Source of the DNA: Brienomyrus brachyistius
Taxonomy: Eukaryota; Chordata; Actinopteri; Osteoglossiformes; Mormyridae
NCBI RefSeq assembly: GCF_023856365.1
Contig: NW_026042445.1
Span: 124,001-188,000 of the forward strand
Reading direction: 5' to 3'
DNA length: 64,000 nt
Translations under genes and position numbers: made by a program
In this document: positions 1-64,000 of the stretch, in pieces
Layout: every line of letters starts with the position of its first letter
Position numbering within the stretch: the stretch's first letter is position 1
The notes under the pieces: model-generated
What the model was told of the DNA's origin: nothing
The model's database searches: none
Seen by the model: only the letters and a program-made list of their open reading frames with translations

Positions 1-951
1 AACAGAGTTGTTGTATTACATTAACACAGACCAGCAAAAAATATCATAACATTATTCTAACATTAATGTCATGTTGTTCTTAATAGATTTCTGTCTCAGG
101 TCCTGATTTCAGATTGAGCCTTTAATCTAGAATATGGTCAGTTTTAAAAACACTTGACTTTGTTGCAACTCATTTTCATGTTAATGTCATCTTTCCTGTT
201 AATGTGAGTTTGTTCTGTGTGGGTCTCTGTCTCAGGCTGTCATTTTATTCATAGTCTCATTTAAACCACTTAACAATATGCATAGATTGCATAGTTGCTA
301 ATGTAAAAAATAAAAATTAACTTCTATTCTACAACAACATACAGTATTGTGAAGTATTAATAGTACTTATTGCCAATTCCAGCTGAAAAGGTAACTTCTG
401 TAATTTGAGTAAAATGCAAGATAAATTTTTAAACCATATTACAGTTAATTTTTATTTTTCTGTTTAAAAAGATAGTTGCTGTAATTTACATACGACAAAA
501 CCTGTAAAAGACATTTTGTAATTATTTTCTAAATGAAATGAAGATACTTTGTTACTCCCCTTGGGGAAATTCTCTTTTCACCTACCCCATCTTGCTCTAC
601 TTGACACACGGGCACAGACAAAGGTGACAGCAAGCCTGGCAGCAAAGGGCAGCCACCTGTAGGGACACCCATGGAGCTGGGGGTTCTACAGTGATTAACA
701 GCAATTTTGCAATACTTTTCTGGCAGCTTTTTTTTTTGCTAGGAATTTACAGTAAATTCCACAGTCAGTTCTACACTAGAAGAGACATCATTCCTAAGCG
801 CAGCATGGACTGCTTCCAGACACAGTATCATATGCAATTTCCAGAGTCACTTGAGTAAGCTGGAGATGATTCATCCCCGGGTAAGAGAGCCTGCAGTAGG
901 CAGCCTACCAAAAGAGGGCCTTTCCTGTTCCCTTCGTGAATTATAAAACCA
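1..951. other. AT-rich intergenic DNA, no gene seen
   Basis: No ORF with recognisable protein similarity and no clear repeat boundary was seen on either strand. The composition is AT-rich and ordinary for fish intergenic DNA. Confidence 0.5.
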
Positions 952-1245
952 GTGGAGAGAGCTCTCCTGTTGCAGTTTCAAAGAGAAGACCAACATGGAG
1001 AATTTTGGACTGAGGTTTTGCAGTATGAGGGTGCTGAAGGAAAAAGTTTCAAAGACATTGGTCTGCTTGTACTGCCGATTTTGTCTCTGTCAATTTCAGA
1101 TGTTCATGTAGAACGTGAATTTACTAATGTGACATTCCTTAAATCTGACCACCAAAACAGAATGGTTGTAAATTTTCTGTCCAGTTTGGTAGACGTACGA
1201 TTTGGACTGCAAAGAGATGGACTGGTGCAGAGGTGGAGCTATAGA
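952..1245 (+). pseudogene. hAT transposase C-terminal remnant
   Basis: The open stretch reads like the C-terminal dimerisation region of ZBED-type hAT transposases. It has a hydrophobic run (residues about 36-50, DIGLLVLPILSLSISD), then the family-typical V-E-R-x-F (VEREF), then a K-x-D-x-x-N-R-M block (KSDHQNRM). In active relatives this region holds the conserved E-R-x-F-S motif. Here the serine is replaced and there is no upstream BED finger or catalytic core, so I read it as a transposon fossil and not a host gene. The end is an ordinary stop. The family assignment is by motif memory only. Confidence 0.55.
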
Positions 1246-1805
1246 TAGGCCAGGGTGAGCTCTGTTGGGCCCACCCATTCAGATTAATGAAATTACATTT
1301 TTTATATGTATTACCGGCTTCTAACTCTGTTCCTACACATCACTGCTGTTACTGTGGCAAGTACGACAGAATGTGTGAGCTCCCTCTAGTGGTGCTCTTT
1401 AGGTAGAACACCACAGTCATGGTTGTATTATTTAGGGTAATGAGCTTCACTCAGGCCCACCCAAATTTAATACAGGTCCATCCATCAGCCACTTTTCCAT
1501 ATTTAAATGCTGCAGGAGGATGCTCACATGAAAAAAAAGACTAATTCATTTCTTTATCCAAAACTATTTCTTTCCTTATTCATTACAAAGAAAAGAGCTT
1601 TAACTTGTGCGTGCATTGCTTAATTTTAAGCAGCATTATGGAGTATTTTTGGAGATAGAAAAGTTTATGAAGGGTCTGATTTTGGGTATCTTTTACTTGT
1701 GGTTTGGGCTATAAAATTGGAAGGAGTTGCCAACCTTGACTGTGCAGGGTCTGCGCTGTTCTCATCCGTGGACAGTGTGTGGGTTTGTGGGTCAGGCATA
1801 AATTT

Positions 1806-1835
1806 GGGGGGGGGGGGGGGGGGGGGGGGCGGGGG
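1806..1835. repeat. Poly-G tract
   Basis: Twenty-four consecutive G are followed by C and five more G. Such a run can form G-quadruplexes and is prone to sequencing length errors. Confidence 0.95.
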
Positions 1836-3799
1836 CTGTATTTATTCAAAATAATACAGATAAAATTAATATATCTCATCAATTAATTTAAAGTTATTTT
1901 TCACCCCAAGCACACCTACCCTTCCTGAAAATGGTTTAGTCTACAGTCCTGCTCTGGGGTATGTTTCCTGTACTATGATGCATGTTAGCAAAACACAAAA
2001 ATATGCCAGGAAAATAGCAAGAGATCAAAGAAAAAGATACATTCTGTGGGCCATGGCTGCTGCCGCATGGCAGAGCGTGTGAGCGGGAAGTGCAGGGACG
2101 ATGTCAGCATCACCAAAAGGAGGGCTGCAGCTCTCTGGAGGGAGCAGGAGAGGAGGGCTGGGGGAGCACCAGTTTACCTCCTCTCACTCCTGGGGAGGAC
2201 CGAGTATGGGCTATCCTAGATCTGAGAGGCACTTGAGGGAATCCCGGGGTGCATAAATCTCTGTAGTCTACCCATCTCCCAAACACCTGTGCTTTCTACT
2301 CCCCAGCCACTTCCTCTTGGCCCACCAACATTTGGCCCCCTGTAGTGTGATCACCAGGGTTCCTCAATATGTGGCACCTCCACACCTGGCTCTTCTATAC
2401 CAGCCATCCCTTGTCCGGGCCCCTCTACATCAGGCCCCCTCTGACGTGGCCCTCAGTCCCTCAGGGCGACACTGTCCCCTGAGTCCCCAGAATCCCTTTC
2501 AGTCTGGGAGATCATCTAACCCACCCATCCTGCTGCCTAATGCCGGTGTCGTGCTGTAAACTGTCCCCCTGCCATGGAATGTAATCTCTCATTTTAAAGG
2601 CAATGTCGCTTCACTTCTCCTGCGCGGCAGCAGCGTCCGCTCGCTGTAACATCGGTTGTCTTGTTTAAGCAGACTAAAAACTCACATTTCTTGTTTATTA
2701 TGATATTTTACAGTTAAAGTTAAGATAAACATCCTCCTGTAAAATATCACAAATGTGACACTTACTACTATTTCATTTAAACACGACAGTAATGCATTTC
2801 TTTTTGACGAGGCTCGTTTGTGCAAATACAGGTGCCTTCAGTCTCAAGAGGTGATTCATTTTCTTGAATAATATTTTTGATACTTTGTTGAATTAATTCT
2901 GCCTCAATATTTTTGCTATTCTGTCTTCTTTTCATACCTATAATGCGGCGATTAGCTTCATACTGGGCACCGACACACCTAGAAATGACGTAACATCGAA
3001 CCAAATGCCAAAAGTAATCAGAAGTCAGCAGCCTGCCCAGAACGCACAGATAACAAGCTACACTGCAAGTCGTCCAGCCACGACGTCACCCAGCCCATCA
3101 TCTACCATCTAAAATACAGATAAATTACAAATGCTCTGTATTTCTGCAGATGACATTATTTTGAGTTGGGCCATAAAGAAAAAAACATTCTTGGCCTGGA
3201 GGGAGGGGGGCTTGAGCTATTTCATAGCAGGCTATTCTTATTTAATAACCCAATTTTTAATTCAGAATAATAAGATTAATAGGATGTTGGTGGCTGTCAG
3301 TCAATTACAAGTTGTGGTCGAGACTAAGTAAAAGATAAATATTAGTGATAATATAGCAAAGCAGTGGCAATACTACATTGCCAAAGCAGGTTATATGCAC
3401 TATAATACAACTGCAGCTTCACTAAGCACATCACAGTGCAGTCTGACCAGACACACAGTTCTCAGTCAATTATCTTCATTGTGGGAAGATATGAAAGGAT
3501 TTACAAACTACCATTACTAGTTACCACACTGCAAAATGCTGCTTTACGTGGAGTTATATTACGAAAGGCCGTCAAGGCCACGATGTCTTAAACTCTTTGC
3601 TTAGAGGCGGCATTATTTCATGCCTACAGTTATATTTTTACCTCTATAGACAGCCGTGTAACTCCACTTACAGGCAGCATTTTGCAACGTGTCTTGATTT
3701 CAACAAATTATCTTTCAGAATAAAAGCACCATTAATATTGAATCACAAACACCATAACAAAACCAAATTCTGCACAGTTTGCTTATTATTCTGGGTGCG
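1836..3799. other. Intergenic DNA, no gene seen
   Basis: Short open frames occur (for example 2317-2559 + and 2777-3004 -), but none has a recognisable domain, splice context or family motif. No repeat boundary could be fixed. Confidence 0.45.
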
Positions 3800-4068
3800 G
3801 GCTGCGAACATCCTGCCTTACGGTTTGGTTTGCGGGCTGCTGGTGGCCTCCTACTGCTCTGCCATAGAGAGCATCCTAACATACGGCCTTACGGTGTGGT
3901 ATGCGGGCTGCTGGTGGCCTCCTACCGCTCTGCCATGGAGATCATCCTAACATACGGCCTTACGGTGTGGTATGCGGGCTGCTGGTGGCCTCCTACTGCT
4001 CTGCCATAGAGAGCATCCTAACATACGGCCTTACGGTGTGGTATGCGGGCTGCTGGTGGCCTCTATGA
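3800..4068 (+). repeat. 71-bp tandem repeat derived from LINE coding sequence
   Basis: The string TGCGGGCTGC recurs at 3831, 3902, 3973 and 4044, exactly 71 bp apart, and the intervening sequence is near-identical. In one frame each unit encodes ASYRSAIESILTYGLTVWYAG-like residues with small changes, which match the C-terminal region after the reverse transcriptase in many vertebrate LINEs (S-x-I-E-S-x-L-T-x-x-x-x-V-W). Because 71 is not a multiple of 3, successive units fall in different frames, so the array cannot be translated as repeats of one peptide. It is best read as a LINE fragment that was amplified locally as a minisatellite. Confidence 0.8.
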
Positions 4069-4384
4069 CTTTTTTGTAGACAGTCCATCTGTGTGGTGCT
4101 GTTTGCACGAATTGTTTTGGGAAATGCACTTACAGTTTTGCAGATGTTAAGGGTGATTCCAGAAATGCATCAAAGCAACTGAGGAACTGCAATGACGCTG
4201 TACAGTTCCTTATAATGGGCGCCAATGTAATGTGTAGAGTGGCAAATAAACTGATTCACTATTTACTATCATGTACACCACTTAAAATGCTTGTTTTAAA
4301 TGCAAATGTGTGAATGTAAATGTAAGCAGTAAAGCTACAATTTACGTTCGGTTTGCATGGTGGAAAGAACATTTAATCTGCCTT

Positions 4385-4640
4385 TTAAGTGTGATTAGAA
4401 GATATAATGCCTGTGAGCTTGTAATCAGATGGTCGCTGGTTCAAACCCAGCCACAGCACGTCTCTGGGTCCTTGAGCGAGGCCTTTAACCCCCAGCTCAC
4501 TGGGCATCACTACGGGTGGCTGCCCTTCGCAGACAACTTACTCTGTTTACTCTAAAAAAAAGAGAGCAAGTTGAGGGAGAAATTAAGACAATTTCTCCAC
4601 AGGGACCAGTAAAGTATCAATTATTATTACTGTATGAGAG
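4385..4640 (+). mobile_element. tRNA-derived SINE
   Basis: A polymerase III B-box-like motif (GGTTCAAACCC, about 4438-4448) is followed by a central block common in fish SINEs (CCTTGAGCGAGGCCTTTAAC) and an AT-rich tail ending in TATTATTA. The A box upstream is weak. The subfamily was not identified. A short ORF across it is not a gene. Confidence 0.65.
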
Positions 4641-5033
4641 ACTGTCTAATATCAGATTGATAACAGACTCATACTGTGCTGAGCTTGTCTGAGAGAGATG
4701 ATTAGCAAATGCTCTCCCACAGTGTCTCAGCACTCTGTACAAAGAACTTTATATGCTCAGTATCTGCTCCTGTTTATCTTAATTGTTCTCTTAATGTTTA
4801 TCTTAATAATTGTTCTCATTTTAACTGGATGTTAAGGAGTAAATTAATAAACGTCATGTAAGTGCACATTAGGATGCTTTTTCACTGTTACTTAAATTCC
4901 CATGTGAATAGCCAAACAGATCAGCCTGATGTGTGTCTTGTACATCTCTGTTTCCTGCCCTTTCATCCCGATCACGACCATGATCTCTCACTTAGCATCA
5001 GAGCAGTTTATTCTAAACAGTGGAAGCACAAAG

Positions 5034-5588
5034 ATGTTCAGACTCTTTGGTCTTCTCCTTTTCATTAGTAAGGCCCTAAAATATAAATTATAAATTATTT
5101 TTGGATTTTAATATTTTCATTTCTGGTATGATGTGATCAGTGGAATTTGGCCATTTAATCTTCATCATAGTTAATAGTTATTTAGATTACTATTATATGT
5201 CTTATTTGATTATGATTTTTTTGTTTTTTTGTTTTTGCAGACACTGCACTGACTACAGATGTTGTTCAGCCCAGTCACCTGATGAGGGTTCAGCTTGGAG
5301 ACAGTGTGACCCTGACATGCTTCTGTCCAGAAGATGTTTCTTATGTTGCTTGGTTCAAACAAGCTGCTGGTCAGAAGCCCCAGCCCATGGCGAAAGCACT
5401 TCTCTACGTACCTGGTGAATTTTACAAGGAATATAAAAGCATAAAACGTTACTCCTTACTGAATGCAGAGGGGAGTTTTAACCTCACTATTTCTAACGTG
5501 GAGCCATCAGATTCTGCAGTGTATTATTGTGCTGCTGTGTTTCTTCATGAGGTCACTTTTGGGAATGGAACCTTTGTCATAATCACAG
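5034..5588 (+). CDS. NITR-like receptor: signal-peptide exon and V/J exon
   Basis: Two exons can be read. Exon 1 (5034-5067) starts with ATG, encodes the hydrophobic start of a signal peptide (MFRLFGLLLFI) and ends at a GTAAGG donor. Exon 2 (5241-5588) follows a T-rich tract and TTTTTGCAG acceptor and ends at a GTAAAT donor. The phase-1 join keeps the frame. Exon 2 encodes one V-type immunoglobulin domain, with the first cysteine in VTLTC, the tryptophan in VAWFKQ, and DSAVYYC before the second cysteine. A J-like end (FGNGTFVIITG) is encoded in the same exon, with no recombination signal seen. A germline-joined V-J exon is typical of novel immune-type receptors of teleosts; such proteins are cell-surface activating or inhibitory receptors. 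No second Ig domain, membrane segment or ITIM exon was found downstream, so this is an incomplete gene or a lone V exon. A T-cell-receptor-like relative is the main alternative. Confidence 0.7.
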
Positions 5589-6529
5589 GTAAATGAGATT
5601 CCAGCTATTTTCATATTTGATTTATTATAATGTCAGTAAGATTATTCCCTGTAAAATATTTTTGACAGTTGAGTTGTTTCTCAATATAAAATTAGCAAAG
5701 ATACCTTATTGTCTGCTTTGTTCCATAAATGTTTTTCTAAACAACAAACAAAAATAATTTATTATTATTTTTATTATTATTATTATTATACAATTTGTTG
5801 CATTTTGCTTGCTGTCAGTAATCTTCAGCCAAAAGCCTAACCTTCTCTTTATAGAGATGTTAATGTTACACATTGCAGCCTCTTTAAAACAAATAACATA
5901 GAAAAAATGTATAGGACTGTGCAAATATCTTAAGCAACAAAAGAAAATTATTTTTGAAGTTATTTATCTGAGCAGTCAGTGTGTATTCACTCTGAACAAA
6001 AATGCATGATTTAAAATAAATCATTTTATTTTAAAATGAATAAAATGATTTCAGAACTGATTTGAGAATGAAATAGTCAAATATGTATCTTAAAATTCAG
6101 GATTTTGAAATACGCATATGAACTTGAATTTCAGTTCATTTTGTTAATCTGAATTAAATTTGAATTGTGGTTGAAAACAGGTTGTGGCATTGAAATTCAT
6201 ATTTGAATTTAAAGAAGAACGAAAAAGGGTTTGGATTCAAATTCAAGTTCATATACGTACTGTAGGTGTAGCTTTTAACTATACAGTCTATTATTTAAAT
6301 ATGAATTATACATAAACACATTAACATTGTTGTCATTTTGTGCACCATGGTGGATCTGCTCATAGGAAGAACTGAGTGTCTCTCCTTAAACGTCAGTGTT
6401 GGCTGCAGTGACTGCAGTTTCTAACCTAAGAAACGTCCCAAACACTTTTCCTGCATCAAAAGTCAAACTAGTGCCTATTCCTGCCATGAAAGCTTCACAT
6501 AATGTCACTGATACCTGAGCCAATGTTTA
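5589..6529. other. Downstream of V exon, no further exon found
   Basis: The sequence is AT-rich and includes a TTA/ATT microsatellite near 5760-5790. A small inverted repeat sits at about 6115-6252: ATATGAACTTGAATTT and its complement, about 120 bp apart. I looked for a receptor stalk, membrane or cytoplasmic exon and saw none. Confidence 0.45.
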
Positions 6530-6645
6530 TAAAAGGATGCCAACCCTTTGGCTGCAGCTTTCTCTGCACAGGCTGAGAGAGTCTTCAGTGTAGTAGGAAA
6601 ATATTTCAGGCCAGAAGATTGCAAATTAAATCCTAAATAAGATAT
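6530..6645 (+). pseudogene. hAT transposase C-terminal fragment
   Basis: The plus strand encodes AAAFSAQAERVFSVVGKYF followed by RPEDCKLN. This matches the hAT dimerisation motif A-E-R-x-F-S-x-x-G. It is only about 35 codons long with no flanking transposase, so it is a relic. It is of a different hAT lineage from the one at 952-1245. Confidence 0.6.
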
Positions 6646-7769
6646 TATTCTGACTAAATGTAATAATAATGAAAAATTGGACGACACACAATGTCGACAC
6701 AATGAGATTTCATTCCCATTACTGCAACGTATGAAGAGGATTATGACTTATTACTTTAGGTTATCGGACTGAGTGATCGGTCTACTAGCAGCTTTGTGTG
6801 GTAATTGTTTGTATTAAAAATACATTGGACCAAGTCAAATTATTAGAATGAAGAATTAACATTTAAAAGCTGCTAGTAAACCATGGGAAAATAATTTTTC
6901 TATTTTCTTGCTCCCATCTCGTGGCCAAAAATAGGTATTGCAATTTCCATCATGTGTAAGAGGGCCTGCCCATCAGAGTAATGTACATCCTGTGACATGT
7001 ATTGACTATCAAGACAAATTGAAACACGGTGTATTAGGCTGTCAATGAGTACTGGACTAGGGCGAAAATCTGTCTGATAATCTACCTATTAACTAGAAGA
7101 GTACAAACTGGAGACGGATCCCCTAATACAGAGGGATTAACGTCTGTGCCACATCCAGAACCATTCAGTGTAGGAGTCTGGTGGTTCTACTGGATACTGA
7201 CAAGTACCCAGCCCCTTTGTTCCCTCTGATAATCATCAGTCCTCCTCTGAATGCCTTCACCACTCTATTCCTGAATAGGTACACATTTAAATATGTTAGC
7301 AAGATCAAGGTATTGGGATAACCGTTAGGCTCGCTGTTCAGAGAGTTGCAGTGAAAACCATCATACACAGTGGCCCTTTCTGGATAAGATTACCTCCCTC
7401 TGATCTAACGGGTCAAGATCAAAGCAAGGTGCATTGCAATGTCTGACACCCAGCACACTACAGCATATAAAATACAGGTATCCATCGCATTTGGAACCAG
7501 GACCACTTGTTGCAAGTCAATTTGGGCGTATCTCAAGTTATACGAGAGAGGCAAGACATTAAGGACAGTATACACAGTACTAAAATAATAATGCACATAT
7601 TAAACCACAGCACTTAGATACTGCAGTTACATTTCACGAAAAAAATAAAGCACAAATTGCACTGTGAAGAAATCAAAAGAGGCATGTGCTAGCAAACAGT
7701 GGGAGCTGAGGAAGAAGCAGTGGTGAAATACTTTATTGTACAGTACAGTAAGTTTCTTTTTATAGAATA
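6646..7769. other. Intergenic DNA, no gene seen
   Basis: Only short spurious ORFs occur, with no motif, splice context or clear repeat. Confidence 0.4.
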
Positions 7770-7782
7770 AAATAGCATACAG

Positions 7783-8344
7783 GGGGCGGCATGGTGGTGC
7801 AGTGGTTAGCACTGTTGCCTCACACGTCTGGGACCCGGGTTCGAGTCTCCGCCTGGGTCACATGGGTGTGGAGTTTGCATGTTCTCCCCATGTCGTCGTG
7901 GGGTTTCCTCCCGCAGTCCAAGAATATGCTGAGAATATGCTGAGGCTAACTGGAGTTACTAAATTGCCCGTAGGTATGCATGTGTGAGTTTACATTTACA
8001 GCATTTGGCAGATGCCCTTAGCCAGAGCAACTTACATAAGTGCTTTGAGACTCTGCGATGAATTTCCGATGCTAGCTCAATAAGGACCCAGGCTATGAAT
8101 ACCATCTGTCTGAAAACTCCGTTAAGAAAGTGCAGAATTTTTTATTTTTTTTTTAATTTAAACACACACACCAGAAAAAGAGCCGAGTGTGAATGGTGAA
8201 TGGTGTGTGAGTGTGCCCTGTGATGGGCTGGCTCCCCATCCTGGGTTGTTCCCTGCCTCGTGCCCATTGCTTCCGGGATAGGCTCCAGACCCCCCGCGAC
8301 CCAGTAGGATAAGCGGTTAGGACAATGGATGGATGGATGGATGG
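7783..8344 (+). mobile_element. Full-length SINE copy with 13-bp target duplication
   Basis: This copy of the window's dominant SINE starts GGGCGGCATGGTGGTGCAG, has a B-box-like GGGTTCGAGTC, and ends in an ATGG repeat. The 13-bp direct repeat AAATAGCATACAG lies directly outside both ends (7770-7782 and 8345-8357), which shows target-primed insertion. It is split internally by another element (about 7989-8183). The ATGG tail and tRNA-like head indicate a tRNA-derived SINE mobilised by a LINE partner that was not identified. Confidence 0.85.
7989..8183 (+). mobile_element. Short element nested in SINE
   Basis: Sequence starting TTTACATTTACAGCATTTGG interrupts the otherwise collinear SINE and ends in an A/T-rich stretch near 8183. 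The opening matches a very common dispersed repeat of fish genomes whose class I cannot assign from memory. A GTGTGA string on each side may be its target duplication. The boundaries are approximate. Confidence 0.5.
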
Positions 8345-8357
8345 AAATAGCATACAG

Positions 8358-8593
8358 ATTAAGCACCTGTACTGTGCTATCTGCTCATAGTAGCTGTCCA
8401 TTGTATATACATCACTGTATGCATACTGTATTAGGAGCTAGACAAGGGTCATTATATGGCTTGCAGTTCTGCTCATTTTCCTGCACGCGTTACACTAAGT
8501 GATACACCCACTAATGTCCTCTTTTATCCACTTTCGGGCATCTCTTGATCAGTGTATATTATTTACTATGGACCTTGGACATACATGTGATTG

Positions 8594-8645
<52 letters not shown>

Positions 8646-9061
8646 TTACCTAATCATCCATCTGTGCAAGCAGGTAAACATTTACCATCTATGTAAGTAT
8701 TGCACATTGCATAGAGAGTGTCCAATCTATATTAAAGGTGACTCGAAAGAAGTCAGACTTCAGTAAAGACTGTAAATTGGCAGCCATAACATAAGCCGTA
8801 AATAATTACCAAATGAGTCAGCCCCTTTCGGAAACATTTATTGATATTCTTTCATAACACACAGACATGAGTTTTTTTTCAACTGTCAGCATCCGATCCA
8901 AATGGGATTCCCATTTCCTTTCTGTGGGATCCAACAGAACACGGACTGACCATCAGTCAACATGCCTTCAACCGTGCAGGACAGGATCCAGTCCAGGCCA
9001 AACCTCACGGTGCTGGTGCTGATAAAAAAATGTAAGGAACATGCAGCTTGCAGCTTGAACA
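8358..9061. other. Intergenic DNA with CA microsatellite
   Basis: No gene was seen. The region contains the (AC)n tract listed separately. Confidence 0.45.
8595..8642. repeat. (AC)24 microsatellite
   Basis: Uninterrupted AC dinucleotide run of 48 bp, likely polymorphic. Confidence 0.98.
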
Positions 9062-10069
9062 TGCATGTAACGATGAATCACAAATCAGTTAAAAATCGGT
9101 GCAAATGTATGACGATTTAAACCGGCTGATGTGGAAAATGAATCACTATTGTAGGAGTACTTCACAGTACTTTAACAGAAAAACTGGTGTAATATTACAT
9201 TTGATTTCACAACGTGAGTTTGACGTCAGATGTCACTGCGTATCACGTCGACATCGTACGTCAGTTTTTGGTTTTGGCGAGATGGCGAATGAATTTGAAA
9301 CTGAGGACGGCACAGTGGTTAGTGCTGGCTTCGGTCCTGGCTTCGGTCCAGGGCCCTTTCTGTGTGGAGTTTGCATGCTCTCCCCATTTTCGCCGGGGGC
9401 TCCAGGTTCCTCCCACGGTCCAAAAGCATGCAGGATAGGTTGACTGGTGAGTCTAAATTGGCCCTGTAGTTGTGTGAGTGTGTGCGCCCTGTGCTGTGTA
9501 GGTGACCGCCTAGTTCCTGTCTGCACCCCTTGTTCCCGGGATAGGCTCCGGTCTCCCCCGCAACCCCAGTTGGGATTAAGTGGTTTCAGAAAATGGATGG
9601 ATGGACGCACCGCCCGAGCTTCAATTGGCGGTGTGGCAGCATATTAGCTTTGCGGTGATCACAAACAATGAGGAAACGGCGAGAAAAGCACAGACAAGAC
9701 ATAAACTGCATGCAAACATTGTAAAAGACTGATAACATACACAAACAGGTCCACTGGCACCACCGTGAGCCGAGCGAAGATTATTAAAAGGGCAAAGCAC
9801 GCTAAAAAGCTGCCTTAGCTTATTTATTTTATTTATTTATTTATTTTTTTATTATTTACTTATTTTGATTTGGGATTTTTTAACAGTATTTTAATCAAAT
9901 TCAGTTGCACTGTTCACAACAGTGTCAACAGTTCAGAAAGATAAATATAAGAATATTTTTGAATATATTTGTCTGCAGCTCATTCTGCAAAAAATGAGAA
10001 AATCGTATCGTGAACTCAGAATCGTGAATCGTATCAAATGGTGAGTTGAATGTATCGTTACATCCATAG
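9062..10069 (+). mobile_element. Non-autonomous hAT relic with BED-finger remnant
   Basis: The left end (TGCATGTAACGATG) and right end (GTATCGTTACATCCA) form imperfect inverted termini of the GGNTGTAACGATA type. The interior at about 9660-9790 resembles the BED zinc-finger coding segment of the element at 14811-15517: similar runs such as AAACGGCGAGAAAAGCACAG and a trailing W-H-H context are recognisable, but stops break it. A diverged SINE (9305-9607) lies inside. It appears to be the same family as the 14.8-kb copy, older and more decayed. Confidence 0.5.
9305..9607 (+). mobile_element. Diverged SINE of the ATGG-tailed family
   Basis: The order of blocks is that of the family: GTGGAGTTTGCATGCTCTCC, then a AAATTGGCCC block, then GGGATAGGCTCCGG, then the ATGGATGG tail. 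Many differences from the copies at 7783, 10405 and 16563 mark an older subfamily. The left boundary is approximate. Confidence 0.7.
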
Positions 10070-10074
10070 TTCTT

Positions 10075-10300
10075 ACAGTAGTACTATGGTATGGTGGAGC
10101 CACATGACAGGAAGGCAGTACATTGTGAAGTCTGTTAAGAACATCATTCGCACTGAACTGCCCTCCATTGACCAGCTGTACTTTAACTGCCACAGTAACA
10201 AGGTTCAGTCTATAATCCAGGACTCTGACCACCATCCACAAACACTGACTAGCAGATTCATGAACAGCTTCATTCCCCAAACAATTCAAACCTGCAGCTT
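10075..10300 (+). pseudogene. LINE ORF2 C-terminal fragment
   Basis: The plus strand (frame starting near 10075) encodes IIRTELPSIDQLYFNCHSNK, then VQSIIQDSDHH, then HPQTLTSRFMNSF. This resembles the region after the reverse transcriptase of vertebrate LINEs, where a K-x-x-x-I-x-x-D-x-x-H-P motif is usual. No RT or endonuclease is attached. Confidence 0.5.
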
Positions 10301-10404
10301 TTGCATCCCCTGTAACAGTCATTTCCACGGCAGCTGCACTGTACAGCTGTTACTGCACTTTATCCACCACTGACCACATATTATCCAGTTTTGTCCTGCT
10401 TTGT

Positions 10405-10663
10405 ATCGTTCTCCCCATGTCTTCATGGGGTTTTTTCCGGGTACTCCTTTTTCCCCCCACAGTCCAAAAACATGCTGAGGCTAATTGGAGTTGCTAAATT
10501 GCCCGTAGGTGTGAATGTGTGCATGAATGGTGTGGGAGTGTGCCCTGCGATGGGCTGGCCCCCCATCCTGGGTTGTTCCCTGCCTCGTGCCCATTGCTAC
10601 CGGGATAGGCTCCGGACCCCCCGCGACCCAGTAGGATAAGCGGATTGGAAAATGGATGGATAT
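10405..10663 (+). mobile_element. 5'-truncated SINE
   Basis: The copy begins inside the family consensus (TCTCCCCATGTCTTCATGGG) and runs to the ATGGATGG tail. The tRNA-like head is missing, as expected for incomplete reverse transcription. Confidence 0.8.
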
Positions 10664-10708
10664 GGCCAATAAAGTTAAGTGGCAAGCAGAATACAGGCTC
10701 GGTATACA

Positions 10709-11592
10709 ATAGGGATGTGCACGAGTACTCGATTAATCGATTACTCGAACCCATCAGCGACGATAGAGCATGAAAATGACGATCGATTGGCTCTAAAAAT
10801 GCATTTTTTAAAATTAAACTACTTTCATTCTTTCTGATTGGTTATGCTGGTATTTGGGCGGTAGTCTGATATTTGATTGGTTACGGCTGTGAGAAATTGC
10901 GGTCTAGAGACAAGACCGGAGAACAGAGCAAAAATGGCTTCTAAAGTGCGCAGCGATGTCTGGCAACACTTTGAAAAACTTGCCGAAAAAACAGTCAAGT
11001 GCAAGATGTGCAGCGCCACACTCGTCTACAACGATGCGTTATCATCTTGCACATAAACACAAAAAGGCAGATGATACCGATGCCACTAGCAGCAGTCAGA
11101 CGAGCATAAGAGATTTCACCATCAGACAGAAATGCGACAAAGGCAGGGCAGAGAAGATGACGCAGTTAATAGCAGAAATGACAGCAGAAGACTTGCTGCC
11201 TATTACTTTTGTTGAAGGTTTTAAACGTTTAATGAATTACGTTGAGCCCCACTATACTGTCCCATCGCGCAAAACGGTCACTGCAAGGATTAACGCTCTA
11301 TACGAAAAATGCGCTTGTTCACTAAAAGACAGTCTGTCGAAGCCAGCGCGGTTGGCAATAACTACGGACTCGTGGACTTCGCTAACCACCGAATCGTATA
11401 TGACGCTAACCTGTCATTACATAAATGAATGGAAAATTCACAGCACAGTATTAGAGACGCGAGGTTTCGAGGAAAGACACACAGCTGTGAACATTGGCAA
11501 CTACCTGAAATATGTAACAGAAAAGTGGCTGTTAAGCTCTGAAAAAGTAATGGCATGTGTGCACGACAACGCTGCTAACATGGTTCTGGCAA
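10709..11592 (+). pseudogene. hAT transposase pseudogene 1 (BED finger and N-terminal half)
   Basis: A hAT-like terminus (ATAGGGATGTGCACGAGTAC) lies at about 10709. An ATG at 10934 opens a BED zinc finger, with VWQHFEKL, then CKMC as the first cysteine pair, and HLAHKH as the histidine pair. A frameshift near 11025-11035 separates the two halves of the finger. The second frame (to 11592) continues into the transposase: FVEGFKRLMNYVEP, LAITTDSWTSLTTESY with the first catalytic-type D, and CVHDNAANMVLAN with the second D context. The frame is cut at 11592, where Gypsy sequence begins. The remaining half of this transposase is not found further right. The hAT at 14361 covers the same protein region and so is a different element. 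Confidence 0.75.
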
Positions 11593-11605
11593 ATCAAAAG
11601 ACCGC

Positions 11606-14131
11606 TTGCTGAAAGCTGGTGTGATTGAGAAAATTGATGCATCACCTTGGGTTTCGCCTATTGTAGTTACAGGACGGAAAACTGGTGGAATACGAATGTG
11701 CACAGATCTCCGTGAACCAAACAAGGCTGTGGTCACAGATTGCTACCCTCTACCTCATGTGGATGAACTGCTTGCAAATTTACAAGGTGCAAAGGTGTTT
11801 TCTACAATCAATCTGGCTAATGCATACTACCAGTTGCCTCTTCATGTAGATAGCAGAGACCTTACAGCATTCATCACACATGATGGTCTGTTCCGATTCT
11901 GCAGAGTTCCTTATGGCCTCGCATCAGCCCCCTCAGCCTTCCAGAAAATGATGGCTGACATTCTCAACGGTCTTCCAGGTGTTCAAAATTATTTGGATGA
12001 CCTTATTGTCTATGGCAACTCCCCTGTTGAGCATGACCAGAACCTCAACGCTGTCCTCCAAAAGCTGAAGGAGGCTGGATTGGTTCTCAATGAGAACAAA
12101 TGTCACTTCAGGAAAACCTCCCTACGCTTCCTAGGTCATGTCATTACTGTAGATGGCATTCTTCCTGACCAAGAACACATTAATGCTGTCCTGAAAGCCC
12201 CTCCTCCATCTGACGCTGTTGCCCTGAGATCGTTTCTGGGCCTAGTGTCCTGGTATTCAAAGTTTCTGCCTAACTTTGCGACGGTTGTGGCTCCTATGCG
12301 TGCCTGTGTCAGTGAAAAAGACACATTTACATGGTCTCCTGCAGCACAAAGCAGCTTTGAGGAAGTTAAGCAACTTCTTGTGAACAGTCCTGCGCTTGCT
12401 CTTTTTAACCCTTCTCTACGACCGGTAATTTCCACAGATGCAAGTGACTATGGACTTGGAGCTGTCTTTGCACAAGTACAACCTGATGGCACAGAGAAGC
12501 CTGTGGCTTTCGCTTCCCGCACACTGACTGAAACGGAGAGGAAATACTCGACTGTTGAAAAAGAAGCACTTGCTTGTGTGTGGGCTACAGAAAAATGGAG
12601 AACATACCTGTGGGGACGTCGTTTTACTCTCCGCACAGATCACCAGGCATTGACAACACTGCTCAGCACAAAGGGAATCGGTCAGGCTGGTATGCGGGTT
12701 GCCCGCTGGTCTGCACGCCTGCTCTGTTTTGACTATGATGTTGTCTATCGACCAGGCTCCCAGAACTATACGGCTGATTGTCTCTCGCGCCTTCCCCTGC
12801 CTGCGCCTCCTGACTCTATTTCAGATTCAGAACCCGAGATGGTGGCACATATTTCTGCTGTCCTAAGCTCCCTTCCGGTGGTTGACTTCAACTCTGCTTG
12901 TTCTACTTGTCCTGAACTGTCAGCTCTGCGTTCACAAATTGAAAGTGGTTGGCTTCCATCCGTTAAATCAGTAAGTGGTGTACTAGCCCTATACTATAAG
13001 ATCAGAGATGAGCTCTCCGTTAAGGATAACTACATCCTCAGAGGCTCAAGACTCATCGTGCCACTCTCCTTACGACACACACTGATCATGCTTGCACATG
13101 AGAGTCATCAAGGAATTGTCCGCACAAAACAACGTCTGCGCGACCTCTACTGGTGGCCAAAGATGGACTCACAAGTTCAGTCTTGCATTGCTTCATGTAT
13201 ACTCTGCCAGGTTAATGATAAAACAGCTTCTACTCACCCTGCTCCTTTGCAACCAGTCCCACTGCCTGATGGACCATGGAAGAAACTTGGCCTTGATATT
13301 GCTGGACCCTTTGACACTGCAGTTGCTGCTTGTAGATACGCTATCACGCTGACAGATTATTATTCAAAGTGGCCAGAAGTTGCCTTTTCACATACCGCCA
13401 CTACTGAAGATGTTATTCACTTCCTGACATCTATTTTCTGTCGTCATGGTAACCCAGAGAACATTGTCACAGACAATGGTCCACAGTTCACCTCTGCAGC
13501 TTTTGCATCATTCCTGCACACCTATGGCATCTCCCATAGCAGAACATCAGTCTACTATCCAGCTGCTAACGGAGCTGTCGAGAGATTCCATCGTGCCCTG
13601 AGAAGCTGCATTCAAACCGCCAATCAACAGTCTCAACCATGGAATGAGACTGTTATGAACTGGCTCCAGGTGTATCGTGCAACGCCACATGCCGCAACTT
13701 CCACCTCACCATATGAACTACTTTATGGTAGGAAAATGCGCACCAAATTGGATATTCTTCCTCTGCCGTCTGCCATGTCTCCGCTGGATGTTTCTGCTCG
13801 TCGTGCAGTTCAGAGACATCAGAATAACATGCAGCATTACACAATTGCTAAAGGTGGCGCACGCATGCCTTCTTTTCGACCAGGAGAGAGAGTGAGGATA
13901 AGGAAGCCTCATCACGTCCCTAAAGCTCATCCCAGATTTACTTCCCCTACAACCGTGAGGAAGAGGATAGGTCCAAATTCTTTCTGGCTGAGTGATGGAA
14001 AAATTTGGAATGCCTCTCATCTTTTCAATTTACATTTCAATTCATTACATTTAATTACTACGTTTTCCTGTTTGCATTCACTTTGTATAGAGAGTGTATT
14101 CTTTTACAGAGAGAGATGTTATGTTCACTGA
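11606..14131 (+). CDS. pol: Gypsy pol polyprotein, K02A2.6-like: RT, RNase H, integrase
   Basis: An unbroken frame of 841 codons lacks its natural start; the upstream codons are open and the family normally begins far 5' of here. Reverse transcriptase comes first: the LLKAGVIEKIDASPWVSPIV entry motif opens the frame and the active site YLDD is at residues 129-132. RNase H follows (ISTDASDYGLGAV and TDHQALTTLL). The integrase has an H-H-C-C finger (HESHQ ... CIASCILC, about residues 496-535). Its core is DD35E, with D564 in LDIAGPF, D623 in TDNGPQF and E659 in AVERFH. The end (GPNSFWLSDGKIWNASHLF) matches the basic C-terminal region after the core. All catalytic residues are present and no stop interrupts the frame, so the lesion is the missing 5' part. 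The family is named from resemblance to K02A2.6-like fish genes. Confidence 0.9.
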   Translation: MLKAGVIEKIDASPWVSPIVVTGRKTGGIRMCTDLREPNKAVVTDCYPLPHVDELLANLQGAKVFSTINLANAYYQLPLHVDSRDLTAFITHDGLFRFCRVPYGLASAPSAFQKMMADILNGLPGVQNYLDDLIVYGNSPVEHDQNLNAVLQKLKEAGLVLNENKCHFRKTSLRFLGHVITVDGILPDQEHINAVLKAPPPSDAVALRSFLGLVSWYSKFLPNFATVVAPMRACVSEKDTFTWSPAAQSSFEEVKQLLVNSPALALFNPSLRPVISTDASDYGLGAVFAQVQPDGTEKPVAFASRTLTETERKYSTVEKEALACVWATEKWRTYLWGRRFTLRTDHQALTTLLSTKGIGQAGMRVARWSARLLCFDYDVVYRPGSQNYTADCLSRLPLPAPPDSISDSEPEMVAHISAVLSSLPVVDFNSACSTCPELSALRSQIESGWLPSVKSVSGVLALYYKIRDELSVKDNYILRGSRLIVPLSLRHTLIMLAHESHQGIVRTKQRLRDLYWWPKMDSQVQSCIASCILCQVNDKTASTHPAPLQPVPLPDGPWKKLGLDIAGPFDTAVAACRYAITLTDYYSKWPEVAFSHTATTEDVIHFLTSIFCRHGNPENIVTDNGPQFTSAAFASFLHTYGISHSRTSVYYPAANGAVERFHRALRSCIQTANQQSQPWNETVMNWLQVYRATPHAATSTSPYELLYGRKMRTKLDILPLPSAMSPLDVSARRAVQRHQNNMQHYTIAKGGARMPSFRPGERVRIRKPHHVPKAHPRFTSPTTVRKRIGPNSFWLSDGKIWNASHLFNLHFNSLHLITTFSCLHSLCIESVFFYRERCYVH

Positions 14132-14350
14132 CTTATTACAACCTCAGAACATTAGGTGGCAGTGTTAAAAGGCAGAGACCGTAGGATGAGAGAAGAGAGA
14201 GAAGAAGTGTGAATAAGAGTGAGACGTATACGAACATGCTTGCTCCTGTGCTACCTTGATTATTTCGATGTAATGCTTGTTAAGTAAACAGCATTTTGTT
14301 CTAACGCATTCGTATATGCTCCGGCCTGCTTATTCGAGCGCCTTACTACA
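14117..14350 (+). repeat. Gypsy LTR
   Basis: The LTR starts TGTTATGTTCAC right after a purine tract and ends CTTACTACA, giving TG...CA ends and a length of 234 bp. A second copy for comparison is absent from the window, so the boundaries rest on the TG/CA ends and the purine tract. Confidence 0.6.
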
Positions 14351-14808
14351 TTTCTGGCAACACTACAAAGTGCTTGAGAGAGATGGTTTTAAACAACTTT
14401 TGGATACTTTAGAACCAAGGTGCACACTGCCTGGCCGAAAATATTTCAGTCAAACAGCTCTGCCTAAATTGTATGATTCGTGTCGTCAAACTCTGACGCA
14501 TAAACTGCAAAAGGTTTCAGTTTGCCACAACAACAGATTTATGGTCAAGCCGAACATCCGAGCCATACCTCTCCCTGACGGTGCATTTCATTGACGAACA
14601 CCGGCAACTGCAAAGCTTCTGTTCGCAAATATCCTACTTCCCAGAAGATCACACTGGCGATATCATTGCACAAGGACTGAAAGATGCGCTGGCATCATGG
14701 TCACTGCGAGAAGACAGCATGGTTTACACGACAACAGACATCGGGGCAAACATTATCACTGCCCTACGTAGGTACGGATTAGTAACCGGAAGACAGGAGT
14801 GTAACGAG

Positions 14809-15517
14809 TTCGCGTCACGAGATCTCGCGATATTACAGCATGACGAGATTTCTCGTCGGAGTGAAAAGTGGTCTAGTAAAGGTGCTGCAAATCAGCTGCT
14901 GTAAGCATGTCGGCGTCTGACAAAATTACCGCAGCAGACGGTCCAGACGCTTTGAAATCTTTTGCGCGGCAGCAGTTCGGCTACCCGACGAAATATGTAA
15001 ACGCGAAAAGGCGACAGACAAAACACGAACCATCTGTAAGCATTGTAGGAAAATAATGCTGTACACAGCGGCTAACGCTACTACCGTGCAAAGCCATTTC
15101 CAGCACCATCATAGCTCATTACTTAAATCCACTGCACCGGTGAAGAAAACATAAAAAATGTATGTTTGTTATTTATGTTGTTTTATTTATATTCTATTTT
15201 ATGTTCAGTTGAGTAGTCATACGAGAGAAGCCTGTCATTTGAGTTTGTGGTGAAATATTTATGGTGATAGATATTTGTTCTGTTCTTTACTGCATATAAT
15301 GATGGTGATTGTTTAAAACATTTCACCATACATCTGCAGTATTTTGCATTTTTTGTCTTTCAAATTAATCAAATGAAAGGCTGGTTTCTAGTAATAATTT
15401 CCTCTTTGAAGTTTTCCTTAAAATATTGTTGAAATATAGTCTCGTCTCCTTCTCGTGAATCCAATATCGTGTCTCGCCTCGTCTCGTGAGCTGACTATAT
15501 CGTTACACCCCTACTGA
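14809..15517 (+). mobile_element. Non-autonomous hAT with BED finger only, nested in hAT 2
   Basis: The 5' end (CAGGAGTGTAACGAG) and the complement of the 3' end (CAGTAGGGGTGTAACGATAT) match as imperfect inverted termini. Inside, from an ATG near 14907, a BED zinc finger can be followed across a frameshift. The first cysteine pair is in TICKHC and the histidines are in SHFQHHH, near 15035-15110. The rest of a transposase is deleted and the element goes straight to AT-rich DNA and the right terminus. It interrupts hAT 2, so it inserted later. No clean 8-bp duplication was seen. Confidence 0.6.
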
Positions 15518-15795
15518 AAGAGGCTACCTTGTTTTGGGCATAGGCTTCATATTGCTATTGGTGAGTAATTTAGGGTTCCTCTATAAAATGCAGTGTATTT
15601 ATCTTATTTATTATGACGTTTAAAAATACAAAAAGACCTGATAAGTAAAGCTGTAGATGACTAAAATATAATTATTTAATATATAAAATACATTACATTA
15701 CACTATATATACTGTATATATATTATATATATAGAAACTCAAACTTGCAGTGCATAAACTTATCACCGAGTCATAAACAAGATGGGGGTCAAGAC
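15518..15795. other. AT-rich spacer inside hAT 2, no gene
   Basis: TATATA-rich sequence with no coding signal lies between the nested relic and the second part of hAT 2. Confidence 0.4.
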
Positions 15796-16562
15796 AGCAC
15801 ATGAGAGAGAGATTTATTGAACAAGAAAAAGCCATTCGTCGTCTTTTGACTGCAGACAAAAAGCACAGGCATCTTGTCCCAACATGGCAAGATGTTGAGG
15901 TGCTGGAAGCAGGAAGTAAAGCACTAGGCCCTCTTCTGGAGTTCACAGATGCTCTTTCAGGTGAGCAACTTGTTACAGTTTCTTACTTAAAACCTGTGCT
16001 GGCCTTGTTCAACTCTGATGTTCTGGTGCTGAAATCTGATGTCCTGGTGCTGAAGTCTGATGACACAGACCTGACCAAAAAGATCAAACAAACTATTCTA
16101 GAGTATTTGAACTCCAAATACACAGAGGACTGTGTGGACAAGCTATTGGGTTTGATTAAAAATCGCTTTAATAACGACGACAGGATTGAAGCCATTACGC
16201 CGGCAGCTGCGAGAGAACTTATGGCTGTGGGGACAGAGGAAGACAGCCCTACCCCAGGACCCTCACCTGCTTCAGCCACCCGATGGCTGCAGAAACTGGA
16301 TCAGGTGATGATGCAAGGGAGGGAGCAAAAAGAAAAAATGTCTTTTGGCAGCTATTTCAAAAAGCACAGGAATTCAGGGAAGACGGGTATCTGCCCACTG
16401 CCACTGAAAAAGAGATCAAGAGCTACTTCATGATATCCGAGGTGGACAGTGGTCTCAATGCACATGTGTGTGTACATCCTGTAGGCCACTGTTCAATTAT
16501 GTACTATAATGCAAACTGTAATAAGGTGACTGGTGAATTTAATGTTTTTGTTTTACCTCAAA

Positions 16563-16913
16563 GGCGGCATGGTGGTGCAGTGGTTAGCGCTGTTGCCTCA
16601 CACCTCTGGGACCCGGGTTAAAGTCTCCGCCTGGGTCACATGTGTGTGGAGTTTGCATGTTCTCCCCATGTCGTCGTGGGGTTTCCTCCGGGTACTCCAG
16701 TTTCCCCCCACAGCCCAAAGACATGCTGAGGCTAATTGGAGTTACTAAATTGCCTGTAAGAGTGCATGTGTAAGTGAATGTTGTGTGAGTGTGCCCTGTG
16801 ATGGGCTGGCCCCCCATCCTGGGTTGTTCCCTGCCTCATGCACATTGCTTCTGGGATAGGCTCTGGACCCCCCGCGACCCAGTAGGATAAGCGGTTTGGA
16901 AAATGGATGGATG
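16563..16913 (+). mobile_element. Full-length SINE
   Basis: Complete copy from GGCGGCATGGTGGTGCAGTG to ATGGATGG. The B box is altered (GGGTTAAAGTC), so it is unlikely to be transcribed now. It is the best uninterrupted example of the family in the window, about 350 bp. Confidence 0.88.
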
Positions 16914-17302
16914 TCTCCCCTTACTCTCCTTTGCTCAAGCTGAAAAGATTCAGCTCAGCTACCCTCTGCTTATAAGACCAGGAATCATTCTTATAACCCT
17001 GCATTGAACCCTTTCTAAGGCATCAATGTCCTTTTTAAGGTGGCCAAACCTGCATGCAATATTCTAGGTGAGATCTTACCAAGGCACTGTATAATCTTAG
17101 CATCACCTCCCTTGACTTAAAATCCACACAACTAGAGAGATAACCATGCATCCTATTGGCCTTTTTAATTGCTGGAAGCATCAACATATTTTACCAACTA
17201 TTAATGGTGAAAGGCGGCACGATGGCACACAGCTGAACGGTTGGGGGGTTTGAATTCTGCTTCTGCTCTGCCTGTGTGAGTGTACTGTTAGTTTTAGTTA
17301 GG
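16914..17302. other. Dispersed-repeat-like DNA, no gene
   Basis: A stretch (16914-17180) has the look of an old interspersed repeat, but I cannot assign a class. 17213-17275 starts AGGCGGCACGATGGCAC and may be a truncated SINE head. Confidence 0.35.
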
Positions 17303-18049
17303 CAGATCAGGCAGTGTCGTAAACAGGTATTCAATTCTGCGCACACTTGGTAAAATGTACTATGTATACTTGACTGTACTTGTGTGCTCATGTACCTGTT
17401 TTACCTCATCTTCCATTGCTGAAGACCAGTTTGAAGACTAAAAACACAAGTACATGAGGACGGTAAATGTTGATCTTGCTCCACCCCAAACGTCAAGGAT
17501 ACATTGGATGCATCCTTGCCAAAGGAGAACAATCCCATTATTCATTGCGCCCCAATTTCGTTCTTGGAAGGCAAGTTAGCAGACCAGTCATGCCTAGATC
17601 ACAAGTACAGTCTTTGCATTCCTGATACTGACTTTTGAACTTGTGCAGACCAGATCCTGCTTCTGGGTATGGAGTGGAGGTATGACTAATAGAAAGCGCA
17701 AGTCTGATGTCATTTTGTAGGTAGTTTGCTAACATTTTAGATCATATGTTTCCCTAGGCAAAAAGCCTAAGAGGAAAGTGAATGGGATTTCAGAAATTGG
17801 GCAAAAATAATATCAAAAGACCATAACATTTTCTTATATAACTCATTTGTTCGTGGTTGTATTTTGACAGTTTTTAATGTTTCTTGGAGAAATTAGCATG
17901 TTGCTACTGCTTTGCTAAATGAAGTGAATAATAGTACAACGCAGCAATTTCCTGACATCATTGAAAATGCAGATAGACTTTATTTTCTATTGTACATTGA
18001 AAAAGTATTATAAACATGAGTATATACATGTTTAGAAAAAGGTATAATA

Positions 18050-18392
18050 CATCCATCCATTATCCTACTTGGTCGCGGGGGTCCAGAGCCTATCCCGGGA
18101 GCAATGGGCACAAGGCAGGGAACAACCCAGGATGGGGGGCCAGCCCATTACAGGGCACACTCACACACCATTCACGCACACATTCACACCTACGGGCAAT
18201 TTAGCAACTCCAATTAGCCTCAGCATGTTTTTGGACTGTGGGGGGAAACTGGAGTACCCAGAGGAAACCCCACGACGACATGGGGAGAACATGCACAGAC
18301 TCTGCACACATGTAACCCAGGTGGAGACTTGAATCTGGGTCCCAGAGGTGTGAGGCAACAGTGCTAACCACTGCACCACCATGCCACCCCAT
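18050..18392 (-). mobile_element. SINE (reverse) present only in the left arm
   Basis: Full-length minus-strand copy: CATCCATCC tail complement on the left, CACCACCATGCCACC head complement on the right. The matching place in the other arm (about 45815-45826, AATGTATTATGCC) is an empty site. Near-copies of ATAATACA flank the insertion as a target duplication. The insertion therefore came after the duplication. Confidence 0.85.
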
Positions 18393-18938
18393 AACACATT
18401 ATAGCCATGTGTATTATGCATTATGAATGCCGTATGAAGCTGTCATCTGTCTTTTTGTTTTCCAATGTGGTTTTGAAATGGAAAATGAAAAGAATGAATA
18501 ATACACAGATTATGCACCGATTCAAAATACTCTGACCCTACAACAACTCAGAAGGGGCACAGCTCACTAACGGGAATCATCACAACCCACAAGAATAAGA
18601 GTCTTTATTGTCATATGGCAACAAAATTGACATAGAACTAATACAGTGTATGTGTAAATCTGTTACATTAGTGCAAAAGTTAATATTACATGTAAAATTA
18701 TTTTCAGCAAATACAATCGAGAGCATTTTTAGCTTGTTAATGGGTGTATCCAAACCCATTTTGCTATTTCGACAGCAGAAACGTTTTGACTTTTTACCAG
18801 TGCAAGGCAAAAACGGGTTTTCCTAAATCTTAATTTTTCAGAGGTATGTTTAGGCGTAAAATGTAATGAACCAATGAGAATGAACCACCTCAGCTTTAGA
18901 AGGCAGCAGTGCATGAGCTACGGCGGATTGCTATTACA

Positions 18939-19073
18939 ATGGTGTGTTTGCCTGCCAAGCCTGATCGGTTTTCATCTGTGAAAACAGACCTGCTCCTGCT
19001 GGAGCACATCATTTATGGGAGGACCACTGTTCCAGCTCAGCCTTCCAAGGTGAAACAGGCATGGGATGTAGCA
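18939..19073 (+). CDS. Exon-like ORF, possible Myb/SANT-like N-terminus
   Basis: ATG at 18939 opens 45 codons (MVCLPAKPDRFSSVKTDLLL ... KVKQAWDVA) ending exactly at a GTGAGT splice donor (19074). The pattern, charged start, then LLLEHIIYG, then K-x-x-x-x-W, resembles the Myb/SANT-like domain seen in Harbinger-associated proteins (T-x-x-L-L, I-x-F/Y-G, K-x-x-A-W). The second arm of the outer duplication keeps both the reading frame and the donor (45186-45320, minus). I found no following exon with confidence. It may be part of a transposon-encoded DNA-binding protein. Confidence 0.35.
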
Positions 19074-19334
19074 GTGAGTATGTCCTCGTTTTCTGACATC
19101 AGCAGACCATCCGCTCAGTGCTGAAAGCGGTATGATGATGTCAGAAGACAGGGAAACCAGAAGCTCCCTGCTGAACCTGGTGTGTTTAAATATCCATGTG
19201 TTTGGCACGACTGAATGGTTTGGAGTCTGCAATCTCAGCAGCTGGATCCAGAGTCTCAGATCTCCAGAGTGCAGGGCAAACGTAATGGTCTGCTTATGTG
19301 TAAGGCTGCATTACATGTTCACCGACCCAGGACA

Positions 19335-20499
19335 TCAGAACCATATTTTACTCTACAGGCAATAGCTGGGCTGTAAGTATTGACTAATACGTATTATTAC
19401 AGCCCACTGTAAGAGGCCCGGTATTATCAAAAATCACTTGTCAACATTACAATTGACAGTAGTAAGATTTTTTCCTGCTTTAGCAGAATATGGGTTTACA
19501 AACATGCATAAGTGACAATTTGTGGGCTTATAAAAGTGCCTTTTTTTCGTGAAATTCTACTAAATCCTAAATTGTTCACTGACACGAAAACCTCATGAAG
19601 TGTTTTCATTGCTGATAAAACACCATTATCCTAATGTGCTCAAAAGGTTCTGCTTATTACAATCTGGGAAATCTCACTGATCACCAGCAAGATGTAATAT
19701 CATGCACTATTGCTTTTTGTGCAGTGGGAGCTTTAACACAAGTACTCACCCTCTGGACAATTAAAAACATATTTAGCAAAAAACTGTCGTAAATGATTAT
19801 ACTAATATTTTATACTTTTATTGGGTTAATGTTTTAAAAAACACCAGGGGGTCATTTATCACACTGCAATTAGATTCAGGTCAAGAGATTAAAACACAGA
19901 AAGCACCTGGAAAATATTTATAGCACAGTGACAAGCAGCACCACTCATATAATCAGCCATAACCATCCAATGCATATTGATCATGAATAATCATGTACTT
20001 GTCCCTGTGAAGAATGGAGGCACTTTTACAGTCTGCTGACTGCAGCCATTTGACAAGCAGGACATGAAGTCATACCAAAACAAAAAAAGGTGACATCTTA
20101 CAGTCGTGTTCTACTTGCTCTCAAACATTTTTAGTTTTGATTCAGTTTGATAAAAAGCCAACATGTAAAGCTGTTCATCTTTATGGACAAGAAACAAGAA
20201 TCCACTTTTGTCAATAGACCGACAGGTAACACTTAAAGCTTATAATTATAAAATTGATGCAAAATTATGGCGGAGGATAAGCGGTTTGAAAAATGGATGG
20301 ATGGTTTAGGGCTCCTCATTTCCTGAAAAGTCTGCCTACATTCCCATACACACTCAAGTCATTTTAAAGTTCATTCAAGGTCTTCATTCACATAAACAGG
20401 GTTGTGGATGTGCCAATGCCACCCTGGTCCATAGAAAAACAATATGTGAAATATTTTCCCACCAGTCTGAAAACCGATGAAATTGTTGCTTCATGTCTG
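19335..20499. other. Intergenic DNA left of the palindrome
   Basis: No gene was seen. A 32-bp SINE tail fragment (GATAAGCGG ... ATGGATGG) lies at 20273-20304. The last six bases, TGTCTG (20494-20499), are the left copy of the palindrome's target duplication. Confidence 0.5.
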
Positions 20500-20520
20500 A
20501 GAGATATTACCTGGTACCTT

Positions 20521-20735
20521 GGGCGGAGCTTAATTCTCCGCTTCTGACGTCATAAGAGGAAGTGGCTTATCCTTGATTCTGATTGGTCGGGGGTTTATGC
20601 CCATATATGGTATCAATACATGCTTATGCCACGTGCTGCCGATAGGGGGCGATATGGTTTTGGGAGATTGCCGTTATGTCCACATATGGTATCAATACAT
20701 GCTTATGCCACGTGTTGCCGATAGGGTGGTTTGAG
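20521..20735 (+). promoter_or_regulatory. Promoter-like motif cluster near the left terminus (mirrored right)
   Basis: Within 220 bp of the terminus lie a GC-rich GGGCGGAGC (20521), a perfect CRE TGACGTCA (20545-20552), an inverted CCAAT box (ATTGG, 20582) and a perfect CArG/SRF box CCATATATGG (20601-20610). An E-box CACGTG follows. The CArG to E-box segment is duplicated with a 79-bp period (ATATGG at 20605 and 20684), with the second CArG degenerate. The same cluster is mirrored at the right end (CRE 29759-29766, CArG 29701-29710). Function is inferred from motifs only. Confidence 0.4.
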
Positions 20736-21284
20736 AGATTAATAGAATAAAAATACATTACGTGTATTTTATTAATGTGCTTTTTTTAATTACGTTTTTA
20801 AGGAATAATAAAACATAGAGCAGGATGAAGACAAGCTAGCGCATACACGTTCAGCGGGGGCGTCCGTCCGGCCCGTAGCCGCGTGTTGTTAGTAAGCGCC
20901 GCGGCGTATTTTAAAAAAGAAAGCACCCAAATGTTTTAAAAGAAAGCACCAAAATGTTTTAAAAGAAGAAAGATCCAAAAGAAGAAAACCATTAGTGTTA
21001 TTTTAAAAGAAAAAGCAGGGTGAATTTTAACAAACATGCCCGAAAGAAGCAGCAGAAGAGCAAATTTAAACAAGCGAAAACAACAAACAAGCCCGTCGTT
21101 TTAAAAGAAGCTATCACTCATTACATTTAACCAACACGAAAGACTTTAGTTATATTTACCAGGTTGAAGAAAGCATGCAAGCGGCAAACTTTTAGAAGAA
21201 ATAGGACGAAACGATCCCGGAGCACTGCCACATGCGACTACTCTGTTTGAACAACGCGGGGCGGAATGGCCGATCGCTAGTCCG

Positions 21285-21340
21285 GCGTTTGGCGCATGCG
21301 CACCCACGCCGCCTCCCCTTTCAAAATGGCGACGCCGACG
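21285..21340 (+). promoter_or_regulatory. CpG-rich NRF1/YY1-like island inside the arm
   Basis: A CpG-rich patch in otherwise AT-rich DNA holds the NRF1-type palindrome GCGCATGCGC (21292-21301) and the YY1-like AAAATGGCGAC (21323-21333). The mirror copies are at 29010-29019 and 28978-28988. These motifs are typical of constitutive vertebrate promoters. No transcript can be assigned. Confidence 0.3.
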
Positions 21341-24300
21341 GAGCGCCTGTTTTAGCAAATAAAACACCTATAGCCGTAATGTTTTTAAGGAATGAAGCAC
21401 TTTTCTGCCAATGTGAATAATAAAGTAAAGCGCTCTGTGCATTTTCGACAGCAATAATCAAAGAATAACGCGGTTAATTCTTGTTTAAACGAATGCATAC
21501 TCTCACTCTCGTGTGGCGCACGCGCGTAGATCCACACAGCATTTCCTTTATTGAGCCAGCTCGTTGCGTGAAGCAGTTGTCAAATGGCTACCAGCGGAAG
21601 TTGTTGTCGTGATGCGAACCGTTGGCCTGGATTGTGAGAAGTATGCCGCCATTCTGGCAGAATGCACACCAATTCTATATTTTATATGCTTATTTGTAAA
21701 TAGTGTAAAATAATCTATTTCTAATTTAAATAAAAGTCGATCTCTAACCCCCCCGGATTGCTTAGCTAAATTTATCTACGTATGGTTAATCAAAAGGTAT
21801 AACCAGAACTTGAAAAGATGTATGACAACACATGCTGATCTTTTATTTCAAATAAGCCTCTTTAAACTCATCGTTTTTAAGCAATGAAACTCTTTTCGGC
21901 TAATGTGTTATTTAAAATAAAACATCTTAAGCATTTCGACAACAAGAATCAAGGAATAACGCTGGCGATCCTTGTTAAAATAACTCTCCATGTCGCGCTT
22001 GTGCGTGCAGCCACGATACCCACACACCACTGTCTTTTATTGAAAACGGCTGAGGCAAGTCGTTTTCGGAACTTTAAAGTGTGTATACAACAAGTAAACG
22101 TGTGTAAAAGAAGTATAAAATGTGTTATAAAGCACATAGCCAACGTTAATTAATAAAGAATTTAAGCATAATAGCCCAGACGTACCACGGCCTAAAGCCG
22201 GTAGAAAAAGAGCTATCCTACGTGCCTACAAGAGAAAAGCATATGGCACCAAATTGGAATCAGTAGTCGTTAAAAGAATATGAATTTATCAATGCGACAT
22301 TTTAAATACGTTTTAAGGCATAATAATTTTAAGGGGTCACCGGGCGCGTCGAGCTTTTCTAGCTAGAGAGGAAAGAGTCGGGCAGTTTTGAATGGTAAAA
22401 GCAGTAGTTGTGTATTGTTAACGGTTTATTTTTTAACAAAATGTCCTATTTTATAACGGTAAAAACACAGCAATCCTGTTTTTAGGGGGGATTTATGCGC
22501 ATTGCATGTCTAGACATGTCGATCAGCTAATGTCCGCGGCAGTGGGAAACGGGTCGTAGGCGCGAGAGCGATAAGCCTATGTGAAGGAAGCGTCAATTGA
22601 CAAATTGTTGCAGAGTGCGTGTAACATCCCGTTTAACCGCTGGTCCCGAGTGTGACAAGCAGACAGACAGCATTCACGCCCCGGCAGAAAGCACATTACG
22701 TCTATTTGTTAATCAGTTATATTATTTTATACTATTTACGAATAAATGTCTAATTGAAATAAAAGTCGATGTCTAACACCACAGCTCTGGGACTCTAGCA
22801 TAGCCCCGGGCGCCCCGCTGCGGGCCTGTGGGGCTGGATGAAGTATCTAACTTCAATTGCTTAATCAGCAGGGTAAAGTGCCGTAACTTAAACGGGGGTA
22901 TGACAAATTAGTATAAAGTTTTAAGCCAATAAGATTTAATTAATAAAATAATTTAGTTGTATTTTGTTAGTTTTATTTTCAATAAAACACACCCAGCGCA
23001 TTATTAATTTAATAGATGCAGGAACTAGTGAGCGGTATTTAGCTACGTACTTCAAAAACATTTAAAAAACTTTGTTAGACTAATACCTTAGTTATTTTAA
23101 TAATTTAAGGGATAAAAACATTTGTCGTGTTTGTCAATGTGTTATTTTAAGTAAATGCGTTATTTTCCAACGCCAAAAGCCCTGTCATGTTTTAAGTGAG
23201 AAATGATATGGACTGGCAACTCTCTCTGGGGGGAGCAACCCCGGTTAGGTACTATTAAGCAGCATTTAGTGACATGCATCAAAACACATTTTTAGAAACT
23301 TTGAAAGAATAAAGTCTTAGTTATTTTAATAAATACGTTTTTCAGTAAATGTTTATTCACGCGCATGCACACAAACACCCACACACACCCCGGAGGTCGG
23401 GGGGCTTTAGAGTTTAACTTTAGGTTGCTGATCGCGATGTGTGACTAAACCCCAAAGCACCCTAACTTAGTCGTTTACTAACTTATCGCGAAAAACAGAC
23501 AGAAATAGACTTGTAAATTCTAAAGAAAAGACATTAACTGTTTTTTGTTAATGTTTAAAGGTATACAAACTACAGTTGTATCGGACACGCACACAAAAAC
23601 ACTAAAAGAGTTTTGCTCAGTCAAAAAACAGCAAACATATATTGTTCACGCTTTTTATTAAAATGTATAAGGATTGTTTTGTTATACGGAAATTTTAAAT
23701 TAATATGAGTGGGATATAAGTCATTTAGGCAACAAGATTTGAGGAAGAACCTAAATAGTGGCTGGAAATGACCGACCAGGCAGGCAGAAGTTTGCTTTCC
23801 TTATCTCACAAGTCATGGAAGGGTGGGGGGGGGGGGGGGGGGGGGGACACATAAGTGGGGGGTAGGAACTGTGGAATCAGGCAGGGGTGTAAGAATTTAG
23901 GATATAGTCTTGTTATTTTAAAGAAGGTGTGCATGATTATTTAATTACTTTTAATAGGAACCAGTAAGATGCATTTAGCACCATGTTGCAAATACACATT
24001 GAAAACTTTAAAGAATAAGGTCATAGTTATTTTAATAAAGACATCCTACAAGGTGCCCACGGCCATAACTTATATAATCTACAAGCTTGATCCGAGATGC
24101 TTGCTGGAGTACAATGCTAAGCTGACATCGGTAACGGAGCTGCAGCCTGTTTGATAGTTAATGAAACATAGTTCAAATTCAACAGTGTCAGCAGTCATCC
24201 ACGATGCAGGGAGACTACAGATTGACTATAACGACCCCGTTTATCAGCTGGCATTATTTAAATTTTTTTTGACAGAATAAAGCCTTAGTTATTTTAATAA

Positions 24301-24631
24301 ATATGTTTTTTCAGTAAATGTGTATTCATGCTCAAGTGCACAAACACACACACACCGATGGTCAGGGGCTTTAGAGTTTAACTTTAGGTCTGTGAAAGTA
24401 TAGGACCGCGATGTGTATACAGGCACCAAAACATATTAACTTAGTCGTTCATGAGTCTTATTGTGAAAAACCACGCAAAATAGACATGTAAATTTTAAAG
24501 AAAAGACATTAACTGCTTTTGTTAATGTTTAATTGTATAAAAACTTTAGATGTGGTTGTTAAACAGTCAAACAAAAATGTGTTATTTTAAAGTAGTATAA
24601 AATATAACCTTAACTTTGGACGCAAGATGAA

Positions 24632-25677
24632 GGACAGGGCCTCCAAGTCTTATGAAAGGTCTTTAAGGACCATCCAGTTCTGGTGGCCGTTTGGGAAATG
24701 AGGAAACAACTTTTGCACAAAGTGTCTGCTTTGAAATAAATGAAAGAGATGTTTCTTTGGCATGTTATGCTTGCCTGCTAGGATTGTGACTGTTGCGAAC
24801 ACTCCATCCTCATATAAACTAATAGTGTTGATCCAATTTTTCTGGCCATTTAAGAAAAGCAGCTAAAGTTTTTATACATTTCAACATTAACAAAAGCTGT
24901 TAATGTCTTTTCTTTAAAATTTACAAGTCTATATTGTCGGTTTTTCACAATAAGACTCATGAACGACTAAGTTAATATGTTTTGGGGTCTGAATACACAT
25001 AACAATCCTATACTTTCACTGACCTAAAGTTAAACTCTAAAGCCCCTGACCACCGATGTGTGTGTGTGTTTGTGCACATGCGTATGAACAACCATGTACT
25101 GGAAAAAACGTATTTATTAAAATAACTAAGGCTTTATTCTGTCAAAATTCTTAAAAAATAAGGACCCAACGGTTAAATGGGGTACTATAGTCACTCTCTA
25201 GTCTCCCTGCATGCAGGCTGCATCTCAGTTACCATTGTCAACTTAACATGGTACTCCATCTAGCCTCTCAAATCATGATAGTAGACGCTATAAGCTTGGG
25301 CCGTGGTATACCTTGTAGGATGTCTTTATTAAAATAACTATGCCTGATTCCACAGTTCCTACACCCCCCTACACTTCCATGACTTGTGAGATAAGAAAAG
25401 CAGACTTCTGTCTGCCTGGTCGATCATTTCTAGCCGCTACTTAGGTTCTTCCTCAAATCTTGTTGCCTAAATGATTTATATCACAATCATACTAATTTAA
25501 AATTGCGCTCTAACAGAGCGATCCTTACACATTTTAATAAAAAACGTAAACTATATGGGTCTGATATTTTTTTGATTGAGCAAACTCTAAAAGCCCACCT
25601 TTGGTTGTGTGCTTGTGCGCTTGCTTGGGGCTTTGCTGTGTGTTTGTGTGTGTCTGTCTGTCTGTGTTTGTAGGTTG
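24632..25677. repeat. Palindrome loop with an extra diverged repeat unit
   Basis: The loop between the arms is not unique DNA. From about 24860 it is a diverged copy of the arm sequence at 25765-26740, in the orientation of the right arm. The landmark TAATGTCTTTTCTTTA is at 24901, 25798 and 26775 (spacing 897 and 977), with two inverted copies in the left arm ending at 24511 and 23537. The centre therefore has two units on the left and three on the right. 24632-24860 has no counterpart that I could see. Confidence 0.7.
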
Positions 25678-28600
25678 TTCATCTTGCGTCCAAAGTTAAG
25701 GTTATATTTTATACTACTTTAAAATAACACATTTTTGTTTGACTGTTTAACAACCACATCTAAAGTTTTTATACAATTAAACATTAACAAAAGCAGTTAA
25801 TGTCTTTTCTTTAAAATTTACATGTCTATTTTGCGTGGTTTTTCACAATAAGACTCATGAACGACTAAGTTAATATGTTTTGGTGCCTGTATACACATCG
25901 CGGTCCTATACTTTCACAGACCTAAAGTTAAACTCTAAAGCCCCTGACCATCGGTGTGTGTGTGTTTGTGCACTTGAGCATGAATACACATTTACTGAAA
26001 AAACATATTTATTAAAATAACTAAGGCTTTATTCTGTCAAAAAAAATTTAAATAATGCCAGCTGATAAACGGGGTCGTTATAGTCAATCTGTAGTCTCCC
26101 TGCATCGTGGATGACTGCTGACACTGTTGAATTTGAACTATGTTTCATTAACTATCAAACAGGCTGCAGCTCCGTTACCGATGTCAGCTTAGCATTGTAC
26201 TCCAGCAAGCATCTCGGATCAAGCTTGTAGATTATATAAGTTATGGCCGTGGGCACCTTGTAGGATGTCTTTATTAAAATAACTATGACCTTATTCTTTA
26301 AAGTTTTCAATGTGTATTTGCAACATGGTGCTAAATGCATCTTACTGGTTCCTATTAAAAGTAATTAAATAATCATGCACACCTTCTTTAAAATAACAAG
26401 ACTATATCCTAAATTCTTACACCCCTGCCTGATTCCACAGTTCCTACCCCCCACTTATGTGTCCCCCCCCCCCCCCCCCCCACCCCACCCTTCCATGACT
26501 TGTGAGATAAGGAAAGCAAACTTCTGCCTGCCTGGTCGGTCATTTCCAGCCACTATTTAGGTTCTTCCTCAAATCTTGTTGCCTAAATGACTTATATCCC
26601 ACTCATATTAATTTAAAATTTCCGTATAACAAAACAATCCTTATACATTTTAATAAAAAGCGTGAACAATATATGTTTGCTGTTTTTTGACTGAGCAAAA
26701 CTCTTTTAGTGTTTTTGTGTGCGTGTCCGATACAACTGTAGTTTGTATACCTTTAAACATTAACAAAAAACAGTTAATGTCTTTTCTTTAGAATTTACAA
26801 GTCTATTTCTGTCTGTTTTTCGCGATAAGTTAGTAAACGACTAAGTTAGGGTGCTTTGGGGTTTAGTCACACATCGCGATCAGCAACCTAAAGTTAAACT
26901 CTAAAGCCCCCCGACCTCCGGGGTGTGTGTGGGTGTTTGTGTGCATGCGCGTGAATAAACATTTACTGAAAAACGTATTTATTAAAATAACTAAGACTTT
27001 ATTCTTTCAAAGTTTCTAAAAATGTGTTTTGATGCATGTCACTAAATGCTGCTTAATAGTACCTAACCGGGGTTGCTCCCCCCAGAGAGAGTTGCCAGTC
27101 CATATCATTTCTCACTTAAAACATGACAGGGCTTTTGGCGTTGGAAAATAACGCATTTACTTAAAATAACACATTGACAAACACGACAAATGTTTTTATC
27201 CCTTAAATTATTAAAATAACTAAGGTATTAGTCTAACAAAGTTTTTTAAATGTTTTTGAAGTACGTAGCTAAATACCGCTCACTAGTTCCTGCATCTATT
27301 AAATTAATAATGCGCTGGGTGTGTTTTATTGAAAATAAAACTAACAAAATACAACTAAATTATTTTATTAATTAAATCTTATTGGCTTAAAACTTTATAC
27401 TAATTTGTCATACCCCCGTTTAAGTTACGGCACTTTACCCTGCTGATTAAGCAATTGAAGTTAGATACTTCATCCAGCCCCACAGGCCCGCAGCGGGGCG
27501 CCCGGGGCTATGCTAGAGTCCCAGAGCTGTGGTGTTAGACATCGACTTTTATTTCAATTAGACATTTATTCGTAAATAGTATAAAATAATATAACTGATT
27601 AACAAATAGACGTAATGTGCTTTCTGCCGGGGCGTGAATGCTGTCTGTCTGCTTGTCACACTCGGGACCAGCGGTTAAACGGGATGTTACACGCACTCTG
27701 CAACAATTTGTCAATTGACGCTTCCTTCACATAGGCTTATCGCTCTCGCGCCTACGACCCGTTTCCCACTGCCGCGGACATTAGCTGATCGACATGTCTA
27801 GACATGCAATGCGCATAAATCCCCCCTAAAAACAGGATTGCTGTGTTTTTACCGTTATAAAATAGGACATTTTGTTAAAAAATAAACCGTTAACAATACA
27901 CAACTACTGCTTTTACCATTCAAAACTGCCCGACTCTTTCCTCTCTAGCTAGAAAAGCTCGACGCGCCCGGTGACCCCTTAAAATTATTATGCCTTAAAA
28001 CGTATTTAAAATGTCGCATTGATAAATTCATATTCTTTTAACGACTACTGATTCCAATTTGGTGCCATATGCTTTTCTCTTGTAGGCACGTAGGATAGCT
28101 CTTTTTCTACCGGCTTTAGGCCGTGGTACGTCTGGGCTATTATGCTTAAATTCTTTATTAATTAACGTTGGCTATGTGCTTTATAACACATTTTATACTT
28201 CTTTTACACACGTTTACTTGTTGTATACACACTTTAAAGTTCCGAAAACGACTTGCCTCAGCCGTTTTCAATAAAAGACAGTGGTGTGTGGGTATCGTGG
28301 CTGCACGCACAAGCGCGACATGGAGAGTTATTTTAACAAGGATCGCCAGCGTTATTCCTTGATTCTTGTTGTCGAAATGCTTAAGATGTTTTATTTTAAA
28401 TAACACATTAGCCGAAAAGAGTTTCATTGCTTAAAAACGATGAGTTTAAAGAGGCTTATTTGAAATAAAAGATCAGCATGTGTTGTCATACATCTTTTCA
28501 AGTTCTGGTTATACCTTTTGATTAACCATACGTAGATAAATTTAGCTAAGCAATCCGGGGGGGTTAGAGATCGACTTTTATTTAAATTAGAAATAGATTA

Positions 28601-29811
28601 TTTTACACTATTTACAAATAAGCATATAAAATATAGAATTGGTGTGCATTCTGCCAGAATGGCGGCATACTTCTCACAATCCAGGCCAACGGTTCGCATC
28701 ACGACAACAACTTCCGCTGGTAGCCATTTGACAACTGCTTCACGCAACGAGCTGGCTCAATAAAGGAAATGCTGTGTGGATCTACGCGCGTGCGCCACAC
28801 GAGAGTGAGAGTATGCATTCGTTTAAACAAGAATTAACCGCGTTATTCTTTGATTATTGCTGTCGAAAATGCACAGAGCGCTTTACTTTATTATTCACAT
28901 TGGCAGAAAAGTGCTTCATTCCTTAAAAACATTACGGCTATAGGTGTTTTATTTGCTAAAACAGGCGCTCCGTCGGCGTCGCCATTTTGAAAGGGGAGGC
29001 GGCGTGGGTGCGCATGCGCCAAACGCCGGACTAGCGATCGGCCATTCCGCCCCGCGTTGTTCAAACAGAGTAGTCGCATGTGGCAGTGCTCCGGGATCGT
29101 TTCGTCCTATTTCTTCTAAAAGTTTGCCGCTTGCATGCTTTCTTCAACCTGGTAAATATAACTAAAGTCTTTCGTGTTGGTTAAATGTAATGAGTGATAG
29201 CTTCTTTTAAAACGACGGGCTTGTTTGTTGTTTTCGCTTGTTTAAATTTGCTCTTCTGCTGCTTCTTTCGGGCATGTTTGTTAAAATTCACCCTGCTTTT
29301 TCTTTTAAAATAACACTAATGGTTTTCTTCTTTTGGGTCTTTCTTCTTTTAAAACATTTTGGTGCTTTCTTTTAAAACATTTGGGTGCTTTCTTTTTTAA
29401 AATACGCAGCGGCGCTTACTAACAACACGCGGCTACGGGCCGGACGGACGCCCCCGCTGAACGTGTATGCGCTAGCTTGTCTTCATCCTGCTCTATGTTT
29501 TATTATTCCTTAAAAACGTAATTAAAAAAAGCACATTAATAAAATACACGTAATGTATTTTTATTCTATTAATCTCTCAAACCACCCTATCGGCAACACG
29601 TGGCATAAGCATGTATTGATACCATATGTGGACATAACGGCAATCTCCCAAAACCATATCGCCCCCTATCGGCAGCACGTGGCATAAGCATGTATTGATA
29701 CCATATATGGGCATAAACCCCCGACCAATCAGAATCAAGGATAAGCCACTTCCTCTTATGACGTCAGAAGCGGAGAATTAAGCTCCGCCCAAGGTACCAG
29801 GTAATATCTCT
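25678..29811 (-). repeat. Right arm of the palindrome
   Basis: Reverse complement of 20500-24631, beginning at TTCATCTTGCGTCC (pairs with 24618-24631). It contains two of the three right-hand 0.9-1.0-kb units, the C run at 26463-26481, and the mirrored promoter-like motifs. Confidence 0.9.
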
Positions 29812-30025
29812 TGTCTGTCTGTCCTGGACCGAATTAGAGATCTTTCCTCTAAAATAAATAAATAAATATATAAAATTAAGGATCCTACAGACAGGAATCA
29901 CTACAAAACAAGGTGTTGACATGCTGTCACTGGCCAACAGAATGCAAGATTATAGTTGGATAGTTTGGATGCTTCACTGCAATTCTGCTTATTTTGACTT
30001 TGAGCTGGTGCTAACATGGATATAA

Positions 30026-30246
30026 ATGGTAAATGGACTGCATTCATATAGCGCTTTTCTACTCCTACAAGTACTCAAAGCGATATACATTGTATGCCTC
30101 ACATTCACCCATTCATACATGCATTCATACACCGGTGGTGTTGGCTGCCATTCAAGGCGCCTACCTGCTCACTGGGAGCAATTTGGGGTTCAGTGTCTTG
30201 CTCAAGGACACTTTGATGGGGTCAGGAGGAACCAATATACTGGCAT
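30026..30246 (+). repeat. Common fish dispersed repeat (TGGTAAATGG type)
   Basis: The sequence ATGGTAAATGGACTGCATTC followed by ATATAGCGCTTTTC, and later GTGTCTTGCTCAAGGACAC, is a widespread fish interspersed repeat. I recognise the sequence but cannot name its class. Confidence 0.6.
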
Positions 30247-31507
30247 TAGTGCCTTGGTCACATTATTGTTCTGTATGTAAAGCTAGATGTTGTTTTCTGT
30301 CACATCTAAAGCCACAAGAGAATAAAAACAACACAAAGTGTGATGCTGTCTCAATACTTATAACTGTATCTGGCAGTAATCTGTGACAGTATAAAATGGA
30401 ACAAACCCATATGGTGACTTATTATCTGTTCGTCACTAACCAGTGATGGTCCAGCAAGAGAATTCCTGTTAGGACAGAAATCATTTACACAAAGTATATA
30501 TTGTTATACACAGACATACATACATACCCAGAATGATATAACAGTCAGCTTACACTGTGTGCAGCACTTTTAGTGCAGGACTGCTTTCCTGCTCAGGTTC
30601 AAATGGCTGTAGTGAAATAAAGGTAAAATCTGTTAAAATGTATATATGTAATACAAATGCTATTAGCTCGTATGTGTAGCCCAATGAATGGGATGGCTGA
30701 TGTAATTTATTATTCTATCTCCAGATAAATGCTGTTGGCTACTCTAAAACTTCATTTTTCATTCATTAAAGTGGTAAGTTTTTGATTCTCTGTGGACATT
30801 TTTTGGTTGATACACTTTACACATAACAAAAGTGTTTTAAATTGCACTCACCAGTGTATCAGTTAGATCAAACTCTGTGCGTTATTTGAAATGTCTGACA
30901 CTTCTCCACCTGCAAAACACAACTGAAATTAGTATAGTATTACTATAGTCAGACAGCTGAACTTTTTAAACAATGCTAAACCTAGGAGAAAGTGAAGAAG
31001 GGAAAGCCACCCTGACACACGCCGATGGTAATAGTTGGTTTTTGGCTCAAGGTGGGACTTCATGGGAAAAAGGTCAACTGAAAAGTGTTAGGAAAAGTAG
31101 ACTTTTTTAACATGAATCCCAGCTGGTGCAACACCAACATACCTGCACAGCACATTAAAATGACTTGGTACTTTTTACTTATTAGTACTTTATTAGTACT
31201 TAGTGCTTTACAGACTAGATCATCTTTCTCAGAGAGCTGAAACAGTTACTGGCTATGGAAAAAGCATGATTATTTACCCTCTTCAGAATCCTTCTTAGAG
31301 CAGATGAAAATAGTAATTCCTTGATATGGTTTGCCTATTTCTTGTATTCTGCTAGAATAACAGGTCTTTGTGTGCCAGGAATATTGATGACCTGAGATCC
31401 ATCTGCATATAGAAGGATGAAGGGTCCCTCATTCAAGTCTTTCTTGAAGCCCCTCATTTCTTTCACAGCCTGATGAAGACCTTCAGCAGTGATGTCAGGG
31501 TCTGTTA
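30247..31507. other. Intergenic DNA, no gene seen
   Basis: No ORF with a motif and no repeat boundary were found. Confidence 0.4.
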
Positions 31508-32320
31508 AGTGTTACGTGCCATAAGAGGTTTGGATATGTCTACAGGACACCTCAGTCTTCTGCCCCAAACTCCACTCACCACTTGCTGCTACAGCCCGCC
31601 TCCCAGTTTCTGGCCACGCCCCTTCCACCCTCTGACCTCTGATCCTGGCCCTGTGTTCCGGTCCAGGATAAAGCCTGCTGATCACAGCCAGCTCGAGCTC
31701 TTGCTCAACATTTGTCTTTTGCTATTGCTGTGATGGTTTGCTGTTTCTGATTGACTTCTTGTGTATGACGGTTCTGATTGTTTGGTTTCTGGTTTTCTGC
31801 TTCGCCCATTTTTGTACCTTTGCCTTTGGTTTGTTTGTCTTCTGGTTTTGACCTCTTGCTCAGCTCCTGACTGCTCTCTTTGCCTCGCCTCTTCGGATAT
31901 AAGGAGTGACTGCCTTTTTGTTTGTGCGTACGTGCTGTTTACTGTGGTTTTGGTTAGGGAGTTAGATTTAGTTGTTGTCATTTCCTTTCCTCTTGTTTTC
32001 ATTACCTTTAGAGTTTGGGACGTGGTCGTTAGCCGTTTTGGTGGTTGTTTTGGCCTGGGTCACTCCCGAAGTTTGTTGCACCTCGTGTTTGTAAAAGTGT
32101 CTGTGAATAAATATAAAGAAATACAACAAAAGATCCCTTTGCTTCCCCTGTTCCCTTTTCCCATCCCTCGCTGGTCTCGTCTTCCCCTCTCCTTTCCCTT
32201 ACCTTTCTGTCGGTCCTCAACCCTAGAAATCTTTTTTCTCGTTGTGGCTTTATATCACCTTTCCGAGCAGCCATCAAGCCAATATTTATCTGCAAATAAA
32301 TAAAAATAATAAAGGCTTTC
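31508..32320 (+). repeat. Possible solo LTR
   Basis: Sequence starting TGTTACGTGCC runs through a C-rich then T-rich promoter-like stretch and ends in AATAAATAAAAATAATAAAG, the style of a fish LTR with a polyadenylation signal. The long plus-strand open frame (31761-32303) reads as pyrimidine-driven hydrophobic residues with no domain. No internal region or second LTR is present and the ends are not proven by a target duplication. Confidence 0.3.
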
Positions 32321-35300
32321 CACCTTAGAATGAGAGGGCTGAGATGATGATAGGATGTTGACAGCTAATCAACAGTAAAGTTTAGGGGTTAAATACTTTC
32401 ACTGTCACTCTGAGACGTATCAAAGCACAATTGATTACCTTAACTTCACTTTTCTCTGTTTTCTTTGCCCCCATTTTCCTTTCCTCTGCTTTTTTCTTCT
32501 GATATTATAAAAAGGTTTCTGATATTGGGGTTGGATTTGATGGAGGATTCTCTGATACTACAAAGATGCAAACAAAAAATGTGTTTTTATAAATGCCAAA
32601 GCATTACGGGGTAAAGAAGCTGTCAGAAAGGGTGTGTGGGTACAAGTAAACATATTAGTCTATAGTTGTGCATAAATTAAAATTTTGTAATGTCTTTTAC
32701 TAGTGAAATCATATATAAAATATGTAGTGTGTATTTTGTTTGTGAGAATATGATTCAAAAAGTTACAACATTAGAAAATTACAAATACAAAGTGAAATTT
32801 TTCAGTTGTGGTTTCTTCATTATGAATACGAAATGACATTTTCTACTGTTATAACTTTTTGAATTCTGCTATAATTCCCTCATCTTACTAATGTCTTTAT
32901 ACTGTCTAGTATAGACTAATACAGTGCAGGAGTAAGTCTTTTTCAACATTATTTCTTACAAACATATGTAGCCTGTCGCCGGCCAGGCATGGGATTGCCC
33001 TCAGTAGCTTGAACAAGTGCTCCATGGACTCCCTTAGTACCAGTGACGTACTGTGTGCTTATCTTACCTGAAGGGAGTTCGGAGGTGGGTTTCAAGAATC
33101 AAGATCAAGAATCTCTTTAAGCCTCTAACCACAACCAAGGATAAATTTCGCCTGTAAGGTTTCGGGAGTCTTTTTACCACAATAAGGACAATACGTCTAT
33201 ATTTTTCTGAAACTCTTCTTGGTTCACGTGCTATTTCTATGTCACATTTACTGTACCCACCTTCCTGTTAAAAAGACAGACAGTGTGTCCGTCCAATCAG
33301 CGACGATCCTTGTCAAACAGTATGTATCTACATTTTCCGGTAAAAATTAATGTTGTGTTCAGCATTTTGGGAGCTCGGTTTTGGGGGCATTTCCATTTGG
33401 GGTGTTTTTGGGGGGGTGGTATTTGCACTTCAGGGCCACCGTACATTATGCACACATCATGTTTCATAACACCAGCCTCTTTAACAGTGTTTCTGTAGGT
33501 GAATGACTTCAGCAATGGGAACTATTTAAACCCATCTGGTAAAACGCAGCCAGTCCAGCAGTAAAAACGGCAAACAGGATGACCAGGGTGATAGTAATGG
33601 CACCGCGTCCAGCCAGCTGCGGCAGGGAAGCATGACGGGCTGAATGACACAGAAATATCTCTCTTTAATGGCCATGCTGCCCAGGAAAGAGGTTGGGACC
33701 ACAATGTAACAGGAGAGCGATAGCTAGTGCTGCTTAAACGGCTTCTGGACACTCGTGAAAAAATGGAGGTGGATATTTCAATACACTCTCTGTGGAAACG
33801 ATGGGTCCGAGAAAGATGGAAATGCTCACATCACTTTGCATGTGCATAAAGGCTGCCTCTGCGTCGGGGCATGTATGTTTACGAATAACCTTCCCCCTTT
33901 ATGCAGCAGTCTTGCTGATTTCCTCTTCTTCAAAATGGTATTTAGGTTGCTACTGTAATCTGACCAGTAGCCCACTAAGCAGAAGAAAATGAAATAACTC
34001 CCCAGGATAATAAAATGTTATGCGATGATCTTAAACCTACAAGACACAGAGCATCCAATGTCTGTTCCTAGACCTTCATTTACAGGGTGTGAGAATGACT
34101 TCATAGTGCATGTATTATAAGCCAGCACGTGACCCTGAATGTTAGCAAGACTCTGGCTATGAAAGGATGCTGGATTATGCCTCAGATGATGCTGTACCCA
34201 GGTCAGGTCAGGTCAGGTTATACGTGTCACATGCAGCTGTACACTAGCAGGATGATGATACTTCTGCGTTTACTTGATCTTTCCTACTTGCCGAATGCAC
34301 CTTCATGCCCACAGCTTACTTCATTACGCTGTCAGCCTGCTGTACTGCAGCCGGTCTGGTTAAGTTCTCTGAAGGACAGCAGACTCACCCCCAGGGCCCT
34401 TGGGCTTCTTTTCAGGGAGCTGCCATTGTTTGACTACAGTCGGGTGAAAGTGGCACCTTTTAAAAGAGCCCATTTAGCAGTTTAATCTTTCTGAATGTGT
34501 GAGTTTGTACCTTCATAAGTACAACTTCCCTTATCCACAACTAGAACTTTTCAGTTAGCGGCAGACAGTATCTCTGGACTGACAACTCGGGCAAAACATG
34601 AGAGCACAACTGACAGACAGTAACAGTGATTTTGTCTCTAACTGTGATTTCTGCCTGTGTGTGCATGCAGCAGGTCTCACTGGATTCCGCTGGATTCCTA
34701 TATCAACGCTTGTACCAGTAATGGACCCTACAGAGCCCTGGGAAAGCCTTTGGTCTTGCGGTTTTGTACGCTGACCTTATTGCAATGCATTATGGGCTGC
34801 ATATATTACCACGATCATGATGATGGAGCGGCAGAGATGGGGCCAGAGTGTTGAGTGAGTCCTATCATCATTAGGGTTGAGATATTCAGTTTTCAGCCCA
34901 ATCCCAGACTATCCCCTCAACAGTCCTTCATTGCAAGTTGCACTTTTGCTGATCGCCCTTGCAATAGGCCCAATGCACTTAAACAGAAAGATGTGAGACA
35001 GACTCAGCCTCGCCCGCCTTGTTCAGTCTGCTATACTGTAAAGAGGAAGTGCGTTATGGTGCCATGTGACAATATGGCTCCCTGAAGAAGCTGTATTGTT
35101 CTTTCTTTAATAATACATTAGTTGTTACGAAAATCAAAAAGTGTGTCTGCTGTGAGAAGACAACAGTTGCGTGGTCTTACCATACTGAGCAAAGTTTGTA
35201 AACGTTTTCAGGGTTTATAGGGGAAGTACCTTGTGTGACACATTTGCACAGGATATGCACCTTTTCTGTTCTTCATCTCTCCCCATGTATCAGGGTGAAA

Positions 35301-35447
35301 AGGCTAAATAACTGACAAACTACACTCGCTTACTTTTTAATTTTACTTTATTCACTAACTAAACAAACTAAGAATCAAGAAAACAATCAAGAAAAATCTG
35401 CATAGAATACAGAACCACCGAATAATACAGGACTATCCAAATATACT
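32321..35447. other. Intergenic DNA, no confident gene
   Basis: A minus-strand frame at about 33525-33660 encodes a hydrophobic segment (AITITLVILFAVFTAGLAAF) that could be a membrane helix, but it is closed by a stop upstream and has no convincing splice sites. A short GGTCA tandem lies at 34198-34218. Nothing else was recognised. Confidence 0.35.
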
Positions 35448-35520
35448 ACAGGGGGTCCTCAGGTTACGACACAGTTCTGTTCCTACCACAGTGATGTAAC
35501 CTGAATATTGCTGAATATTA
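35448..35520. mobile_element. Fragment of a DNA-transposon-like repeat
   Basis: TACAGGGGGTCCTCAGGTTA opens a stretch that matches a widespread vertebrate MITE-like terminus from memory. The other end is not found. Confidence 0.3.
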
Positions 35521-35979
35521 CAATTCTAAATGTATTAAAGATGTCACATACTCTTTGCAAATGCAAAATGACATTGGACCAAACACACACACACACAGAG
35601 GACACGTAGGAGAAGGCCCGTTCAGCTGTACACAGGCGATGCCCTTCATGATCAACCCCAGAAGACTGAAGAGAATCTCATGGATGAAGGTCACTCTCTC
35701 CAGGAAGCTCTCCAGGTCCTTCTAGTAAGTCCAGTGGAAAGCTGCAGTGTGCTGCATGATGACGGCGGTCCTCTCTGGGATCTTGGGCATCCTGGCGATG
35801 GTGTGGTGAGAAGGTCCTTGGGAGTCGCACAGGGGGTCGAAGTTTCCTATCCGGGGGTCTAGACTAATAAAAACACAGGAATTAAAAGAGCTCAAGACCC
35901 CAAGCTCACCCCATGTACCTGACCGTTGCCAAAAGGCTGAGAAGCGACCTACACTATGTTTCTAATTCTATTGTTATTT

Positions 35980-37106
35980 TTAAGGGCTGGACTGTAGCGA
36001 ACCCAGCCATGTTAAAAGGATATCCACATGGTCTTCAGTGGTGTTCCACACTTCCTCCTTTAGGTGTTCTGGGTCCTGGAAGATGCTCTTGTCCTTCAAG
36101 AAGATTTTGTCTAAGAAGGATAATATCTGGTCCTGAGGACATGACACATCACTGTTACACCCAAACATGAGGACATACGTACAAACAGGACTTAGCTGTC
36201 GGGTGCGGCAGTGAGATGTTACTATGACCATCTCCCAGTAGTTCTTGGCTTTCCCCTCCCAGCCAGTGAGCAGGCTGAAAGACTTCAGGTCTGGAAAAAT
36301 AGTCCACAAATCCAGGAGACTCCTTTTGGGGAAGAGATTTTGAGATTTTAGCAAATAACAATGAGGCTGAATTTGGATAAAATTTTATTGTCATTCTGCA
36401 TCTTGGAGTTAGTTACCATTTTCAGGATGTTGCGAACACCCAGAAACCTAAACACAACAAACTCCAAAGCAACGTCCACAAATTCAAACTGGCAGATCTA
36501 AAAAAAATACTGAAGCATCCAGTGAGTGATTTTGCTGCAGGATTTTTACAGGGGTCTACATAAAATGGCAATAAAATGACATTGACTTACCCACGCCTCC
36601 GCCAGTTTCCTCAGCATGATGTCTCTTTTCCCCGGGTTGCCAAGGAAGGCCAGGAACTGGCTGAATGCCATTTCAAAGGCATGGATGTCCTTTGTCAGAA
36701 CAAAGAACAGATGAATTGGTTAAAATCAAGACAGGGAATAAGCCCATTGTCGTACCATTACCTCATTGTGGTTGATGACACTTACCCTGTTGTTGATCTG
36801 GGCCAGTCCACCAAGAATCATTTTACCAGCTCGGATCAGATCTTTCTGGTAAAATCCTTGGCTGATGAGTGTTTGCAGAGAGCAAGCAGAATTTATAAAT
36901 TTGACACTGAATTACTGGAACATTACAGTATGATGAAAAATGCTGACTAAGAAGATCTTCCTAAATGTAAAAGCCTGCAACAAACCAAAGATTGATGCGT
37001 TAATGTTAACAGTAACTGAGGTGTGAATGTACTCACTGAGAAAGCCTGGCGAAGGGCTGCTAGTTTGAATGTAAAATCTTCAACCCCTCTTCTGATGAAA
37101 TAGGTG
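35980..37106 (-). CDS. Multi-exon gene or pseudogene, mitoguardin C-terminus-like
   Basis: Exons on the minus strand: 37037-37106 (TYFIRRGVEDFTFKLAALRQ ...; GTGAGT donor), 36786-36861 (GFYQKDLIRAGKMILGGLAQ ...; GTAAGT), 36591-36689 (DIHAFEMAFSQFLAFLGNPG ...; GTAAGT), 36417-36497 (ICQFEFVDVALEFVVFRFLG ...; GTAACT), 36179-36322 (ESPGFVDYFSRPEVFQPAHW ...; GTATGT), 35980-36132 (DQILSFLDKIFLKDKSIFQD ..., ending ILLTWLG then TAA). The last five are joined in phase 0 by consensus sites. The first-to-second join is off by one base, so that link or exon may be wrong or damaged. The order F-x-D-V-x-L-x-F, then P/S-x-G-F-x-x-x-F, then Q-I-x-x-x-L, then I-L-L-x-x-L-G recalls the C-terminus of mitoguardins (FAM73), outer-mitochondrial-membrane lipid-handling proteins. 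One block of about 40 residues is missing. The family is an inference; the 5' exons were not found. Confidence 0.45.
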
Positions 37107-37217
37107 CTGCAAAACAATGCAATGTGGAAAAAAAATCATATTTTTAAATCACATTAAATAAATGGTGACAATTTAAAGTAAAACAACTTAATATTTTTTT
37201 GCATAATTGAAACAAAT

Positions 37218-37450
37218 AATTGGGGTAATAATTACATGGTCAAAAAGTATTTTTTTTCAGTGCACCTAGAGGAACTTTTATGACGTCCCATTCTAAATCC
37301 ATAGGCATCTCTATGGAGATGGTACCTCCTTTGCAGGTATAACAGCTGCCACTCTTCTGGGAAGGATTTCCACAAGATTTCAGAGTGAGTCTGTGGGAAT
37401 CCTGTACTTCCTGGGTATCCCCTGCCCAGAGCCCTGTACTTCCTAGACTA
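37218..37450 (-). repeat. Dispersed repeat fragment
   Basis: Contains GCCACTCTTCTGGGAAGGAT and TTTCCACAAGATTTCAGAGT, strings of a common fish DNA-transposon-derived repeat. The class is uncertain; the ORF on the minus strand is not a gene. Confidence 0.45.
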
Positions 37451-37519
37451 GGCTCCAGGTTCAACAAGATCCCAAAATGGATAAATGGTTATTGAAGATA
37501 GATGGCTGTAATCTTGTTT

Positions 37520-37640
37520 TTGTTTGTCCATTTTTTATACCCGCTTGTCCTATACTGGTTCGCTTGGGTCCAGAGTGTATCTAGGAAGCTACAGGCCCAA
37601 GGCAGAGAATAACCCAGAATGGGGTGCCAAACAATTGCAG
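37520..37640 (-). mobile_element. Diverged SINE 3' part, reverse
   Basis: The complement of the SINE 3' half is recognisable (CCGCTTGTCCTATACTGG ... AATAACCCAGAATGGGG), with many changes. Confidence 0.5.
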
Positions 37641-38143
37641 AATTTTGTTTTTATTTACAACAGTATTATAAAAGAGGCAATCTGTCTAGACTGTTTGGAA
37701 TGTGTCACTCATTGTATGTTTCATCTGAGGAGGACCTCAGGGCTTCCACTGATTCTATTAAAGGAAAAGCTGGAGAAGTTTACAAAAGCGAAGTCTGAGA
37801 AAACAGCTAAACACATCAAGGTATGGGGGTTTTATTTTGATATAATTTATGATATGGATATTAACTGCAAGCCCTACATGATAGTTGGATACTTCGTAGG
37901 ACTCCAATATTCCGTCATAGAATATTACACATTACTATTAATGAAACATCACAGTGACTTATGCAAGAATGAATATCAGTGTTTTTGCGCCCATGTATTA
38001 AAGCAGACATTCAGTTTGCAGACATTGACAATATTGGCAATAGCAGCAACATTAATGCTTGTTGTAGTTTTTGTCCTATTAACTAATTCATTCACACTTT
38101 CTTTTGTTTAATAAGCAGCTTTGTATTTAATGTATTCCTAGGG

Positions 38144-38575
38144 CTCAGCTTTGGATGGACCTGTCTGCAGACCTGAGAGACGCTGGACATTTTAATGGTA
38201 GCCATGAGCACCAGTGCTTGTTCAGATTCTGCTTCAGTAATGTCCCTTGAAAAGGCATTCCCAAACTACAGACTCCGCCCAAAGCACCATTACTTAGAGC
38301 CTTATCCCCATCTGATTCATGTATCTGGACCACTTGTACATGTGTGGATGATGAGATTCGAAGGGAAGCACCGACTTTTCAAAAGAGTGATTCGTGAAAC
38401 CCAATATTTCAGAAATGTTCCTCTAACTCTGGCTGACAGACATCAGAAGATGATGGCTTACCAATTAGATTCGGCTTCATTGTTTAAAGAACTGGACAAA
38501 GTGAGGAGTGTCATGATGTCCAGGGAGCATCATGAGAGGTACTTGCAAGGAAGCATTCTGCAAACTTTATTGTAA
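38144..38575 (+). CDS. Last exon of a teleost repeat-associated gene (RPKHHY type)
   Basis: Open frame after a TATTCCTAG acceptor, ending TTGTAA. Residues from the ATG at 38195: FPNYRLRPKHHYLEPYPHLI, then VSGPLVHVWMMRFEGKHRLF and LADRHQKMMAYQLDSASLF. This motif series (RPKHH, H-Y-x-x-L-I, G-P, M-R-F-E-x-K-H, R-H-Q-x-M) is that of a large group of uncharacterised fish proteins that lie in mobile or multicopy loci. The function is unknown. The last exon is intact. Earlier exons could include sequence near 37730-37820 (before a GTATGG donor), but this is not secure. Confidence 0.55.
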
Positions 38576-38925
38576 TAGTTCATGCACTAAGAGTTGTACT
38601 GAACTCCAAAAGTAGACTATTACAAATCATCACCATTTGGAATGAAATCTGTGCTGCTGTAATATCAAAGTGCTCCCACTTACTAGCAAGCATTTCTTGT
38701 TTTGTTGTACTTTTTAAAGCTGTCTTGTACAGATGAGCACACCTCAGCGTTTGGACTGTGATAGATACAGCTCACCAAACATGTCGTCTGTAATAAATAA
38801 GCTACACAAACCATGTGTACATAAAACAGCATCTGCACCATGTAAAATTCTCTGTCCCACACACTGTAATTGTGAGCACCTCTTAACGTGATTCAAATGT
38901 TTCTCTGTGTGTTTTGTCTTATAAG

Positions 38926-39054
38926 GGTTTTGCAGAATTCCCAAGAGTTGCAAGCAGAGATCTTGAGCAAGACGTCTTTGAAGCTTTAGACCGCCATAGC
39001 CCACGTTTGCTTGAGATTTGCAAATCCGAAAGTGGAGATCCTCCGTCAGACTGA
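38926..39054 (+). CDS. Exon-like segment, unknown product
   Basis: After a TTTTGTCTTATAAG acceptor, 42 codons (GFAEFPRVASRDLEQDVFEA ... SESGDPPSD) run in phase 0 to TGA. It lies between the RPKHHY exon and the SAMD3-like exon on the same strand, so it may be part of the same locus. No domain was recognised. Confidence 0.3.
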   Translation, partial: GFAEFPRVASRDLEQDVFEALDRHSPRLLEICKSESGDPPSD

Positions 39055-39289
39055 AACCAGGGGACACATATTTCTCTTCTCATTCTTGTTGTGAATTCTT
39101 GTTGCATGTTCTTATTTCTTTTCACTTTTACTTTTCAAATTAGGCGAAATTTAACATGTCAGTGACTGGGCTTTAGGGTACTGATGGGTTGATTTTGTTA
39201 TTAATGAACAGAGCGATGCCCCCTTTTCCATCCTGTGCTAAGATGAACTAACTTGCTGCTAACTATGGCCTTATATACTCAATTGAAAT

Positions 39290-39620
39290 TTTATTACGTG
39301 AACTAAAACTAAGTCAGTCTAATCCAACAATCCTGCAATAAATCCTTAATTAAGGTGTTAATATTCTTTTTGTTGATTCAATGAACATTGAATCAACACC
39401 TTATTATGATCATTTTGGAGGCTACAGTTTGCTCTACTGTTAAACTGACAGCTGATTCTATTTTGTTAATCTAGTTTATATCAGCCACACAAACTACAGC
39501 CTCCAAAATTATGAGTTGACAAGGTCTGAGCAAAAACTATTCTGACTTTAATGAAGGGGTATTTATTGAAGACTGCTGGATTAGACTAACTAAATTTTAA
39601 CTAGGTATAGCTATTAAAGA
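39290..39620. mobile_element. Foldback MITE
   Basis: The two halves are imperfect reverse complements: AGTCTAATCCAACAATC near 39317 pairs with GACTGCTGGATTAGACT near 39571, and TTTTGGAGGCTACAGTTTG with its complement near 39492. There is no coding capacity. The target duplication was not resolved. Confidence 0.55.
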
Positions 39621-39912
39621 GACAACTGAGTGTATACAACTTAAAACATTGGAGTGAGAACATATTAAACTGTCTCCTCGGGAGTCTATGGACGCACCGG
39701 TGCGTCAAGGAATGCGCGCCTGCCGCCATCTAGTGGCAAAATAATTGTACTACACAATGAAAGAGTAAAGTCTCATATTGTTATTTGAGTTTTCCTTTAG
39801 TCTGGGTCACTGTTTTGGTGCCTGAATTGTGTTGTAATAGAGGTGCACATAGTTTAACTTTTGTTTGTGTTACAATATATTTTATTCATAGTATAATATC
39901 ATTAACTAAGAT

Positions 39913-39948
39913 TAAGGTTAAGATTAGGGTCAGGGTTAGGGTTATGGG
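39913..39948 (+). repeat. Short degenerate telomere-like tract
   Basis: TTAGGG-type units (GATTAGGGTCAGGGTTAGGG then TTATGGG) form about five degenerate repeats. An interstitial trace of this length can arise by chance or repair. Confidence 0.5.
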
Positions 39949-40118
39949 CGACCCTAACCTACTAAATCATGTTTATTGAACGTGTTTGTGGTTTTCACCA
40001 TGACAAATACTCCCTTTTACCATTCTGACTTTATTTTGCTTGTGTTTTATAGATTTAATGTGTTGACACATTTTGTCAAAATTAAAATTAATTATTAAAA
40101 TCACAGCAAATTCACATA

Positions 40119-41720
40119 CAGTCAGGTCCATAAATATTGGGACATCGACACAATTCTAATCTTTTTGGCTCTATACACCACCACAATGGATTTGAAATGA
40201 AACGAACAAGATGTGCTTTAACTGCAGACTTTCAGTTTTAATTTGAGGGCATTTACATACAAATCAGGTGAACGGTTTAGGAATTACAGCAGTTTGTATA
40301 TCTGCCACCCACTTTTTAAGGGACCAAAAGTAATGGGACAATTGGCTGCTCAGCTGTTCCATGGCCAAGTGTGTGTGTCATTCCCTCATTATCTAATTTA
40401 CAAGGAGCAGATAAAAGGTCTAGAGTTCATTTCAAGTGTGCTATTTGCATTTGGAATCCGTTGCTGTCAACTCTCAATATGAGATGCAAAGACCTATCAC
40501 TATCAGTGAAGCAAGCCGTCATTAGGCTGAAAAATAAAAACAAACCCATCAGAGAGATAGCAAATACATTAGGTGTAGCCAAATCAACTGTTTGGAACAT
40601 TCTTAAAAAGAAAGAAAACAACTGTGGTGGATGACCGAAGAAATCTTTCCCTGGTGAAGAAAAACACCTTCAGAACAGTTGGCCAGATCAAGAACACTCT
40701 CCAGGAAGTAGGTGTATGTGTGTCAAGGTCAACAATCAAGAGAAGACTTCACCAGAGTGAATACAGAGGGTTCAACTAAAGATGTAAACCATTGGTGAGC
40801 CTCAAAAACAGGAAGGCCAGATTAGAGTTTGCCAAACAAAATCTAAAAAAGCCTTTACAGTTCTGGAACAACATCCTATGGACAGATGAGACAAAGATCA
40901 ACTTGTACCAGAGTGATGGGAAGAGAAGAGTATGGAGAAGGAAAGGAACTGCTCACGATCCAAAACATACCACATCATCAGTGAAGTATGGTGGTGGTAG
41001 TGTCATGGTGTGGGCATGTATGGCTGCCACTGGAACTGGTTCCCTTGTATTTATTGATGATGTGCCTGCTGACAAAAGCAGCAGGATGAATTCTGAAGTG
41101 TTTCGGGAAATATTATCTGCTCATATTCAGCCAAATGCTTCAGAACACATTGGACGGTGCTTCATAGTGAGATGGACAATGACCTGAAGCATACTGCGAA
41201 AGCAACCAAAGAGTTTTTAAGGCAAAGAAGTGGAATGTTATGCAATGGCCAAGTCAATCACCTGACCTGAATCCGATTGAGCGTGCATTTCACTTGCTAA
41301 AGACAAAACCGAAGGGGAAATGCCCCAAGAACAAGCAGGAACAGAAGACAGTTGCAGTAGAGGCCTGGCAGAGCATCACTAGGGAGGTAACTCAGCGTTT
41401 GATGATGCCTGTGCATTCCGGACTTCAGGCTGTAATTGACTGCAAAGGATTTGCAACCAAGTATTAAAAAGTGAAAGTTTGATTTATGATTGTTAATTTG
41501 TCCCATTACTTTTGGTCCCTTAAAAAGTGGGTGGCAGATATACAAACTGCTGTAATTCCTACACCGTTCACTTAATTTGTATGTAAATACCCTCAAATTA
41601 AAGCTGAAAGTCTGCAGTTAAAGCACATCTTGTTCATTCCATTTCAAATCAATTGAGGTGGTGTATAGAGCCAAAAAGATTAGAATTGTGTCAATGTCCC
41701 AATATTTATGGACCTGACTG
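40119..41720 (+). mobile_element. Tc1-like transposon with long TIRs and TA target
   Basis: The element starts CAGTCAGGTCCATAAATATT and ends in the complement, with TA duplicated at 40117-40118 and 41721-41722. The inverted repeats are unusually long for Tc1, about 230 bp (inner limit near TGTCCCATTACTTTTGGTCC). Total length is 1602 bp. Confidence 0.92.
40479..41467 (+). pseudogene. Tc1 transposase, frameshifted
   Basis: From the ATG at 40479 an N-terminal helix-turn-helix reads LSVKQAVIRLKNKNKPIREI, then VAKSTVWNILKK. This frame ends at 40634. The catalytic region resumes at 40792: LWTDETK carries the first D and GGGSVMVWAC is the Tc1 G-rich block. The frame breaks again near 41180, where DNDLKHTAKA carries the second D, and resumes as QSPDLNPIERAF with the final E. 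At least three lesions make it inactive. The D...D...E order is that of Tc1 (DD34E group). Confidence 0.85.
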
Positions 41721-42041
41721 TATCTGAGGTTGTGCAAAAAATGATAACTAGACACTGGCATGGAAAGTTTTTTGCAAGTTTCTAAGGTGAAATATCAAGG
41801 GAAACAACTAAATTAGTCAGAAACGACCAGTTTTACCGTGGACTCCTAAGGGTTACGTAACTCAACTGCTTCTCCTTAATGTTAGGCCTCTGATGTCATT
41901 GCAGTCTTCCAGTTCTTCTTGGCGATGATGGCAGCAAGTTCTTCAAAGTATTGCATCTATTAAATAGCAGGGATTTATCAATGATGCTTTTTGCGTGGGG
42001 AATTTTCACCTTATTGTCTCAACCCTCCTTTATGTTTGCAG

Positions 42042-42368
42042 GAATCCGATGTCACTGCAGATCACACACAGGTTCCTGTTGGGGTATTGACAGTTATACC
42101 CGACAACAGCCAGCAGCCGGGCCCAAATGCCCTGCATCTCCAACCATCAGGCACTGATATAATACTGGAAGGTAACATCATCATGGACGGTATTGAAAAC
42201 CTGCCCCAAGCAGTTTGCCTCACATTTGGGCTGATATATGCTCTTCATCTTGATTATCCAACAAAATTGAAGAAGACCTTTGACTTCATTCAGAAGGTCC
42301 TGCTAATCTTGGGAGGAGGAAGTCTGAGGCTGAACCTTCAGAGCCTGAAAAATGCTCTTTTGCAGTAG
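42042..42368 (+). CDS. Last exon, SAMD3-like teleost protein
   Basis: A TTTATGTTTGCAG acceptor (AG at 42040-42041) opens a phase-0 exon of 108 codons ending TAG. Residues DIILEGNIIMDGIENLPQAV, then TFGLIYALHLDYPTKLKKTF and FIQKVLLILGGGSLRLNLQS match the conserved C-terminus of the sterile-alpha-motif-domain 3-like proteins that are multicopy in fish. The SAM domain itself is not in the window's recognisable exons. The Tc1 element lies in the presumed intron upstream. Confidence 0.6.
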   Translation, partial: ESDVTADHTQVPVGVLTVIPDNSQQPGPNALHLQPSGTDIILEGNIIMDGIENLPQAVCLTFGLIYALHLDYPTKLKKTFDFIQKVLLILGGGSLRLNLQSLKNALLQ

Positions 42369-43057
42369 GTCTCTACACTTCACCTCTCAAACTCAAATAT
42401 TTTGAACGACTGGTTGATTTTGGTTGCATCTTTTTTTTACATTGTTCAGTTTTCTATTTTGTATCATGCAGATTGAAGGGTTATACCTGTCATTAGTAGC
42501 CTAAATTTGCTGGGATGCTTGATTGAAAGTTGTGGAAAACAAGAGATCGATCTGCTGGCCAAATGTAATAAGAATCATAAATATGTCGCAGGTCGTAAGT
42601 AAAGTAAAATATAAATAAAAGGCTGTATCCCGTTTTGATTGATTGATCCCCCAAATAACTAATAAATTATTATCTAACAAAACGACTTATTTATGCTCCG
42701 TTGTTTTGGTGTAGCGGTGTAATTATGTGTGAAGTTTAACCTATGAGCTTAAAGGTGAAGCTGAAATGCTGTGTTTCATCTTGCACCAATAAGGGACATA
42801 TTTTATATTTCATCGTGAAGGAAGTCCCGTATTTCTTTAGATTGAAAGTGGCAACAGTTATAGGATGGAATGACCTACAAACACTAAAACTCGCATTGCA
42901 AGGAATTATTATTAGCCAGCAGCACTTCTGTCACATAGTATTGAGAGCCAGGCCGCTTTACCCAAATAGACTCATTTCTCACATGCATATACATGTACAA
43001 CATGCAGTGAAATTCATCCCTGAATCACGCCTGAGACTGCATTGCTCGCTTTTCGTA
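42369..43057. other. Intergenic DNA, no gene seen
   Basis: A 121-codon open frame at 42743-43108 has no recognisable motif. Confidence 0.4.
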
Positions 43058-43238
43058 TGTGTCATGGTCGGCTGTTCTGCTTTTGACAAGCGATATTCTT
43101 TCCTTTGACAACATGATCTCTGCAAACTCTGCTGCTGTTGAGGTTCTTCTTAGTATAATCCGCTCTTAAGATTCTGTGTAACTCTATTGAACGCAATAAA
43201 ACTTTCTCTCTCCTCTCCGGATTCCGGTTCTTTACAAT
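43058..43238 (+). repeat. Possible LTR end
   Basis: Starts TGTCATGGTCGG, contains CAATAAAACTTTCTCTCTCC like an LTR polyadenylation region, and ends TTCTTTACA followed by ATTTTTGGAATTC, which resembles the DNA after a 5' LTR. No coding part is attached. Confidence 0.25.
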
Positions 43239-43351
43239 TTTTGGAATTCAAAAGAATCCTTTACCTTTGTCACAGACACTTGCTACAGCCCAAAGCAGAA
43301 CACCCAAACGTGACAAACACGACAAAAGAGCAGAGATGATCCACGCAGACT

Positions 43352-43480
43352 CAACCGGGGGTGCATTTCCCTTACAATGACGGAAGTTAGTACGATGCAT
43401 CGTTAATGCTATGTTAGTTCAAACTAACATCCAAAGTACGACTGTTTCCCAGAACCATCGTACTTTGTTAGTACCACTAT
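43352..43480. mobile_element. Short inverted-repeat MITE
   Basis: GGAAGTTAGTACGATGCATC on the left, and CATCGTACTTTGTTAGTACC on the right, frame a hairpin with TTAGTTCAAACTAAC at its centre. It resembles Harbinger/hAT-like MITEs of fish in style. Confidence 0.35.
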
Positions 43481-43718
43481 TCAGGGTTGCCAACACTGCT
43501 GACCCCTGGGGGTTGCCACAGGGATGGGAGCAGATCCAGTGGAGGCCGACATGGTCAGGGTGTCAGTGTGTCTCATAGAAAGCATCATGGGGTAGGTGAA
43601 AAGAGAACTTCCCCACAAGGGAGAATAAAGTATCTCTTCTATTCTGCTGGGTGTCTCAATAATACAGCATGATTTATTACATGCAATAAAAATGCATCCA
43701 TCCATCCCTTATCCATAC

Positions 43719-43800
43719 ACAGTGATCCCCGCCTATCGCGGGAGTTACGTTCCAGACTCATCAGCGATGGGTGAAAATCCGTGATATTAATATATTTTTT
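43719..43800 (+). mobile_element. mariner/pogo-like terminus fragment
   Basis: CAGTGATCCCCGCCTATCGC, then GGGAGTTACGTTCCAGAC and GTGAAAATCCGTGATA, are the hallmark strings of a widespread vertebrate non-autonomous element. The opposite end was not found. Confidence 0.45.
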
Positions 43801-44224
43801 TATATTTTAAGCCTTAAAATACCCCTCCCACATCCATTAAACACATGTAAACATATTGAAACACACTCTGTAAAACACGTATGATATGTGCATGTTGGGC
43901 TAAGGCTTTCATGTCCTTTCTCTGGCTGAAGAGCTGCTGAACTGAGCTGCTTTGAACGTTCGAATTAAAACTCTAAATGAAATTGAAATATGTTAGGATG
44001 CATGCAGAAGTGCTGCAGATCTGTTCTCAAAACAATTGTGAAGTTTCCGGGTGACAATGAAACAAGACAGACCGGTTTTTAAATGTTTACAGAGTATCAG
44101 TATATCATCAAGACGAGATATAGAATGACATAAGTTTATACGGTTTATATCGATATGATTTCATAATTGTTTTTAATTAGGGCTCTATTTAGAATCTTGG
44201 AGAGACCAATACTGTTCCTTCCTT

Positions 44225-44600
44225 ATTGTAATGTAAGGTATTGTGTCTCTTTGGAGTATCGCTGCTTTGACTTTGTGATGAGGGAGAGGTTGCTAGAGGA
44301 GTCCAGAATGAGGCACATTACCTGCATTGTGATGGAGCGTCAGTTACGGCACTACAGTGTTTCCCTGAGGGTGATCCGGCTCATGGGATCCTCATTGCTG
44401 ATGACCTGAGTGGCTGGACCAGGCCGAGGGGACGCCCACGTAACACATGGCTGCGGCAGATGGATGGCTATCTCCAGAGGGTGGGACAGGACCATATGTC
44501 TGCCTGGGGGGTCGCCAGCCGAGATCCCAAGGAGTTTAGCCATGTGGTGGGTGCAGCAACGTGCTGCATCAACGCACACTCCCCGACCTGACCTGACCTG
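44225..44600 (+). pseudogene. LINE C-terminal fragment (GRPRxxW type)
   Basis: Across frame changes the plus strand reads MRHITCIVMERQLRHYS, then RGRPRNTWLRQMDGYL, then AWGVASRDPKEFSHVVGAAT. The G-R-P-R-x-x-W ... A-x-x-R-x-P-K series occurs at the C-terminus of several fish LINE proteins. It is broken by a stop at 44407-44409. Confidence 0.55.
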
Positions 44601-44930
44601 TTCGGGATTTGTAAGTTTAACTATTATCGATTAATGGTAAGCTAACCTTCTCCAGCGGCTTCACATCTAAATTCATTAAGGACAGATGAGAATAGCTGGA
44701 ACAATCAGCAGGGCTCTTGCAATATTTTAAAAGGGTTAACAGTGGCCAATAGAACATTTCAACTTTAATAGCTAGGAACCTTTTTTTTTTTTCAATCATT
44801 GATTTCATGAGTATTATTGGTTTTAGTACCATATTTGGATTTCACACATGAAATAGTAGCAAAGGAGTTATGCTGATGGAGCTTGAGCGTTAAAAACTCA
44901 CTAGGCTTTGCTCCATTAACATAGTACCGT
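44601..44930. other. Intergenic DNA, no gene seen
   Basis: No supported feature. Confidence 0.4.
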
Positions 44931-46503
44931 GTCCTGGGTCGGTGAACATGTAATGCAGCCTTACACATAAGCAGACCATTAAGTTTGCCCTGCACTCTGG
45001 AGATCTGAGACTCTGGGTCCTGCTGCTGAGATTGCAGACTCCAAACCATTCAGTCGTGCCAAACACATGGATATTTAAACACACCAGGTTCAGCAAGGAG
45101 CTTCTGGTTTCCCTGTCTTCTGACATCATTATACCGCTTTCAGCACGTATGGTCTGCTGATGTAAGAAAACGAGGACATACTCACTGCTACATCCCATGC
45201 CTGTTTCACCTTGGAAGGCTGAGCTGGAACAGTGGTCCTCCCATAAATGATGTGCTCCAGCAGGAGCAGGTCTGTTTTCACAGATGAAAACCGATCAGGC
45301 TTGGCAGGCAAACACACCATTGTAATAGCAATCCGCCGTAGCTCATGCACTGCTGCCTTCTAAAGCTGAGGTGGTTCATTCTCATTGGTTCATTACATTT
45401 TACGCCTAAACATATCTCTGAAACATTAAGACAGTCAGGACAACCCTTTAGTGCCTTGCACTGATGCAAAGTTTTTTTTTTTCGTTGTCAAAATAGCAAA
45501 ATGGATTTGGATACACCCATAAAATAGCTTAAAGAGCTCTCAGTTATATTTTCTGAAAATATTTTATGTGAAACTTTTGCACTAATGTAACAGACTTATA
45601 CATACACAGTATTAGTACTTCTTGTGTGTTGTGATAAGTACCATTAGTGAGCTGTGCCCCTTCAGAGTTGCTGTAGGATGGGAGTGTTTTGAATCCATTC
45701 ATAATCTGTGTATCTTTCATTCTTTGAATTTTCCGTTTCAAAACCAAATTGGAAAAACAAAAAAACAGACGACGGCTTCATGAAGCATTCATAATGCATA
45801 ATACACATGGCCATAATGTATTATGCCTTTTTTGAAACATTTAGACCCATGTTTGTAATGCTTTTTCAATGCACAATAGAAAGTACAAAGTATATTTGCA
45901 TTTTAAATGACGTCAAGAAACATTGTCAAAATGAAACCAGGAACAAATGAGTTCTCATACCACAAAATGTTGATGTTTTTTAACGCTCATCTCAATCACA
46001 GATATTATTTTTGCCCAATTCTTGAAATCCCATTCACTTTCCTCTTAGGCCTTTTGCCGAGGAAAACGGATGATCTAAAATGCTAGAAAACCGCCTACAA
46101 AATGACATCAGACTTGCACTTGGCCATACCTCCATTCCATATCCAGAAGCAGGATCTGCTCTGCACAAGTTCAAAAGTCAGTGGGTGAATCTCTGTACCA
46201 GGAATTCAAAGACTGTACTTGTGATCTTGCCATAACTGGTCTGCTAACTTGCCTTCCAAGAACGAACTTGGGGCGCAATGAATCATGGGATTGTTCTCTT
46301 TTGGCAAGGATGCATCCAATGTATGCTTGACATTTGGGGTGGAGCAAGACCAACATTTACCGTCCTCATGTACTTGTGTTCTTAGTCTTGGAACTGGTCT
46401 TCAGCAATGGAAGATGAGGTAAAACAGGTACATGAGCACACAAGTACGGTCAAGTACATATACAGCCTTTAAGTATGTGCAGAATACGACACTGCCTGAT
46501 CTG
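44931..46503 (-). repeat. Right arm of outer inverted duplication
   Basis: Reverse-complement counterpart of 17303-19334, without the SINE. The exon-like frame and its GTGAGT donor are kept at 45186-45320 on the minus strand. Both arms also share a fragment near the inner end (18939-19334 in the left) that keeps the peptide SEDRETRSSLLNLVCLNIHV. Confidence 0.8.
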
Positions 46504-46539
46504 TTCCACGTATGCATACATTTTTATGCTGCTTCAAAT

Positions 46540-46690
46540 CTAACTTAGCAATTACCGACCTGATTTACATTTCATTTTTGGCAAAAGTTCTGGAGAAGAC
46601 AGTCACTGCTCAACTTCAGTCATACTTGGAGACGCACAACATACTGGATTGATTCCAGTCGGTCTTCCGCCAGTGACACAGCATTAAAAC
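46540..46690 (+). pseudogene. LINE reverse-transcriptase fragment
   Basis: The plus strand encodes FLAKVLEKTVTAQLQSYLET, then HNILD, a stop, and FQSVFRQ. This is the RT segment with the usual L-x-K-x-L-E-K ... F-Q-S-x-F-R series. Two in-frame stops make it dead. Confidence 0.65.
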
Positions 46691-46919
46691 TGACTTACCT
46701 AAAATAAGTAGCCCTGTGTACGTGTGTACGTATTCAGTAAGTAATTGTTTCAGATACACAGCATTACATCACAAAGCATTATGTCATACACAGCATTGTC
46801 ACATGGCATTACATCATCCTCATATAGGGCATGTTCAGACGTTCACTCTAATCATATTGACTGCAACAGAAACAACCCTCTTTTTTTTCTTTCTTTTCTT
46901 TTTTTTGTAAAAAAATGCA

Positions 46920-46992
46920 GGTAGTGCGGCCAAGGCGCTGGATTTAGGCTCCAGTCTCTTCGGAGGCGTGGGTCTGAATCCCACCGCTGCCA
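46920..46992 (+). pseudogene. tRNA-Leu(TAG) pseudogene
   Basis: The segment starts GGTAGTGCGGCC and ends CCACCGCTGCCA, the paired acceptor ends of vertebrate tRNA-Leu. The anticodon arm with TAG (CTGGATTTAGGCTCCAG), the variable arm TCTCTTCGGAGG and the T arm are recognisable. About nine bases of the D arm are deleted (73 nt instead of about 82). The T loop reads GGTCTGAATCC in place of GGTTCGAATCC, breaking the B box. It is therefore not expected to be a working tRNA. Confidence 0.8.
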
Positions 46993-47081
46993 TGTTTACA
47001 TCATATTCCCTCGCTTCACCGGCAGAAGGAGAGGATGCAGTGCTGTGAGCTCGGGTCCGGACGATGACGATGACTTGAGGG

Positions 47082-50000
47082 ATATTAGCATATTAGCATA
47101 TTAGCATATTAGCATAGCGTGTTAGCATATTAGCGTATTAGCATATTAGCATATTAGCATATTAGCATATTAGCATATTAGCATAGCGTGTTAGCATATT
47201 AGCATATTAGTATATTAGGATGTTAACATATTAGCATATTAGCATATTAGCATAGCGTGTTAGCATATTAGCGTATTAGCATATTAGCATAGCATATTAG
47301 CATATTAGCATATTAGCATATTAGCATATTAGCATAGCATATTAGCATATTAGCATATTAGCATATTAGCATATTAGCATATTAGCATAGCATATTAGCA
47401 TATTAGCATATTAGCATAGCGTGTTAGCATATTAGCATATTAGCATATTAGCATATTAGCATATTAGCATATTAGCATAGCATATTAGCATATTAGCATA
47501 TTAGCATATTAGCATAGCATATTAGCATATTAGCATATTAGCATATTAGCATATTAGCATAGCATATTAACATATTAGCATATTAGCATATTAGCATATT
47601 AGCATATTAGCATAGCGTGTTAGAATATTAGCGTATTAACATAGCATATTAGCATAGCATATTAGCATATTAGCATATTAGCATATTAGCATAGCGTGTT
47701 AGCATATTAGCGTATTAGCATATTAGCATATTAGCATAGCATATTAGCATATTAGCATATTAGCATATTAGCATATTAGCATAGCATATTAACATATTAG
47801 CATATTAGCATATTAGCATATTAGCATAGCGTGTTAGAATATTAGCGTATTAACATAGCATATTAGCATAGCATATTAGCATATTAGCATATTAGCATAT
47901 TAGCATAGCGTGTTAGCATATTAGCATATTAGCGTATTAGCATAGCATATTAGCATAGCATATTAGCATATTAGCATAGCATATTAGCATAGCGTGTTAG
48001 CATATTAGCGTATTAGCATATTAGCATATTAGCATAGCATATTAGCATATTAACATATTAGCATATTAGCATAGCGTGTTAGCATATTAGCGTATTAGCA
48101 TATTAGCATATTAACATAGCATATTAGCATATTAGCATATTAGCATATTAGCATATTAGCATAGCGTGTTAGCATATTAGCGTATTAGTGTATTAGCATA
48201 TTAGCATATTAGCATATTAGCATATTAGCATATTTGCATATTAGCATAGCGTGTTAGCATATTAGCGTATTAGTATATTAGCATATTAGCATAGTGTGTT
48301 AGCATATTAGCGTATTAGCATATTAGCATATTAGCATAGCATATTAGCATATTAGCATATTAGCATAGCGTGTTAGCATATTAGCGTATTAGCATATTAG
48401 CATATTAGCATATTAGCATAGCGTGTTAGCATATTAGCGTATTAGCATATTAGCATATTAGCATATTAGCATAGCATATTAGCATATTAGCATATAAGCA
48501 TATTAGCATAGCATATTAGCATATTAGCATATTAGCATAGCATATTAGCATATTAGCATATTAGCATAGCGTGTTAGCATATTAGCATATTAGCATATTA
48601 GCATATTAGCATAGCATATTAGCATATTAGCATATTAGCATAGCATATTAGCATATTAGCATATTAGCATATTAGCATAGCATATTAACATATTAGCATA
48701 TTAGCATATTAGCATATTAGCATAGCGTGTTAGCATATTAGCGTATTAGCATATTAGCATATTAGCATACCATATTAGCATATTAGTATATTAGCATATT
48801 AGCATAGCGTGTTAGCATATTAGCATATTAGCATATTAGCATATTAGCATAGCGTGTTAACATAGCGGATTAGCATATTAGCATATTAGCATAGCATATT
48901 AGCATATTAGCATATTAGCATAGCATATTAGCATATTAGCATAGCGTGTTAGCATATTAGCATATTAGCATATTAGCATAGCGTGTTAGCATATTAGCGT
49001 ATTAGCATATTAGCATATTAGCATAGCATATTAGCATATTAGCATATTAGCACATTAGCATAGCGTGTTAGCATATTAGCGTATTAGCATATTAGTATAT
49101 TAGCATAGCATATTAGCATATTAGCATATTAGCATATTAGCATATTAGCATAGCGTGTTAGCATATTAGCGTATTAGCATATTAGCATATTAGCATAGCA
49201 TATTAGCATATTAGCATATTAGCATAGCGTGTTAGCATATTAGTAATTAGCATATTAGCATATTAGCATAGCATATTAGCATATTAGCATATTAGCATAT
49301 TAGCATAGCGTGTTAGCATATTAGCATATTAGTATATTAGGATATTAACATATTAGCATATTAGCATATTAGCATATTAGCATAGCGTGTTAGCATATTA
49401 GCGTATTAGCATATTAGCATAGCATATTAGCATATTAGCATATTAGCATATTAGCATATTAGCATAGCATATTAGCATATTAGCATATTAGCATATTAGC
49501 ATAGCGTGTTAGCATATTAGCATATTAGCATATTAGCATATTAGCATAGCATATTAGCATATTAGCATATTAGCATAGTATATTAGCATATTAGCATATT
49601 AGCATATTAGCATATTAGCATAGCATATTAGCATAGCGTGTTAGCATATTAGTGTATTAGCATATTAGCATATTAGCATAGCATATTAGCATATTAGCAT
49701 ATTAGCATATTAGCATATTAGCATATTAGCATAGCGTGTTAGCATATTAGCGTATTAGCATAGCATATTAGCATAGCATATTAGCATATTAGCATATTAG
49801 CATAGCGTGTTAGCATATTAGCGTATTAGCATATTAGCATAGCATATTAGCATATTAGCATATTAGCATATTAGCATATTAGCATATTAGCATAGCATAT
49901 TAGCATATTAGCATATTAGCATAGCGTGTTAGCATATTAGCATATTAACATATTAGCATAGCATATTAGCATAGCGTGTTAGCATATTAGCATATTAGCA

Positions 50001-53000
50001 TAGCATAAAATATTAGCATATTAACATATTAGCATATTAGCATATTAGCATATTAGCATAGCGTGTTAGCATATTAGCGTATTAGCATATTAGCATATTA
50101 GCATATTAGCATTGCGTGTTAGCATATTAGCGTATTAGCATATTAGCATATTAGCATATTAGCATAGCATATTAGCATATTAACATAGCATATTAGCATA
50201 TTAGCATATTAGCATAGCGTGTTAGCATAGCGTATTAGCATATTAGCATGTTAGCATAGCATATTAGCATATTAGCATATTAGCATAGCGTGTTAGCATA
50301 TTAGCGTATTAGCATATTAGCATATTAGCATATTAGCATATTTGCATATTAGCATAGCGTGTTAGCATATTAGCGTATTAGCATATTAGCATATTAGCAT
50401 ATTAGCATAGCGTGTTAACATATTAGCGTATTAGCATATTAGCATATTAGCATAGCATATTAGCATATTAGCATATTAGCATAGCGTGTTAGCATATTAG
50501 CATATTAGCATATTAGCATAGCATATTAGCATATTAGCATATTAGCATATTAGCATAGCGTGTTAGCATATTAGCGTATTAGCATATTAGCATAGCATAT
50601 TAGCATAGCGTGTTAGCATATTAGCGTATTAGCATATTAGCATATTAGCATAGCATATTAGCATATTAGCATATTAGCATATTAGCATATTAGCATATTA
50701 GCGTAGCGTGTTAGTATATTAGCGTGTTAGCATATTAGCATATTAGCATATTAGCATATTAGCATAGCGTGTTAACATAGCGGATTAGCATATTAGCATA
50801 GCATATTAGCATATTAGCATATTAGCATATTAGCATATTAGCATAGCATATTAGCATATTAGCATAGCGTGTTAGCATATTAGCGTATTAGCATATTAGC
50901 ATATTAGCATATTAGCATATTAGCATAGCATATTAGCATATTAGCATATTAGCATATTAGCATAGCGTGTTAGCATATTAGCGTATTCGCATATTAGCAT
51001 ATTAGCATAGCATATTAGCATATTAGCATATTAGCATATTAATATATTAATATATTAGCATATTAGCATATTAGCATATTAGCATATTAGCATAGCGTGT
51101 TAGCATATTAGCAATTAGCATATTAGCATATTAGCATATTAGCATAGCATATTAGCATATTAGCATATTAGCATATTAGCATATTAGCATAGCGTGTTAG
51201 CATATTAGCATATTAGTATATTAGGATATTAGGATAGCATATTAGCATATTAGCATATTAATATATTAGCATATTAGCATAGCGTGTTAGCATATTAGCG
51301 TATTAGCATATTAGCATAGCATATTAGCATATTAGCATATTAGCATATTAGCATAGCATATTAGCATATTAGCATATTAACATATTAGCATATTAGCATA
51401 GCGTGTTAGCATATTAGCATATTAGCATATTAGCATATTAGCATATTAGCATAGCATACTAGCATATTAGCATATTAGTATATTAGCATATTAGCATATT
51501 AGCATAGCATATTAGCATATTAGCATATTAGCATAGCGTGTTAGCATATTAACGTATTAGCATATTAGCATATTAGCATATTAGCATATTAGCATAGCGT
51601 GTTAGCATATTAGCGTATTAGCATAGTATATTAGCATAGCATATTAGCATATTAGCATATTAGCATATTAGCATATTAGCATATTAGCATTGCGTGTTAG
51701 CATATTAGCGTATTAGCAAATTAGCATATTATCATAGCATATTAGCATATTAACATATTAGCATATTTGCATATTAGCATATTAGCATAGCGTGTTAGCA
51801 TATTAGCGTATTAGCATATTAGCATATTAGCATAGCATATTAGCATATTAGCATATTAGCATATTAGCATATTAGTATAGCGTGTTAGCATATTAGCGTA
51901 TTAGCATATTAGCATATTAGCATATTAGCATAGCATATTTGCATATTAGCATATTAGCATATTTGCATATTAGCATAGCGTGTTAGCATATTAGCGTATT
52001 AGCATATTAGCATATTAGCATATTAGCATAGCGTGTTAGCATATTAGCGTATTAGAATATTAGCATATTAGCATAGCATATTAGCATATTAGCATATTAG
52101 CATATTAGCATATTAGCATAGCGTGTTTGCATATTAGCGTATTAGCATATTAGCATATTAGCATATTAGCATATTAGCATAGCGTGTTAGCATATTAGCG
52201 TATTAGAATATTAGCATATTAACATAGCATATTAGCATATTAGCATAGCATATTAGCATAGCGTGTTAGCATATTAGCGTATTAGCATATTAGCATATTA
52301 GCATAGCATAGCATATTAGCATATTAGCATAGCGTATTTGCATATTAGCGTATTAGCATATTAGCATATTAGCATATTAGCATAGCGTGTTAGCATATTA
52401 GCGTATTAGAATATTAGCATATTAGCATAGCATATTAGCATATTAGCATATTAGCATATTAGCATAGCGTGTTAGCATATTAGCGTATTAGCATATTAGC
52501 ATATTAGCATAGCATATTAGCATATTAGCATAGCGTGTTAGCATATTAGCGTATTAGCATATTAGCATATTAGCATACCATATTAGCATATTAGCATATT
52601 AGCATATTAGCATATTAGCATAGCGTGTTAGCATATTAGCATATTAGCATAGCGTGTTATAGCGGATTAGCATATTAGCATAGCATATTAGCATATTAGC
52701 ATATTAGCATAGCATATTAGCATATTAGCATATTAGTATAGCGTGTTAGCATATTAGCATATTAGCATATTAGCATATTAGCATAGCGTGTTAGCATATT
52801 AGCGTATTAGCATATTAGCATAGCATATTAGCATATTAGCCTATTAGCATATTAGCATAGCGTGTTAGCATATTAGCGTATTAGCATATTAGTATATTAG
52901 CATAGCATATTAGCATATTAGCATATTAGCATATTAGCATATTAGCATAGCGTGTTAGCGTATTAGCATATTAGCATATTAGCATAGCATATTAGCATAT

Positions 53001-56000
53001 TAGCATAGCATATTAGCATATTAGCATATTAGCATATTAACATATTAGCATATTAGCATAGCGTGTTAGCATATTAGCGTATTAGCATATTAGCATATTA
53101 GCATAGCATATTAGCATATTAGCATATTAGCATATTAGCATATTAGCATATTAGCATAGCATATTAGCATATTAGCATATTAGCATATTAGCATAGCGTG
53201 TTAGCATATTAGCATATTAGCATATTAGCATAGCGTGTTAGCATATTAGCGTATTAGCATATTAGCATATTAGCATAGCATATTAGCATATTAGCATATT
53301 AGCCTATTAGCATATTAGCATAGCGTGTTAGCGTATTAGCATATTAGCATATTAGTATATTAGCATAGCATATTAGCATATTAGCATATTAGCATATTAG
53401 CATATTAGCATAGCATATTAGCATATTAGCATATTAACATAGCATATTAGCATATTAGCATATTAGCATATTAGCATATTAGCATAGCGTGTTAGCATAT
53501 TAGCGTATTAGCATATTAGCATATTAGCATAGAATATTAGCATATTAGCATATTAGCATATTAGCATATTGGCATATTAGCATATTAGCATAGCATATTA
53601 GCATATTAGCATATTAGCATATTAGCATAGCGTGTTAGCATAGCAATTAGCATATTAGCATATTAGCATAGCATATTAGCATATTAGCATAGCATATTTG
53701 CATATTAGCATAGCGTGTTAGCATATTAGCGTATTAGCATATTAGCATATTAGCATATTAGCATAGCGTGTTAGCATATTAGCATATTAGCATATTAGCA
53801 TATTAGCATAGCATATTAGCATATTAGCATATTAGGATAGCGTGTTAGCATATTAGCGTATTAGCATAGCATATTAGCATATTAGCATATTAGCATAGCG
53901 TGTTAGCATATTAGCGTATTGGCATATTAGCATATTAGCATAGCATATTAGCATATTAGCATATTAGCATATTAGCATAGCGTGTTAGCATATTAGCGTA
54001 TTAGCATATTAGCATATTAGCATATTAGCATAGCATATTAGCATATTAGCATATTAGCATATTAGCATATTAGCATAGCATATTAGCATATTAGCATAGC
54101 GTGTTAGCATATTAGCGTATTAGCATATTAGCATATTAGCATACCATATTAGCATATTAGCATATTAGCATATTAGCATATTAGCATAGCGTGTTAGCAT
54201 ATTAGCATATTAGCATATTAGCATATTAGCATAGCGTGTTATAGCGGATTAGCATATTAGCATATTAGCATATTAGCATAGCATATTAGCATATTAGCAT
54301 ATTAGTATATTAGCATAGCATAGCATATTAGCATAGCGTGTTAGCATATTAGCATATTAGCATATAAGCATATTAGCATAGCGTGTTAGCATATTAGCAT
54401 ATTAGCATATTAGCATATTAGCATATTAGCATAGCATATTAGCATATTAGCATATTAGCATATTAGCATAGCGTGTTAGCATATTAGCGTATTAGCATAT
54501 TAGCGTATTAGCATATTAGTATATTAGCATAGCATATTAGCATATTAGCATATTAGCATATTAGCATAGCGTGTTAGCATATTAGCGTATTAGCATATTA
54601 GCATATTAGCATAGCATATTAGCATATTAGCATAGCATATTAGCATATTACCGTATTAGCATATTAGCATATTAGCATAACGTGTTAGCATATTAGCGTA
54701 TTAGCATATTAGCATATTAGCATAGCATATTAGCATATTAGCATATTAGCATATTAGCATATTAGCATAGCGTGTTAGCATATTAGCGTATTAGCATATT
54801 AGCATATTAGCATATTAGCATAGCATATTAGCATATTAGCATATTAGCATATTAGCATAGCGTGTTAGCATATTAGCGTATTAGCATATTAGCATATTAG
54901 TATAGCATATTAGCATATTAGCATATTAATATATTAATATATTAGCATATTAGCATATTAGCATATTAGCATAGCGTGTTAGCATATTAGCATATTAGCA
55001 TATTAGCATAGCGTGTTAGCATATTAGCATATTAGTATATTAGGATATTAGCATATTAGGATATTAGCATATTAGCATATTAGCATAACATAGGATATTA
55101 GCATAGCGTGTTAGCATATTAGCGTATTAGCATATTAGCATAGCATATTAGCATATTAGCATAGTATATTAGCATAGCATATTAGCATATTAGCATATTA
55201 GCATATTAGCACATTAGCATAGCGTGTTAGCATATTAGCATATTAGCATATTAGCATATTAGCATATTAGCATATTAGCATAGCATACTAGCATATTAGC
55301 ATATTAGTATATTAGCATATTAGCATAGCATATTAGCATATTAGCATATTAGCATAGCGTGTTAGCATATTAACGTATTAGCATATTAGCATATTGGCAT
55401 AGCATATTAGCATATTAGCATAGTGTGTTAGCATATTAGCGTATTAGCATAGTATATTAGCATAGCATATTAGCATATTAGCATATTATCATATTAGCAT
55501 ATTAGCATATTAGCATTGCGTGTTAGCATATTAGCATTGCGTGTTAGCATATTAGCGTATTAGCAAATTAGCATATTATCATAGCATATTAGTATATTAA
55601 CATAGCATATTTGCATATTAGCATATTAGCATAGCGTGTTAGCATATTAGCGTATTAGCATATTAGCATATTAGCATAGCATATTAGCATATTAGCATAT
55701 TAGTATAGCGTGTTAGCATAGCATATTAGCATATTAGCATATTAGCATATTTGCATATTAGCATAGCGTGTTAGCATATTAGCGTATTAGCATATTAGCA
55801 TATTAGCATATTAGCATAGCGTGTTAGCATATTAGCGTATTAGAATATTAGCATATTAGCATAGCATATTAGCACATTAGCATATTAGCATATTAGCATA
55901 TTAGCATAGCGTGTTTGCTTATTAGCGTATTAGCATATTAGCATATTAGCATATTAGCATATTAGCATAGCGTGTTAGCATATTAGCGTATTAGCATATT

Positions 56001-58594
56001 AGCATATTAGCATATTAGCATATTAGCATAGCGTGTTAGCATATTAGCGTATTAGAATATTAGCATATTAGCATAGCATATTAGCATATTAGCATATTAG
56101 CATATTAGCATATTAGCATAGCGTGTTTGCATATTAGCATATTAGCATATTAGCATATTAGCATAGCATATTAGCATATTAGCATATTAATATATTAATA
56201 TATTAGCATATTAGCATATTAGCATATTAGCATATTAGCATAGCGTGTTAGCATATTAGCAATTAGCATATTAGCATATTAGCATAGCATATTAGCATAT
56301 TAGCATATTAGCATATTAGCATAGCGTGTTAGCATATTAGCATATTAGTATATTAGGATATTAGCATATTAGGATATTAGCATATTAGCATATTAGCATA
56401 TTAACATATTAGGATATTAGCATAGCGTGTTAGCATATTAGCGTATTAGCATATTAGCATAGCATATTAGCATATTAGCATAGCATATTAGCATAGTATA
56501 TTAGCATATTAGCATATTAGCATATTAGCATATTAGCATAGCGTGTTAGCATATTAGCATATTAGCATATTAGCATATTAGCATATTAGCATAGCATACT
56601 AGCATATTAGCATATTAGTACATTAGCATAGCATATTAGCATATTAGCATATTAGCATAGCGTGTTAGCATATTAACGTATTAGCATATTAGCATATTAG
56701 CATAGCATATTAGCATATTAGCATAGCGTGTTAGCATATTAGCGTATTAGCATAGTATATTAGCATAGCATATTAGCATATTAGCATATTAGCATATTAG
56801 CATATTAGCATATTATCATAGCATATTAGCATATTAACATATTAGCATATTTGCATATTAGCATATTAGCATAGCGTGTTAGCATATTAGCGTATTAGCA
56901 TATTAGCATATTAGCATAGCATATTAGCATATTAGCATATTAGCATATTAGTATAGCGTGTTAGCATATTAGCATATTAGCATATTAGCATATTAGCATA
57001 TTAGCATATTTGCATATTAGCATAGCGTGTTAGCATATTAGCGTATTAGCATATTAGCATATTAGCATATTAGCATAGCGTGTTAGCATATTAGCGTATT
57101 AGCGTATTAGAATATTAGCATATTAGCATAGCATATTAGCATATTAGCATATTAGCATATTAGCATATTAGCATAGCGTGTTTGCTTATTAGCGTATTAG
57201 CATATTAGCATATTAGCATATTAGCATAGCGTGTTAGCATATTAGCATATTAGCATATTAGCATATTAGCATATTAGCATATTAGCATAGCGTGTTAGCA
57301 TATTAGCGTATTAGAATATTAGCATATTAGCATAGCATATTAGCATATTAGCATATTAGCATATTAGCATATTAGCATATTAGCATAGCGTGTTTGCATA
57401 TTAGCGTATTAGCATATTAGCATATTAGCATATTAGCATAGCATATTAGCATATTAGCATATTAGCATAGCGTGTTAGCATAGCAATTAGCATATTAGCA
57501 TATTAGCATAGCATATTAGCACATTAGCACATTAGCATATTAGCATATTTGCATATTAGCATAGCATGTTAGCATGTTAGCATATTAGCGTATTAGCATA
57601 TTAGCATATTAGCATATTAGCATAGCGTGTTAGCATATTAGCATATTAGCATATTAGCATTTTAGCATATTAGCATATTAGCATAGCATATTAGCATATT
57701 AGCATATTAGCATAGCGTGTTAGCATATTAGCGTATTAGCATATTAGCATATTAGCGTATTAGCATATTAGCATATTAGCATATTAGCATAGCGTGTTAG
57801 CATATTAGCGTATTAGCATATTAGCATATTAGCATAGCATATTAGCATATTAGCATATTAGCATATTAGCATATTAGCATAGCGTGTTAGCATATTAGCG
57901 TATTAGCAAATTAGCAAATTAGCATATTAGCATATTAGCATAGCATATTAGCATATTAGCATATTAGCATATTAGCATATTAGCATATTAACATAGCATA
58001 TTAGCATATTAGCATAGCGTGTTAGCATAGCGTATTAGCATATTAGCATATTAGCATACCATATTAGCATATTAGCATATTAGCATATTAGCATATTAGC
58101 ATATTAGCATAGCGTGTTAGCATATTAGCATATTAGCATATTAGCATAGCGTGTTATAGCGGATTAGCATATTAGCATATTAGCATAGCATAATAGCATA
58201 TTAGCATATTAGCATATTAGCATTGTAGTATATTAGCATATTAGCATAGCATATTAGCATATTAGCATAGCGTGTTAGCATATTAGCACATTAGCATATT
58301 AGCATATTAGCATAGCGTGTTAGCATATTAGCATATTAGCATATTAGCATATTAGCATATTAGCATAGCATATTAGCATATTAGCATATTAGCATATTAG
58401 CATATTAGCATATTAGCGTATTAGCATATTAGCGTATTAGCATATTAGTATATTAGCATAGCATATTAGCATATTAGCATATTAGCATATTAGCATAGCG
58501 TGTTAGCATATTAGCGTATTAGCATATTAGCATATTAGCATAGCATATTAGCATATTAGCATAGCATATTAGCATATTAGCATATTAGCATATT
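47082..58594 (+). repeat. TTAGCATA satellite array, part 1
   Basis: The region is almost entirely made of the octamer TTAGCATA. Variants are TTAGCGTA, and 13-mers in which 5 bp are added (TTAGCATAGCATA and TTAGCATAGCGTG). A recurrent phrase is GCGTG, TTAGCATA, TTAGCGTA, then two or more TTAGCATA, roughly every 80-90 bp. Rare variants recur in the same order in larger blocks (see findings). Stop codons fall in every frame on both strands, which explains the total lack of ORFs. The left edge follows GACTTGAGGGA at about 47081. Confidence 0.97.
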
Positions 58595-61500
58595 CCGGTT
58601 GAGTGAACGCTGGCGCGTTTTTGCTGCCGCTGCTCACCGGTATTCTTATTTTTAATTTTATTTTTAAATATTTTTAGTAAACACCTTTTATCTATTTATA
58701 TTTTCTGACACTACTGGCGGATTTTGCAAGAGTTTGAGTATTGGGCCTAGTTTAACCTACCGGTTTGTTTTGGCTGCGGTCTCCCACGGACTACAATATC
58801 TGACGGATTCTTTTTACCTGGCTGCCTGGTTTTCCGGCGTCTTCCCCTGTGATGTTGTCTGGTAGGACCTGTGTACTGTTCGTGTTTGCCTGGACTCTCA
58901 TGTCGTTGGTCCATCGACCTGGTTTTGGCCTTTACCAGTATACAGCTGATGCGCTCCTCCGACTTCGCTTTCACCTGGCTGCTCTACCGCCGGCTGTGCT
59001 TCATCCTTACACGGACATCGCATTTTTCCCTCGCCGAAAGTATATTCATCGGGGCTCTCGCCGGAACTTTCATTATGACAACGCCAAGCCAATACAATCT
59101 TTCTGGTCCACTTCTCGTTGTTCTCCACTGAACTCTGACCGGGCTGTTAACCACAGTGTATTAGCCAGCCTGGCCAGGTCGGCTAACACTTTCGCCAAAT
59201 CTGATAGCACCTGTGTCAACTTCGGTCTGCTTAACATCCGCTCGCTTACGAGCAAGGGACATCTCGTTCAAGACCTCCTCACCGACCGTAAGTTTGATTT
59301 TTTCTGTTTGACTGAAACGTGGCAGCAGCCCAAAGATTTCTCCCAGCTCAACGACTCCACTCCCCCGGGGTTTGTTTACACCTGTCAACCTCGGGAGTCC
59401 GGCCGTGGTGGAGGTCTTGCGGTAATCTATCGTGAGAATTGGAAAGTTCGGTCGTTGTCGGTACCTATCTTTAGTTCTTTTGAATCCGTTGTTTGTCAAC
59501 TCTCGGGACCTGTTCCAACTGTTGTAGTTGCTATCTACCGTCCTCCAAAGCCAAATTCTGATTTCATAAGTGACTTTGCCGATCTGTTGACCCACTTGGC
59601 TACTATTTCTCCTAATATAATACTCCTGGGTGATTTCAACATACATATGGACAACAGTAATCATCCTCTCACCATAAACTTTTCATCCTGCCTCGACAGT
59701 TTTGGTTTCAATCAATATATAAACTTTCCCACTCATACTAAGGGCCATACTTTGGACTTAGTTTGCTGCTCTGGATTAACTCCTTTCAACTGTAAGGCTG
59801 ACGAACTGCCAATCACTGATCATCTGTTACTCTCTTTTAATGTTAAAATGACCCTTTCTGTATTAAAGAATCCTCGCACCATTTCTTACCGTAACATCAA
59901 ACAAATTAATTCTGACACCCTTTCTGTTGCTTTTTCAAGTATTTTGCATTTCAATAACTTGCTCACTTTAGATGATCTGGTTTCTCATTATAACAGTAGT
60001 CTTAATAGTATTTTAAATTCTGTTGCTCCTATAAAAATCAAATCTGTATTATTTTCTCAGTCAGCACCCTGGTATACAGCTGAACTCAGGCTTATGAAAG
60101 CAAAGGGTCGACAGCTTGAACGTCTGTATAAAAGAACTGGTCTCACAATCCATAAAGAAATGTATAATAATCATATTTCATATTATAAGGAATGCATTAA
60201 TCAAACCAAATCTACTTATTTTACTAACATTGTCTGTTCAAATGAAGATTCTACTAAATCACTGTTTTCACTGCTTAACTCTACTTTCAAGCCACCAGAT
60301 TCTCTACCTATTCACCTCTATTCATCTTCCTTTTGTGACTCTCTAATGTTATTTTTCATTAACAAAATTCACAAAATCCATCAAGACTTGGTTCCTGATG
60401 TTTTTTGTAGTACCTCTCCTGAAATTATGTTGCCATTACATTGTTTTTCTGCTTTTCAGCTTCCCTCTGTTTCTGATATTTCAGATCTTATCTGTAAGTC
60501 AAAATCCTCCACCTGTCAGTTAGACCCCATTCCTACACCTCTAGTCAAAGCCTGTCTACCCTCTCTGCTTCCCCTTATTTTTGCAATCATTCATTCTTCA
60601 CTAACCACTGGAACCGTTCCTGTTTCTTTCAAAACTTCTGCTATCACCCCAGTATTGAAAAAAACAGGTCTTGATCCTAATCATTTTGATAATTTCCGCC
60701 CTATCTCAAATTTACCATTCCTTTCAAAAATTCTTGAAAAAATAGTTGCAACCCAGATTCATTCTCACTTAACTAATAATTTATATGAACAGTTTCAGTC
60801 CGGTTTTCGCCCTCTCCATAGCACTGAAACAGCACTCATAAAAATAACCAATGACCTTCTTATGGCAGCTGACTCTGGGTTTCTTACCATTCTTATTCTC
60901 CTTGATCTGAGCGCAGCCTTTGACACTATCTCTCACTCTGTTCTTCTTAGTAGGTTAATCTCCATTGGTCTCTCCCATACACCATTAGATTGGTTTAAAT
61001 CATATTTGTCTGACCGCACTCAGTTTATCCAGCTTAAATCTTTCACTTCTCAGCCTTCCCCTGTTGCCACTGGTGTCCCCCAGGGATCTGTTCTGGGGCC
61101 CCTCCTCTTCATTATTTACCTTCTTCCTCTTGGTCATATCTTCCGTAAATATAATATTCATTTTCACTGCTATGCCGACGACACCCAGCTTTATTTGTCT
61201 ACTAAACCTGATTCCACTCTTCCTCCACCTTCCCTTAGCCTCTGTTTAGCTGAACTTAAATCATGGTTTTCTTCAAACTTTCTTAAACTTAATAGTACTA
61301 AAACAGAGTTTCTTCTAGTAGGCTCCAAATCAACAATATCCAAAACTAATTGTTTTCCCATTGCCATAGATGACTCTTTGGTTTCCCCGTCCCCATATGT
61401 GAAAAGCCTTGGTGTCATACTAGATAGCACTTTATCTTTTAATTCACATATCAATAATATCACTCGGTCTGCATATTTTCATCTGCGCAACATTAATCGT

Positions 61501-62168
61501 CTCCGTTCTTCTCTCACCCCACACGCCACCGCCATTCTTGTCCATAGTCTTGTCACTTCCCGTATCGATTACTGTAATTCACTCTTATTTGGTCTTACTC
61601 AAAAATCCATCAATAAGCTCCAACTTGTCCAGAACTCTGCTGCTCGCATTATCACCAGGACCCCTTCTATCCACCGCATCACTCCTGTTCTGCAGCAGCT
61701 TCACTGGCTACCAGTTAAATATCGCATCAATTTCAAAATCCTCCTGTATACATTTAAGGCCATACACCACCTCTCCCCTCCATATTTGTCTGATTTGGTT
61801 CAGGTCGCCATTCCATCTCGCTGCCTCAGATCCTCTTCCTCTCTTCTTCTCTCTGTCCCTTCCCACCGTCTTGCCACTATGGGGAGCAGGGCTTTCTGCT
61901 GCTCTGCTCCCCGGCTCTGGAATTCGCTTCCTCCCGACATTACTAACATTACTTCTCTTCCTCTGTTTAAATCTAGACTCAAAACTCACTTGTTTAAAAC
62001 TGCATATTCCATATAACCATTTTTTGAATCTGTCTTCTTATTTTGGATTGTTTTTTAAGGATTATGTTAATTATCTCCTTTTATGTTTGTTTTATCATTT
62101 GTTGTGTACAGTGCCCTTGAGTGTCTTGAAAGGCGCTTTTAAATAAAATGTATTATTATTATTATTAT
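58595..62168 (+). mobile_element. L2-type LINE inserted in the satellite
   Basis: Unique sequence starts at CCGGTTGAGTGAACGC right after satellite, and ends with ACAGTGCCCTTGAGTG, a short hairpin-like 3' end, AATAAAATG and (TTA)n, directly continuing into satellite. That tail is the L2/CR1-group style. The length of about 3.57 kb includes a 5' leader of about 250 bp, one ORF and a short 3' UTR, so it looks close to full length. A target duplication cannot be judged because the flanks are repetitive. Confidence 0.9.
58852..62016 (+). CDS. L2 LINE protein: APE endonuclease and reverse transcriptase
   Basis: An intact ORF of about 1054 codons begins at ATG 58852 (58849 is an in-frame GTG). Residue numbers here count from that GTG. 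The apurinic-type endonuclease (about 123-330) shows LLNIRS (127-132), TETW (155-158), GDFNIH (261-266), TLDLV (301-305) and the ending ITDH (322-325). The RT domain shows [42 protein letters not shown] (D686 region), [12 protein letters not shown] (from 742) and the active site YADD (775-778). The C-terminal region ends [13 protein letters not shown]. It has the L2-group layout, would nick target DNA and prime reverse transcription, and may also serve SINEs that share its 3' end. No stop or frameshift is present, so the copy is young or recently active. Confidence 0.93.
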
Positions 62169-64000
62169 TAGCATATTAGCATATTAGCATATTAGCATAG
62201 CGTGTTAGCATATTAGCGTATTAGCATATTAGCATATTAGCATAGCATATTAGCATATTAGCATATTAGCATATTAGCATAGCATAGCGTGTTAGCATAT
62301 TAGCGTATTAGCATATTAGCATATTAGCATATTAGCATAGCATATTAGCATATTAGCATATTAGCATATTAGCATATTAGCATAGCGTGTTAGCATATTA
62401 GCATATTAGTATATTAGCATAGCATATTAGCATATTAGCATAGCGTGTTAGCATATTAGCATATTAGCATATAAGCATATTAGCATAGCGTGTTAGCATA
62501 TTAGCATATTAGCATATTAGCATATTAGCATAGCATATTAGCATATTAGCATATTAGCATATTAGCATAGCGTGTTAGCATATTAGCGTATTAGTATATT
62601 AGCGTATTAGCATATTAGTATATTAGCATAGCATATTAGCATATTAGCATAGCGTGTTAGCATATTAGCGTATTAGCATATTAGCATATTAGCATAGCAT
62701 ATTAGCATATTAGCATAGCGTGTTAGCATATTAGCGTATTAGCATATTAGCATATTAGCATAGCATATTAGCATATTAGCATATTAGCATATTAATATAT
62801 TAATATATTAGCATATTAGCATATTAGCATATTAGCATATTAGCATATTAGCATAGCGTGTTAGCATATTAGCAATTAGCATATTAGCATATTAGCATAG
62901 CATATTAGCATATTAGCATATTAGCATATTAGCATAGCGTGTTAGCATATTAGCATATTAGTATATTAGGATATTAGCATATTAGGATATTAGCATATTA
63001 GCATATTAGCATATTAGCATATTAACATATTAGGATATTAGCATAGCATATTAGCATATTAGCATATTAGCATATTAGCATAGCATATTAGCATAGCATA
63101 TTAGCATAGCATATTAGCATAGCATATTAGCATATTAGCATATTAGCATATTAGCATATTAGCATAGCGTGTGAGCATATTAGCATATTAGCATATTAGC
63201 ATATTAGCATATTAGCATAGCATACTGGCATATTAGCATATTAGTATATTAGCATATTAGCATATTAGCATAGCATATTAGCATATTAGCATAGCGTGTT
63301 AGCATATTAACGTATTAGCATATTAGCATATTAGCATAGCATATTAGCATATTAGCATAGCGTGTTAGCATATTAGCGTATTAGCATAGTATATTAGCAT
63401 AGCATATTAGCATATTAGCATAGTATATTAGCATATTAGCATATTAGCATTGCGTGTTAGCATATTAGCGTATTAGCAAATTAGCATATTATCATAGCAT
63501 ATTAGCATATTAACATATTAGCATATTTGCATATTAGCATATTAGCATAGCGTGTTAGCATATTAGCGTATTAGCATATTAGCATATTAGCATAGCATAT
63601 TAGCATATTAGCATATTAGCATATTAGCATATTAGTATAGCGTGTTAGCATATTAGCATATTAGCATATTAGCATATTAGCATATTAGCATATTTGCATA
63701 TTAGCATAGCGTGTTAGCATATTAGCATATTAGCATATTAGCATAGCGTGTTAGCATATTAGCGTATTAGAATATTAGCATATTAGCATAGCATATTAGC
63801 ATATTAGCATATTAGCATATTAGCATATTAGCATAGCGTGTTTGCTTATTAGCGTATTAGCATATTAGCATATTAGCATATTAGCATAGCGTGTTAGCAT
63901 ATTAGCGTATTAGCATATTAGCATATTAGCATATTAGCATAGCGTGTTAGCATATTAGCGTATTAGAATATTAGCATATTAGCATAGCATATTAGCATAT
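62169..64000 (+). repeat. TTAGCATA satellite array, part 2 (runs off the window)
   Basis: Same satellite, same strand orientation and same variants as before the LINE, continuing to the last base. The combined array is at least 13.3 kb. Confidence 0.97.

What the first reader, a model, noticed from the sequence alone, without database searches (positions are those of the whole stretch)
20494..29817. 9.3-kb near-perfect palindrome bounded by a 6-bp target duplication: a candidate new foldback transposon class
Seen: arms of about 4.13 kb are reverse complements with few differences, and TGTCTG lies directly outside both ends (20494-20499, 29812-29817). The ends are AGAGATATTACC and its complement. 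No protein domain is visible. Known: 6-bp duplications with AG-type ends and long inverted repeats are Polinton/Maverick traits, and Dada elements also make 6-7-bp duplications. Neither is known to consist almost wholly of 4-kb inverted repeats. Inferred: this may be a non-autonomous derivative or an undescribed family. The near-identity of the arms implies youth or gene conversion. An assembly fold-back artefact is less likely, because the symmetry stops exactly at the duplicated 6-mer and the loop is asymmetric.
Basis: partly seen in the sequence, partly recalled or inferred. Interest (0 to 1): 0.88.

Follow-up and report, generated by a model that had tools for sequence, protein, structure and literature searches.

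The report
Mirror-image, gene-less Polinton satellite transposon
This 9.3-kb stretch of a likely fish genome is one of many mirror-image mobile elements, nearly all without genes in the copies read, that share their ends with virus-like Polinton elements in the same genome; they were likely moved by Polinton enzymes, and one half of each copy is probably recopied from the other when the element multiplies.

Summary
The palindrome is real: arms of 4,132 and 4,134 bp differ by two substitutions and one 2-bp indel, with TGTCTG outside both ends. It is not a new class. The same genome holds many copies (40 scored of 1,041 candidates). Ten of 11 loci testable by script have a 6-bp target duplication, against 2 of 110 mismatched controls. 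The outer 1.09 kb is the terminal repeat of a 24.7-kb Polinton/Maverick in this genome with integrase-chromodomain, DNA polymerase B and a penton-like protein. The palindromes are non-coding Polinton satellites; one, C294, is fused to a Polinton polymerase gene.

The surprise is the symmetry. Three copies are palindromic almost through the centre with arms of about 6 kb; a 64-bp core is shared by 12 of 14 loci. Arms within a copy are closer than to any other locus in 18 of 19 comparisons; C13b is the exception. Both arms carry the same indels and mosaic joins. I infer fold-back copying during replication; gene conversion after insertion is not excluded. The window copy lacks 1,345 bp of centre relative to a second contig of its locus, which makes its 'loop'.

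The parts
20494..20499 (.). left copy of the 6-bp target duplication TGTCTG
20500..24631 (+). left arm of the palindrome (4,132 bp)
20500..21588 (+). outer 1,089 bp of the left arm, homologous to the terminal inverted repeats of the 24.7-kb Polinton on C4 (93-94%)
20595..20726 (+). two 53-bp subterminal direct repeats (20595-20647, 20674-20726), 94% alike
21589..24631 (+). arm body without long open frames and without a match of 150 bp or more to the Polinton interior pieces; holds about 970-bp internal direct repeats (23290-23580 with 24268-24553)
24632..25677 (.). single-copy 'loop' (1,046 bp): inner arm sequence left unpaired by the central deletion; its left edge 24631/24632 is the deletion junction
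24849..25588 (-). older, diverged inverted copy (76-86%) of parts of arm positions 23607-24563: trace of an earlier inverted duplication
25678..29811 (-). right arm of the palindrome (4,134 bp)
28723..29811 (-). outer 1,089 bp of the right arm, the other Polinton-type terminal inverted repeat
29812..29817 (.). right copy of the 6-bp target duplication TGTCTG

Best explanation
The 9.3-kb palindrome is one copy of a dispersed, mostly gene-less element family that shares its 1.1-kb ends with a full-size Polinton/Maverick of the same genome; it was likely inserted by Polinton integrase, and its two arms are predicted to be remade as copies of one another by strand fold-back during replication. Shown: copies at different sites with 6-bp duplications, ends shared with a coding Polinton, one common 64-bp centre, arms of a copy closer to each other than to any other locus (C13b excepted), the same indels in both arms, and, in three of seven profiled copies, residual arm differences lying chiefly beside the centre. 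Inferred: Polinton proteins act in trans. A new strand passes the 64-bp core, anneals back on its own first arm and copies it to the end (or a hairpin heteroduplex is repaired), so the second arm becomes a copy of the first, and the linear product is inserted with a 6-bp duplication.
For: Multicopy: terminal query 40 scored of 1,041 candidates, 9 opposite-strand pairs; arm-body query 40 of 1,126, 14 pairs, 12 of 14 with equal score in both arms, although five of those pairs are probable segmental duplicates and two are contigs of the window's locus. Target duplications: 10 of 11 scripted loci, control 2 of 110. Ends: window arm 1-1089 matches the C4 Polinton ends at 93-94%; that element has rve 2.6e-12, Chromo 1.4e-11 and DNA_pol_B_2 1.8e-23. 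Integrase frames without stops: 26 of 29 at 95% or more identity. Arm body 1250-2700: 0 differences between arms in 7 of 9 rows (window and C103, one locus, both counted), 1/1460 in C35, 64/1004 in C13b; median to others 3.2-6.8%. Within-copy distance below the nearest other locus in 18 of 19 comparisons. L and R arms are sisters in 9 of 9 (ends) and 8 of 8 (body) with C103 left out. Indels of 5 bp or more in both arms: 58 of 68 and 43 of 48; between elements 48% and 42%. Core in 12 of 14 loci, 0 of 5 Polinton pieces, arm alleles beside it swapped in C25 and C16. C19: 0 mismatches in the outer 6.0 kb, 6 in the last 300 bp. C294 joins a palindrome to the right part of a Polinton at 98-99% identity.
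Against: No step of replication or transposition was observed. Near-identical arms and a flipped centre can also come from gene conversion and recombination between arms after insertion. C4b fits one-step copying poorly: 22 of 858 differences in the outer arm but 0 of 1,453 in the body. In C29a only 5 of 12 arm differences, and in C35 2 of 4, lie in the innermost stretch. In C13b the arms (6.37% apart) are not closer than the nearest other locus (5.74%) by raw distance, although a tree pairs them. C27 has no target duplication, and C13b showed none by eye. The polymerase frame listed inside the C4 piece is 446 aa; no complete gene was shown. Most of the arm body has no known source. C294 and C13b hold long open frames.
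Confidence: 0.66

Rival explanations
1. The family is a Polinton satellite with an ancestral palindrome, but the arms are kept identical in the chromosome by gene conversion between the arms after insertion, as in long inverted repeats of sex chromosomes (recalled comparison).
For: C4b has a homogenised middle between diverged outer ends, and C29a has differences along the arm; conversion tracts would give such patterns. Template switching between inverted repeats also homogenises arms and flips spacers (PMC8604942, passages).
Against: C13b has arms 6.4% apart and the terminal repeats of the 24.7-kb Polinton are 2.4% apart, so copies can age without being homogenised. L and R ends are sisters in the C4 and C29b elements too, although they lie 24.7 and 10.8 kb apart. 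C13b has also lost one side of its centre, which could have freed it from conversion.
Confidence: 0.28
2. Assembly artefact: fold-back reads or collapsed arms created the symmetry.
For: Two contigs of the window's locus differ by 1,345 bp at the palindrome centre although 10 kb of flanks show no substitution, so at least one version may be mis-assembled.
Against: Loci show distinct flanks and 6-bp duplications, a common core and element-specific sequence shared by both arms.
Confidence: 0.03
3. A foldback class independent of Polintons (such as Dada-like or P/Galileo-like) that captured Polinton ends.
For: The arm body beyond the terminal repeat is not found in the C4 or C29b Polinton pieces except as short stretches, mostly 70-84% alike in the part of the list shown.
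Against: Both ends are Polinton ends, Polinton-size duplications follow, and the window copy has no frame over 90 aa. Five palindromes carry left-specific and right-specific Polinton subterminal sequence in their arms, the right-specific stretch at 96-99%, and C294 runs into a Polinton.
Confidence: 0.03

Closest known systems
Polinton/Maverick (vertebrate Mavericks; fish adintoviruses)
   Same: 6-bp target duplications, AG-type short reiterated ends in many copies, terminal repeats shared with a coding element carrying integrase-chromodomain, PolB and a 260-aa protein related (46% identity) to 'penton [Pimephales minnow adintovirus]'; that was the fifth of 108 hits, the four better ones unnamed (PMC8097293, passages and section 7)
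   Different: No genes in most copies. Inverted repeats of 4.1-6.3 kb make up nearly the whole element; the survey gives 46-1,447 bp for intact vertebrate Mavericks (PMC8097293 section 7).
Galileo (P superfamily) and other Foldback-like elements of Drosophila
   Same: Copies made only of long, internally repetitive inverted repeats, with 98-100% identity between the two repeats of one copy (PMC3573991, passages)
   Different: Galileo is bounded by 7-bp duplications and belongs to the P superfamily; its repeat changes are discussed there as break repair. No cross-match was tested here.
Template switching between inverted repeats
   Same: Homogenises arms and inverts spacers (PMC8604942, passages)
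   Different: Described there for short repeats in yeast coding sequence, not for whole 10-kb elements.
Defective adenovirus genomes with one end duplicated at the other (recalled; the searches listed no paper on it)
   Same: Protein-primed linear DNA that can fold back on its ends
   Different: A virus-stock phenomenon, not a dispersed genomic family.

Membership tests
Polinton/Maverick (autonomous) | 6-bp target site duplication | tested here: met
   10 of 11 scripted loci (two of them the coding C4 and C29b elements), control 2 of 110; C27 none; C13b, judged by eye, none
Polinton/Maverick (autonomous) | Ends with short reiterated motif such as (AG)3//(CT)3 | tested here: inconclusive
   Window ends AGAGAT..., one C4 Polinton end AGAGAGAT...; other copies have (AT)n or (A)n ends (motif list)
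Polinton/Maverick (autonomous) | Encodes PolB, integrase, ATPase and capsid proteins | tested here: not met
   No frame over 90 aa in the window copy; 17 of 19 palindromic pieces have none over 127 aa. Exceptions: C294, fused to Polinton PolB, and C13b, a 325-aa frame without Pfam match. The C4 relative encodes PolB and integrase; its ATPase match is below the curated cut-off.
Polinton/Maverick (autonomous) | Terminal repeats within the surveyed 46-1,447 bp | tested here: not met
   4.1-6.3 kb arms
Non-autonomous derivative of a Polinton | Shares termini with a coding Polinton of the same genome | tested here: met
   arm 1-1089 against C4 and C29b ends, 89-94%
Non-autonomous derivative of a Polinton | Mobilised by Polinton proteins in trans | not testable with these tools
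   inferred from shared ends and duplication length
   Window copy only: the one Rfam match in the window is a tRNA at 46920-46992, not at the insertion. Other loci were not tested.
Galileo/P superfamily | 7-bp duplication | tested here: not met
   In the window copy the boundary of the symmetry leaves exactly 6 bp. The 7-8-bp script matches at C19, C355, C35 and C4b run one or two bases into the element end.

The most novel reading that the evidence does not exclude
A palindromic satellite of a virus-like transposon that behaves like a natural hairpin replicon: at each round one whole 5-6-kb arm is rewritten from the other by fold-back at a conserved 64-bp hinge, so every insertion is born a near-perfect mirror and its arm divergence is a clock. 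This would be a genomic fingerprint of Polinton DNA replicating through a single-stranded, adenovirus-like intermediate.
Probability: 0.4. Interest if true: 0.8.

Novelty: new variant of a known kind. Interest (0 to 1): 0.64.

Why it matters
That Polintons replicate as linear protein-primed DNA is, to my knowledge, inferred from their genes (recalled; the PolB gene itself is described in PMC6431247, passages). A multicopy family whose body is a mirror and whose arms are homogenised within each copy gives a sequence record in which that step can be tested. It also shows how a gene-less parasite can live on virus-like elements in a vertebrate genome, and it places long palindromes, which are known to be unstable, at many sites.

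Tried and rejected
Nothing similar was found in phage or plasmid records. Dada and P/Galileo were rejected on target site and duplication length. Assembly artefact was rejected for the family, but left open for the 9.3-kb versus 10.65-kb difference at this locus and for the C294 join. Polinton coding remnants in the arms: 197 frames against four arm pieces gave five short matches, all in the first 80 bp of the C1 piece (its DNA list cut at 2,500 characters). Polinton interior DNA, matches of 150 bp or more: 2 of 25 pieces, C294 and the coding C214. The empty-site search for three loci did not complete. A search with the window's loop was dropped unanswered. The integrase search was answered only. 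Literature: ten searches, of which I saw listings with titles and abstract starts (at most 20 papers each); none named a palindromic Polinton satellite, and five exact phrases for non-autonomous or defective Polintons or Mavericks had no hit. Only open-licence PMC papers were searched.
Full report
Observation. The window is position 124001-188000 of contig C165 of an unnamed 985-Mb assembly. The mirror is exact to the stated coordinates: arms 20500-24631 and 25678-29811 with two substitutions and one 2-bp indel, TGTCTG outside both ends. The interior has no open frame over 90 aa, and the only Rfam match in the window is a tRNA at 46920, far away.

Copies. The first 401 bp find the same end elsewhere in the genome: 1,041 candidates, 40 scored, with nine opposite-strand pairs 9-25 kb apart. 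A query from the arm body gave 40 scored of 1,126: 28 of those 40 form 14 opposite-strand pairs and 12 are single in that list. Pairs on C35 and C395 recur at about 59.4 kb with the same score, and three hits on C13 lie 129 and 132 kb apart, so these look like segmental duplicates, not independent insertions. The lists are capped; I give no copy number.

Target sites. Of 12 loci taken into the script, C13b lacked a readable anchor at its right end. Of the other 11, ten have a duplication of 6 bp or slightly more with the right geometry, each different, and C27 has none. Pairing the left flank of one locus with the right flank of another gave 2 of 110. By eye C13b, an old copy, shows none. The matches of 7-8 bp at C19, C355, C35 and C4b run into the element end; 6 bp is the common length.

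The same locus twice. Contig C103 holds the window's flanks in opposite orientation with no substitution in two 5-kb flanks, only 9 gap positions, and a 10,653-bp version of the element. Relative to it the window copy lacks 1,345 bp spanning the centre. The window's 1,046-bp 'loop' equals inner arm sequence of C103. Whether these are alleles or two assemblies of one haplotype cannot be told.

Anatomy of the family. C19, C355 and C29a are palindromic almost through their centre, with arms of about 6 kb; the strict unpaired centre is 64 bp in C294 and 111 bp in C19 and C355. A 64-bp asymmetric core is found in 12 of 14 loci examined (one, C13a, keeps a single arm). It is missing from C1, C4b and the window and from all five Polinton pieces searched. 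This argues for a single origin of the palindrome. The arms contain older traces of a similar process: an inverted copy at 76-86% within the inner arm, and about 970-bp direct repeats. The longest stop-to-stop frame is 79-127 aa in 17 of 19 palindromic pieces. In C13b a 325-aa frame without Pfam match lies in an insertion in one inner arm.

Relation to Polintons. A 24.7-kb element on C4 and a 10.8-kb one on C29 share only their ends, about 1.07 kb, with the palindromes. The C4 element, read in three separate pieces, encodes a 365-aa protein with rve and chromodomain, a 446-aa PolB frame, a protein with a sub-threshold poxvirus A32 ATPase match, and a 260-aa protein related to a penton of Pimephales minnow adintovirus at 46% identity. 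A 391-aa frame in capsid position has no Pfam match. Integrase and penton frames and the ATPase-polymerase pair face each other on opposite strands, as described for vertebrate Mavericks. An integrase search scored 112 of 1,281 candidates: 29 at 95% or more identity, 26 of them without stops; 8 intermediate; 75 of a second family at 54-55%, 73 of them without stops. Likely helpers thus exist in the genome.

Exchange with Polintons. Five palindromes (C29a, C1, C4b, C25, C16) carry, just inside the terminal repeat, about 36 bp of left-specific and then right-specific Polinton subterminal sequence, the latter at 96-99%. Weak repeats of Polinton end sequence (mostly 70-84%) occur deeper in the arm. 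C294 is a hybrid: left arm, core and the inner part of the right arm, then from L040 position 8,810 the PolB gene of a Polinton, broken at the join (DNA_pol_B_2, 2.8e-25), at 98-99% identity to the C4 element; 2.5 kb further on, L047 matches the right part of the same element at 96%. Among 25 pieces, including the window, only C294 and the coding C214 hold 150 bp or more of Polinton interior. Both kinds of element have thus recombined recently, unless the C294 join is an assembly error.

Symmetry within copies. In arm positions 1250-2700, seven of nine rows (window and C103, one locus, both counted) have zero differences between arms, C35 has 1/1460 and C13b 64/1004; median distance to other elements is 3.2-6.8%. 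In the outer 1,089 bp the palindromes other than C4b differ by 0-0.18% between arms; C4b by 22/858, the C4 Polinton by 25/1031 and the C29b element by 5/1022. With C103 and the window treated as one locus, the arms are closer to each other than to any other locus in 18 of 19 comparisons; C13b is not (6.37% within, 5.74% to the nearest other). In trees without C103, left and right arms are sisters in 9 of 9 elements (outer part) and 8 of 8 (body, C13b included), many because the arms are identical. Loci can share a body and differ at the ends: C19 and the window differ at 1/1450 in the body but 18/1061 in the outer part, in each of the three arm combinations tried. Indels of 5 bp or more agree between arms in 58 of 68 and 43 of 48 cases, against 48% and 42% between elements; the disagreements lie in C29b, C35, C4b, C4pol and C13b.

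Where arms still differ (seven elements profiled). C19: none in 6.0 kb, then 6 in the last 300 bp. C355: none in 5.5 kb, then 6. C103: 1 outside, 6 in the last 203 bp. C1: none in 6.08 kb. C29a is less clean: 12 in about 6.25 kb, 5 of them in the last 252 bp. C35 has 4, two of them in its innermost stretch. C4b is different: 29 in the outer 0.9 kb aligned, 1 in the next 3.0 kb, and strong divergence at the centre. Next to the core two arm alleles exist; relative to the core they are arranged one way in C19, C355, C29a, C27 and C209, the other way in C25 and C16, and are the same on both sides in C294 and C13a; C35, C103 and C13b have one altered side.

Mechanism. Inference: a strand-displacing, protein-primed round (as adenoviruses do, recalled, and as the PolB suggests) makes single strands. 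A palindromic strand folds on itself. If the growing end crosses the 64-bp core, pairs with the arm it has just made and copies that to the terminus, the product is a mirror with old differences left only beside the core. Repair of a hairpin heteroduplex would do the same. The product would then be inserted by the Polinton integrase with a 6-bp duplication. Conversion between arms after insertion explains much of this too. Against it stand the copies that aged without homogenisation and the sister relation of the far-apart ends of the C4 and C29b elements; for it stand C4b and the scatter in C29a. I put replication-linked copying ahead, not proven.

Known or new. Vertebrate Mavericks, their 6-bp duplications and end motifs are described (PMC8097293, passages and section 7). 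Drosophila Galileo copies made only of long repeats, with repeats 98-100% alike within a copy, are described (PMC3573991, passages). The listings of my ten searches named no palindromic Polinton satellite; Repbase and subscription papers were not available. I class it as a new variant of a known kind.

Noticed in passing
window 47082-58594 and 62166-64000: An 8-bp satellite (ATATTAGC)n of more than 11 kb, interrupted at 58804-62016 by an open 1,070-aa frame with endonuclease and reverse transcriptase domains (LINE).
   Followed up: partly
window 11579-14131: An 850-aa open frame with reverse transcriptase, RNase H and integrase domains, Gypsy-like order.
   Followed up: partly
window 5216-5596: An immunoglobulin V-set exon (E 8.2e-17).
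   Followed up: no
own genome: A second Polinton family (54-55% integrase identity) with 73 of 75 scored integrase frames free of stops; of the 29 close copies of the first family, 15 lie on C2 between 34.7 and 45.4 Mb.
   Followed up: no
C294, L040 around 8,810, and L047: A palindrome whose right arm is replaced from its middle by the right part of a Polinton, breaking the polymerase gene at the join.
   Followed up: partly
C13b, L045 3648-4625: A 325-aa open frame without Pfam match in an insertion in one inner arm of an old palindrome.
   Followed up: partly
C40 (L053) against C294 (L040) and the window: A mosaic: outer part 0.66% from C294 but 5.44% from the window copy; arm body 0.55% from the window copy but 2.81% from C294.
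   Followed up: partly
C2:5260900-5272631: A copy with an extra outer arm stretch on both sides, as if one palindrome were nested in or fused to another.
   Followed up: no
C35, C395, C13: Palindrome copies at about 59.4-kb and about 130-kb spacing, probably carried along in segmental duplications.
   Followed up: no
element ends across loci: The last bases vary within one family: AGAGATATT, ATATATATATT or AAAAAAAGG, all short reiterations, as expected if protein-primed initiation slides back on terminal repeats (recalled idea).
   Followed up: partly
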